A stretch of 64,000 bases of DNA from Beroe forskalii (Eukaryota; Ctenophora; Nuda; Beroida; Beroidae): contig WFMF01000494.1 in the NCBI GenBank assembly GCA_011033025.1, positions 1 through 64,000 of the forward strand. The letters run 5' to 3'. The translations under genes and the position numbers were made by a program. Every line of letters starts with the position of its first letter. Positions within the stretch are counted from its first letter, which is position 1. The notes beneath the pieces are model-generated. The model was not told the DNA's origin, did not search any database, and saw only the letters and a program-made list of their open reading frames with translations. This document shows positions 1 through 64,000 of the stretch, piece after piece.

Positions 1-956
1 TTTGTAAACAGTGGTGGCTGCTTCCACATAATATTGGAGAGGCGTGTCTGATGACTGATTTTATCCATAAACCAAACTACAGAAGTACTGAGATTTGTGG
101 CAAGTTTGAGACATTTACCAAATTCTCAGATTCGTATTCCACGATGCAAGCGCGTCCTTGTACCTAGAGCTTTCTATATAGATTTTGATCCCTCATTTGG
201 TATCTAAACTTTATGGTAAGGAAAGTTTTACTAACGCACGTATCATCTTTGACGACGCCTCCGAGCATTTCTCGTTCCATATTACTGTATTATTGCGTAA
301 TGATAGTATATGACGGTGTGAGTACAGAACACACCCTCATTACTTTGTTCTTTGTTTACTGCTGTGAGAATTGGTGATGTGTGCAAGTGTGCACAGACCG
401 TAATGAGGAGATGTGATGTCACCAATACACCACAGTAAACCCTGAAAATGACGTCACTCTTTAAACACACCACTAATTGAAGAATAGAGTGTAATCTGCA
501 GACTAAAACACGCCCTGTATTGTCTTCGTTTTAACTGGAATAAGCCTTAATTATCCTGGATTTAATGGCCACAATGGACTTCGCATTGCATCTTGAGGTT
601 CTTTTGTTGCAGAGGCTTGCAGGAGACGATTGATACTAATTATAGCCATTATGTACTAATTACCTTAACAGCTGGGAGGGAGGGGCAAGTTGTGTTTTTC
701 AGATTACAAGATCAGTGGGAATTGATTCAAAACTAATATCAAATGGAGAAATTCAGATGGTTATCCAAAAAATTCCAATATGAATTGGAAAAATTTCAAA
801 ATTTCTATTGGAAAACTTGGCGGCTTCATCAGGGATGTTAAAGCTCAAAATTTAGTCCAATCAGGGCGCGAGTTGGCGGGCAGTTCGGGCACTGATTGGT
901 TAGTGTGAAAAGAAGCTGTTGGTAATAGACCTGTTGATGCTGAACATGTGTTTCAG
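1..956. other. Non-coding DNA upstream of the first carboxylase exon copy
   Basis: I see no exon here. The stretch is AT-rich without long open frames, and it ends in a normal acceptor (tgtttcag) in front of the first carboxylase exon copy at 957. It is most likely the upstream intron of the acetyl-CoA carboxylase gene, whose earlier exons would lie left of the window. Confidence 0.5.
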
Positions 957-3770
957 GTGACGTGTCGGAGTGTGGGGATTGGTTCCTACCTGGTGCGCCT
1001 GGGACCGAAGGGCATACGGGGAGAAAATCCCTTTATAATGCTGGGCCTTTGGGGACCGCTAAATTACTCGGGCCCACAGGTTGGGGTTAAAGTGTGCTTT
1101 TAAGCTCAACCTGGTACTCAATTTACAGGGTTTTTAAAGTGTGCTTTACGAGCTCCTGGTCCCCCCGGTCGACAGGTTAGTGTGATGTGTGCTTTTACGT
1201 AACTCAACATGGTCCCTTTAGTCGCCCCTTGGGGTGATTTTGGGTTTACGTATCAATATGGTCCTTGGTCGACAGGTTGGGGTGGTGTGTGCTTTTCCCT
1301 AGCTCAACATGGTCCTCGGGCCGACAAAGGGTTGGGGTGGGGGTGGTGCTTTACGTAGCTCAACATGGGTCCTCGGCCGACAGGTTAGTGTGATGTGTGC
1401 TTTTTCGTAACCCCAAAATGGTCCTCGGCCGACAGGGTTGGGGTGGTGTGTGCTTTAAAATAACAGGTCCTCGGCCCAAAACAGGTTGGTGTGTGTGTTT
1501 TCGTACCCTCAACATGATTCCTCGGCAAACGAGTTAGTGTGATGTGCTTTACGTAGCTCAACATGGTCCTCGGCCGACAGGTTGGTGTGATGTGTGCTTT
1601 ACGTAGTATCAGTACAACCTTCTCATACCGGAGATAAAGCTAGTCTCCGAAGTCCGAAACCGTGCGCTGAGCATTCTGCATTCTGTGGTAACGTAATGAT
1701 AACGTGTAGAGATGCAACTTCACTTTCAGAGTTGTGTTGTGTTATTAGTTGCAACCTTTGGAAACTAATAACAACTCTCAACTGATAAGTTAAGAGCTAT
1801 ACAAACTGTCTCAACAGCTCGGTGGTTATGAGAACATGATTGGGAGGGTATTAATTCGTTGAAATGAACATGAAATGTCTCCTTGAGACACTGAGACACT
1901 CCACTCCTCAGGTGTATGCCAGCAACACACAGCTTGGCGGTACTCAGATCATGTTCAATAACGGCGTGTCCCACAACACCGTCAAGGACGACTTCAGTGG
2001 GGTTCTGGGAATCCTGAAGTGGCTGTCTTACGTTCCCAAGTTTAAAGGAGCTGGCCTCCCCATCGCACCCTCTATGACCCTTTCAAAAAGGTTTTTTGGT
2101 TTTTGCCCCCTTCCATAAACCCCCGAAAATGGTGGGAGGGGCCCTGTGGACGGGGGTGGCCGGGGGAGGGTTTTTTGACCAAAAGGGGAGCTGGGTGGGG
2201 TGCCCCCAAAAAACTGGGCTAAACTGTGGTGGGAAAAAGGGCCCCCCTTCGGGATTTTTCCCCCTGGGGTGATCTGCGTTGAGACCTTAGGGCAGTTGAA
2301 AATGCAGGGCCCGGAGTCCCGCAAACCCGGACAGAGACCAAAAAATAAAAACCCCAGGCGGGCCCGGTGGGTACCCCGTTTTCCGCCCCAAAACTGCGCA
2401 AGCAATCAGAGACTTCAACCGGGGGGGGCCCCCCTCATATTCCTTCTTTTGGGAGGGGTTTTTTGGAGGGGAGAGGTGAGTTGGGCCCGAGCCGGGGGGC
2501 AGCTGGTCATTGTTTCCATAGCTAACTGATAGTTTACTAGAGGGCAACCGAAATAGTAGTCACCAATGGTGAGGTTATAGAGCTTTTATAGTTTTATTTA
2601 CCTATTGTATTTTAGTATCGTTTTTTAAACTGCTCACTGTCCTTTTCTCTTCCCCCTCCATGGTCCCTCTTCACTCTTCCCTCCCCCAATGTCCCTCTTC
2701 CCTCCCCCAATGTCCCTCTTCCCTCCCCCAATGTCCCTCTTTCCTTCCCCAATGTCCCTCTTCCCTCAGACAATGTCCCTCTTCCCTCAGACAATGTCCC
2801 TGTTCCCTCAGACAATGTCCCTCTTCACTCTTCCCTCCCACAATGTCCCTCTTCTCTCCCCCAATGTCCCTCTTTCCTCAGACAATGTCCCTCTTTCCTC
2901 AGACAATGTCCCTCTTCCCTCAGAAAATGTCCTTCTTCCCTCCCTCAATGTCCCTCTTCCATCCCCCAATGTCCCTCTTCCCTCAGACAATGTCCCTCTT
3001 CCCTCCCCCAATGTCCTTTTTCCCTCCCCCAATGTCTCTCTTCCCTCAGACAATATCCCTCTTCCCTCCCCAAATGTCCCTCTTCCAAAACCCCCCAAAG
3101 TCCCCTTCCCCCCAGACAAATTTCCCCCTTCCCTCCCTAATTCCCCCTTCCTCAGACAATTCCCTCTTTCCCCCTTAATGTCCCCCTTCCCCCCCCCAAT
3201 GTCCCTTCTTTCCCCCCCAATTCCCTTTTTTTCTCCCCCAAACCCCCTTTCCCCCCCCCAATGTCCCTTTTTCCCCCCCCCAAAACCCCCCCCTCCCAAA
3301 AGTCCCTTTTTTCCCCCCCCCAATGTCCCCCTTCCCTCAGACAATGTCCCCCTTTCCCCTTTAGACATTCGGGGAATCCCGAATACAGGTCATTAAATTT
3401 TGAAAAGGCTGGTCAATTTCCCCACCCGGTCTTCATTCATTCCCCATACGGGGGTTTTCGAGGCAGGGGGGGGGGTGGTCTTTGGGTCCCAAGAAACCCA
3501 AACCAAAATCATGGAGATGTATGCTGACAAAGGGTCCAGGTTCGTGATTTTTGGGGGTCTTCCCGCTTTTCAGTTTTCTGTGTGCTTGTGTGGGATTTAG
3601 GGTTTTACTGGGTGGGAGTTAGAGTTCTATTTGGGTAAGATTTGCCATTCTTATTAGCTTTAAATTGAATAGAATTTGAGTTTTTGAAATTAGTTAAGTA
3701 GTTTGAAGGGTTTTAATTGCTTGGCGTAGGTTTAATGCAGCAATGTTTATCAACTATGAAGGGTCGACAT
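881..3770 (+). other. Damaged first copy of acetyl-CoA carboxylase exons A-C and their introns
   Basis: This block repeats 4057-7080. Exon A begins at 957, exon B at 1912 and the exon C equivalent lies near 3364-3539; the 50-bp and CT-rich minisatellites recur at about 1090-1600 and 2660-3360. The first part of each stretch matches the clean copy almost perfectly (exon B from 1912 to about 2076). It then breaks down into runs of extra c, g, a and t, many indels and homopolymer errors, as at 1000-1550, 2077-2480, 3100-3540 and 3880-4040. Decay that switches on and off within an exon and favours homopolymers looks like low-quality read ends rather than mutation. I therefore read it as an unmerged allele or assembly artefact, not a second gene. 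Confidence 0.75.
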
Positions 3771-4129
3771 TTGTCTGTTCCAAAATACAGCTTTATGCTG
3801 AACGTATTTTGGTCTTATTGCACTTTTTGACTTCTTTATCTTTCCCTATGTTCTGAATCGGGGGTATCAGTGAGTAAGTGCCAAAACCTTATCCCCACAT
3901 TGGTGGTCTGCCCAAAAATTTACAATCGGGTTTCTCACATTCCCTTCTCCCCAGAAAATTTTTTGGGAAAAAGGGGGTGGGTGTTCCCCAAGGTCAAATT
4001 TTGGTTTGAATTTTCAACTTTTAAAAATTTCCATTTGATGTTAAAGTTTCAAAAAGTTCGGGCACTGATTGGTTAGTGTGAAAAGAAGCTGTTGGTAATA
4101 GACCTGTTGATGCTGAACATGTGTTTCAG

Positions 4130-7100
4130 GTGACGTGTCGGAGTGTGGGGATTGGTTCCTACCTGGTGCGCCTGGGACAGCGAGTCATACAGGTGGAGAA
4201 CTCCTTCATAGTGCTGACTGGGCATAGCGCGCTCAACATGGTCCTCGGCCGACAGGTTAGTGTGATGTGTGCTTTACGTAGCTCAACATGGTACTCGGCC
4301 GACAGGTTAGTGTGGTGTGTGCTTTACGTAGCTCAACATGGTCCTCGGTCGACAGGTTAGTGTGATGTGTGCTTTACGTAGCTCAACATGGTCCTCGGTC
4401 GACAGGTTAGTGTGATGTGTGCTTTACGTAGCTCAATATGGTCCTTGGTCGACAGGTTAGTGTGGTGTGTGCTTTACGTAGCTCAACATGGTCCTCGGCC
4501 GACAGGTTAGTGTGGTGTGTGCTTTACGTAGCTCAACATGGTCCTCGGCCGACAGGTTAGTGTGGTGTGTGCTTTACGTAGCTCAACATGGTCCTCGGCC
4601 GACAGGTTAGTGTGGTGTGCTCAACATGGTACTCGGCCGACAGGTTAGTGTGATGTGTGCTTTACGTAGCTCAACATGGTCCTCGGCCGACAGGTTAGTG
4701 TGGTGTGTGCTTTACGTAGCTCAACATGGTCCTCGGCCGACAGGTTAGTGTGATGTGTGCTTTACGTAGTATCAGTACAACCTTCTCATACCGGAGATGA
4801 AGCTAGTCTCCGAAACCGTGCGCTGAGCATTCTGCATTCTGTGATAAACTAATGATTAGTAAGTGTAGAGAATAGAGATGCTACTTCACTTTCAGAGTTG
4901 TGTTGTGTTATTAGTTGAAACTTTTGGAAACTAATAACAACTCTCAACTTATAACCTGATAAGAGCTGTACGAAATGTCACAACAGCTCAGGGGTAATGA
5001 GCACATAATTGGGAGGGTATTAATTCGTTGAAATGAACATGAAATGTCTCCTTGAGACACTGAGACACTCCACTCCTCAGGTGTATGCCAGCAACACACA
5101 GCTTGGCGGTACTCAGATCATGTTCAATAACGGCGTGTCCCACAACACCGTCAAGGACGACTTCAGCGGGGTTCTGGGCATCCTGAAGTGGCTGTCCTAC
5201 GTTCCCAAGTTTAAAGGAGCTGGCCTCCCTATCGCACCCTCTACTGACCCTTTCAACAGAGTCATTGAGTTCATGCCCACTTCCACGCCGTACGACCCCA
5301 GACACATGGTGGGAGGGACCACTGTGGACGGAGAGTGGCTGGGCGGCTTCTTTGACAAGGGTAGCTGGGTGGAGTGCCTCAATAACTGGGCTAAGACTGT
5401 GGTGACGGGCCGGGCTCGTCTCGGTGGTATTCCCATGGGAGTGATCTGCGTTGAGACGCGGGCAGTGGAGTGCGAGGAGCCCGCAGATCCCGCAAACCTG
5501 GACACGGAAACCAAGATAACCGCGCAGGCGGGCCAGGTGTGGTACCCTGACTCCGCCTACAAGACTGCGCAAGCAATCAGAGACTTCAACCGGGAGGAGC
5601 TGCCCCTCATCATATTCGCTAACTGGCGGGGTTTCAGTGGAGGCATGAGAGGTGAGTTAGCCGGAGCAGGGGGTGTCTTCAGCTGATCATTGTATTGCTT
5701 ATAGCTAGCTGATAGTTTACTAGAGGGGAATAGCAAGATAGTAGTCACCAATGGTGAGGTTATAGAGCTTTTATTTATCTATTACATTTTCGTATCGTTT
5801 TTGAAACTGCTCACTGCCCCTTTCTTTTCCTCCCCCAATGTCCCTCTTCTCTTCCCTGCCCCAATGTCCCTCTTCCCTCAGACAATGTCCCTCTTCCCTC
5901 CCCCAATGTCCCTCTTCCTCCCCTAATGTCCCTTTTCCCTCAGACAATGTCCCTCTTCCCACAGACAATGCCCCTCTTCCCTCCCCCAATGTCCCTCTTC
6001 CCTCAGACAATGTCCCTCTTCCCTCCCCAAATGTCCCTCTTCCCTCCCCTAATGTCCCTCTTCCCTCCCCCAATGTCCCTCTTCCCACAGACAATGTCCC
6101 TCTTCCCTCTCCTAATGTCCCTCTTCCCTTCCCCAATGTCCCTCTTCCCTCAGACAATGTCCCTCTTCCCTCCCCCAATGTCCCTTCCCTCCCCCCTCCC
6201 CCCCAATGTCCCTCTTCCCTCCCAATATCCATGTCCCTCTCTGTCCCATCCCTCCCCCAATGTCCCTCTTCCCTCAGACAATGTCCCTCTTCCCTCCCCT
6301 AATGTCCCTCTTCCCTCCCCCAATGTCCCTCTTCCCACAGACAATGTCCCTCTTCCCTCCCCTAATGTCCCTCTTCCCTCCCCCAATGTCCCTCTTCCCT
6401 CCCCCAATGTCCCTCTTCCCTCCCCCAATGTCCCTCTTCCCTCCCCCAATGTCCCTCTTCCCTCAGACAATGTCCCTCTTCCATCCCCCAATGTCCCTCT
6501 TCCCTCCCCCAATTTCCCTCTTCCCTCCCCCAATGTCCCTCTTCCCTCAGACAATGTCCCTCTTCCCTCCCCTAATGTCCCTCTTCCCTCAGACAATGTC
6601 CATCTTCCCTCCCCCAATGTCCTTCTTCCCTCAGCCTATGTCCCTCTTCCCTCCCCAATGTCCCTCTTCCCTCCCCTATGTCCCTCTTCCTTCAGACATG
6701 TACGGTGAGATCCTGAAGTACGGGTCGTACATTGTGGACGGGCTGGTCGAGTACAAGCACCCGGTCTTCATCTACATTCCCCCATACGGGGAATTGCGAG
6801 GCGGGGCGTGGGTGGTCGTGGATCCCAAGATCAATCCTGAAGTCATGGAGATGTATGCTGACAGGGACTCCAGGTTCGCCGGATTTGGGGGTCTTCCCGC
6901 TTTTCAGTTTTCTGTGTGGGATTTAGGGTCTTCCTGGGTGGTAGTTAGAGTTCTATTTGGGTGAGATTTGCCGAAAAGAATTTGAGTTTTTAAATTTGAA
7001 TAGGGTTTGAAGGTTTGAAATTAGTTCCCTCTTTCCCCAGACAATGTCCCAACGTAGGTTCAATGCAGAAACTGTCTATAAGAAACTTGTAGATTTCCTC

Positions 7101-10100
7101 AGAAAATTTAAGAAACTTAGCCTAGAATTTCCTGCACCAAGAAACTTCACTGATTTAAAATTAAGAAATTAAGAAACTTTCTAGCCTAGAATTTGAAATT
7201 TGTATAAAATCCTATTGCAACTGAAACTTTAATCCCTTTTATCCAGTGGGGTAGAGCCCACAGACACTTTTGCTTTTTGATTGTGAACATCTGGTCGCAC
7301 AAGCTTAGTACTTGTATTGAAATCCCCATAATACAGTATTACACTGATATGGGGATAATGAGATCATTATGGAATAGAAATTTAAAAATGGAATCTTCCA
7401 TGACAGGTTTAAACCAGGTACTCATGATTTGATGTAAAGCACAAAACAGAAATTTATGAAATTGTTGTTGGGACAGGACACCTTTACAGTCTATCTATTT
7501 CCAAAAGTTCAGCACTAAGCTCGGCTAGGTAACGATTGAAGTATTATCTAAATTTCAAAAAATCTTTTTTTGAAATTTGTTATATTTTGAAGCACAAATC
7601 TTTTGGCGTAGGATTAAGATTCCATATCAACATACATATTAAGATATTACAGTTGCAAAATACTTTAACTCATAGGTACTACATGAATTTCGAAAAATTA
7701 AGAAAGTGTTTAAAATTGAAATAAGTACTCTAGCCTAAAAATTTGTGTTCAATGATTGCAACTGTTTTCTAATCGGCCAATTTTAGAATACTTTATTTAT
7801 GGGCTTTCAGTCTACCCCCACTACTGAAGCTTTTTTTGCGTGTAGAATCGTTGGAAATTTGACAATGGAACATTTTTTCCCATTATAAACACAAACGGTG
7901 ATTAAATATTCATATGCAATTCGGTATGCAGATCCAGATTTTTCGGTTTATGGTTAACAAACCGCACAAACTTGAAGAAACATAATTTTGACAGGAACTA
8001 TCTTACAGTTCCATATAAACATTCCAAAAATAAGGGATAAGCTCGGCTATCAATCTTTATAGGATTTAGATTTCAATCTAAGTTTAAAAACGAACTTGCT
8101 GGAAGAAGTTTGATGTCATCCCTTTTGGTTACAATTGCACAATATTTTAATATCACTACATGCTTATGTACCCATTCTTATGATTAAAAAATAGAAAGGC
8201 CTGAAATTTTTCAAAAATCATAGTATTAATTGGATTATTGTGAGTAACTGCAATATGGGGTGGGTGGTATCTCTGAAATTTGGCTAAATGCACTTTCTCA
8301 CCATATATGTCTGTGCACTTACTCACTGATATCCCCCGACTGAATAGCCATCTTATTCAAGTCTATTCTCGCTAGTTCTAATGGTCCTGCAGCACAAACA
8401 CGCAATAATGTCATGGAATGCTGCACTGTGCTGCAAATTATACCCAATCAAATTAACATATTCGGTTAGTCGATCTTTATTACATCACCGCGGTATAACA
8501 CAAGGTGGTGTGTTACACTGCACAGTATAGAGTAGATATAGTATAAACTGATTACTGAACTTCGTTTAGGATAACGATTACTTATGCAAAGTTTCAATGG
8601 ATAATGATTGTTTACACAATGCCTGGTCAATTTCAGTCTGATCAATTAATAACTTGACAAACTACCCTCGGTAATGATCAATTACTCGCCACTCGGCAAT
8701 ATTAAATTACTCAGAAACCCAGAAACATGAGTTGATCGAATCACTACATCTTTGTACTGGGTTTTCTAGATTAAATATAATACGTGTTTTGATACGATGA
8801 TAAGGTACAAGTGAGAACGGCAAGCGGCACATTTAGAGCAGTGGTTAATTGACAGTCAGACAGTGCCGTGCTACACATTCCATTCGTGATTCGCTCTTCC
8901 CTTGTGAAGCGGTGTAGAGTGTAAAGATATCTACTAAACCATAACCCCTATAATAACATAATAGCAGGATCTAGAGGGGTCTAGTTTCATGACCAGGCGC
9001 ATCTTCTGATGTGCACTTTACCTTAACCTATCTTCCTTACCGTGTAGAATGTGTCAGGCTTAAATCAAACTCGCAAAGTTTTTCCAGTATGTAATAAAGT
9101 AAACTCTCAAAGTAACATGAAAATTACACACTGTAAAGATTAGGCATGAGAACCAGGGTTGGTATTGTTGAGTGTAACCCCCCTTTGATTTCAGGGGTGG
9201 TATTGAAAAATATAAACCCCCATTTGACTTCAGTGTTGGTATTGTTGAGTGTAACCCCCCTTTGATTTCAGGGGTGGTATTGTTAAGTGTGACCTCCCTT
9301 TGATTTCAGGGGTGGTATTGTTAAGTGTAACCCCTTTGATTTCAGGGGTGGTATTGTTGAGTGTAACCCCCCTTTGATTTCAGAGGTGGTATTGTTGAGT
9401 GTAACCCCCCTTTGATTTCAGGGGTGGTATTGTTGAGTGTAACCCCCCTTTGATTTCAGGGGTGGTATTGTTGAGTGTAACCCCCGTTTGATTTCAGGGG
9501 TGGTATTGTTGAGTGTAACCCCCCTTTGATTTCAGGGGTGGTATTGTTGAGTGTAACCCCCCTTTGATTTCAGGGGTGGTATTGTTGAGTGTAACCCCCT
9601 TTGATTTCAGGGTGGTATTGTTGAGTGTAACCCCCTTTGATTTCAGGGGTGGTATTGTTCTTGATTTCAGGGGTGGTATTGTTGAGTGTAACCCCCCTTT
9701 GATTTCAGGGGTGGTATTGTTGAGTGTAACCCCCTTTGATTTCAGGGGTGGTATTGTTGAGTGTAACCCCCCTTTGATTTCAGGGGTGGTATTGTTGAGT
9801 GTAACCCCCCTTTGATTTCAGGGGTGGTATTGTTGAGTGTAACCCCCTTTGATTTCAGGGGTGGTATTGTTGAATGTAACCTCCCTTTGACTCCAGGGGT
9901 GGTATTGTTGAGCCGGAAGCTACGGTGTCAGTGCAGTTTAAGCACAAAGACTTGGTGAAAGCAATGAAGAGGATAGATCCCCAATACAGCGACTTGCAAT
10001 CCAAAGTGGAGGGCGAGGATCTCAACCAGGAGGATATGAGGAAATGTGTGGCGGAACTGAGGAATAGGGAGGCTTACCTCAAACCTGCTTATCATGTCGT

Positions 10101-13100
10101 GAGTCAAGCTTAATCCAGAATTCAATGTTGAATAATTTCACTCCGTTGATTAAAGTTTCTCTAACCATATCTCCTTCCGTTAACTGAACCCCTTTCTCGC
10201 AGGTATCCACAACGTTTGCTGACCTACACGACACGCCCCAACGAATGATGGCTAAGGGAGTCATCCACGACATCCTCGATTGGAGGACTGCTCGGGAGTT
10301 CTTCTATTGGAAAGTGAGGAGGAAAATATCTGAAAGTCAAGTGGAGCAGGAGCTTAAGGTGGCGAACAAGTGAGTTTCGGATGTTGAGATTCAGAACAGA
10401 TTGTAGAAGTTGTTCATTGCTCAGGTTTTCAGTTATTACCAAGTATCTGTGGGCGAGTTTTTGTAAATGAATTTCCAAATTACCTCTTATATTTATTTCG
10501 CTGCTGCATTCCCAGTTGAGGCTCTGTCAAGGCAATTGAGGGATAGACATCGTCTGATTCTCTCACATCGTCAAGCTTGCTATGCCAACTCAATAGTATA
10601 TTAAACCACTCACGCCACTCCATATCACTAGAAACATGCCACTCATGAATAGTTGATGTCATGTGCTGATGGTATGGTGCGTGGACCAGGCCAAATGTGT
10701 CGCATTATCACGCCAGATATGTTTAAAATATCAGCGCATCATGCCGGCTGAGTTCGGGCACAATCGTATGGTATTTACGTAGCGCGCAGAGGATTAAAGC
10801 TAATTTTGTTGTTGTGTTGGCGCAAATTGCCAAATTAAATTTATATTAATTTGTCTAAAATATTGATCGAATTTAATCGAGTCCATAAGGGACGTCCGCA
10901 ATGAGGATTGAGGGGGACTCTGGCTAATGCGGACATTGGGGAAATGGGAAAATACGAACGTCCGCAGTTTACGGAAATTTCACTGGAAAATTGCGAAATC
11001 TCGTGCCCAAAATTGATGACTGAAACGATTTTTATGAAAAATGCGGACGTCCGGGGGTGGTGGAGGGGGGGGGGGTTGGGAGGAGAATAGAATGGCCGAA
11101 ATTTTGCAGACGTCCTTTATGGATGGCCCTAACTGATTTATTGATTTGATAATAAATGCTCAATTGGCAAAAAATACGAAGCAAGGCTGTACAATTTGCA
11201 TCAATTAAAGTACAATAACAATTTAAAAATTTCTCCCTTCTAATGAACCATAGCAAAAGTAGTTCCAAAACCAGAGTAAATAAAATTATGAAAATGAAAG
11301 ATCCCCTCTCAGTCCATATGGGATGAGATTGAATGAAATATCTGAACACGTTGCTCATTGTCTTCTTGATGTTTTCGTGCTGGGTGTAAACTGATGTTAT
11401 AAGAATGTAAGAGTCAACGTTGGGGTGGAAGATTCTGACATCGAACATACTTAGTCTTCTGAAAAGGCCCCCATGCCCCACGAGCAGAGATGTCAAGGCG
11501 AGCTCTCTCTTCGGTGTTCCCTGGAATTCCCTGACAGGAATCGATAGGAATGAACTCTGGCTCGGTCTGTGGCAAACTTCCCTAAAAAACGCAGCATTTG
11601 TGCCTCGAACCATTTTTACGAATTAAAGCGTGGTCTAATGAATTCTTCATTCCACAGATACAAAATGGGGGAATGCTAGGGATTTGTCACCCGTACTTGA
11701 GCCTGAGTGCATCCTGGAACTCTTCTTTGTTCAACACCCATCCAAGGGAACCATTAGGAAGAACAGTAAGCCAAGCCTCGGCACCCTTTTCTTGGGCTAA
11801 GGTAATGGACCTTTTAAACCTGGCATCTGACGAGTCGGATACAATGCCAGAAATCTTACTCAGCGTCTTGACCTCTTTGTCCTTCATGCAGTCCCTGGTC
11901 ACCTTAACCACACCCTCAGTCTGATACCCATCGAGCGTTGACTTCTGGTTTATCATCAGCTTCTTCAGATTGGCCGTGATCCTCTCTGAAGTCCAGAATT
12001 CGAATTCTGATCCTTCAGCTGGATTCGAAATGCCAAGCCCCCTAGTCTCACAGGCAGTGTGAAGAGTGAAAAAGTCTCTTTCTGTGTCAGTAATTTGTCT
12101 CCCAATAATTGCTGGCAGGGCATTTTCTAAGTGAGCATTTTCTGTGGAGCAAAAGCCCTGAGATTGTGGTATCGTCCTCTGAACAAACGTCCATCTCCGG
12201 CACAGTTAAGGCAGTGTACGCTGCTCGGGGTCATCTACCGATTTATGATAACTATTCTATGTCTTCACCCACATTGTCACTTTGTCCTTTCCTGAATTCC
12301 TCCGTTCCCAACACAACACCAAGATGACGCTCCCTCTTTCTTGTAACCTGGATGCCCATAACAACCAAGATGAATTTCTGTTTAGCAGTGTGTTTCTGAA
12401 CACATTCCTCCTTACAATCAAAGCAGTTTTGAGGGCTTTACAATGGGCAGTTTTTTGAGGCCCCTTAATAATATCTATTCTGAAAAAGGAGGGACAAAGG
12501 AGGCTGTATAATTGATCATACATTGAAATTTCATATTTCATATTTGACGAATCAATCATCGGGCATTCCTAATTGCTCTTCTTCAACATATTATCATCTA
12601 TCGTATCACTCCACATCTATAGTCACTCAGCACTCAACTAGTCAACTATTTTCAATAACTTTTCAACCCGACTTTGCTCAGGAAAATGAACCACGGACAG
12701 ATCCAGTCCATGCTACGTCGGTGGTTCGTTGAGTCGAAGGGACCCCTTCAGAACTACCTTTGGGACGACAACAGGGCCGTGGTTGAGTGGCTGGAGGATG
12801 CTGAGGAGAGGCAGTCCATAACGGATAACATCAAGATTATCCAAAGAGAAGCTCTCATCCAGAAGATAGACACGTGAGTTATGTTCAACTATCATCATTC
12901 AATGTAAAAACAGTTTCATAACAATGTATACAATAATATACGCTTAATATCTTACTGGCCGGTTAAGATTGTTCAAAAACAATTGCTTTTCGTCCATAAG
13001 GCCGGTCATAAAAAGGCCAGTTAAAAAGTTTAAAAATATAACAAGATTAAGGCCAATAGGATATACGGTGTAGACGTGAAGTGTCATTGTATCAATTACA

Positions 13101-13617
13101 GATTGTACTATCTTTTTCCTACGTTTTAGGAACTATTTTGCGCGCGTGTTCTAAGACTTTTCTGTGACTTTTCGGAGAAAGGGCGCGCGCAGTGCCCGAA
13201 CAAACAGGGACGCATAGCATGTGACACTGACAATGCTATCTTAAACTTATGAAATCTTGATAAGTCGAAATATATGAATTAATCATGCTAGCATGCATCT
13301 ATACATCTATTATGCATTGATAAAAATAAGATACAATACTGAGTAAGATTTAAACACGAATGCGGTAATGGTTTTGCAGTAGTATAACTATAAATTGTGA
13401 ATATCCTTACTTTATGTTGTTGTATTCGTAGCACACTTAAAATTCTATGATTTTGTCACTTTGCAGGCTTGCCGGAGGCAGTGAGGAAACGTCGCTGGAA
13501 GCCGTTATCGGACTGCTCCAGAAAATGTCGTCTCGGAACCAGGGGGAAGTGCGGAAACTCCTCGACTCGTTCATTCCTCAGGAGATTGAGGACGAAAGGG
13601 AGGAAATAGCTGAGTAG
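4130..13617 (+). CDS. ACC: Acetyl-CoA carboxylase, 3' end (carboxyltransferase domain and C-terminus)
   Basis: Exons: 4130-4255, 5081-5651, 6696-6873, 9897-10098, 10203-10369, 12682-12873 and 13467-13617 (TAG). All junctions are GT-AG, all phases agree, and together they give 528 residues. The enzyme carboxylates acetyl-CoA to malonyl-CoA, the committed step of fatty-acid synthesis. These exons cover the carboxyltransferase part, which moves carboxyl from biotin to acetyl-CoA. Family motifs are plain: [124 protein letters not shown], and the C-terminal [12 protein letters not shown]. Biotin carboxylase and biotin-carrier exons would lie left of the window. Order and spacing match animal ACC. 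Three introns carry junction-derived minisatellites, listed separately. Confidence 0.95.
4231..4768 (+). repeat. 50-bp minisatellite made of a repeated 5' splice site
   Basis: Eleven tandem units of 50 bp (unit 8, 4581-4618, is shortened to 38 bp). Unit 1 contains the real end of exon A: 24 nt encoding LNMVLGRQ, then the donor gttagtg at 4256. Every later unit repeats those 24 exon-type nucleotides, the donor and about 25 nt of intron start. Units differ at only a few sites (gtcctcggcc, gtactcggcc, gtcctcggtc; tgtgatg or tgtggtg). Each unit ends in ctttacgtag, a passable acceptor just before the next 24-nt block. A degraded version of the array lies at about 1090-1600. Confidence 0.95.
5826..6690 (+). 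repeat. 21-bp CT-rich minisatellite ending at the exon C acceptor
   Basis: About 40 tandem units with a 21-nt period fill most of the intron between exons B and C. Two unit types alternate: one ends cctcccccaatg and one ends cctcagacaatg. The second type strongly resembles the real exon C acceptor (cttccttcag then acatgtac at 6696). The array therefore presents many polypyrimidine-CAG decoys. Because 21 is a multiple of 3, frames stay open for long stretches, and one frame (from about 6206) runs in frame into exon C. A shorter, damaged version lies at 2660-3360. Confidence 0.95.
7081..9150. other. Intron C-D, unique part
   Basis: This is the AT-rich interior of the 3-kb intron between exons C and D of the carboxylase gene. 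I found no open frame, RNA gene or element that I can name. It runs from the end of homology with the damaged copy to the start of the 38-bp array. Confidence 0.6.
9155..9912 (+). repeat. 38-bp minisatellite made of a repeated 3' splice site and exon start
   Basis: About 20 tandem units of 36-38 bp. Each has tttgatttcag, then ggggtggtattgttgag, then tgtaacccccc. The last unit (tttgactccag then ggggtggtattgttgag, exon from 9897) is the real acceptor and the first 16 nt of exon D. There the same bases encode the end of an Arg codon and GGIVE, which matches the family position before PEATVSVQF. The array is therefore built from an acceptor plus exon start. Period length varies with the number of C residues, and one unit near 9650 is internally shortened. 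Confidence 0.95.
10370..10984. other. Intron E-F, unique part
   Basis: Intronic DNA after the exon E donor (aacaa then gtgagt). Nothing coding was recognised. The repeated block that recurs at 21735 begins near its right end. Confidence 0.5.
11330..12470 (-). mobile_element. Decayed retroelement fragment inside ACC intron E-F, copy 1
   Basis: Minus-strand frames read [20 protein letters not shown] followed by [15 protein letters not shown], and further on [15 protein letters not shown] know this pattern from the region downstream of the reverse transcriptase in widespread animal retroelement proteins: an AWLTALP-type segment, a Cys/His segment, then a DVRVFNP segment. No reverse transcriptase core was found, so this is a partial, broken copy, probably of non-LTR type. 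The class is an inference from remembered family patterns. Confidence 0.55.
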
Positions 13618-14950
13618 ATGATAAATATTACTCATACTCCTTGACACCATGAGCTTGAATATATTGAAATTCGTGAATTTTATATCCTATTTTTGGTGCT
13701 ATGAATTGACTAAAAACCTGACAGACTGGTGCACGGCGGACCCGTCGGGCGTTCGGTTCGCCGCGTACTTCATTCCTTAGTCCGCCAGGTTTTAGCCATA
13801 AACTTATGATTATTTCTTGCGACACGCTCTGGTCGAGGAATTTTCTTTATGATAAACTTTTTTTTGAGTTTTTTTGACTTAACCAACGTGCGTAGCAACA
13901 GGTCTTAATGTACTGACTAATAATATCGATTTTAACCTCAACTATTGACTTGAAAATATGCTGAATTTATGTCATCACATTTTGACTGTGGTTGAAGTAT
14001 CAGCTTTGTTTCTCCAAGCTAATCTAGTTAAATAGACTGTTCATAAGCAATTTTTGGTCAGTTTTTTAATGCATTTGCTACATTCTAAAATAACATTGTC
14101 AGTGTGAATTGGCTACTTGAAGTTGATGAATGTCTCGCGGCTCGCAATATGACCCGAAAACACCCATCTAACCATTGATTTAATTACATATGTGAAGGAT
14201 CCCATATTCCATATAAATTTCTCCAGATTACCTATTAGTATTGTAACTTTATAATAGATCAATTCTGGGCAATTATTGTACGGTGCTTAAATCATGACAT
14301 TATAACATGAAAACCTTTTCTACTATTTATTAGACCCCGTCAATTGCCAAGTGAGTTGGTCTAAATGACTAACATAACTGGGGTGTCAGTTTTTGGGCAG
14401 TATCCAAAAATGCCAATTCCAACGTATAAGTGACAACATTGCAGAAATAGATCGTGATTATCAAACTATCAAATATCAAAGATCGTAGATTTCATTTTTG
14501 ATTGTGTTATCTTATATCATAAAACTAGAAATATTTATGTGCAGCGAAATTTGAAGATTTTATTGGAAAATACCTTATTTTCGCACCCCATAAAATTTTG
14601 GTATATGACGTCACCATCTTAGCAAGGTAATATTGAAAAAAATTCCCATATTTTTTAACCCGCGAAATTTCGATCTCCACTTCAATTATTGTCGAAAATG
14701 AATATGTCTCGTTAGGTACCTTAGTCTCTCTTGATAATCTTTTAAGAATTGTAAAACTCAATAACGATATATATTGTAAAATAAGCGAAAAAAATGATTT
14801 TTTATTACATTTAAAAATGATTAGATTTCCAAAATTAGCAAATGAATTTGAGACCACGAAACTTAAAGTATTTCATTTCAGATTTTGAGTGCAATATTAT
14901 TGAATTAAGTTATTGTTTATCAATATGATTTCAGAAGATAAGTTAACTTT
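13618..14950. other. 3' flank of ACC
   Basis: AT-rich DNA after the TAG stop at 13615-13617. I saw no consensus AATAAA close to the stop. Nothing else is recognisable apart from its near-identical repeat at 24620-26010. Confidence 0.5.
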
Positions 14951-15151
14951 AGGGATCGTTCACACATTAATCAATTTTTGGGCATTTTTACCCCCCCCCC
15001 TCCGTAAGTAAACTTAGTTATGGCCAATCCCCCTCTTTGGGCGAATATTACGTGATCATGGCCTAACCCCCCCCTTATTTTTTTTCGAAAATGATGATCA
15101 TTTTCTAAACATATTGATTAGATTTATTATAATATGTGAACGACCCCTTAT
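14949..15151. mobile_element. Small terminal-inverted-repeat element with TTA flanks, copy 1
   Basis: The left end is ttagggatcgttcacacatta and the right end is its imperfect inverse, taatatgtgaacgacccctta. The ends are flanked by TTA on both sides. The 197-bp interior is non-coding and has C-runs. A TIR and a 3-bp TTA duplication suit a PIF/Harbinger-type miniature element. The same element sits at the equivalent place in the second block (26009-26212), so it inserted before the two copies parted. A related end occurs near 49214. Confidence 0.65.
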
Positions 15152-15499
15152 CCGTATCTGAAAAGGTTGATACATGATATTGATAGTGATACATATCTAT
15201 TATCTGTGAATGTGATATAAACAATATATTATATAGAAACCTTTGTAATTAGTGTTGTCTTTTGCGTGAAATTTTGATGAATAACGCCACTTTGTAATTT
15301 AAAAGTATTTGCAGTACAATGAGATTGAGAAAACGTATCGCAGGCTTTATTTGAAATTGATCTTATAAAGGATGGAAAAACAGAAAAGAACGATAATACG
15401 GGTATAAATTCAGGTGTCTCTAACTTTTGTAGTGCAATCGTGGCACTTACTTTGGGCAAATACAAAATCTACAATGTACAAAAATATAATGTTAATGTT

Positions 15500-17996
15500 C
15501 CCAGCCGGCCAAAAAACGTTTAAAAAACGTTTATTAAACGTTTTTTTGGGAAACCGTAACGAAACGAAATAACGTTTAATAAACGTTTATTAAACGTTTT
15601 TTAGCGTAACGTTTTAAAGCATACATTCGGTTTAGAATTTACGTTTTATAAACGTTTCTAGGGAAACGTTTAATAAACGTCAAACAGAAACGGTTAATGT
15701 TATTAAACGGAAATTCACTCGAAAATTAGGTACTGTGGTTTCGTTTATTTATGGTTTATAAATCGTTTTCAAAAAACGTTTCTGATTGGTATCCTCGAAA
15801 CTATAAATAAACCAATTGATTAATCATTTCATCACTAAATTATTTCTTACTGTCTAAGACCCCTAGGACAATCTCGACTTGGACTATAGTGAGTCCTCTG
15901 TCGACCATGAGTATACAGTATGAGTACACTTATGGTTTTAACAAAAAGTAATAAAACTGGGTTATTAACCACAGTATTTGCCTTGCAAGGCACAATTTAC
16001 AGACAGAAGCAGGACGGGGGATATAATTGTAAGGGTAAAAGGTTTCCTTGTGTTCGTATGATAAGGTTTATTTTTGGTTTATTTTTGGTTTATTTTCGTT
16101 TATTTCTTATTCATTCGCTATCTATCAGTTTTTTGTGCGTGTTGATTAAGCAATTTTCTTATCAGCAAATTGCAACGTATTTGCACAATATAGCACAAGC
16201 CTTTGTCCACAGCTGGCACGAGTTTACGCCCTTGCAAAGCGGTAATCCGCAGAAAAAGAGAGAGTAGAACCATGTTTAAAATGTTATTTTGCGCCAATTT
16301 GAACATCTATAACTAAATCAGTTTTCATCGGATCATGTTTTAAATTGGTAAGTTGCTTATGTTCCTTCAGATTTAGCTATGAAACAATTTTCAGGGCAAT
16401 CAGGTGTGAAATGCGGCTTCTGAAAGCCTCTAAAAATTGAGCTGTAAAATGGTTAAAATAGGTTTTTGGCGAAAAAACGTTCTGCTGCCGCACTTAGAGT
16501 TAGTGATGTTATAGTGACCTTTTCATGGTATACTGTTGCCTGTTAGTCAAAAATGATGGAAAATAGGAGATGAAATTGTACTGCACGTGAATTCACGCGG
16601 AAGTTTTGTAGAAATTAGGGCATTTCAAGAAATCAATATATACATGGGATTTTCGACTTGATTTTGTTAAAAACAAGTTCAAATGATTAATGGGCGAAAT
16701 TAGGTTCCAATGCTACAATTTTGCACGTGAGCACGGACGTTTTGTAGAACTTATTGAAATCGCTACTTTTGATTTATTCAGGCATTAAACGTTACGATAT
16801 GATGAGTTACGGACCCAAAGTGTGTTCGGAGGAGTCGCATGGGTTTGAAACGGCCTCATCCAATTTTAAGGGAGGTAATTCAGCGACGACTCTTTTGCGG
16901 TTTTGGGACCTTATATACTTACTTTTAGTTATATAGTGTTCAAAGATTATGCATTAAATTCTCGCTAGAAAATCTGCACAGTGGCGAAGGAAATGAACTT
17001 TCAATGCTGTGTTTGGTGAAAAGTGGGACGAGGTCAACTGTACTGCAAGACGGCAGTGATGAAGTTTGACAAGTCTAGTCTACTCAGTCAAGTACCCTAT
17101 TTTGACAGCTGTCTGCGGTTTTCTTGTCAAGAGAGCAAGAGCAGAGTCAGCAGCTGGATCGATTCATCAGTTGAGGCGGACTCCGATCAAAAATCAGGAA
17201 ACTCGGCTACAGCAGAGTAAATGTGACTGTGAGCAATTCAAGAGTGAGTTTGAGGAGTGTCAGTGATGCAGTCAAGCATGAGCTGGGGTATGAAGAAAGA
17301 AAAGAGAGCTGAAAGCGGCGGTGAAATTTGCTGAGAAACACGACGACTGAAAGTGAAAGAAAGGGCGGTGATGCTGTTTGTTCTTGTTCTGTTGCCAGGG
17401 CTGGGATGGGAACGAATCCCGTACCTCCCATGTTGGTGTCGCCAACATGGATACGGGAACTGGAAGAGACTTCCTGCCCAGTGCCCAGTGTTGGTATTCC
17501 GGTTCCGTCGAGTCCCAACTAGGTTGGGGACTCGTGGTATCCTTGGGTGTGGATCTTCCGTCGCAAGTCCAGGAGGATTCCATGGTTATTGTACTGATTA
17601 ACTGATTAAGTTTCATTTCAAAGCCCTTGTGGGTGCTACACATAGGGTTTGTGATAAACAGGTTTTTCGTGAACGAAAATACATTTTTTAAACGTTTACT
17701 TGAGGTTTCTATGGGAACGAAACTTCAATCCACAAATTAGTTTTTTCAGAAACCATAAATAAACGTTCACATACGTTTATTTATGGTTTTGTAGAAAACG
17801 TTATAGATAAACCAAAAATAAACGTATCAGAAACGTTTAATTTTGGTTTTGGTGTAAACGTTTCTACAGATCCGTCTATTAAACGTATCAAAAACGTTTA
17901 GATTTAGAAATAACGTTTGACGAAAACCAAAATTAAACCAAAGAAAAACGTTTTTTATTGGTTTATTTTTGGTTTCGTTTCTTTGTGCCGGCTGGG
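15500..17996. mobile_element. 2.5-kb DNA element with CCCAGCCGGC ends and AACGTTT-rich subterminal repeats
   Basis: The boundaries are given by the empty site in the other block, where gttaatgttatcaatc is uninterrupted at about 26570. The ends are the perfect inverted repeat cccagccggc / gccggctggg, and TT is doubled at the target. Both subterminal regions (15515-15790 and 17675-17985) are packed with the palindrome-like motif aaacgttt and its spacing variants. The centre (16500-17650) has only short unconvincing frames, so it looks non-autonomous. I cannot assign the superfamily. Confidence 0.8.
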
Positions 17997-18093
17997 TTAT
18001 CAATCTCGCCATTTAATTTTATTTTCTATCATAATGTATTGCCTAAGAGTCTATAAGACTTCTGATTCGGCTTTCGCTAAACTACGTATAATA

Positions 18094-18702
18094 AGCGGTT
18101 ACATGTCGAAGTGGTGACCGTATACCGCAACTTACATGGTCGAGGCGACAGCCGAGACTGTGTAAGTTGGATAATGGACGAGGCGTGCCGAGTTCATTAT
18201 CGTAGGTATACGGTCACAGCTGAGATCATGGAACCGGATTATACCCCGACCGGAAACAGCTGGGACTGACTATTCTACGGCCAAACAACAGTATTTCTTC
18301 CCACTCGGGTCTGACGACCCTCGTCCGGATTCATTGCTTAAGTAGATTTTTAAGTGCTCCTTTATAAAATCAAATTTCATTTTTAGCTTTTTGCACTATT
18401 ATTCAGTGAAGACCGTATAACCAAACTTACGGTATCTCTCCCATATAAACGGCTCTGAGTGACGTCACAGATCTAAACGTCAATTTTATTGTATCCTAAA
18501 CCTAACCAAAACCCTAACCTTAATCCTAACCCTAACTCTAACAAATCCTGACCCTAATCATGACCCTAACCGAAGTCCTTAAAGCGCTAGGTGCGCTTAA
18601 TTATATTTTTCTGAGTGACGTCATTGTCATAGATAATGAAGGCTCCCGTTTATATGGGAGACGTACCAAACTTACACGGTCGCTAAAACAAGCTTGGAAG
18701 GG
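18094..18702. mobile_element. 0.6-kb insertion flanked by 8-bp GTATAATA repeats
   Basis: The copy 2 block lacks this segment. In copy 1 it is flanked by GTATAATA at 18086-18093 and 18703-18710. It contains cttacatggtcgaggcgaca, a tract of degenerate ccctaa repeats, and near its end cttacacggtcgctaaaaca. A diverged shorter relative lies at about 32075-32340. An 8-bp duplication fits hAT- or P-like transposition. I saw no clear terminal inverted repeat. Confidence 0.6.
18484..18570. repeat. Degenerate telomere-like (ccctaa) tract
   Basis: About 85 bp of imperfect cctaac/ccctaacc repeats inside the 0.6-kb insertion. The motif is the C-strand of the common animal telomere repeat. Its position inside a mobile insertion means it is not a chromosome end. 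Confidence 0.6.
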
Positions 18703-18876
18703 GTATAATATCAAATTCAATATGCATTATACAATGAACTTATTGCAGTCGGCACCTTGTCAATGTGTGATAACATTAACTATAAGAATCAGTAACTCGA
18801 TTGATGAACTTTCAATATTAAATTTATTGTGATGTGTATGTCTATTGACATAGTAATGACTATTATGATACAGTGT

Positions 18877-18962
18877 TCGTTGGATGTTACCCTACCCTCG
18901 CGCGCGCGGCGCAACGTTCCACATTTGGACGTCACTTTGCGCCTTCGGACATCGCCCGTCGA
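18877..18962. mobile_element. 86-bp GC-rich insertion with 9-bp flanking repeats
   Basis: Copy 2 reads straight through atacagtgtgaac. Copy 1 has atacagtgt at both 18868-18876 and 18963-18971 with 86 bp between them. The inserted DNA includes taccctaccctcgcgcgcgc and ggcgcaacgttccacat. A reverse-complement relative lies at about 30135-30205, so this is a small dispersed family. Confidence 0.6.
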
Positions 18963-19139
18963 ATACAGTGTGAACTTTTGTGTTTTGAATTTGATACAAG
19001 TTAAACTTGTATTAAAAAACTCTAAACCGATCTGCGAGAGTCTTACTTGTTCTTGATTACGATTGACGATGACTATGAGGGATCGTTTTGTCAGACGTTG
19101 CCTGGCTACCTTCGCGCGCGCCCAGACTGGGAGAGTCCA

Positions 19140-19350
19140 ATACGGTGGCCGAGCAGGCTCACTTTTTTTTACATAAAAAATTTTACATAAAAATTTTTTA
19201 TGTAAAAATTTTTGAGCCTTTTCGTCCACCCCCGTGGCCGAGGAGGATCAAAAAATTTTATGTAAAAATTTTTGAGCCTTTTCGTCCACTGCAGTGGCCG
19301 AGAAGGATCATTTTATTTCACATAAAAATTTTTGATCCTCCTCGCTTCCA
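19140..19350. repeat. Tandem/inverted 60-bp repeat (acataaaaattttt blocks)
   Basis: Three to four units combine gtggccgag..aggatca, an attttatgtaaaaattttt palindrome and gagccttttcgtccac, in alternating orientation. The arrangement begins exactly where homology with the other duplicated block stops. It may mark the junction or be a foldback element. Confidence 0.6.
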
Positions 19351-20580
19351 TAGATCTAATTTTAGCATAATGGCCATTGGCCACGTCGTTTGCACCTGCT
19401 GTGGCCGCGCGCGCGTTAGGCGGCCGATCTAGCGCGCACGCGCAGATGGAATTCTGACAAATTATTTGAGTCGATTTTTTTGTATTTTTGCTTTGAGCAG
19501 TAATTATTCAAATTAATTCGATGAAAAGGCCGTAGAATTATTTTTCTTATGAACCATGGGCATGTGTTTTGAAATAAATGTTTCTGTTGAATCAATGATC
19601 TTAAATGTCAGTATAAAATCAAAATATCCTATAAATCATTTTAATTATTTATTTCTATGAATTTATTTGAAATAAAAAGAAATCTTTCTTCAAGACATCA
19701 ATTTCTATGAATAGAAGTATTCTGCAATGGATAGAGCTTCATGGATACTTTGGTTAATTGGGCTATCCATCTGAATGCTTTTGATGCTAAAAATCAAATT
19801 ATTTTATGTTGTTAATTGATTCATGAATTATGAATTATCTTATGAATTATGTTTTATAAAAGGATTGGGGCTATATTTGTGACAAATGTAAACTGTTTCT
19901 ATGCTTGTACATTGATGTTTTAAAGAAATTCTTTATTTTATGGATTTTTCTCTACTAAATTGGTAACTGCTGCTTCTCCAACATAGCCCTTTAGCCGCAA
20001 AAGTCAAGCCACAATAATGCAATGTCCCAGAAAATATATAGACCATTCAAGACTCTTTCATTTTAGAGATTGAGGCAATTATTGCATCCACTTCATCCAC
20101 ATGACATAGTGAAACCAGGTTTGTGGCATAAAAAATTAACCCTTTCATAAATGCAAGCTAGCTTCCTTATTTGGACATGAACAAATCTAAATTAACAACA
20201 ATTCATGCTCTGCATCAAAGGCAAAAATTCCCTGAGAAGCTCTTATAGTTACAATTGAAAGTTGTTATTTCATTTTAAAAGTTTAATGGTTGTTCAGTTG
20301 TTATAACTCGTGTAGGTAATACATGTCCAGATTTGCCTACTCCTGTCTACTGGTACCTCCTTGAACTGCAGAAGAAGGTTCCCTGATATGATGTGAGCTA
20401 CAAATTACCTACCGCTTGCAGCTGCAGACTTCTTGCAGTTGAATACAATACAATGCAACAGGTTAACTATAATAATCATGAAGTAACATTTCGAGATAAG
20501 AAACTGGAAAGATTTAAGATTTCAATATTGCCAGATATTGAATATGTCATTAATTGGCATAATCCACGATTTTTGCAAGT
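19350..20580. other. AT-rich intergenic DNA
   Basis: No gene recognised. Short frames only. Confidence 0.4.
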
Positions 20581-20582
20581 AC

Positions 20583-20900
20583 ACCTGAATTCGCCGCGAA
20601 TTCGCCGCGAATTCAAGTGAATTCAGGTGAATTCAGGTGAATTCGCGGCGGAGTTCGCCAAAAAATTTTTTTGGCGGACTCCGCTGGACTCCGCCGGAGT
20701 CCGCCGCGAACTCCGGCGAATTCACTTGAATTCACCTGAATTCGCCGCGAATACACGCGTATTCGGTGTACTAGTTCGCCAATTTTCCAGTTCACCCAGG
20801 TGAACTGCCAGTTCGCGGCGAATTCGCGGAGAACTAGTTCGCCTGAATTCAGATGCCGGAGTCCGCCTGAGTTCGCCGGAGTCCGCCTGAGTTCGCCGGA
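20583..20900. repeat. EcoRI-motif-rich palindromic cluster
   Basis: About 320 bp contain eleven gaattc sites, with repeated words gaattcgccgcg, gtgaattcag, gccggagtccgcc and their inverses. The centre (ttcgccaaaaaattttttggcgga, near 20648-20671) is a perfect palindrome, and longer imperfect arms flank it. The DNA could fold into a large cruciform. No coding role is apparent. Confidence 0.8.
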
Positions 20901-20929
20901 GGGAAACTTGCCCAAAAGCCCAAAATCCA

Positions 20930-21734
20930 AATCAGTACGAATTTAACAAATTAGCGATCGGCGATGAAGGAAAATTGCGTTATCGCAATTGCAAAGGCTC
21001 TTCTTATACAGGAGTTTTGGTCGGCGCTTTGCTCTAACCAGATCCCGATTGCAAAGTCAACATGGGGAAAGGATTCTAGGTCGGGGGACTCTGGGTCGGC
21101 GGTGGCACACCAGGGTGGACTCTGGGTCGGGAGATCCCCACAGGGTGGACTCTAGGTCAGGAGCCTCTTCACTTTATATAAACTACCTAAAGCCTGGATC
21201 GATTTATACCGAGAATATCTCGGTTAATCCAGATAACAGAGCCCGTATGGAGGGTACAATGCTCGATCCGATGTATCATTGTGGAGACACTGGACTCACG
21301 ATACACGGTGTCAGCATGTGATCCGCCACATCACAATTTACACTATCCCATACCGCTTGTTGGCTCATGTCATCGGAGGGATACGTGATACAGGACGTTC
21401 ATGCGAGCACAACCCCATGCTAATTCGTCAGGATATCGTCCCACTTAGGTAACGAGGTCTCATGAAGTCTGCAAACCCTTGACACGACAGATGGGAGACA
21501 AGCTTGGAGGTGGATCAAGCGGAGCTGGCAGCTGCTAGTGTCCTGAACCTCATACCCACTCTGCAGACACCCTCCTGCAGACTGCCGGACCTGCTTCTAC
21601 GACAACGCCTCGGGTGATCATCCGCTACCAGTGACAAACTCACGATCTCTAGCAGCAGAAAGCTCCTGCTGGTTCCTCGATGGAACCTTCAAGTCCTAAC
21701 CCCAGATCCTTGTCATCCATGCGGAGCCTCAGAC
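20930..21734. other. Unassigned sequence with short gggtggactct repeats
   Basis: Near 21075-21155 the words aggtcggggga, gggtcgg and agggtggactct recur three times. The remainder (21180-21730) is GC-balanced, unlike its AT-rich surroundings, and may be a mobile-element fragment. I cannot identify it. Confidence 0.35.
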
Positions 21735-22129
21735 GGAAAATTGCGAAATTTCGCGCCCAAAATTGATGACTGAAACGATTTTTATGAAAAATGCGGACGT
21801 CCGGGGGTGGTGGAAGGGGGTTGGGAGGAGAATAGAATGACCGTAATTTTGCAGACGTCCTTTATGGATGGCCCTTTAAACTGATTTAGTGATTTGATAA
21901 TAAATGTTCAATTGGCAAAAAATACGAAGCGAGGCTGTACAATTTGCATCAATCAAAGTACAGTAACAATTTAAAAATTTGTCCCTACTAATGATACCAT
22001 AGCAATGATAGCAATGATACCATACTAATGAACCATAGCAAAAGTAGTTCCAAAACCAGAGTAAATAAAATTATGAAAATGAAAGATCCCTCTCAGTCCA
22101 TCTGGGATAAGATTGAATGATTGAATGAA

Positions 22130-23450
22130 ATATCAGAAATAGGAATCTCGCGCTTGAGACTTGCCCCGAGATCCTCTCACCGACACAAGCACACTTTTCA
22201 ATAGTGCAAATGACAGTTTGGTTCGCATCATCCTGATCACATCCCGGTATTCCTCGTCAGTTTTTTCTGTGAAAAGCATGAGCTTGAGGAGCCATTCCTC
22301 CTGAAGTACTGCACACGAGAGGTGTAGCTACACTTCTCAACCTGGATAACACGTTGCTCATTGTCTTTCTTCTTGATGTTTTCGTGCTGGGTGTAAACTG
22401 ATGTTATAAGAATGTAAGAGTCAACGTTGGGGTGGAAGATTCTGACATCGAACATAGTCTTCTGAAAAGGCCCCCATAGCCCACGAGCAGAGATGTCAAG
22501 GCAAGCTCTCTCTTCGGTGTTCCCTGGAATTGCCTGGCAGGAATCGATAGGAATGAGCTCTGGCTCGGTCTATGTCGAACTTCCCTAAGATACGCAGCAT
22601 TTTTGTCTCGAACTTTGTTGTGTCGGAAGACCCAACAAAGCCACCATTTTTACGAATTAAAGTGTGGTCTACTGAATTCTTCATTCCACAGACACAAAAT
22701 GGGGGAATTTTGAGCCTGAGTGCATCCTGGAACTCTTCTTTGTTCAACACCCATCCAAGGGAACCAATAGGAAGAACAGTAAGCCAAGAATCGGCACCCT
22801 TTTCTTGGGCTAAAGTAATTTACCTTTTTAACCTGGCATCTGACGAGTCGGATACAAAATCAAGAAATCTTCCTCAGCGTCCTCACCTCTTTGTCCTTCA
22901 TGCAGTCCCTGGTCACCTTAACCACACCCTCAGTCTGATACCCATCGAGCGTTGACTTCTGGTTTATTATCAGCTTCTTCAGATTGGCCGTGATTCTCTC
23001 TGAAGCTCGGAATGCGAATTCTGATCCTTCAACTGGATTCGGAATTCCAAGCCCCCCCCCCCCCTAGTCTCACAGGTAGTGTGAAGTGGTAACAAGTCTC
23101 TTTCTGTGTCAGTAATTTGTCTCCCAATAATTGCTGGCAGGGCATTTTCTAGTGGAGCAAAAAGCTCTGAGAACCTCAGTATTGTCCAATGTCCTCTGAA
23201 CAAACGTCCATCTCTGGCACAGTTAAGGCAGTGTACGCTGCTCGGGGTCATCTACCGATTTATGATAACTATTCTATGTCTTTCGCCCACATTGCCACTT
23301 TTTCCTTTCCTGAATTCCTCCGTTCCCAACACAACACCAAGATGACGCTCCCTCTTACTTGTAACCTGGATGCCATAACCCTTTAATTTCTGTTTAGCAA
23401 CCTGAAGACATTCCTCCTTTACAATCAAAGCAGTTTTTGAGGGCTTGGGG
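22130..23450 (-). mobile_element. Decayed retroelement fragment, copy 2
   Basis: Same fragment as at 11330-12470, slightly more complete. It adds a Cys/His segment (PPFCVCGMKNSVDHTL) and, after the DVRIFHP segment, a stretch resembling the family's EQRVxxVE segment. It is broken and has no reverse transcriptase core. It was duplicated together with the block. Confidence 0.55.
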
Positions 23451-23665
23451 TAATATCTATTCTGAGGCCCCCTGACACAGAGGACAAAGGAGGCTGTATG
23501 ATAATTGATCATACATTGAAATTTCATATTTCATATTTGACGAATCAATCATCGGGCATTCCTAATTGCTCTTCTTCAACATATTATCATCTATCGTATC
23601 ACTCCACATCTATAGTCACTCAGCACTCAACTATTTTCAATAACTTCCAACCCGACTTTGCTCAG

Positions 23666-23857
23666 GAAAATGAACCACGGACAGATCCAGTCCATGCTAC
23701 GTCGGTGGTTCGTTGAGTCGAAGGGACCCCTTCAGAACTACCTTTGGGACGACAACAGGGCCGTGGTTGAGTGGCTGGAGGATGCTGAGGAGAGGCAGTC
23801 CATAACGGATAACATCAAGATTATCCAAAGAGAAGCTCTCATCCAGAAGATAGACAC
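23666..23857 (+). CDS. Acetyl-CoA carboxylase exon F, second copy
   Basis: Identical at nucleotide level to 12682-12873, with the same acceptor (gctcag) and donor (gtgagt). It encodes [20 protein letters not shown] and onwards. No upstream carboxylase exons accompany it, so it is a duplicated gene end or the other haplotype's exon. Confidence 0.8.
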
Positions 23858-24468
23858 GTGAGTTATGTTCAACTATCATCATTCAATGTAAAAACAGTTT
23901 TATAACAATGTATACAATGATATACGCTTAGTATCTTACTGGCCAGTTAAGATTGTTCAAGAACAATTGCTTTTCGTCCATAAGGCCGGTCATAAAAAGG
24001 CCAGTTAAAAAGTTTAAAAATATAACAAGATTAAGGCCAATAGGGTATACGGTGTAGACGTGTAGTGTCATTGTATCCTATTATACATCAATTACAGATT
24101 GTACTATCTTTGTCCTACGTTTTAGGAACTATTGTGCGCGCTTGTTCTAAGACTTTTCTGTGACTTTTCGGAGAAAGGGCGCGCGCAGCGCCCGAACAAA
24201 CAGGGACGCATAGCATGTGAAACTGACAATGGTATCTTAAACTTATGAAATCTTGATAAGTCGAAATATATGAATTCATCATGCTAGCATGCATCTATAC
24301 ATCTATTATGCATTGATGAAAATAAGATGCAATACTGAGTAAGATTTAAACACGAATGCGGCAATGGTTTTGCAGTAGTACAACTATAATTATAAATTGT
24401 GAATATCCTTACTTTATGTTGTTGTATTCGTAGCACACTTAAAATTCTATGATTTTGTCACTTTGCAG

Positions 24469-24619
24469 GCTTGCCGGAGGCAGTGAGGAAACGTCGCTGG
24501 AAGCCGTTATCGGACTGCTCCAGAAAATGTCGTCTCGGAACCAGGGGGAAGTGCGGAAACTCCTCGACTCGTTCATTCCTCAGGAGATTGAGGACGAAAG
24601 GGAGGAAATAGCTGAGTAG
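24469..24619 (+). CDS. Acetyl-CoA carboxylase last exon G, second copy
   Basis: Identical to 13467-13617. It begins [20 protein letters not shown] and ends EEIAE and TAG. The reading phase matches exon F'. Introns between F' and G' differ from the first copy by scattered changes while the exons do not. Confidence 0.8.
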
Positions 24620-26008
24620 ATGATAAATATTACTCATACTCCTTGACACCATGAGCTTGAATATATTGAAATTCGTGAATTTTATATCCTATTTTTGGTG
24701 CTATGAATTGACTAAAAACCTGAAGGACTTAACCTGGTCCTCGGCGGACCCGTCGGGAACACGGGTCTCTGTTGATCCACCGCGTACTTCATTCCTTAGT
24801 CCGCCATGTTTTAGCCATAAACTTATGATTATTTCTTGCTCTGGTCGAGGAATTTTCTTTATGATAAACTTTTTAGAAATTACGTAGAAAAAAGTACGCT
24901 CCAATTAAATATATTGAGTTTTTTTGACTTAACCAACGTGCGTAGCAACAGGTCTTAATGTACTGACTTATATCGATTTTAACCTCAACTATTGGCTTGA
25001 AAATATGTTGAATTTATGTCATCACATTTTGACTGTGGTTGAAGTATCAGCTTTGTTTCTCCAAGCTAATCAATCTAGTTAAATAGACTGTTCATAAGCA
25101 ATTTTTGGTCAGTTTTTTAATGTATTTGCTACATTCTAAAATAACATTGTCAGTGTGAATTGGCCACTTGAAGTTGATGAATGTCTCGCAATATGACCCG
25201 AAAACACCCATCTAACCATTGATTTAATTACATATGTGAAGGATCCCATATTCCATATAAATTTCTCCAGATTAACTATAAGTATTGTAACTTTATAATA
25301 GATCAATTCTGGGCAATTATTGTACGGTGCTTAAATCATGACTTATAATTTCTTATCAAAATTTCGCATTATAACATGAAAACCTTTTTTACTATTTATT
25401 AGACCCCGTCAATTGCCAAGTGAGTTGGGCTAAATGACTAATATAACTGGGGTGTCAGTTTTTGGGCAGTATTCAGAATTTGCCAATTCCAACGTATAAG
25501 TGACAACATTGCAGAAATAGATCATGATTATTAAACTATCAAATATCAAAGATCTTAGATTTCATTTTTGATTGTATTATCTTATATCATAAAACTAGAA
25601 ATATTTATGTGCAGCGAAATTTGAAGATTTTATTGGAAATACCTTATTTTCGCACCCCATAAAATTTTGGTATATGACGTCACCATCTTAGCAAGGGTAA
25701 TATTGAAAAAAAATTCCCATATTTTTTAACCCGCGAAATTTCGATCTCCACTTCAATTATTGTCGAAAATGAATATGAATATGTCTCGTTAGGTACCTTA
25801 GTCTCTCTTGATAATCTTTTAAGAATTGTAAAACTCAATAACGATATTTATTGTACAATAAGCGAAAAAATGATTTTTTATTAGATTTCAAAAATTAGCA
25901 AATGAATTTAAGACCACGAAACTTAAAGTGTTTCATTTCAGATTTTGAGTGCAATATTATTGAATTAAGTTATTGTTTATCAATATGATTTCAGAAGATA
26001 AGTTAACT

Positions 26009-26212
26009 TTAGGGATCGTTCACACATTAATCAATTTTTGGGCATTTTTTACCCCCCCCCCCTCCGTAAGTAAACTTAATAATGGCCAATCCCCCTCTTT
26101 GGGCGAATATTACGTAATCATGGCCTAACCCCCCCCTTATTTTTTTTCGAAAATGATAATCATTTTCTAAACATATTGATTAGATTTATTATAATATGTG
26201 AACGACCCCTTA
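26009..26212. mobile_element. Small terminal-inverted-repeat element with TTA flanks, copy 2
   Basis: Counterpart of 14949-15151 at the same position in the second block, with the same ends and TTA flanks and a slightly longer C-run. Confidence 0.65.
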
Positions 26213-27284
26213 TCCGTATCTGAAAAGGTTGATACATGTTATTGATAGTGATACATATCTATTATCTGTGAATGTGATATAAACAATATATTATATAGAA
26301 ACCTTTGTAATTATAGTGTTGTCTTTTGCGTGAAATTTTGATGAATAACACCACTTTGTAATTTAAAAGTATTTGCAGTACAATGAGATTGAGAAAACGT
26401 ATCGCAGGCTTTATTTGAAATTGATCTTATAAAGGATGGAAAAACAGAAAAGAACGATACGGATAATACGGGTAGGTATAAATTCAGGTGTCTCTAACTT
26501 TTGTAGTGCAATCGTGGCACTTACTTTGGGCAAATACAAAATCTACAATGTACAAAAATATAATGTTAATGTTATCAATCTCGCCATTTAATTTTAATCA
26601 TAATGTATTGCCTAAGAGTCTATAAGACTTCTAATTCGGCTTTCGCTAAACTACGTATAATATTAATATTAATCATATCAAATTCAATATGCATTATACA
26701 ATGAACTTATTGCAGTCGGCACCTTGTCAATGTGTGATAACATTAACTATAAGAATCAGTAACTCGATTGATGAACTTTCAATATTAAATTTATTGTGAT
26801 GTGTATGTCTATTGACATAGTAATGACTATTATGATACAGTGTGAACTTTTGTGTTTTGATACAAGTTAAACTTGTATTAAAAAACTCTAAACCGATGTG
26901 AGAGAGTCTTACTTGTTCTTGATTACGATTGACGATGACTATGAGGGGTCGTTTTGTCAGACTGCGCGTTGCCTGGCTACCTTCGCGCGCGCCCAGACTG
27001 GGAGAGTCCAATAAATTTATTTCTTTAGAGTTTCAAAAAAACCGCCATTTGTACGTGCGTGATATCCCTGTGTGATATCCCTGTGTGTTGCTCTAACCAG
27101 ATCCCTACCTAGTACCTCCTTAGCGCGCAACAGTGTTGCGCCATTTTTTCCGAGTGTTGCGCGCAACGCAAACAGTGTTTGCGTTGCGAGGCGCGCTTCA
27201 TCATTCCTCGTAGGGAAGCGCTGCCGCTCGCGCGTACACACACTTATGCGGGCTTATGAACGCACCGCGCAACGTAAACAGTTG

Positions 27285-27362
27285 CCCTAACCAGGACTCT
27301 GCTCTGGTTTAGCGCAAGGAGTGCGCGGCGCGGCAACCGTTTCGCGACGCCCCTGGTTAGGG
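27285..27362. mobile_element. 75-bp ccctaacc-ended miniature element, copy 1
   Basis: Begins ccctaaccagg, ends cccctggttaggg, with the core aggagtgcgcggcgcggcaa. The ends are inverted repeats. Three further members occur in this window in both orientations. Confidence 0.6.
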
Positions 27363-27401
27363 TTGCTCTAACCAAATCCGCTAGTTTTACGCGCGCGCGT
27401 T

Positions 27402-27475
27402 CCCCTAACCAGGGGTGTCGCGAGACGGTTGCCGCGCCGCGCACTCCGTGCGCGAAACCAGGGCGCTGGTTAGGG
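27402..27475. mobile_element. 75-bp ccctaacc-ended miniature element, copy 2 (inverted)
   Basis: Begins cccctaaccaggggtgtcgc and ends gcgctggttaggg. The core ttgccgcgccgcgcactccg is the inverse of copy 1. It lies only 39 bp from copy 1, making an inverted pair. Confidence 0.6.
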
Positions 27476-28351
27476 CAAGCGCGCCGCGCGGCGCCTTGCT
27501 CCAAACCGCGTTTCGCGACACCCCCCAGCAAAACGTTTCAACTTTTTAGCTGATCTCAGCTTCCAGTGGTCCGATTTGTGCGCGGTTTTTTGCATTTGAA
27601 CGGTAATTGTCCCATTAGAACAGCGCATAATGCGCTACTTCCTATGTTAACTAGAAGTGCATGCAAATGCATAAAATGCATAAAAATGCACTCCGATTGT
27701 TATCCTCTCGGTGAGTTGCTTGCGCAGGTCCCGTTCTGACCAATCCGCGCTCTTCTACGCGTCACGTGATTTATGCTCTCCTCCTCCTGTGTTGATGATT
27801 GAATAATTGATATCGATACGGCGCGATGTTTCGGTTTAAAGTTACCGCCGTATCTGATTTTGTTACCTCCCAAGCTGTGAGATTCACGAGTGAATGTAAT
27901 TAACCCGGCTAGGCTAACATTCGAAAATATTCACTTTTAACGTATTATCGTGACGTAGTATGCCATGGTGTATCCTTCATAGCTTCATCATCATGATAAC
28001 ATAATCCAGTTGCCGGTGTATACTACTTTTAGTACTGATAACTTTGTAATACTACCTTAACATACTACCAAACACGCAATACTAACTACTCAACAACTAA
28101 CAAAATCAAGCAAAACACTTCAAGCAAAACTTCAACCCAAAAGGTACCGCAATTTCAAAGTGAGCAACATCTGCAGACAATAGCCCAATGATTGATGAAT
28201 GATCAGTACGGTTAACTTTATTCGCTGACATACAAAATTATAACGAATCGCAAATGTACACAATGACAAATATTGGAGAATTGATATTGATAAACAGCTG
28301 GCGAAATTGAAAGTTATAAGAATAGTCGGATCAGGGCGTACTATCATTATC

Positions 28352-28451
28352 NNNNNNNNNNNNNNNNNNNNNNNNNNNNNNNNNNNNNNNNNNNNNNNNN
28401 NNNNNNNNNNNNNNNNNNNNNNNNNNNNNNNNNNNNNNNNNNNNNNNNNNN
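28352..28451. other. Assembly gap (100 N)
   Basis: A run of exactly 100 undetermined bases, the usual placeholder for a scaffold gap of unknown size. Confidence 0.98.
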
Positions 28452-28974
28452 AAAAAAATATCAAAAATTTTATCTGTCAAAAAATCGGGGGAAAATCTTT
28501 TTTAACACCAATACAACACCACTACTTTCATACAGTCAATAAGAACCAAATTCAAGAATATCAAGCCCACCACATCTGATCGCACACCAAGGATGGATTG
28601 CAGGAGTTAGTTAGGGGAAAGGGGTGTGTTGTGAGAAGTGATAGGTGTTACATGTTCACTGCCACTCAACTTGGGTTCAGGTGCCGGGGCTAGTCTTCTG
28701 AGGAGAGCCATCCAGTCCCATTGTCAAACCCACAAACCCTGATTACTTTAGCAATCCATCCGAGGCAGGCGAGCAGACATAGTATAACTCAACATCCTCA
28801 AATTTGATTGTATAAAGTAGTGTTGTAAAGTTTAAAACAGAGAGGGGTAAGGGGGTTTTGCCCCAAATTATTGGATACTGCTTAATCCAAGACATCTGTT
28901 ACTCATCAGGTAGCAACTCATTGTCTGGTATTGCCCTACCCCCTCAAACGTGCAAATCGGAATGACATGATATC

Positions 28975-29145
28975 TTGTGACTCACTAGAAATTGAGTCAC
29001 CAGGTAGTGACTCACTAGCTAGTCACAGGTGACTCACTCATCACTAGTCACTACCTAGTCAGTCACAAGGTAGTGACTCACTAGCTAGTAAGTCACTAGG
29101 TAGAAACTCAATAGCTAGGGAGTCACTACCATGTGAGTGACATAC
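28975..29145. repeat. Short-word repeat of gtgactcactagctagt
   Basis: About 170 bp of overlapping agtcac, tgactcact and ctagctag words in both orientations, giving dense small palindromes. It is simple low-complexity DNA and not coding. Confidence 0.7.
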
Positions 29146-29808
29146 ATTGCATTCGTTACCAGCCAATATAATAACCTCTTTGATGTTGCAGTTGAACATA
29201 AGAATTAAAAACACTACAAGCAGAATGCTATTGTGTCATATCTGTGTTATATAATACAAGTTAAAATGCTCATAACACTTAAAGTGACAGTTGACTTGAT
29301 CTTTCGTTAAAGTTTGACCAGATGGAGCTTGAACAAAGACTAATGATGAACTTAAATCCTGAATGAACTTGAAGCTTAATCAAACAATTTTGTAACCATC
29401 TGTTGGTTGGGGGAGTGTTGGGCACAGCCACAAGTCCATGTGCCACAGTGTTAGCTTTCATTAAACCATATTATTTTTGGTGTCTCATTATATTTGAATT
29501 TAAAAGAAATCTTTCTTTAAGACATCAATCTGCAAGACTTTTCTCATTATGATTTGTTTGGATCTTCCTAGAACTCTGATAAAGGTATCTCATTTCAATC
29601 CAGTCAAAGAGTTTTTGGAAAGTTTTGTGGCTTGACTGTACAAAGAAGACTGTATTTGTATCCCAAAGATAATCATTTCCAAATTTATATTAAATTAAAT
29701 ATATTAAAAAAATGCCCTACAGCAACACAATTCGATAACACATCATTTGTGCAATTGTGCATCATTTGTGTATCATTCTGAATACTTATATAATTGTAAT
29801 TAGCTTGC

Positions 29809-29880
29809 CCTAACCAGGGCCCTGGTTACGCGCACGGAGTGCGCGGCGCGGCAAGCGCTATCGACACCCCTGGTTAGGGG
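29809..29880. mobile_element. 75-bp ccctaacc-ended miniature element, copy 3
   Basis: Begins ccctaaccagggccctggtt and ends cacccctggttagggg, with the core cacggagtgcgcggcgcggc. Same orientation as copy 1. Confidence 0.65.
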
Positions 29881-29984
29881 AAGTAATTAGCTATTAGGTA
29901 ACTGTTGAGTGTTATTACCAAAATAGCTATTAGCTATTTTAAATATATTTTGATAATTTTGCAAAATAAATTGCCCTGATCATT

Positions 29985-30063
29985 CCCCTAACCAGGGGCG
30001 TCGCAAAACGCTTGCCGCGCCGCGCACTCCGTGCGTGTAATTTATCCAGGGTCCTGGTAAGGG
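29985..30063. mobile_element. 75-bp ccctaacc-ended miniature element, copy 4 (inverted)
   Basis: Begins cccctaaccaggggcgtcgc and ends gtcctggtaaggg. Its orientation is opposite to copy 3, about 105 bp away. Confidence 0.65.
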
Positions 30064-30521
30064 CAACCCGGCCCTGATCAAAGCATTGATTCTACTTGTC
30101 GACGACGCGAATCACGTTGCCCGCAAAGGCCAAGGTGACTTCCAAGTGTGTATGTGGAACGTTGCAGTTGCGCCGCGCGCGCGCGCGCGAGGGTAGGGTA
30201 AAATTAATCCTGCGACGCAAGCGAATTCACCTAACCAGGTGCAGTGCTAACGCCGCGCGCAAAAAGGGCTCTGGTTAGATTTCTTTTTTCCTAAGCCCGC
30301 ATATGCATAGGTGTCTATACGCACTTTCCAGTTTTCAATATTTTTACAATGCAACCCCCATTGCATTCCTTAAGCCCGGATAGGTGTTGTCTAATGCACA
30401 CCTTTATTGGAACATATTTTCCTTTTCTATTTCATTTCACTAGACTAATATCTCATAAAACTCTCAACAATTTCTCAATTTATCAAAAATATTGCTTGTT
30501 CATTGAAATTTGAATGTTCTG

Positions 30522-30755
30522 AGGCGGCCGTAACGTTCGTCGATCGATCGATGGGGTTGGTCGGTCGATCAACTCCATTTGAAAGAACAATGTGTTTTAC
30601 TGGTCCCTAATGACTTATATCGTGTTTAAATGAGCAACATTTAGTTGTTTCCCTACTAGCTCAAATATTTTCCATTTAAAACACATCAGTCGATCAAATG
30701 AAGTTGATCGATCGACCAATTCCATTCGATCGACCGACGAACGTTACGGCCGCCT
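30522..30755. mobile_element. 234-bp inverted-repeat element with aggcggccgtaacgttcgtc ends
   Basis: The first 60 bp and last 55 bp are inverse to each other: aggcggccgtaacgttcgtc versus gacgaacgttacggccgcct, continuing through runs of gatcgatc. The interior is AT-rich and non-coding. I could not see a clear target duplication. Confidence 0.75.
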
Positions 30756-31239
30756 TATGCATTATTTTAATCAATTGGGTATGGGATTGGAGATGGTTTA
30801 ATACCATCATGCTTACTTTACTTCACTTTATTTCAATACTATAAAATACATAAAACTATCAACAATTCAATTTTCTAAATTATGTTGTTCATTGAAATTT
30901 GAATGTTTGAAGTGATTGATCATTTCATTGAATCATGGACACTGTTTTGTGAAATGAGTGTTGATGTCAAATCAAAATTTCTTATCTTTTCTTATCTTAT
31001 CTCACCTTTCCAGAGAATGATCATTTAATCATTCTAATATGAAATCAAAGCCACACACTTGATGCAACTATTCAACTTTCAGTCTCAAGAAACAATATCT
31101 CTTCAGGAACTCCACAGTCCTCAAAGTGTAACACAATATCTCAAATTTGAATATGGTAAAAAGCAGTTTTGTTAAGATGTAAACTTTGAATATTTTAGAA
31201 AATTGAATTAATGGAAACCTGTGTTCAAAGGTGTGGCCT

Positions 31240-31344
31240 ATGTATAGTACATTGGTTGATCAAATGGAATTGGTCAATTGATAAACTTTATTTGATCAAC
31301 TATAATATTGCTTAAATTCAACCATTGACCAATGTACTATACAT
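31240..31344. mobile_element. 105-bp inverted-repeat element with atgtatagtacattggt ends
   Basis: The two 17-bp ends are perfect inverses (atgtatagtacattggt and accaatgtactatacat), and a second inner inverted pair surrounds tgatcaaa. It is a miniature foldback element with no coding capacity. Confidence 0.7.
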
Positions 31345-31399
31345 GTCAACTGTGTTTTCGAGTGGAAGCTATTGTTTTGATATATTGCAATGAAGTTTG

Positions 31400-33535
31400 A
31401 TGGTTCAACACCATAACTTTTTAGGACTGGTTGAATGTGGGACAATATGATGATCTAATTCCCATGGAATATCAGTAGTATAGAGGAAGGAAACTTGATA
31501 TTTTTCAAGTTTTAAATCATGTATCATTTACTAGATTATCATTGCCTGCACATAATCTCATAATAATGAAATTGATCTTATTATTAAATATTTCTGTGCA
31601 TATTTGATCAGTCTAAGAAGCAAATATAATTGCATATACATTATCTACTATGACAGATAATTGATATGTAACCCCTCCCAAGTCAGGATAAAATGTCAAA
31701 CAGAGGTCCAGCTTATGGATTGTCAAAAGAAGTTCAAGACAAAATAGGTTATTTCAATTTGAAAGTTTTTTACCTACTTACCTACCAAAGAAAGATTTCT
31801 TTTTAATTCAAATACCTACCATATACAGTATTCATAAAAATAACATTGTAATCACACTTTGTGAGCTGATAATGCCCAAGCTGAGAAAGGGGATTTGTAC
31901 AGTTCTCAAAGGTGTGATGATGTTATTTGGAATAAGGATCACAGATAAGAGCAATTTGAATACAAAATTTTTATGGGACAAAATCATCCATATGCAGCTA
32001 AAATTTGCTCTCATTGAATATGAGTGTTATGAAGCTTGAAGGTTTGTAGGCATTTACATGTAAAAGTGGTGATGCCATACCACAACATACATGGTTAAGG
32101 AAACACCATGGAAAATTTGAGTTGGATGATATATGGGTTCATTACCTCTTGAAGGACGTATGTAGTCACAGCTGAGGCCAAATTATATCCTGGCCAAACA
32201 ACAGCAGATTAAAGATTTAGAGTGCTGGTTCATCAAAATAAATTCTTATTAAAGCTCTTGCATATTATTTCATGATAACCATTTAATGCAGCATACATGG
32301 TTGCTAAAACAAAGCTGGGATGGGAATAATATCAGATTTTGGTAATATTCTTATAGCTCATATCTTATAGCTTACTACTGAATCTCCAGCTTGTTAGTTT
32401 CTGAATTGAATTGAATACAGTACAAATTTCACAGCAAATCATTAATGTACCTTATGCATATTACCATGCCCAATATTGAATTCTAAATTTGGGGCATTGA
32501 TAAAAGATGCAATATCCCAGTACTGTCAAGAGTGGAATTGATACTTTGATAGGTATCAGTAGCACAGTAAGGCAAGACATGAAGCATTAGATATCCTGTA
32601 TGAGTGAACTATCTGCATTGGTAAATAATATCACAATTTTATTTTCAACCATTTTAATGAAGCCGTAAATTGCAGTCAGATATTGTCAATATCTGACTTG
32701 CTTCCTAGTTACCTGCTAATATATTGCCAAATTTAGTGATAGTGTCTTCCATTGCACTGTAGCTGTACAACTACAGTCAACAGTGGTTGGATAAATGTGG
32801 CATCATAAAAGCATCAACACATATCAATAACACCAATAAGTGCATAGTTACGACGTTTTCTCTTGTATTATTCTTATGCCCACCTAATCCCCTGGGGATT
32901 CAGCACATCAACACCTGTAACAAATTTCTTGCTGTAATGTGTACACTCTGTGGCTTTGGTTTGGGTGCTTCACTGAATTTGTAAGATTGCAGACTGAGGC
33001 TATATTGTAGGCTGTGGCTATTGAATGTATTATGTATTGCATTCTTATGTTAAATGTTTCGGTGTCTCCATTTTGATTCATACTTAAACTCTGTTTTAAA
33101 GTGTGTAAAATTATTGCGCAATATTTGAAATTCATCGAAATCCACTTACACCATCCTTTTACTAAAGATGCTCGATGTTGTGTAGTATTACTCATGAGAA
33201 ATCGCATAATGTTGAGATGTTAGAGGAGTATTCAAATATGTGTGTGTATTTAGTGTATTTTGACATGAAATATCTGCACCATTCTCCAGCATATTCTATT
33301 AGGTGTTTATAAATGCCACATAATAATTTGCCGACGGTAATAAGTTGTGCATCACGAAGGGGCTCCAGCCTTATGAAATAGAGTACATACTGTAGAAGTA
33401 AAACTGATCGAAGAGATTTCATATTTCACAACCACGATTGATATACATAGAAGCGTTTTTGTGCTATTTTAACTGGTACTTCCGATTTTTTTGCTATGCT
33501 TTGTCACAATAATTTTTAGGCCATGTCAACTCGAC
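31400..33535. other. AT-rich intergenic DNA upstream of the transgelin-like gene
   Basis: I see no gene. A diverged relative of the 18094-18702 insertion lies at about 32075-32340 (catacatggttaagg .. gtatgtagtcacagctgagg .. catacatggttgctaaaaca). The N-terminal exon of the transgelin-like gene may be hidden here. Confidence 0.4.
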
Positions 33536-33671
33536 AATAATCCCTCTACTTATTACCCCAGATAGAGTCTCAGTACTCAGAAGAGTTAGAAGGGCAGTGT
33601 CTATACCCAATAATCCCCCATTATTAACCCAGATAGAGTCTCAGTACTCCGAAGAGTTGGAAGGTCAATGT
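33536..33671 (+). repeat. Tandem duplication of a 3' splice site and exon start
   Basis: The stretch aataatccc..ttaccccag|atagagtctcagtactc and the following exon bases occur twice with a 71-bp offset (first acceptor before 33562, second before 33633). The copies differ at a few sites. Only the second runs on into the conserved calponin-homology sequence (QCRDWIAAV). The first meets a stop after about 20 codons. Confidence 0.85.
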
Positions 33672-36600
33672 CGGGACTGGATCGCTGCAGTGACGGGGGA
33701 GGGGTTTCCTGATAACGGCACTTTCCACGACGCGCTAAAGGACGGAACTCTGCTTTGCAGGTACAACCACAGCAGGTTGAGGGGTTGTTTGCCTTTTAAC
33801 CGATTAATTTAGTAGTTGAGGGTTTAAACTAAATAACGTGATTCAACGTGTTTAATCAGGTGTGATATTTGAGAGACTTATTTTAAACCGTATTTCGTTA
33901 TGAAATTCACTGGCTACAACTACAATTGCGCTCCTGAAAAGGGAGCACAGTTTCTCAGTTTGTGAGGAGTGTGAGCCTCCGGAAGAATGCCTGTATGCCT
34001 GGGATGCATACCTAATTAAGCACATGGTGACTCGTAGGACAGGAGGGTACTTGAGGTAACTGCGTCTGGTATTCGATATGTGGGAAATACGACAGAACGC
34101 ATGACAAGAATACGCGGTATCTCTTGGCGTGCGCTGATATCTGTTGGTATCTTATTCTAATTCAATAAGAAAGGTCTGTTTATGTTCATCTGCATTCTGC
34201 ACGCCACATTTCAGAAATGCAGCAGCAGTTTTGAACAATGTTCTGGGTGAGCCGAAAAGAAGGTTACAAAAGTAAACCCTTTGGCTGGGTTGGGAATTTT
34301 AGATTGTCATAGGTATTCGAGATAAGTCTAGCTCAAATCATCTAACTTTGAAAGCTTATTGCTTAATTGAAAACATTCGCTCATTGAGGTTTTAGGTAAC
34401 TTTGCCACACATGAAAATTTTACTGGCAATTCCGATGCAGTAGATAGTTGAGTTTTTAAACGCCTACATTGACTTGCTGGCAGAATGTTTATTTTTTAAA
34501 CATTTACAATCCATTCCACTGTCACAAGTCTGTGTAAGTTTTCTCTGCCCCGGTCCTTAGCCCGTGTAGCAACCTGCTAAACGTCACTAGTAACAAGTGT
34601 ACAAGTTACAAGACGTGTAAAACACGCCTAGTCACTAGTTGCAGGTTACATCAAGTGTAGCTCTCAGTGATGTCACTATCATACCTTAGAATGGTGAGTT
34701 GATGACGTCACACTGCCGTATTCTCGAGTGTGTGTGTGACAACTTCCCGTAAAACTGTAACACGTGGAGTGGCAGGGTATTAGCGCCCGGGGCTGAGGTT
34801 GCATGTGGCGAATAGAAGGTTATACGTCATCAAATCACTGCTTGAAAAAACGGTAATTACGTCACTCCAAAAGGCGTATTACTTGTTAGAGTGACTTTTG
34901 GAGCTGCTGATCCTAATAGCGAACTGATGTCTGGGACTGAGCCATGCCGTGTGGTGTCCCGCACAGTTAACAGCTACCTTCTAGTGATGTCATTATCACG
35001 GGTTAGCGTGGACTCTTGATGACGTGGCAGGGTCTGCGGGGTGTGTGATGGTGTGTGGAATGTTGATACACACTGACCAGTGTAGTAGTGGTGTACGATT
35101 AGTAAGTAATACTAACTAAGTAATACTTACTAAGTATCGTGTGCCGTAGGCAGTGTGAAGGTTTAAACTTAAATAATAACGTCTTGCCGCTAATAATATC
35201 AAAGTGGTTACATTATTACAATTTACTGATATAAACAGCTGTAGTAGATAGCAACTAGTTTGTTGGTCTGTCAGTTTGCAGCTACACCTAATTACTGGTT
35301 TATACTGGTTGTAGTTGATGAAAGTTATACGTATGTCAAAAAGGCAACACAGAAGCTAGGGATTCAAATTGCTAAAAAGTCTCTAAACGATATCTTTACC
35401 TCATCTTTACAGCTTAATGTTAGAAATATCTGAACCATGTGTCCATCTCACTTATCACCCTATCACAACGTATCAGAGAGTCTCATCTAATGACGTAATC
35501 TAATGACACACTCTAATGCCTTTTAATGGGCAGGAGGAGGAGGAGGCTGCATTCGCTAGTTGGATTCGAGCCAACAACACATGCGTGGGTGGTGAAGTGC
35601 CTTGAAACAGTTGTGCAGTCTACACTGTGCGGTACTGTGCTCAGCATCAGGTTTCTACTTTTCTAGGAACTGAAAAACTTCTCTGGATTTTAACTTTCCA
35701 TGGTCTGCGAATATTTTCTGCAAATCGCACTGGATATATAAGTACCTACTTTATTTCCACGCACGGAACGCAAGGACTGCAATTTCTGAAATCATTATGT
35801 GCTCCACTCTCAATTTGTTCCACTTCATGAAATTGAAGTACAGCTGTCAGAACTAGCTTCTATCTTTCTATAGTTCATCAGTTTATGTTAAAACTTTAAT
35901 AAGACCACGGTCCATGGCAGTGCATGATCTACAGCAGAGTAGCTGCTTTCTGACACTCCTGTCTCGTAATAATTGGAGAAGTCTGCTTCAAGAATCATGA
36001 CCATACAGGACCATATATTTTTATCTACAAATCACAGTACAGAAGTTCTGCAATCTGATCAATCCTTGTCTTTATAGTTAGCAGGCATGAAATGTATTTT
36101 TCCTATGTTACATGGCCTCGTTTCATGCAGGTATTTGTCTCATTTCTTGGCGGCATGACGCAGACTTGACGCACCTGATTGAGGGAATAACAAAAGTTCA
36201 GTGGTTTTAAACTGGTCTTCAGAAATATTCTGCATCTACTACACACACTCAAGCAAAATGACGTCATACCTTGATCTGGATCATCTACTACATGTCCGAT
36301 TTACACTGAGAATGTGAGAAGCAAATCATTAGATCAACTCATTTAAAAACTTAAAAACATAAAATGACTCTGATTGTCTGATTGTCACAGTTATTGTCAT
36401 TGAAATTAGAGGAATAGTCAATACTTTAATTCAACAGGGTGCATCTCAAATCCAAGAGTCAAAGTATACATCTTACCAAAGGGTTTTTACTTCTGTATAG
36501 AGCAGTAGGTGTACCACCAGCTAAGCACCTATCTTGGAAATTGATGGGTCTATGATTTATTGCCCTCATGTGAGACGCATGTACTGTTTTCTGCACTGTA

Positions 36601-39600
36601 CAGGTTGCAAAACAGCCGCATGCGATTTTGTTATGTGCGACTGATACTGGGAAATTGGGAAATATTCTCAGATGCAATGGCGTGGCCCTATAAAACCGGT
36701 AACCACTGCACCAACTCACTACCCTGCCACCTTATCTCAGCAGCTCTATCTGAGAAAGTGATCAATGATCACCACCTCTCGCATGTAACATTTAAACGCT
36801 GTATTCTTCACATTCCTGAAACATTGATTTCGAGACTCAAAAAGTTCCATATAAGGTAATGCGCTACTCATTCTCCTTACACTAGCAGGAGCTAATTTCA
36901 CGCATGGGACTAATAGGCAGTGTCGCGTCATCCACCGACCACTTTGATCCGTGATGTTGACGTCACGTTGACCTATTACTGATATTCTCGACGCAGGGAG
37001 ACTGTATTATCCTTGCGTCTGAGTGTCTGACATGCTAGTTTTGACAAGCAACGCTCAGATACATGTACGTATCGTAATATTAGTGTACTAATTTAGTGAT
37101 TTAGCGCGTGGATTCAATCAGTGAACTGTGTGTCAGTGAGGTGTGACATGTGGAGTGTGGGGGGATGCGGGGTAATGAAATGGGCAGAGGTTGGGGTAGG
37201 CAGTATAGGTAGTTTTGATTCATTGGGGAGCGAGGGCATTAAATGCGGTGAAGATCCGTAAGCCATCCAAGTGATAACTCTAGCCACTATCTCAAGACTC
37301 CAGATCTCCAAACCTTCACTTTTCGGCGGTGCTTCTCTTGAGATAATGTATGTTGGAACTGTGGTTTTTGTAAGTGCTCCTCGAATCACTGGCGCTCCTT
37401 CAATTTGTTATTTCGGCAAGCAAGCTGCTCACTTTCAGCATCAACGTGTGATATAAAGAGTATTCATAGTACTCTGTAGTATTTAGTTATTAGTAAACAA
37501 GCCAACAAGACAAAACACTGCTTGTCTCACATTAAAATTCTTGAGATTTTAGATGTAAGCAATACTTTATGAAGCATTTAAGAATTAATATGTTATTAAA
37601 GTACTAAAGTAATTCGTTGTACAGTAAGGAAACTCCAAAAGGAATTGATTTTTGTAGACTGACTTTATCATAAAAGATCAAAGCCGGTGACTGGATTTTT
37701 GCAGACTTGATATTCAAGCAAAAAAGCTAGAGTCTCTTTAAAGCTTTAATCAACCCAGCCAGTGGTGGTCATGGGGAGACTATGATCAAGAACGAACTAA
37801 ATGAAACTTTTGAGTGGGCTTAGCCACTCGAACACAGAGGGATGCCCTGATCAGAAGAGAGAAAGTATGGTTTAGAACTGGTGCTCTGGACCACACAGAG
37901 GCCTAGAAACCGCCAGCCGCTTCAAACAGGCCGCTGAACAGGTCCCGCTTGATAACAGTTGGAGAAGAGCCACTCAGCCTAAGATGGCTATGTTGCTATG
38001 TGCCATCTCCCTTTTCATAGCTGGGTCACTAGGAGGTCTGACCCAGCCGGACTGTAATATCAATATCCCGGGATGAGGGTCTATCCCATTCAGCCATTGA
38101 TACCATATGACAGTGCTATGTGGCTGGTGGCTCAGTTATGCTCAGTTGGCAAAGCCTCCCTCCTGTCAATTTCTATGACAAATGAAAACATCACACATCA
38201 CCTGTACTCGTGTGTCTATTCTTTGCTTCCCCTTTTCCCGCCTCCGAGCGCCAGCTCACATATTAGGACATTATTAGGACGTAGTAATATCACTAATAAC
38301 ATGCGTGTATAGGTAATATTCAACCACTACACCAGTGTTGTACATTGGTCTATGTGACGTATGTTGGAGTGTGTGAACAGTGGTTTATACTCTCCTGATA
38401 GTCAAGTATACTAGTAGGTCGTCTACAGCTAATCTAATTCTCTAATCTAGTCTAGATCTATAGTTGCCTGGATATTAGAACCGTGACAGTGGGTGTACTG
38501 TGAGGATTACTAGAAAATACTCTACCTGTCTTCTAGACGAACAAACCAGTCTAGTTCTTTGGTTCTACGAACTGAGACATTTGATTGGAGTTTGAACAAC
38601 GAGACGGGGGATTAACAGGGATTAGGATTTTTAATTATTAGCCATTATGGCTCTTATGAAAAGGAACCAGATTATCAAATATTCAGAATATTAAGTCGGC
38701 AAGACTGGTATTTATCAGAATACCATGTCTGTTTGGGAATAAGTCCTTTGCTGGCACCTTGGCTTATTGCTTAGGTATGAACATGGACAGTCACCGAGGA
38801 GCAGTCAATGAACTGCTATGTTGCACCAGCGCATTCCACTTTCAAACTAAAAACAATGTTACTAAACGAACGCGATCCTCTCACCCCTCCCCTATTCAGA
38901 GTAGTCACTTGTTGCTACTAGTTTACTAGCTAGTCCTCTACTACTCTACTAGTTAAGTGTTACTACTAGTTTACTTGCTAGTCCTCTACTAGTTAAGTGT
39001 TACTACTAGCTATAAGATCATAAGCTATGAGAGCTGCCAGCATTCACCAGAAACATCATTTCTTCGTGGGTGCCGACTGTACTCGGCTATGAAATTTGTT
39101 GTAATTTTCCATAAAAGGAGAATCTTCAAAGACATGAAATCTTACGCAGATTTATTAGTGGTTTGAGCTTTTTAGGGACGTGAGACTGAATATTAAATAC
39201 CCATAATTAATTTTGCAGTACCTACTCGGTGATGCGACATCAGTAAAACCATTTAATTTTTTGTGGTGAAATAATTAAATAAAAATTGTTTTAGAAAAAA
39301 CAACGGGCAATAATATTACAAAAATTTTATTATTAAATTTCATCAATTTATTATTGGAAGGGAAAAATAAAAATACAGCAATATGTTGCAAAATAAATGT
39401 CAACATTTCGATGTAATCTATTAAAAATCATCGCAAATTTCTTGCAAAGAGCAGATTTTTTCTACGAACTGACGATATTTCAAGTAAAATATCCGAAGAC
39501 ATTTGAGCCTGTACTCTGTAGGCTCAAGTCTCTTGTGTTTGCTTTTTTACAACCTTTTCTATACGTACCCTTCGGCCTTCACTTAGCTTTTTTGTACTAA

Positions 39601-42058
39601 TAAAGCAGCGAAAATGCACCGAATGGCATGAAATCGCTCATGCAAACCGCAGCTGCGTGACTTTGTGAAGAATAATAGTTCATTCCTTGAACTTAATGAC
39701 TTTTACTATCTTCAAATGCTGAAGTGCAGTATAACTGCGGAACCCTTTAAAGTTAATAGCTCCTAATTGCAGTGATTACCTTAAGTAGAGTAATTTGATC
39801 ACGGAGATTGCTATCATTGATTAATGCATTATTACTTAACTTTGATATTCATTAAGTAATTTGAGAGTCTTGATCCTTTTATCTGAATGGAGTGGTACAA
39901 ATACATCAGTTATCAGTTCATGTCTCATTCCAATAAGCCAATAGTATGATTATGATACTGTCATGCTGGTTGCTGGTATTTTTGGTCCCTTTTATGAAGT
40001 ACACATGAAAAGTTTACATATTTGATCTGATGGCATCTGATATCATGTTGATCTGACATACATGTTGATGATTGATCTGACATATTTATCTGATCATGTG
40101 GATTTGACATGTTGATTTGACATGTTGATCTGATCATGTGGATTTGAAATGTTTACTTTGCAGGGTTATGAACAAGCTGGTGCCTGGCAGTGTCCCCAAA
40201 GTACACAAGTCTAAACTTGCTTTCATGGCGATGAGTAACCCACTTCATAATGATATATTGAACATTACCCTACAGTGCATTTAATAACTGTGACCAGACG
40301 TCTATAGGATGTAATAGTAGGCAATTAGCACTGAAACTAATAATAACTAGATAATTATTACTGTAATTACGAGACAAATTCTAATTATCGTAGGCCTGCC
40401 AAGTTACGTTGCAGTTCATGCCACTGCCATTGTCCCAGAGTCCTACAGTCATTATTCACGTTGTCACTGGATGATAAATACTGATATATTGTAATATTAC
40501 TACGTGGTAGCTTAAGACAGGCTTTAAGGGACTCAGAATTACTGCTGTACACAGTGGTACACTACAGTTTTACTGATAACGTAGCCTAATATGTCTCTAT
40601 TCGCAAGTTAGACTACACAAATCGCTCATAGTATTACACCACTACAGCTGAGCACCTGTGTTAAACTCATTTGATGAGGGCCACCGGTTCAACCTTGTAG
40701 TAACTGCGTGTCTGTATAGAGACTCGGGCATCAGGGTACATACCAAGTCGTGAAAATTTGGAAAAAAAATCAGTAATTTGAAAATTAGCATTGCTTGAAA
40801 AATACAAGTCCACAATGAATCATCGCTATGTCTTAGCACCATTGGTCCATTGTGTCGCTACAATACTTACACCAAGTCTCCAAACTACACCACTCTTTCG
40901 TTCTTTCGTGTTGTGACACAGCTGCATCAGGCTACATACCGATACGTAACTTTGACACCATTGCATCAGGCTACATACCGATACGTAACTTTGACACCAT
41001 TGCATCAGGCTACATACCGATACGTAACTTTGACACCACTACGTCTGGCTACATACTGCTAGGTGCCTTTGACACCACTACGTCAGAATATGACATACTG
41101 TTCCATGCCTCTGGAACCACAACGTCAGATGACACACCGCATTGACAACACTTGTTACTACGTCAGACTTAACTGCTACGTGACTCGACATTGACACCAC
41201 TACGTCAGATGACATGACCCGGATGTAATCACATGGACCCCTACTTTTTCGATAAGTTGTATGTTCCAAAACATTGAGAACTGTATTTTTACATGATTTT
41301 GGGTCCACGAATTGTTTGATATTTGTAACGCGCGATGACATTCTTATATCGCGGGTTTTTAGCTTAGTTATAAAACTCATGCTGTTTTGAGCCGCGCGCG
41401 TGGGAAAAATTTGAACAAGTCTAAACTTGCTTTCATGGCGATGGAAAACATTGGATTCTTCTTGGGAGCAGCAAACGAGCATTTGGGGGTGAAACGAGAG
41501 GAGCTGTTCCAAACTGTGGATTTGTACGAGAAAGGGAACATGACACAAGTTTTGTGGGGAATTACTGCAGTAGCCAGATATGTAAGTTGGGGTTTATTTG
41601 GTCACTTAAAATTTGGGCCTTTCTTTCAGGGGCAATTTTTACTGAAAATCTCGTGAAATATAGACTTTGATAACATGCATCCTGGTATAGAATAAAGTTC
41701 TTAATATCTTAGATCTTTTGAGTCTCTCGTCATTCTAATTCAACTTAATGACATTACAGACATATAATATCATGATGACGTAAGTTGAATGCTAAATCCT
41801 TAAGATCTTTACATATCATGTCTATTTGACCTCTCAGGACTTACAGTCTTTCAATTACAACTATTATTGACCCTATTCCAGGCTCGAAAGCTAAACAAAG
41901 ACGTGCCCCCTCTTGGTCCAGATCTTGCTACTGAGAACGTTAGGAATTTCGATGAAGAAACGATGAAGAAGGGTAACAGTATAGTAGGCATGCAGGCAGG
42001 AGGATTCAAAGGAGCCAACCAGGAAGGCATGACATTTGGGCGACCTAGGGCATTATGA
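33633..42058 (+). CDS. Transgelin/calponin-family (SM22/Mp20-like) protein, N-terminal exon not found
   Basis: Exons: 33633-33760, 40164-40200 (or longer), 41420-41581 and 41882-42058 (TGA). This is an actin-binding cytoskeletal protein. A single calponin-homology domain is followed by one calponin-like repeat. Visible family sequence: IESQYSEELEGQCRDWI, ALKDGTLLCR, VMNKLVPGSVPK, AMENIGFFLGAANEHLGV, ELFQTVDLYEKGNMTQVLWG, and the C-terminal GNSIVGMQAGGFKGANQEGM then TFGRPRAL. Transgelins are about 180-200 residues; here about 167 are accounted for, so an initiating exon with ATG is missing upstream. Introns 1 and 2 are large (6.4 and 1.2 kb). The intron 2 junction is ambiguous because 29 bp are directly repeated across it. 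With canonical GT-AG sites the join is VPK-SKLAFMAM in frame, three residues shorter than an alignment with relatives suggests. Confidence 0.88.
34000..40150. other. Large intron 1 of the transgelin-like gene
   Basis: No exon or RNA gene recognised. Simple repeats occur at about 38920-39010 (two units of ctagttaagtgttactacta type) and at 40025-40155 (gatctga/catgttgatttga words) just before the exon 2 acceptor. Confidence 0.5.
40911..41110 (+). repeat. 39-bp minisatellite in intron 2 of the transgelin-like gene
   Basis: Three good units and two or three diverged units of 39 bp (tgcatcaggctacataccga then tacgtaactttgacaccat). Because 39 is a multiple of 3, one frame stays open as a 13-residue repeat (ASGYIPIRNFDTI). 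It lies inside an intron with no convincing splice sites, so I do not call it coding. Confidence 0.8.
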
Positions 42059-43542
42059 GAATTTTATTCTAGGTCTGATGCCGAGTTACTAGTTCAAATC
42101 TATATCTTAAACTCTGAGTCTAGTCTTACATACCTATTACCATATCTTTAGTGCTCAAAGTAACAATGATGAAGTTATGTGGGCATGGCATACAATTTAT
42201 GTTCCATACATAACTATTAACTATGCATAAACTTATGTTATCGTAGCTAGGGCTTCAGCTATAAAATTAATTTGTGAAAATCTAGAGGGAAGTATTCAAA
42301 ATTTAATGAACTATGATAAACGATAGAATTCTTTTCTGCAATCTTGAAGATTGGAGTTGGTATTTTTACTATATTTATTGTCTTATCGACTATATAATCA
42401 GGCAAGGTTTATGTATAGAAAAAGTTGTTGTACAGATTTGATTGGAATGATACACATAATAATATTTATATGGAAGCAAAGAGTTTTTCACAAATTTCTT
42501 TGATCATAGTTCTTGTTTATTTAACCATGTGACAATACCGTTTGTGGTATTTAATTATTTGTTTATAATTGGGCAGTATTTGGCCATTTTTCTGTGATCT
42601 CAGTGGCAATGATACACACAGACTTCATTTGTTCATTTCAGGATATCGATTTACATCAATCCATTATATAATTTCATCAAGTTTGTGATTCATATTTCAA
42701 CGCGATATGAGTAGGTCTGTTTGAAATTACCGATAATCTGAAGGTTTAAAGTAGTCTATTAGACAGGTGTAAGTATTTATCATATTGTATCACTGTACAT
42801 ATTATAATACCAATTATAATGCCGGATTTTATGTTTCAAAACATCTCCTTATTTTGACAATATCCTTTAAATTCTGTGATGATTATCTTCTATGTGCGTG
42901 ATAGCTTCTCTAACTTTTGCTGGTGCATCTAATCTCGACTTATTAGATGAGTGTCTATGGAATTCATAGAAATCTTGACCGTATCCAAGGAGCCCGACCA
43001 ATCCACGGTGAATTAATAACATTAATCTAATCTAGAGTTTGAATCAAACTTCGAGCAAGGAATTGAATACGAGGAGCAACAACAAGGCCAAATTGTGCTT
43101 CCAAATAATTTGTGGACTCCTGAAACGTGATTATGTCTGACTTTTTCCCATGCGGGGAATGGGAAAACCTAATCTAATCTTCAGAATCATCCATTATCAA
43201 CTGCATCCATCCAGTTTCCAGCGACTCAGGTTACAGTGTTGGCCGGTGTCTTGGTGTGCTGCAATGTGATTGGTGGATATAGGCACGTGGAAGTCGAAAA
43301 GTAACTCAGAAATCAGCATCTTCGAACCAATGGAAATTGGGTAAAATAAAGTAAATTTCCGCTAGAGGTTATTCTAATCTGTGTCATTTTATGTTGCTTT
43401 GCCAGGCGCCGCTGACTTCAGTGGCTTTTTCCGGAAAAACTGGTTTTCAATCGGGTCTCGCTGACATCATTGTTCTTCATTTCCGGAAAAACTTGATATA
43501 ACTAGGATAATAATTTGATTATCACAAACCTTGCCCCATCAG
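42059..43542. other. Intergenic region between the transgelin-like and BCCT genes
   Basis: About 1.5 kb of AT-rich DNA holding the 3' UTR of the upstream gene and presumably the promoter of the downstream gene. I saw no TATA box or other site that I would assert. Confidence 0.5.
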
Positions 43543-46500
43543 ATGTCAAGGAAGTCCAGAGGTTCTATTCACGTGTCCTCTGAAGGGGATATACGGATTG
43601 AAGGTCTCTCCAAAGTTGGGGATAATGGTGAGCCGCGAGCGTAACCTACAGTTAAAAAGAATTACGTCTGCTTGAAGCAACCTTATAATATATTTTCAAG
43701 AATTCTTTAATTCAATTCAACGCTTTAAATTTAATGAAGTCAAATAATGAAACCCGTTTAAAGCCAAATAATGATTAAAGTCCCAATCTATCAGCGGATA
43801 GTGATACGGAAGCCATCATTGATGAAGATGAGGACAGAGAAGAGGGGGAGGTTGTGAGGAGGAATGATAAGACATCAGAGAAAGCAACGTGGAAAGGGGC
43901 TGTTATCAAAGATAAGAGTCTCTGGTTTAAATACAAGTTTGGGAAAGGGGCATACGCACCGGAAATCAGGTATATCTTGTTTTGGGAATGAAATTGAAAT
44001 CAGCTTTACCATATTGAATATCAACTATTTTTGACGAGAGTTTCGTTAGATATGTGATTCTCTATAATTTGGAGTGGGGGAATGTTTTTCAACACAAAAA
44101 GTAAAAACTGCAGTGAATCTCACAATTTCATTACCTCCTTGTACACCTCTGACCTCCCAGGTTTAACCCAGTGGTAGCTATCGGAGCAATTGTCCTGATA
44201 GTTGCCCTCATTGCGTGGTGCATTATCCAGGAGGATGCCCACGTTTTGTTCTCGGAGGCTCGTTTAGCCGTTGCTAATTCCTTCTCTTGGTTCTACACGG
44301 GCGTTGTCGTGAGTTTATATTTCCAATATATGGGCTTGATTAGACACTTTTGGGTAGCTAATAGCTATTAGTGGAGATTTCATGATGATTCGTGCAACAC
44401 AATCACATAGCATGCTTGGGTGGATAGAAAACTTTTAGGCAGTTTCAAAGGACCTCATTTTATTACAGGAGTTTATGCTTGTCTTCGTTATCTGCATCTA
44501 CTTCAGCAAGTATGGATCTATGAAACTAGGTTTGAGAGAGCACAGTTATGTTTTTTCTTGATAGGTATCGTTTCTTTCCTCAGAATAGCTTCTGTTATCA
44601 AAAAAATTTCGAAAATATTTCCCGAAAAATATTTCCGTATGTCCATGAAATGGATAATGTCCTAATAGTTATTTACGTATTTTAAATTACTCTTCATTAT
44701 TTTATCATTTAAGTTAACTGTGTTATTTGTAAACTAATAACACTCCCCCAGGTGCGGATGATGACGAGCCTGAGTTCCCCAGCGGATCCTGGTTCTGTAT
44801 GCTGTTTGCCTGTGGTTTGGGAGTGGGACTCTTTTTCTACGGAGTGGGGGAACCCGTCCTACACTACACTTCTATCAACAGGTACTCAGCAGTATCACGT
44901 GACTACCGACTTATCTCGTGACTAGCTGCTGATCATGACTTGGGGCCTCAATACCTCATTCTTACCTCACACAATCTGTATTCATAATCCAGGTACACAG
45001 CAGACCTTATTCCCATTTTGACGGTATTCCCGCCAGGTACTCAGCAGACCGGTTTATGCGGGATAACGAGTTGGCACAGAGCGCCATGACAGTCACCATC
45101 TTCCACTGGGGTCTCCACGGTTGGGTGGTTTACACCCTCATAGGCATGGCGCTGGCCTTCATTTCATTCAGGTTAGGAGACATCTTGTAGGTGTGGTCGT
45201 TGTGTCGACGGTTTGATGATAATTATATCAACTTAATTTGGCATATCAAAGATTTCAACGTAGTCAGTATTTGCACGTTTCTTCTAAAAACCTACAAACT
45301 CCGCTCAGGAAAGGCTTGCCGATGACGATGAAGTCTTGTTTCTACCCGATGGTTGGAGACAGGATCTATGGCTGGATGGGCAATTTGATAGATATCTTAT
45401 CTCTCATTACCACTGTCTTCGGGGTCTGTACATCCCTTGGTATCGGAACCGTACAACTCAATTCAGGTACACAGATAATTTGTTGATTGTTTATTTTACT
45501 CATTTAATTAAAAGTGTATGGGTGACGTGTATAACAATATTTCCTCATGAAATACTTGATTTCTCTCAACCTGAAGCAACACAAAGCTCTGCCTAATATT
45601 CTGAGTTAAGGAATAGAGTAACTGTTGCTTAGCAACGAAACAATCACTTCTGCTGCGCAGGATTACGGGAAATAGTGCCAAGTTTAGAGAAGACGCTGAC
45701 AGTTCAAGTGGTAATTATCTGGGTTGTCATGGGGATAGCAACGTTCTCTGTCTTGTCAGGAGTTGGCTCGGGTATCAGGAGGATCAGTGAGATATGTTTC
45801 GGGGTGGGGATGTTTCTCCTCATCATGATCTTCATGATGGACGATCCTTGGTAAGTGTACGTTATTCGTGTGTGTCTGCTAAGATTAATAAATCATAGCG
45901 TGGTTAACACATCATGTTATCATGACGTCATCAAAGCCACTGTTTTTGACCGGTATTCATCAAATATGAGCCGTGGTCGTTAACTTATATTTTGGTTATA
46001 AAATTCTTCAAAGTATGCCATTTCTTTTATCCCAGGTTCCTGATGAACCTGATGGTTCAGAGTTTTGGCCATTACCTTCACAACATAATTCTGCTGGGTT
46101 CCCGAACTGACGCATTCGAGCAGCTAAACATAACTTCAAGGGAGGGGGCTTCTCGTGGCAGGTAAGTGCGGTTTTCGAAATAAATTTTTCTACTCCGAGG
46201 TGCATCAAGCTAATACAGAATCTTTAGACTGGCAACCAATTTTTTATACTCATGTCGACCCTAAATAGGCATACAACCCATTCTTCCATGAAATATCACT
46301 TATATGCCAATGCTGAGTGATATGGTATTATCTCCGCAATTCCACACCCTCCCTGAGTAATAAGTAATGGGTATCCCTCGCAGGTTGTATGAGGACGGGG
46401 TGACGGACGGCTCCCCCACCTGGATGGACGGATGGACCGTATTCTACTGGGGCTGGTGGGTCTCTTGGGGACCTTTCGTCGGGATGTTCATTGCCAAGAT

Positions 46501-48958
46501 CTCCAAAGGCAGGACCATCAGAGAATTCATTAATGGTAAGCTCAAATGAATTTGAAAGGGGTTCGCTGTCTTGCTTCACTGCTCATCACATTATTACAGA
46601 TATGGACATTATGGACACGCTTCTCTAATTAGAATTCATGTTTACTACCAGAATATGGCGATGTTTCATAGCCCACTCCACAGGAACAATGACTGCCCCC
46701 GTTCTCTACGTTATAATCTGGCTAACAGTATTCGGAGGCAGTGCCCTCAGGGCTGAGAAAGAGGCTGCCTCCCTCCACACACCAGAACGACCCTTCTGCT
46801 GTCCTGCTGACACCACTTTACTGGACTGGGATGCTGCTAAAGCAGCAGCTGGAGGGAACTGGCTGGATACGCTGGTGGGAGGGGTGACCCAGGCTAACTC
46901 AGGGTACAAGTACCTGGAAGTGAGGGAGTGTACCAAGATAGCTGAGGGAATGTGGGTGAATTGGAAGGAGGAGGATGAGGCCACCAGTCCGGAGAACTTC
47001 GAGACGTTCTACAACTCATTCGATAAATCAGTGATGTCTGCTTCTGATGATGCAAGGTGATGATCATGAATTTACGTTCTCATTCATCTCAGCCTCAATT
47101 CAAAGCAATGAGTCACTGATGGAACTTGACAATAGTACATGATCTATCCCATTTTTAGGCTCCTCATTGAAATGTACTGAAAGCATAAATTTGACTGAAG
47201 GTGCTTTCAAATCTGTCCCTTGAATAATTTCATGGAGCGACTTAAGTTCCAACCATTGAACTAATTTCCCATTCCGCTTCAGGGTGGTCCGGTTCTCGTG
47301 TCTCTCCGTTGATGAGATGTGGTTTGCTCTCATGTACACCAAAGGACGGATAGGGATCATGCTGAGTGTTGTGTCCATTGTGGGGATTCTGCTCTACTTC
47401 GTCACTAGTCTAGATTCAGGTATTATTATTTACTGACTTTGCATCAACATTGCTGTGTAATTCAGAATTTTGAGCGGTTTTGAATTCAATATGAAACTGG
47501 AACTTTGAGAGATATTTGTATGTTGTGTCCGACTTATCTCAGATTAATTTTAGCGGCTTTCTTATTAGAACCAACTTCCCTCTCCCTCCAGGGAGTCTGG
47601 TGCTTGACATCATGGCATCTAATGGAGATCAGAACCCACCCCGACTACAGAGGGTGTTCTGGGCAGCAGTCCAGGGGGCCACTGCGTCTGCTTTACTGGT
47701 AGCTGGGGGTGCAGATGCTCTCAGTGCAGTGCAGGTGAACCTCAAGACTGTGTAGCAGTGGGTAGTTTTCTAGGTCTACCTATCAAAATCTCAGCAATGT
47801 TGACAGAATCGCCAGTGTGTCGTTATTGATAAATTTGGCTTCTAAATTCGGGATTTCTTATCATTCACGACGATTGAGTGAGCTCAGTATATCTTGGAAC
47901 TTTTGTTAATGAAATACTTTGTTTCCATCACGCTCCCCATCCCTCAGACTGCGAGTATGATGTCAGGTCTGGTGTACGCCATAATGCTCTGTTTGCTAGC
48001 CGTCTCCCTGTGGAGAGGCCTAGCTATGGAGATGGGGGATCTCAACCCCTACGGGGCGGACTTCAAGATAGGGATCATAGATCCTTTCACGGTGTGGAGC
48101 CCCAAGCTCTGGGGAGAGTTTGTTCTTAACATATTCATCACGTGAGTGCAGATTAGAGAATGGGGTGGATTTAAGGATTTCACTTTTCCTTACCTTTTTC
48201 AAAATTTCCATTATATTATTCATCAGTTGCCTTGGTCTAAACTAAGATGTTTCAAGTATGCTCCCTTATGCAGTTGATATGAATTATACCTGCAGTTCCA
48301 TGCTCCACTCACCAGCTCCCTTGTCTCACACCGTACGTCATGTTCAAGACCTGCAAAAGACTGGGATACAGCTCCCCGAAACCTGCCATGATTTGTGTCA
48401 CAGCAGCTCTCTTGTGGTGAGACTCACTATTGGGCATTTTCTAGTGGTCTAAGAGGGTTTGGTTTTATTGTTGGTCCGTGGCAGTTTGAGCGTCCTCCAT
48501 TGCAAAATACGTGATATGAAATTGAAAAAGAACACGATAGTCATTTCAGGCTTAGGCTCTGAATCAAAAATACTACATAAAGTCATTTCGAAATCGAAGT
48601 ATGCTGTTGAGTGTTGCTTTTGTATCTCAAACAACCCGCTCTCTTGTGGTGTGCGTGGATAGCCCTCCACATCTCCCAGCTGGCTGTGGACGGGCTCTGG
48701 GCCGTGGCCTGGACCTCCTACCTCACCTTCGTCCTGCTCCTCACCATTCAGAGAGGTGAGGTGAGGAGCCACTTCAACATCAACGGTAACCCTGTGGAGG
48801 ACTTCTTCGCAACCCTGGTCCTCTACCCCAGTGTCTCGATACAACTCTACAACGCCTTCGAAGCTCAGGGTCTCACGACTCTGGTGCCGGACCATCGGAT
48901 CAAGAAGGACCTTGAAGCTGATGTAGTGTTAGAGAATGGCAATATTAGCTCTGTTTGA
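43543..48958 (+). CDS. BCCT-family (betaine/carnitine/choline) transporter
   Basis: Exons: 43543-43627, 43795-43969, 44161-44308, 44469-44529, 44752-44881, 45037-45171, 45309-45466, 45661-45850, 46036-46161, 46384-46535, 46684-47056, 47283-47419, 47592-47734, 47948-48141, about 48316-48416, and about 48642-48958 (TGA). Phases agree from exon 1 through exon 14; total is about 865 residues. It is a multi-pass plasma-membrane symporter for quaternary-ammonium osmolytes. Family features: glycine stretch [19 protein letters not shown] with [43 protein letters not shown], and the signature [19 protein letters not shown] with [29 protein letters not shown] follows. The acidic N-tail is cytoplasmic. 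Exon 11 adds about 95 residues after the eighth helix, containing PFCCPADTT, longer than in bacterial BetP. The joins around exon 15 do not resolve with canonical sites. Confidence 0.92.
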
Positions 48959-49586
48959 TTTTTATTATGCCGAGTTTTAAATTAATTTATGATTGCAACC
49001 TTTTTTCTGTGCCCACATGACACTGCACTTATATTCCAATTTAAGATGAAAATTCCGCAGAACTGATTCGATTCTTTGTATAATAGAAATTTATATTATT
49101 TTCATTTTATCTGCACATGAAATGGTGTTTTACTTTGGATTGAGTTCATACTTCGTTGCCGGGGAAAGGCCGGAAGGGTCACAGCAAATTTGGAAAAATC
49201 GACATTGTCGAAAGGGATCGTTCACATATAATGTATAACGTTATTCTAATAATTTTTGCCATATTCATTATTCAACCCCCTCGTAGTCGTAGTCAAACGT
49301 ATAATCAAAGTCTTAGCCCTCAGCCCAGCCCCCCCCCCCCCTCTAGAGGAGAAAATAAGGTATTTATTTTTATGGGTACCCTTGGAAAACTTTGATGAAT
49401 ATATTGAAGGAATGTTGTTTGCCGAAAATATGTGGCAAAAATTTCAAAATTGTGTCGAAAATTGCATATTTTGATTACGCAATCATCAACCGAGATCCCA
49501 TCCCCTTTCCCTGTGCTCAAACGTAATCATTCATTTGAAAACACCCCTCCCCCTAGATAATTGCGTAATATTTGGACGATATTCCC
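48959..49586. other. 3' flank of the BCCT gene with small-element remnants
   Basis: At 49214 agggatcgttcacatataat matches one end of the TTA-flanked element at 14949. A C-run (49329-49342) and further C-rich stretches recall its interior. No gene seen. Confidence 0.45.
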
Positions 49587-49700
49587 AAAGTGGCGAATTT
49601 TATTGTCGACAATGGTGATCCATTGACCATGAAAGGCCATTGATGATTGATGGTCAATGGATCGCTATTGTCGAAAATATGAATAAAATTCGCCACTTTA
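49587..49700. mobile_element. 114-bp inverted-repeat element (aaagtggcgaatttt ends)
   Basis: aaagtggcgaattttattgt at the left is mirrored by aataaaattcgccacttta at the right. Inner arms (gatccattgaccat / atggtcaatggatc) also pair, so almost the whole element can fold back on itself. Confidence 0.75.
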
Positions 49701-49869
49701 TGTCGATGCATCCATTTTTAATTTTATCAATCATCAATACCAATGCCGATACCAATCGCCTTATAGTTATTCAAATTGTCGACAACGATCGACAAATATG
49801 AAATACAATGAATCACCATTAACTTGAAGGATTCATTGGAACCCTGGCGTCCTGTAAAATAATAAAATG

Positions 49870-50555
49870 GAGCTCCGAGCTTTTGAGCAGGTGAGCGTTT
49901 TTTAAAAGCTCATTTGCCTTTACTATACGGCTCTCAGAGCTTCATTTTACGTTCGGCAAGCTAAAGAATGGTACCAATGAGTTCGTCAAGTCGAGACAAA
50001 TCAGAATAATCAACATTTAGGGAGATTGCATTTTTCCATTTTTTCCGAAATTTTCTATTTAGTGTTTTCAGCACTTATTGGCGGGAAGACAGATATGGCT
50101 CTCAGAGCTTCATTTCACGTTTTTAGAGAAAAATGGACAAATCCAATCGCCCTAAAAGATGGTTATTCTGGTTCGTCTCAACGAGACGAAATCATTGGTA
50201 CCATTTTTCAGCTTGCCGAACGTAAAATGAAGCTCTGCGAGCTATATAAAGGCAAATGAGCTTTTGAAAATGCTGAATGCTCACCCTCTCAAAAGCTCTC
50301 AGAGCTTCATTCTACGTTCGGCAAGCTAAAAAAGGAACCAATGAGTTCGTCTCGTCGAGACGAATCAGAATAACCAACTTTTGGGACGATTGGATTTGGC
50401 CATTTTTTCCGAAATTTTCTATTTGGTGTCTTCAGCACATATTTGCGGATATTTCTCTCAGAGCTTCATTTCACGTTTTAGAGAAAAAATGGACAAATAT
50501 CCAATCGCCCTAAAAGATGGTTATTCTGGTTCGTCTCGACGAGACGAAAATTGTC
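49870..50555. mobile_element. Compound inverted and tandem repeat (gttcggcaagcta / tagggcgattgg type)
   Basis: Two tandem units of about 300 bp, each an inverted repeat. Left arms carry cattttacgttcggcaagct, gttcgtc..gacga and aatcagaata; right arms carry ccaatcgccctaaaagatgg and cagcttgccgaacgtaaaat. The second unit begins near 50290. It looks like a foldback element that duplicated or inserted into itself. The gagctt words also recur as short inverted pieces. No coding frame. Confidence 0.7.
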
Positions 50556-50559
50556 GACC

Positions 50560-51490
50560 GTGAGTGGTACCATTGTCACCATTTAACTGTTGACAATGAT
50601 ATCAATGACGATCGCCATTGACGATCCATTCCAATGGATCGTCAATTCGTCGATAGTGATTCATTCTCGACGATGAATTCATTGCCGATTCATTGTTGAT
50701 GATGGCGACATGAATTCATGCCATTTTGAAATTGAATTCGAACAGCCCGGCCCTGAATACTAGGGATACTTACAAACAAATATTAATAAGTCAAACGACA
50801 AATTGAGCAAAATGATCAAACAAAAATGACTATAAATTCGATTTTCTGACAATAATCCCTAAGATATCTTTAAGATTATGATTATCGCATTATAAAAATT
50901 TAAATTTCAAGCTGCTGTGGAGCAAAGATTTCTGAAAGTGGGAGCAAGAAAGTAAAGATATTTGTTCCTTGTTATTGCACTATAGTTTGCATCAGTCTTA
51001 ACAAATTTCCTCCACACCGGTTTGCAGTGCTCACAGTCACATGTTTGAAGACAATGATATCTAAGATCTAAAGTGCAGCTAAAAGCTAAACCAACTTAAC
51101 TGAGTGCAATACTATTTGTTACTGTCAACTGTATCCACCGTAATATGAATGCAATCTATCGCTAGACTGCATTTGAGTTTGCACTTGTGATATTATCGAT
51201 ATCGTTATCTGTTATAGGCTTCAAAATCACAGAACGGCAATAATAACACCTCACAGCGCTGCACATTCCTCCAATTCAAATTTAGTCTTTCATTTATTGG
51301 CATACCGTGCGTGGGCCATTGTTCATTTGCCAATGTCAACCATCGTTTATGTCAAACTCAACTTCAAATGCTGTCAATTTTTATGCCATCACCTTCTCAA
51401 ACACCTCATCACTCAGTACAAAGTTCACCTGCACTGTCCATGTGTAAATCGTACTCTGTTCACTAAAATAACAAGTGTAATGTTCCCATC
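50560..51490. other. Intergenic DNA with ccattgacgatcc-type short repeats
   Basis: At 50570-50705 the words cattg, gacgatc and attcattg recur in both orientations. The rest is AT-rich with nothing recognised. It ends just before the stop codon of the minus-strand gene. Confidence 0.4.
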
Positions 51491-51495
51491 TGAAG

Positions 51496-52148
51496 TTATC
51501 TGATCTCGTATATCTCCTTGAGGATCCCGATGCTCTGGTCTCCGGAGGGGGGACTGAGGGTCGCATCCCACGATGCCTTCCTCATCTCCTGAGCAATGAA
51601 GCCGTGGTACGAGACTGGTGTCTCGAAGTTGGTAGCAGTGGGTATCCGTCCTGTCCTCGTGGTTGGTCGGGAAGTCTGTTGTGCTGTCCGGAGACTGGGG
51701 TGGGAGCTGGCTCGCTGGATTATTATCTTCTGCTTGGCCACGTGCTCATTGTGCATGCAGTTACCGGTACTCGCTGCTTTACGCACGTACCTCGAATACA
51801 AGTGAAAATTCAAGGTTCGCATTTCGCTTGAAATCGAAGTTTTCAATAGCACGATTTTATCAAAATTATTTGTTCTTAGATGGTGAGTAGCTAAAATTTT
51901 AAAGATCAACTCAGGTCATTGGATACCTTGCAACTCAGGACATACCTCGAATGGTTTTTGATCCTCTGAAGTTTCTTATTGTTCATCCCCCGAGAATCAC
52001 CGCCATTCTTGGCGTCCTTGTCACCATGCTGTCGCTGAGCCTCGTACCAGATCTGGTCAATGTCCACGACCCTCTTTGATCTGTCACTGCCAGAAAACAT
52101 CGCAAAGAGAGTCCGGCAGTCGTAGAGGGGCGGGTCCAAACTCGTACC
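51496..52148 (-). CDS. Unrecognised protein, last two exons
   Basis: Exons on the minus strand: 52148-51946 and 51790-51496 (TAA). The acceptor before the first is tattttcag, and phases agree (0 in, 2 out, 1 in). The 165 residues begin GTSLDPPLYDCRTLFAMFSG and end GILKEIYEIR. The sequence is basic and polar with no signal or membrane segment, and contains VSYHGFIAQEMRKASWDATL. I do not recognise the family. It may be a separate gene whose start is unseen, or the 3' part of the gene at 52573-53600: that gene's exon 2 could leave by a weak phase-0 donor (ccaaaaccg then gtcatt) shortly before its stop. cDNA would decide. The intron between these exons has matching junction sequences. Confidence 0.6.
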
Positions 52149-52572
52149 CTGAAAATATGACTCTATTCAAAACTCTTAATGCAAAAAATCGGAAACATAT
52201 TCTGGTTTTGATAATATCTCAATTCACAATAATTATAATTATCCCTGTATCCGCATTCCGCATTCACTATTCACTGATCGAAAAACTTCTTTTACAGTAA
52301 TCCAGTAGTTCATTTTAATCTCATATATTTTGAATTTAGCGAATACCTAATGATAATTTTCATGGGATGACGATAATTTATTGATGATGGAAACTTATTG
52401 ATGATGGAAAATTGTGATATGCGATACAAAATATCCAAACCAAAACCTGCAGCTCTTCGGAATTGGAATAAAACTTCAAACTAGGAAATCAAATGAAAGA
52501 CATTGATCACCTCGGATAGAATCCCAAATTTATAAATCCTCAATAAATCCTGAAGATAAAATCATTATTAGA

Positions 52573-53600
52573 TTATTCTCCGTATCTTGCGTCGACAGTA
52601 ATGACCGGTTTTGGTGGGAATTTGACAATATGATCCACATTGTAATTTGGATGAGCGTATCTGTCCTTTTCGAAGTGGTCAATGATGGTCCTGTTATACG
52701 AAATTATAGGAGGGACTTTGATATTTTCAGGGATTGTGGACATCCTGCCAGAATGCGGCACCGGTTTCGGCATCTTCTTTCTACTTTTCATGGCTCGTCT
52801 CTGTCTGGGATTTGGAGCAATGAAACGATCGTAATGTTCGCATGGTCGCCTTGGTTCTTGATATTGATGTGACGTCTTGTTTCCATTGTGGTTGTATCGA
52901 GGGGTGGGTAAGCGATTGTGACCAGAAGGTACTAATTGTAGGGGCGCTTGTGATCGTGAACTCTTGCAGGAAATGTTACTGTGCCTGGAAATGGAACTGT
53001 GTGAACTGCGTGGAATTGCAAATGGATTTTCGTTGCTTTTGATGCAGTTTTCGACGTCGCATTTCGTTACTTTGACAGTGGGAACTCGGTCCTTTTTCTT
53101 TATTTCTCCAATCTCCATTTTGGGGATCACTGAGAACTTGATAAAAATTGGCTGATAAGATAAAATCACTGAGTCAATCAGAGAAGCATAAAATCATTGA
53201 CGAAATGTCATGTTAGATGGGGAATATTAGACGAAATCGGCTCTGCACGTGCAACAAAATATGTTGCCATGGAAACTGATATCAAGTGTTTGCCAGGATT
53301 TTTACTCTTAATAATTGAATGCGGTTCATTGACGCATTATTAAACTGCAAACTCTTAATTTCTGCAGCTTATGCAGATGAGTGTTTATAAACAGAAAATT
53401 GAAAATGGCCAATCAACCTGGCAAACATCAAACAGAAAATTATCAAACAGGCAACATATGTAATTTTTGATGACATACCAAAGTGACTGTTATGTCAATT
53501 GATTGAAATTGTCCATTGGATTCACCTTTTTTCTCTTGTCTTTTTCGTCTCCCTCAACGTCAATCGGTTCCGCATTATCGAATGCAAATCCTTTAAACAT
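52573..53600 (-). CDS. Unrecognised basic protein, two exons, complete reading frame
   Basis: Exon 1 runs from ATG 53600 to 53526 (MFKGFAFDNAEPIDVEGDEK.., 25 residues, donor aaaag then gtgaat). Exon 2 runs from 53136 to 52573 (acceptor tatcaag, TAA), giving 212 residues. Exon 1 is acidic then lysine-rich. Exon 2 is basic and rich in Pro, Ser, Asn and His (NENPFAIPRSSHSSISRHSN; RQRRAMKSRKKMPKPVPHSG) and ends in a motif-like segment IDHFEKDRYAHPNYNVDHIV then KFPPKP. There is no membrane segment. The function is unknown. The start is chosen as the first ATG in a frame that splices cleanly. A plus-strand exon begins 195 bp upstream, a head-to-head layout that may share a promoter. Confidence 0.6.
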
Positions 53601-53794
53601 TAATGTGCTGTCTCTAAATTTCAATAAAGCGATGCAGTTAGTCGTCAAAACTTTAAAGGGTCAAACAACCTAAACAGAAATGAGTTCCAAATAAATAATT
53701 TTGAGATCACAGATGTAGAATATGGACTAAGCAATTGGATTAATTAACCAGCAGCTTTGCAATTTGCATAATCTGGCATTAATAGCAGGTTTTT
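53601..53794. promoter_or_regulatory. Candidate bidirectional promoter between divergent exons
   Basis: Only 194 bp separate the ATG of the minus-strand gene (53600) from the ATG of a plus-strand exon (53795). The interval is AT-rich. I see no motif I would assert, so the call rests on layout alone. Confidence 0.3.
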
Positions 53795-53923
53795 ATGCCA
53801 CAGGCTCACAGATCAGCGAAACTAGAAACCAGATCAATGGAAGCAGAAACACAGAATGATCGTGCTAGGTTACCAGTGGACATTCTTCAGAAATGGATGC
53901 GCCGCAAGCTCGAAACTATCAAG
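53795..53923 (+). CDS. Short putative first exon of an unrecognised plus-strand gene
   Basis: An ATG at 53795 opens MPQAHRSAKLETRSMEAETQ and continues to KWMRRKLETIK, ending at a good donor (atcaag then gtaata). Alternatively the exon starts after ccacag at 53804. The residues look helical and charged. I found no further exons of this gene to the right, so support is limited to open frame and splice sites. Confidence 0.4.
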
Positions 53924-53929
53924 GTAATA

Positions 53930-54950
53930 TTAGATCATTATTCCTTTAATGCTTTAATGATGTCCAAGACGGCATGCATAAGACCAGTAACGTTAAGCCA
54001 TCGAAAGTTCGAAAAAGCAGAAAAACTTCAAGTATATCTGGAAAATATCCATGGAGTAACGAAAATATAAACAAGACGTGGCTAACTCATACTGAAAGTA
54101 AAAGAATTGTAGAAATGAAAGACACCAGTCGACTACTTTAAACGCTTTTAAAAGCGTTTGTTGTAGGTAGTAGCTGCCGATACTGGCATCAAAAGCTGCC
54201 TTTGTGCGAGACAAGCACGACCTTCTTCATACAAAATTCAAGTTTAAGCTTATGTAATTGAAATGTTCACTGAATTTCTGCCAATCACTTTGGCCTTTAT
54301 GACGCTTTAGGTGCTAAGGGCAAAAACAAGCTGAATTAGGATGATTCGCATCAGAGAGCTGTAGTGGCCACAACACAATGGGACCTATGATTTAAAGATG
54401 CGAATAGGACAAACGTCACCAATGCAACAAGAAACATAAAACTTCTTCTGATCTTCTCGATTCAAAGCAGCTTCTCGAGGCGATATAACTGCCATTGTTT
54501 CGATGCACTCGAACGTCAAGTACAGATTAACTTTAAGTGAAGTGTATGAAACTGTTAAAATTTCCCGTTTTCGGTCACATGATATCGTTAATGCTTAGAT
54601 AATGCCTGTAGTATTATTAATAGTTAATAGTGGTCAACCGTCTAATTTCTATAGCCATCATAGTTCACAGAACTTGCTTGTGGTCAACGTACTTTAGTCT
54701 AATCTGATAATTTCTATAGTCGCCATAGTTCAGAATTCATGTCTGTGGTCAAGACTTAAAAAGACTTTATTCTTTAAAAAGACTTAACAGACACTTTGGA
54801 GCTCAAATTTTTGATCAATGTCATTCCAGTACTAAATGCCTCTGTTTGCAGGAGTCATCTAGACACTGCTAGAGTGTGGTACTATTAACTTATTAACTGT
54901 AGTTTCTGTAGTTATTCGATAGTAAGATAATATAGGTGTCTTGGCATCTA
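53930..54950. other. Unassigned DNA
   Basis: The region includes a short minus-strand frame at 54180-54240 and a plus-strand stretch near 54465-54560 that looks faintly protein-like (KAASRGDITAIVSMHSNVKY). Neither has convincing splice sites. No gene called. Confidence 0.3.
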
Positions 54951-54955
54951 TTAAC

Positions 54956-55061
54956 CTGTTTTTTGGCAGTGTCGTTGAGAGACTCATGGTCCACATCCCC
55001 CATCCGAGCAACTGACCTCTCCAGCTTCTGTATGAGCGCATCCATGTCACTGATATCTGAC
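54956..55061 (-). CDS. Isolated internal exon, coiled-coil-like
   Basis: The minus-strand acceptor ccgttag at 55062 and donor aaacag then gttaat bound a 106-nt exon encoding SDISDMDALIQKLERSVARM then GDVDHESLNDTAKKQ. The heptad-like pattern of I, M, L, V suggests an amphipathic helix. It faintly recalls N-terminal helical regions of Golgi SNAREs such as GOSR1, but I would not assign it. The rest of the gene is not visible. Confidence 0.45.
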
Positions 55062-56544
55062 CTAACGGAGGGACGCAGAGTTAACAACGAGTTTTTAGTG
55101 ATACATTTAATTGTGGTAAATAGGCTATTGTGAAATGTGAATCAGGGGGATGGCAGTGGCAAGCCCCCCACAGCGGTTTGCACTTTGCGAGCCCGAGGGC
55201 GAGCATTGGACGAGGAACCCAACGGTGCGAGGGCAGAGGACCCTAAGGGTCCGAGGGCGAGCATTGAACAGCGATTCTAATAGTGCAAAGGGTCCGAGGG
55301 TGAGCTCGTAACAATCGATTTTATCGATTCCGAGGACCCAAGGACGGTACTATATACAAAATTACAAACTTTAATCGGTAGCTAACGAAAATTTTACCTG
55401 TCAAAATAGAGTCCTCGATTCGGACTATTTAGCTAAACTCAGCAAAATAACTTCCGAATCGAGGACTAAATCGAAATTCAAAATATATTGTGAATGGTTT
55501 AGTCCGTTAGCTATTTTCGACCGCCTACCATTGAAGTTTTTACTTTTGTACGATGCCATGACTCAACGGACATTAGACCATGGAGCCAATAATATTCGTT
55601 GTTCATCCATTTTATAAATCCTGTCACCTATGAATGGATGCCCTTTGAATTTGGACATCGATCCATAAGCTCATAAGGTATCTGGAAGTGGATTTAGATT
55701 AGGCTAGGTGCCCATTTATTTATCCGAACGGATCTTACTGAAAGGTCTTATTGGACGGAATGGGTCCAGGGCAGATTCCAAATTCTTAAAACTTTGATGA
55801 AAAATGTACTGATTACCAACCTCATTTTTGTGCGCGTGTTACTGTGTTCAAAACTGTGAAATGTGAGTCAACTCTAAAAAGAAACGTTCTCGAAAAAAAC
55901 TAAAAAAGGCTAAATGCGAATCTGACTAAACATGAGTGCATAATACATCAAAGTGCCATATTATGTCACCAGGTAGAAGTGAATTAGCATTCTCCCGATC
56001 ACCTGCCTATGGCCCAGTAACTCGACACCCAGGTCTTGATTAGATTAGGTGTTACGTTGGTACAGGGGAGGTGTGAGAAGGAGCCAAGTTATCAGTCATG
56101 TGGGTCACGGATACACCACGTGTATTGTTACCGCACTCAGTAATCTAAAGTATTTACTTATCTAGGTATTGTTATCAAAATTCGCATTAAAATTCTTTGC
56201 ATCACAATTAGGAGCATTGGAACAACTTTTTATGGCTTCCAGGGGGTATTGTGAATTCCAGCAAAAAATATGGATCTTAAAGTTAATTCTCATCGTTCCA
56301 CTATCGTCTATCATAGCCCGGGCCCCCAATTTGGTCTCCCCCATCATCCTAACGAAACTAAAAAGCAAACACCGAGTGAACCATATTGCAAGAAACAATT
56401 CATCATGATCCAGTGATTGCAACTCAGCTGGAATTGCAAAAGCGAAAGATACAGGTGTTGCCAGCTTATATAGTCCATGCCAGCATGCCTATCCAATGCA
56501 AAACACATTAGCACATGTTCAGTGACCGTTGCCAGATATTGAAA
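55062..56544. other. Intergenic DNA with ggtccgagggcgagc repeats
   Basis: At 55180-55310 the word gagggcgagcattg and the phrase cgaggacc recur several times. Nearby at 55395-55470 gtcctcgattcgga and tccgaatcgaggac form an inverted pair. No gene recognised. Confidence 0.45.
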
Positions 56545-57488
56545 TAACGGGTGATGACTAATTATCTGGAATTATTTCAATGTATTCTTGTGGGCAAATC
56601 GAGATCATGTTAGAGCTCAAATATGATTATTCTGGACCTAAAAAGGCTGCTGATTCAGAATAACATCGTGAGAAAATTTGAAAACCCTGTTTTCCCATGC
56701 TACTGGCCGATTAGTTTGAGAAGGTACAAAAAAATCTTGCACAAAATCTCAATGACAATAATTATCCCCAAAAGTGTTATTTTAGCCTTACTATGGGACG
56801 ATTCTGAGCAGGAGGGTCTCAAGAGTGACTGCAGTAAGTAGCATCACTAACTTATCCAGTGGCGACCCTATGGAACCTAAAACGTGTTTAAAATCGTCAA
56901 TTCTAGGATAATCTCACCTTCATAAAACTGTGATTTGGGTAATTGTTAATCCAAAATTCCGCATACCAATCAATGGAAGTGGTCCAAAGACATGAGTTAT
57001 GTTTAATGAGGTCCCTGCCATCAAATCTGAGTGTTCAGACCACCTAGGTCCTGTTCTAAGACTTTCTTAAGGCCTGGTGTAGCAAAAAAACACACACCTT
57101 TTTCCAGAAATTTGGCGTGATTTTAGCTCTAAAATCCAAAATTTTCTTGATATTCAACGAAAAATGCATGTAGAGGTCTTCATTAGTGTCTCAGCTAACG
57201 AAGTTCATGAATAAACCTAAATGGCAACTGATGAGAATGCTCCTGTAAGCAATTTTCTAATCATATGTCTGGAAGTCAATCTTTGAATTTGTGCAAGATT
57301 TTTTTGTACCTTCTCAAACTAATCGGCCAGTAGCATGGGAAAACAGGGTTTTCAAATTTTCTCATGATGTTATTCTGAATCAGCAGACTTTTTAGGTCCA
57401 GAATAAGCACATCTGAGCTCTAACATGATCTCGATTTGCCCACAAGAATACATTGAAATAATTCCAGATAAATAGTCATCACCCGTTA
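56545..57488. mobile_element. 0.94-kb foldback element with 200-bp inverted ends and TA flanks
   Basis: The left end (acgggtgatgactaattatc, continuing about 200 bp) is mirrored by the right end (..gatagtcatcacccgt type, with ataaatagtcatcacccgt on the plus strand). TA stands on both outer sides, as expected for TA-targeting Tc1/mariner-type elements. The roughly 530-bp centre has no transposase, so the element is non-autonomous. The arms are about 90% alike. Confidence 0.8.
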
Positions 57489-60400
57489 CTGGGAAAATTT
57501 AGCAGGTTCACCCTCGCTTCTCAGACTCCGATAAGCGCGGAATGTAACGCGTGACTTGGATCATGACGAACGTGTGAAGACGTGATCGGTAATATCTTAA
57601 TTTATCACTTGAACAGAGTGTTTCTCGGAACCGCGGGGAGAAGTCGCTGTAAACAACTCCTGAAGTGCAGGTGAAGTGTGCAGGTGTTGTGAGCAATCAT
57701 CAAATCACATTATGTCGTGATGCTCACTGCAGAGCGGTAAAACGCCAACTGCTACCCACTTTTAAACTGTGATAATGAGGTCACTCTCAACCTCCTGTGA
57801 AGCGGTAGAAGTACCACTGCGGAAGGTTTAGTAATGTAAGTATAAGAGATGAAGTACTAACGTGTGGAAAGTGGCTTGATCAGCGTTGTGTTCCTCAGTA
57901 CAGGTCATATCTTGTCTGATAGGTCACGTGATATATACTTTCGGAGAAAGAAACTCAGAGGAGTGAGTTAGGAGGGTGTTAGAACTGGTACAGACTCTTG
58001 GAGGTAGTGTGAACTATAGGATATATCTCGTTTCTTGGATCAGGGAACTGTTGTCTGCAATCAGATTCTAGGCAGGGACAGAGTAAAACGCTTCCCAAGT
58101 CACAATAGGTTCAACATATAGATATCCTGCGAAGGAGCAAAACGTTAGAAAAATGATAAAATTGTCAAGAGGCTTCATTTCTTCGAATCGAAGCAATTTT
58201 CAAGGCTCAGTGCCAGAAGATCTATGTGTTAAAAAAGGGAAAAATCAGGAAAACAGAAAAATGGACAGAATTCTGAATACTAATAGAGCATCAATCATAA
58301 AGATTTCATCAAATGCATGAGTTAGCATGTTGTAAAAACGAATTTTCATTTGCTCATTTTATTTGAAAGGATTAGCAGGTCTCGATTTAAAAAAATGGTC
58401 GACATCGGCAATCAGCAAAGCAAAATCTCCCTCAGATTTTAACATAACCGACAATTCGTTCCTTGCCACACCATCCACCCCACACTAGTGAATTTCCCAG
58501 CAACTGTTTAGCTATTTTTATCGTACTATTCTTAGAAGGAAGCATGAATCCCTACTTGGGAGCTTGGGATGAGACTCGGACGACCATATCTGTTTAAATT
58601 GGTCTAGTAATCGATTTTTAATTGACCCCATGCTTAACAAAGTCTAAAAAGTTTTAAAACGTTTTCCATCGTCTGTGCTGGACTTCAAATGAACTTGCGG
58701 GGAAAAGACATACAAAACATCAAGCGCTACCGATCGAAAACAAACATCATATCAACAAAGTTCTAAGAATCGCTAAGATATGATATATCGGCTGTGTAAG
58801 CAATAAAGTTGATAAACAAAGTACTATCAGTAATCACAGATACCGAAATAGAAATACCATCGGCTTCCATATTCCTTCATCTCAAATAGTACTGCAAATT
58901 ATCGAACATTTTAGCGATTTAGGAAACTCGGGCGACGAACAATGACTGCATTTCATGATCACCTAATTACCGAACATATCAAGAAGTCGGAAGCCGTCCT
59001 GAACGATGATATGTCATACAATGAAGTAAATCTAACTAAACAGCACTGCAGGGTGGCCGTGATATAAATACAGCAAATAATTTGTATGTACGACACACAT
59101 TTACAATAGTAAAGTACCTATATAAAGCAGTAAAACAGTTCATAATATTATGTCCGATACGATAGGTCCTATACCCATCTATAGGACGTCAGACTAAGGC
59201 ACTGAAAGTGTACGTTAAGTGGAGTAGGACCATGGGAGGGCTAATGGCTATTTATATAGCAACTAAAAACAAGGCAAAGTTATTTCTGTCTACTACTGTT
59301 AGTGAAGTATAGGTAAGTTATGAGCATAATCAGGGCATATCCAAACATCGAGATAAGATCTTTCTTATATGATACAGATAAGGTCAGATCAAACACAGTA
59401 AAATGAGCTATGTCCAAAATGAGTAAAATGAAAATAACCTTTAAGTTTATGAAAATTCCTTATTCCATTTATACTCGAAACTGACATCTTTTCTGTTTTG
59501 AGTATATTTTGAGGGATATTATATATTTTTCATATCCCTCAAAGGGGACATTACTCTAAAGGACCCGTAGCTGAGCCAATATAGTTCACCTCAAAACAAA
59601 AATGCAAAATGGCTTGATCGCGAAAAACTTTTTACATCCCGGTAGGAATTGAATTCTAAAAAATACGGTCCTCATATAGTCGCCGATAAAATAGTATTTG
59701 AGTCAAAAGTAACTCATAATAATATCAAAACACAAATCACAGTAACAAAGATACACCGTTAAAATTCTAGCATGTCGAAACTCTCCTGAGTTATTCGCTT
59801 GGCACTGGGAAATATAAAACGTACCGCTTTAAAACGGCCCAAATTCAATGCAAGTTTAAGTTCAAATCTAGAAGACAAAAGACCTGGTAATGAAATTATT
59901 CGTATCAATACCATAGAAGATGAAGGCAATGAATGGTGCTGTAAATTGTAAAACGAGAAAATATTACTCTCCTTGTCTCTGAGCAACAGTTAAAAGCAAA
60001 GCATTGTGACGAAGCGGAACATTCAATAATTTTCATGCTATAGATATACGTGGGATGAACCTTAAATATCAGTCAAAGATTAGACTCTGGGGACAAAAAC
60101 TTGTCTAATCTTTTGCTGATCTTTAGCATGATGAATTTTATTAGAATAGATAAATGAAGAATAGAATATGGGAGAATTCCAAAGTTCCAACTAATTTTAG
60201 TTTTACCAAAGCTGATCTCGACTGAATGGTCAAAGAAACCTACGAATACTTGAGCTGTAGTGTCCATTGCAGATGACACAAATGCACACATATTATGGTC
60301 ACAAACGTGTCCAGCCAATGACTAACTTACAGAAAATTCAATTTGATTACAACTTTATGGAAGTATTTGAAGATGAATTCACTCTGAAGTTTAGCATCAA

Positions 60401-62098
60401 AACAATAAAAGTGCCATGTGAGCTCCATTTTATTCACTAAATTAATTTTATTACCAATTTAGCCTATGGTAAAATGTAAACGAGCAACTAGCTAAGACAC
60501 GAATCAAATTACTTAGCCTAAACATTGATAACAGCAAAGAAAGAGGAGTGAGAAAAGAAAACTGACCACAGCCACAACGCACTGGTCTCAGGTCTCCTCA
60601 ATAGAATTCCATGGAATTGGTTTATTGACTCAGTAACCAGGATGCGAGCTATTTTATAATAACTTAATAGCGATAAACGGAAGATATTTTCGGCAAATGT
60701 TACCTCAGCAAAGATATTACAGTTATGTCACCATTATATTTACATGTGGGTGGGGGTGTGACAAAGCCACATGTTTAATATATTTTCCATCCATATGATC
60801 CGTGAGTTAAACTACCACCGCGCCCGCCACTGTGCTATGACTTGATGTATCGAGACACTTGCTTATCATCACAGAATTAAAATGAGCAAATCACGGAACA
60901 AAACTGAAACAAAATTTTTGATAATATCTTTCATGTGGTCACACAATGGTAACAAAAGCACCTCAACAAAGTGGAACAACTTAGATTTAAAAATGAGTGA
61001 TTAAAAATACTGAAACTGTAAATTTACGCGAAAAATCTGTCGGCGTTTATCTGAAAATTAAAATGCAACGATTTCCGTAACTTTATCGAGGATTAAGATT
61101 AAATGCGAAAAAATATTAACTTAGTGAGCGGTCAAATCTTTAAAACATTCATATAAAATGCAACAATAACCGAATCTAGTAAGGTGTCCGTTAATAATTT
61201 TTAAACGTCAATCAAAAACCACCGCATGTCAAGTATGTTACATAATTTTACATAATTATCAAAAAATGGAAATAACAAGCAAGATACGTCACCTTAGTTA
61301 TTTGATGATATCACATTTTAATGATATGGTGATAAATATTATAAAAATTAAAACGTACAACATGATATAATATTTTAGCAACTTTGTAAACGATTAACAG
61401 TGTTTTTATCGAGTTGTTTTCATCGGAAGCTGTAAAAATATAAATATAGTAGCAAAAACATGATATAATGGTAATAAACTTTAATAAAGAATTTACTAGG
61501 CAAAGTGTGTGACAGGATGATGCAATATGACGACATTTACGACCTATTGCTATTATATAACAACCCCAGGAGGTATAACGGCATACAAGTGTTTTGTGCT
61601 TGTTCTAGTGACAAGCACACGCAGTGCAACAAACATGAGTAGGATACTTAACTGCTGCAAGGTTATTAAACATACTCTTAAATAGTTAGATTCATACTAA
61701 CAAGGTAACGTGCGGAGGGTGATTAATAAGCACATCGCCAAGTGACAAAGTGATTAATAAGCACATCGCCAAGTGACAAAGGCTAGGTGTTGTGATTAGT
61801 GCATACTCCACGCACACATAGCACGTGCGCTGTAAACAAGTGCAGTTCCCAACTCATGGAGTCGGTTTAGAGAGAAAATATAAGAGCTGTGATAGTAGGT
61901 ATTTATGCAGTTTATGCCCAAACATCAAGCTAATATTCAGTGGAGCTATGTTTAAATGTTTAAATACGGATGGGAATGTTAGTAAATAGTAAGGCATTCG
62001 GCAAACTGTTATAATCTGAACGAATTGGGATGTTAGTTGAAAATTCAATATCCTAAGGGATGATTTAAACACGGATTGTAGAATGTTTTCACAAACTG
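57489..62098. other. Long AT-rich region without recognised genes
   Basis: No convincing exon on either strand over 4.6 kb. A 32-bp direct tandem repeat (gtgattaataagcacatcgc then caagtgacaaa) occurs at about 61719-61781. It may be intergenic or the 3' neighbourhood of the minus-strand gene ending at 62099. Confidence 0.5.
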
Positions 62099-64000
62099 TT
62101 AGAGCTCTTCTCTCCTGCGCCTCTTCCCCCTCCTCCTTCCCCTGACCCTCCTCACTGCTCCTCCAGAGGTCACTGCACGTGCAGTAGCCTCCCCCACATA
62201 GCCCTCACTCCACTCCTCATGATGGGATGATGACATCACAGCTGCTCTGACGTCATCATCGGATGATGACGTCATCACTGCTCCTCTCTTCCGTCTCTTG
62301 GAGAGCAAGGCTGCAGCGAGGGTGACGGAATGCATGTGTCCGGTGAGATGAACAGGTGTTAGCACCGGGGCAGGGTCGCTCAGCGTCACCTTGGTGATAG
62401 GAGAAGGAGGAGTTAGAGAAGGAGAGCATGGGATGGTTTAAAACAAAGATTTGAGTTCAGATATTGAATGGTCACGCACATGCAGTAGACCGATGAGATG
62501 CTGTTATTGTTATGGTTTAGAATGTCCGTTTGAAGGCAACGCACCGACTATTTCTAGAGAGCGATGAGAAATGGTTTGAGTTACTTACCGCGTTATAGTT
62601 ATTATTCTCGATTCTAGAAAACTCAAGCAACATGCGTATACATATTTCCATTTTAAATATTATGCGAATTACAGGAAATTGATGAGGCAATTCGTTGTCT
62701 AGGCGACTAATAACATTCCGCCTCGACTATATAGCTAACATCCATAATATCATCCATCTATCCATGCGGTAACTTATCATAAACATCCCAATCCCATATA
62801 TCTGTAAAAGAAACAAGACAATATTGCATGGCTTTCATTTCTCGATAATTAGAATTTAAGTATCAAGAACAGCCTCTTTAGCCCCATTTCGCAAATAACA
62901 AATACCTGAATAGGACTCTCTGGATCGGCCATGTTTCTCTCCCTGAAGGGGATGTGAAGAGAGACTATTCCCTCCTTCCTCTGCCTCTCCAAGGAAGGAG
63001 AGAGGAGGGTGGGGAGAGTGTCGGAATGGAGGAGTCGTGGGATGATCCTTATCTCATCTGCCGTACCTGGTGTGATGAGGATTGAGGATTGAGGAGTTTG
63101 TAAGTTACTAGGGTATTACGGTACTTTTATACAAGTGACGGGGGATGATCATTAGCTTTGCGTCAAATTGAAAAGAGGGATCTTTAGTCGTAGGATTGCG
63201 ACATTATCAAGTTATCATGGCTATCTTTGTTGTCTAAAAACTTGAACTTTTTAGTATGATGCAATCAGCTCGATGTTGTGCTTAAATGACGCATTCATCA
63301 CAGTAAAACAGTGAGAGAAGGTAGAAACATACCGTTCATGTATTGAGTAAGATCTGTCCCCAGGTACAGGTCCTGCTCCTCTTCACCCAGTAAACTGCTG
63401 CTAGTGAGTGGGACAGACATATCCACCTCATTCCTGAAATATTGGTGATGTAACAGTGTTTGATGGTTAAATGGCACTTATGATCAGCCCAAAACAAAGA
63501 AGTTTATTCTTTCAGGACGAAGCCATTATTTTGAATATTTCACTTTTTGCTTGGCATACTGATTCACCTATAGATGAATTGCAATAGATGATAGAATGGC
63601 ACACACCTGAACAGTGTGAGAATATGAGTCTGGAAGTCAGCTCTGAGGGCTACCAGATACCAGGTTTCCAGCTCCAGGGACGAGGGGTGTGTTACGGTAG
63701 TGTCTCTCAACACACCGATCAGAGATAAGTTCTCATCAGCATACAGGCATCTGGAATGATAATATGTACCATGAAATGAATAAAACAACGAATTTTTTAC
63801 AGTTTTCCAAGAAAAAGTATCACAAAACAGTTTTTTAGATAAAAGTTTTGTGCTTTCAGTTTTAATAATGTACTTGATTTTAGATTGACCTTCTATTTTA
63901 CTTTCATCGTTTACTGCTTTTACACAACACTCACAGCGCTCTATTCTGAGTACAGAGCAAGGGCTGCTCCGTACCACTGCTGTACAAGTACACCCATACA
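62099..64000 (-). CDS. Unrecognised protein with laminin-G-like segment, 3' part
   Basis: Minus-strand exons: 64000-63935 (cut by the window edge), 63750-63607, 63433-63333, 63066-62906 and 62389-62099 (TAA). All joins are GT-AG and in phase. The visible sequence reads NRALCLYADENLSLIGVLRD, LETWYLVALRADFQTHILTL, FRNEVDMSVPLTSSSLLGEE, EQDLYLGTDLTQYMNG, then VSLHIPFRERNMADPESPIQ. The last exon holds DPAPVLTPVHLTGHMHSVTL, a Ser/Asp run and a very basic RGRRRGKRRRREEL tail. The pattern of 'W-Y-VAL-R-D..ILTLFRN..' and 'LYLGTD' recalls the laminin-G/ConA-like jelly-roll fold, which is an inference. No membrane helix is seen in this part. The 5' end lies outside the window. Confidence 0.65.

Follow-up and report, generated by a model that had tools for sequence, protein, structure and literature searches.

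Three consecutive introns of an acetyl-CoA carboxylase (ACC) gene carry tandem arrays built from the splice junctions of the gene itself, and we suggest that they are very probably minisatellites of the mirage type known from amphioxus. The window, the whole 64-kb stretch of DNA that was analysed, contains six placed exons of this gene, which is of the animal type (Table 1). Joined, these exons align with human ACC2 over residues 1-475 of 478 (E=7.7e-201), and the alignment is unbroken across all three junctions A-B, B-C and C-D. The identity is 292/475 (61.5%), a value that is not calibrated against other phyla and neither proves nor excludes a cephalochordate host. An earlier note on this DNA had proposed a junction-derived minisatellite in each of the three introns, which TRF, the exon map and the unit counts confirm, with the same periods of 50, 21 and 38 bp (TRF spans 4231-4769, 5849-6690 and 9154-9912, respectively).

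Table 1. Features placed in the 64-kb window, in order of position.
Feature	Positions	Strand	Evidence or remark
Second, partly noisy assembled copy of 4055-7026	882..3695	+	Own arrays 1 and 2 (1166-1605, 2647-3354)
ACC exon A (carboxyltransferase part)	4130..4255	+	Real donor after 4255; contiguous human ACC2 alignment
Array 1 (intron A-B)	4231..4769	+	11 units of about 50 bp; TRF and unit count
ACC exon B	5081..5651	+	Human ACC2 alignment
Array 2 (intron B-C)	5824..6695	+	About 40 units of 21 bp; 13 AG sites (12 decoys and the real acceptor, before 6696)
ACC exon C	6696..6873	+	Human ACC2 alignment
Array 3 (intron C-D)	9154..9912	+	About 20 units of 38 bp; acceptor and exon D start
ACC exon D	9897..10098	+	Human ACC2 alignment
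ACC exon E	10203..10369	+	Human ACC2 alignment
ACC exon F	12682..12873	+	Human ACC2 alignment; 192/192 identical copy at 23666
71-bp repeat, calponin/transgelin-like gene	33535..33672	+	1.9 copies of acceptor and exon start; acceptor before 33633; TRF
CAGGTACTCAGCAG at donor of BCCT intron B5-B6	44879..44892	+	14-bp AG|GT block
CAGGTACACAGCAG, internal copy in BCCT intron B5-B6	44990..45003	+	One mismatch
CAGGTACTCAGCAG at acceptor of BCCT intron B5-B6	45034..45047	+	14-bp AG|GT block

The array of intron A-B repeats a donor, as had been claimed: CAG|GTTAGT is present in 11/11 units, ten of them with 50 bp and one with 38 bp. Since the first CAG|GTTAGT is the real donor, a full unit corresponds to 25 nt of the exon A end followed by 25 nt of the intron start. 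Likewise, the reading of intron C-D as a repeated acceptor plus exon start was borne out. Among the 21 AG sites of array 3 (20 decoys and the real one before 9897), 20 are followed by the exon D start with up to 3 mismatches, and its 16 nt (GGGTGGTATTGTTGAG) are found exactly 13 times, the real one counted. That the units of arrays 1 and 3 include 25 and 16 nt of real exon sequence, respectively, indicates that the junction itself was copied. The acceptor-like unit proposed for intron B-C is the weakest case. Array 2 does have its 13 AG sites, 11 of them as CAG|ACAATG, but CAG is missing from most units; the exon part copied is about 8 nt (ACAATGTCC versus ACATGTACG), and the TRF span stops 5 nt before the end of the intron. 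This array could be a pyrimidine-tract repeat that picked up the acceptor. Introner-like elements would place one intron sequence at many unrelated loci; allowing up to 4 mismatches on both strands of the 64-kb window, 86 of 87 unit matches fall inside the ACC arrays, and the single stray one, an array 2 unit at 7029, is in the next ACC intron. There was no Rfam match, and the tRNA scan of the window was empty.

We suggest that such arrays would begin when a short segment, with break points on the two sides of a splice junction, is duplicated in tandem, leaving a copy of the junction in the intron, and that unequal exchange or slippage would then multiply the copies. The duplication would be tolerated because the copy beside the intact exon still yields the right mRNA, all the others being intronic. 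Splicing would have to take the exon-proximal site, which means the first of 11 donors in array 1, the last of 13 acceptors in array 2 and the last of 21 acceptors in array 3, with correct splicing in vivo and decay of the mis-spliced mRNA as presumed steps. The reading frame is open only with these exon-proximal sites, and the decoys (10 donors, 12 acceptors and 20 acceptors), if used singly, would lead to a premature stop in 42/42 cases. Predicted openness of the RNA was compared between real sites and decoys. In array 3, pairing is possible between the G-run after each AG and the C-run of the following unit, and the prediction is accordingly that the real site is more open than most decoys: around AG|NN, a single-base measure gives 0.02-0.08 in 18 of the 20 decoys versus 0.09-0.17 at the real acceptor, with two decoys predicted to be more open than it (0.24-0.60). 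Over 8 nt, this array is nearly closed everywhere (at most 0.022) except at two decoys, and the real acceptor, at 0.002-0.007, is above 18-19 of the 20 decoys. In arrays 1 and 2, on average, no greater openness is predicted for the real sites than for the decoys. Hairpin masking of decoys is a possible, weak extra filter in array 3.

Junction duplication had also been claimed for other genes of the window, and two of them, named from Pfam (CH, Calponin repeat, BCCT), substantiate it. The calponin-repeat gene, which we take to be transgelin-like, has the 71-bp repeat of Table 1. In the BCCT gene, the AG|GT block is present three times in intron B5-B6, with 14 contiguous nt common to donor and acceptor. 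A similar CAGGTACACAG is found at the B7 donor, so the block is not unique to this intron. From the 21 introns tested, direct repeats centred on AG|GT at both ends were found only in BCCT B5-B6. In 3/21 introns, the contiguous donor/acceptor repeat exceeds in length that of every one of the 420 mismatched pairs; these are BCCT B5-B6, ACC C-D (GACTCCAG|G) and, in the transgelin-like gene, T1-T2 (CTTTGCAG|G). We take these long matching ends as a distinct mark of the duplication process behind the arrays, in line with what intron gain by tandem duplication would predict. No AG|GT-centred repeats were found at both ends of ACC introns A-B and B-C, where 5 and 2 contiguous nt match, within the range of mismatched pairs. 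Exact repeats of 29 and 14 bp flank the gap in transgelin-like T2-T3 and BCCT B15-B16, respectively; they were dropped as junction repeats, as no AG was seen at the matching cut and the positions had been chosen with the repeat in view. With both added, matches of at least 9 nt occur in 5/23 introns versus 1/506 mismatched pairs, and the count of 3/21 is preferred. In BCCT B14-B15, as read by eye, the chosen sites break the frame.

That these are ordinary intronic minisatellites, lying near exons by chance and with no special tie to splice junctions, seems to us quite unlikely. Such placement would fit the plain overlap of TRF arrays in the window with the 47 mapped junctions (3/27, expected 1.9, P=0.30), the 40-mers centred on junctions, whose repetition does not exceed that at random gene positions (4/47 versus 8.6% of 1200, array positions being kept in the null), and the existence of arrays such as 40914-41129, away from any mapped junction. 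However, 5/27 arrays of the window have an end at most 40 nt from a junction of the right type (P=0.023), and for arrays lying in the three genes the count is 5/9 (P=0.0002), both P values being post hoc because the window was picked for the pattern. The earlier claim that three arrays at junctions are unlikely by chance is borne out only in part, by array ends and not by plain overlap. The 27 loci come from 58 TRF rows merged by hand into 29, excluding the two arrays of the noisy copy, and the 47 junctions include the T3 acceptor of the transgelin-like gene, which is of uncertain placement. Chance proximity is further contradicted by the true exon carried in the units of arrays 1 and 3, and by the donor/acceptor repeats that exceed all mismatched pairs. 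It is very unlikely that the arrays owe their length or their existence to the poor assembly of a highly heterozygous genome. The same exons do occur in a second copy with 81.2% identity over 882-3357, where 97/119 mismatches between 2050 and 2480 match a neighbouring base and 39% of the bases of that segment are in runs of at least 4, versus 2.8% in the clean copy; another duplicate in the window, at 90%, contains exon F with no change. On the other hand, substitutions and indels distinguish the units of the clean arrays from one another, the clean copy has exons that align unbroken, and the second copy again shows arrays 1 and 2, although too noisy there for unit counts (array 3 is in one copy only). 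The copy numbers of the arrays remain uncertain.

We consider it possible, though doubtful, that the arrays stem from intron gain by tandem duplication, under the model of Rogers, as intermediate stages or as remains of the event that made the intron. The block shared by both splice sites of BCCT B5-B6, its internal copy and the matching ends of ACC C-D and transgelin-like T1-T2 are in line with this origin, and the globin paper proposes a link from mirages to new introns (PMC3087553). It is weakened by the recurrence of the BCCT block at the B7 donor and by ACC A-B and B-C: the lack of shared flanks in these two, together with the true intron inside the units, suggests that the intron is probably older than the array. 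A regulatory role, with decoys used at a set rate and the resulting stop-containing mRNA degraded so as to tune the level of ACC, we regard as highly improbable. The premature stop at every decoy, the donor kept in all units of array 1 and the many AG sites of array 3 would suit it, but repetitive intronic DNA would be expected to hold stops in all frames, most array 2 units have no CAG, and the excerpts of PMC3902484 report no aberrant mRNA for the amphioxus Adh and TnC mirages. A wider picture, in our view rather unlikely, extends the mirage-type reading: in a non-amphioxus genome, junction-copying minisatellites would exist in another animal lineage too, as the active end of an intron-making duplication process whose stages (the ACC arrays, the two-copy repeat of the transgelin-like gene and the finished BCCT intron with matching ends) would stand in one 64-kb window, with array 3 masking its own decoys by G-run/C-run hairpins so that its exon-proximal acceptor is the more open site.

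How the spliceosome chooses among dozens of alike sites is naturally put to the test by introns packed with almost perfect copies of their own splice sites. Such arrays also make visible a route from tandem duplication to new or remodelled introns, a process with few cases caught in the act, and here three neighbouring ones fall in a gene of central metabolism. The earlier note knew of no described class of splice-junction minisatellites, which is wrong, since the amphioxus 'mirages' are such a class (PMC3087553, PMC3902484, both as excerpts). The portions of these papers at hand place mirages in Adh3, TnC and the globins BflGb6 and BflGb9 (PMC3087553), to which PMC3902484, citing Adh and TnC, adds PGBD5. 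They describe both borders and unit lengths of 10-160 bp, and Adh3 data and globin RT-PCR suggest that splicing is left undisturbed (PMC3087553, PMC3902484). Among the matches listed in the open-licence literature, judged by titles and the starts of abstracts, no mirage outside amphioxus was found, and the accessible text on amphioxus huntingtin (PMC2206037) mentions assembly errors and tandem repeats, with no border repeats seen there.

Other systems share single traits with these arrays. The model of Rogers, as outlined in excerpts of PMC4974935, derives intron gain from tandem duplication of an AGGT segment, with ATP2A1, 24-bp repeats in fission yeast and potato RdRp as cases. BCCT B5-B6 resembles it in having direct repeats centred on AG|GT at its two ends and one inside, whereas the arrays of ACC occupy a single end of introns that seem to have existed before them. 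The C. elegans minisatellite CeRep25B also lies in introns and is enriched close to regions of alternative splicing, but the available text describes its unit as a 24-base palindromic repeat with splicing motifs and not as a copy of the splice junction of the gene itself (PMC4039745). The intronic VNTR of human ABCA7 is likewise a tandem repeat, reported to affect splicing (PMC5954066). The closest likeness is to the amphioxus mirages, as far as the excerpts describe them. As in those, the ACC units span the exon-intron boundary, with 25, 16 and about 8 nt of exon in arrays 1, 3 and 2; both 5' and 3' borders are copied (one donor array and two acceptor arrays); many but not all repeats keep the AG/GT (11/11 in array 1, 13 among about 40 in array 2 and 21 AG in array 3); the unit length is variable; and two haplotypes and assembly trouble accompany some loci. 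Mirages are also unstable in length from allele to allele or from cell to cell, a trait for which arrays 1 and 2 of the second assembled copy are too noisy to give a count. Unlike them, ACC has three consecutive introns affected, with up to about 40 units. The phenomenon is thus already described, and the ACC case is an unusually dense one, with three arrays in a row in one gene.

The carboxyltransferase part of acetyl-CoA carboxylase (ACC) is encoded in 4.1-12.9 kb of the window, where six exons, A to F, were placed. Every intron between them has GT-AG borders, and the joined exons encode 478 aa with a Pfam match to Carboxyl_trans. Residues 1-475 match human ACC2 (E=7.7e-201) with 292/475 identities (61.5%, counted on the alignment match line); this alignment is unbroken at the A-F splice junctions, showing only small length differences, inside exons. 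For a chordate, such an identity to the human protein may be on the low side. Rfam and tRNA scans of the window gave no matches.

Features of the ACC gene and donor/acceptor blocks shared within single introns (the vertical bar marks the cut)
Feature	Positions	Shared sequence	Basis
ACC exon A	4130-4255		alignment to human ACC2
ACC exon B	5081-5651		alignment to human ACC2
ACC exon C	6696-6873		alignment to human ACC2
ACC exon D	9897-10098		alignment to human ACC2
ACC exon E	10203-10369		alignment to human ACC2
ACC exon F	12682-12873		alignment to human ACC2
Array 1 (intron A-B)	4231-4769		TRF
Array 2 (intron B-C)	5824-6695		TRF and unit-by-unit reading
Array 3 (intron C-D)	9154-9912		TRF
ACC intron C-D		GACTCCAG|G	donor/acceptor comparison
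Transgelin-like intron T1-T2		CTTTGCAG|G	donor/acceptor comparison
BCCT intron B5-B6		CAG|GTACTCAGCAG	donor/acceptor comparison

Three consecutive ACC introns contain tandem arrays, whose periods and descriptions in the earlier note were borne out by unit-by-unit reading. Array 1 begins within exon A. Of its 11 units, GCTCAACATGGTCCTCGGCCGACAG|GTTAGTGTGATGTGTGCTTTACGTA, ten are 50 bp long and the other 38 bp, and all 11 carry the donor CAG|GTTAGT. Array 2 mixes two forms of a 21-bp unit, CTCTTCCCTCAG|ACAATGTCC and CTCTTCCCTCCCCCAATGTCC, and their variants, about 40 units in all, and terminates at the real acceptor CTCTTCCTTCAG|ACATGTACG. In array 3, about 20 units TTTGATTTCAG|GGGTGGTATTGTTGAGTGTAACCCCCC lead to the real acceptor unit TTTGACTCCAG|GGGTGGTATTGTTGAG, which continues into exon D; 20 of 21 AG sites are followed by the exon-D start at ≤3 mismatches, the exact start occurring 13 times. 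When units were sought across the window (≤4 mismatches), 86 of 87 matches fell in the ACC arrays and a second copy of this region, the sole outlier being an array-2 unit (7029-7049, 2 mismatches) in intron C-D, across exon C from its array. The counterpart of this lone unit in the second copy, near 3690, has a different sequence.

That second copy, 882-3695, is of low quality. Positions 882-3357 repeat 4055-6546 at 81.2% identity, with similarity extending to about 3695, and identity per 200-bp step varies between 98.5% and about 70%, falling lower in the short final step. A bad block within it is smeared, with 39% of its bases in runs of ≥4 (vs 2.8%) and 97 of 119 mismatches the same as the neighbouring base. 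The copy is probably the other haplotype. Another pair of blocks, 11345-15499 and 22348-26573, has 90% identity and includes exon F, which is the same in both (192/192); these, too, are probably two haplotypes assembled in tandem. Since clean units vary from one to the next and arrays 1 and 2 are found again in the second copy (array 3 is present once), we take the arrays to be real on this sequence evidence, with uncertain lengths.

When ACC exons A-E were joined using each alternative site singly, the frame stayed open only with the exon-proximal site of each array. Every decoy, that is, every copy of the real site within an array, brings a stop codon (10 donors in array 1, 12 acceptors in array 2, 20 acceptors in array 3), so it is unlikely that the arrays diversify the protein. 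They would either be passed over in splicing or be a source of premature-stop mRNA, and mis-spliced ACC mRNA may be degraded. In array 3, base pairing is possible between the G-run behind each AG and the C-run one unit further on, a partner that the last, real copy lacks. Around AG|NN, 18 of 20 decoys have a predicted openness of 0.02-0.08 vs 0.09-0.17 for the real site, while two decoys are predicted to be more open (0.24-0.60). When openness is taken across 8 nt, the value for the real site (0.002-0.007) exceeds those of 18-19 of 20 decoys, yet is near zero, and arrays 1 and 2 have no such difference. Masking of decoys by this pairing is a weak idea, drawn from folding predictions.

The earlier note held that arrays touch junctions beyond chance, a claim only partly borne out here. 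With 47 mapped junctions of three genes (ACC, calponin/transgelin-like and BCCT transporter) and 27 merged TRF arrays, plain overlap gives no support (3/27 vs 1.9 expected under random placement, P=0.30; the rotation null is alike). For the 9 arrays within the three genes, placed mostly outside exons, 3 overlap vs 0.52 expected (P=0.011). For array ends close to a junction of the appropriate type, the count is 5/27 at ≤40 nt (P=0.023; in-gene 5/9, P=0.0002), 4/27 at ≤25 nt (P=0.018; in-gene 4/9, P=0.0006) and 1/27 at ≤10 nt (P=0.36; in-gene 1/9, P=0.17). One of the five near-junction cases, the 40072-40153 array, adjoins the T2 acceptor of the transgelin-like gene and contains no visible copy of it. 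Among 40-mers on junctions, 4/47 score ≥16 for repetition, no excess over 8.6% of 1200 random gene positions; an excess appears only when the null omits positions in the four junction arrays (1.6% of 1102). Enrichment is unproven from a single window, itself picked for the pattern. A 39-bp minisatellite (40914-41129), about 290 bp upstream of transgelin-like exon T3, touches no mapped junction.

Frequent junction duplication could leave sequence shared in register between the two splice sites of a single intron. Contiguous matches of 9, 9 and 14 nt were found in 3 of 21 introns (ACC C-D, transgelin-like T1-T2 and BCCT B5-B6, respectively), vs at most 8 nt in 420 mismatched donor-acceptor pairs; allowing any register ≤30 nt and adding two introns with unplaced cut, 5 of 23 reach ≥9 nt vs 1 of 506. 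The shared blocks in T1-T2 and B5-B6 agree with the earlier suggestion of junction duplication in other genes of the window. The BCCT gene (43543-48957) is rich in introns, which measure 137-226 bp, and has 15 mapped exons plus a probable 16th; the solved chains closest to its product are transporters of trimethylamine, choline and glycine betaine (BetP). A third copy of the B5-B6 block lies inside that intron at 44990, with one mismatch, and the B7 donor carries a shorter relative, CAGGTACACAG. An exact 29-bp direct repeat (40205-40233 and 41415-41443) flanks a gap in the transgelin-like gene: at the former copy exon T2 reads directly into T3 sequence, and at the latter no AG was seen at the matching cut. 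Similarly, an exact 14-bp direct repeat, GCTCTCTTGTGGTG, stands at the end of BCCT exon B15 (48406-48419) and at the start of B16 (48638-48651), with no AG seen at the corresponding position. A palindromic repeat block at 49863-50549 is possibly a small inverted-repeat transposon.

Intron B5-B6 bears the signature expected from intron gain via tandem duplication of an AGGT segment and is a putative case of it. Such gain is reviewed in PMC4974935, whose examples include the 24-bp AGGT repeats of fission yeasts. The earlier note knew of no described class of splice-junction minisatellites; such repeats are already in print as the mirages of amphioxus, tandem repeats spanning exon-intron borders (PMC3087553, PMC3902484), and PMC3902484 adds PGBD5 and cites TnC. 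Because border repeats are reported in this literature, the ACC arrays are a new, dense case of an already described kind, which would be more interesting if it is true that their host is not a cephalochordate.
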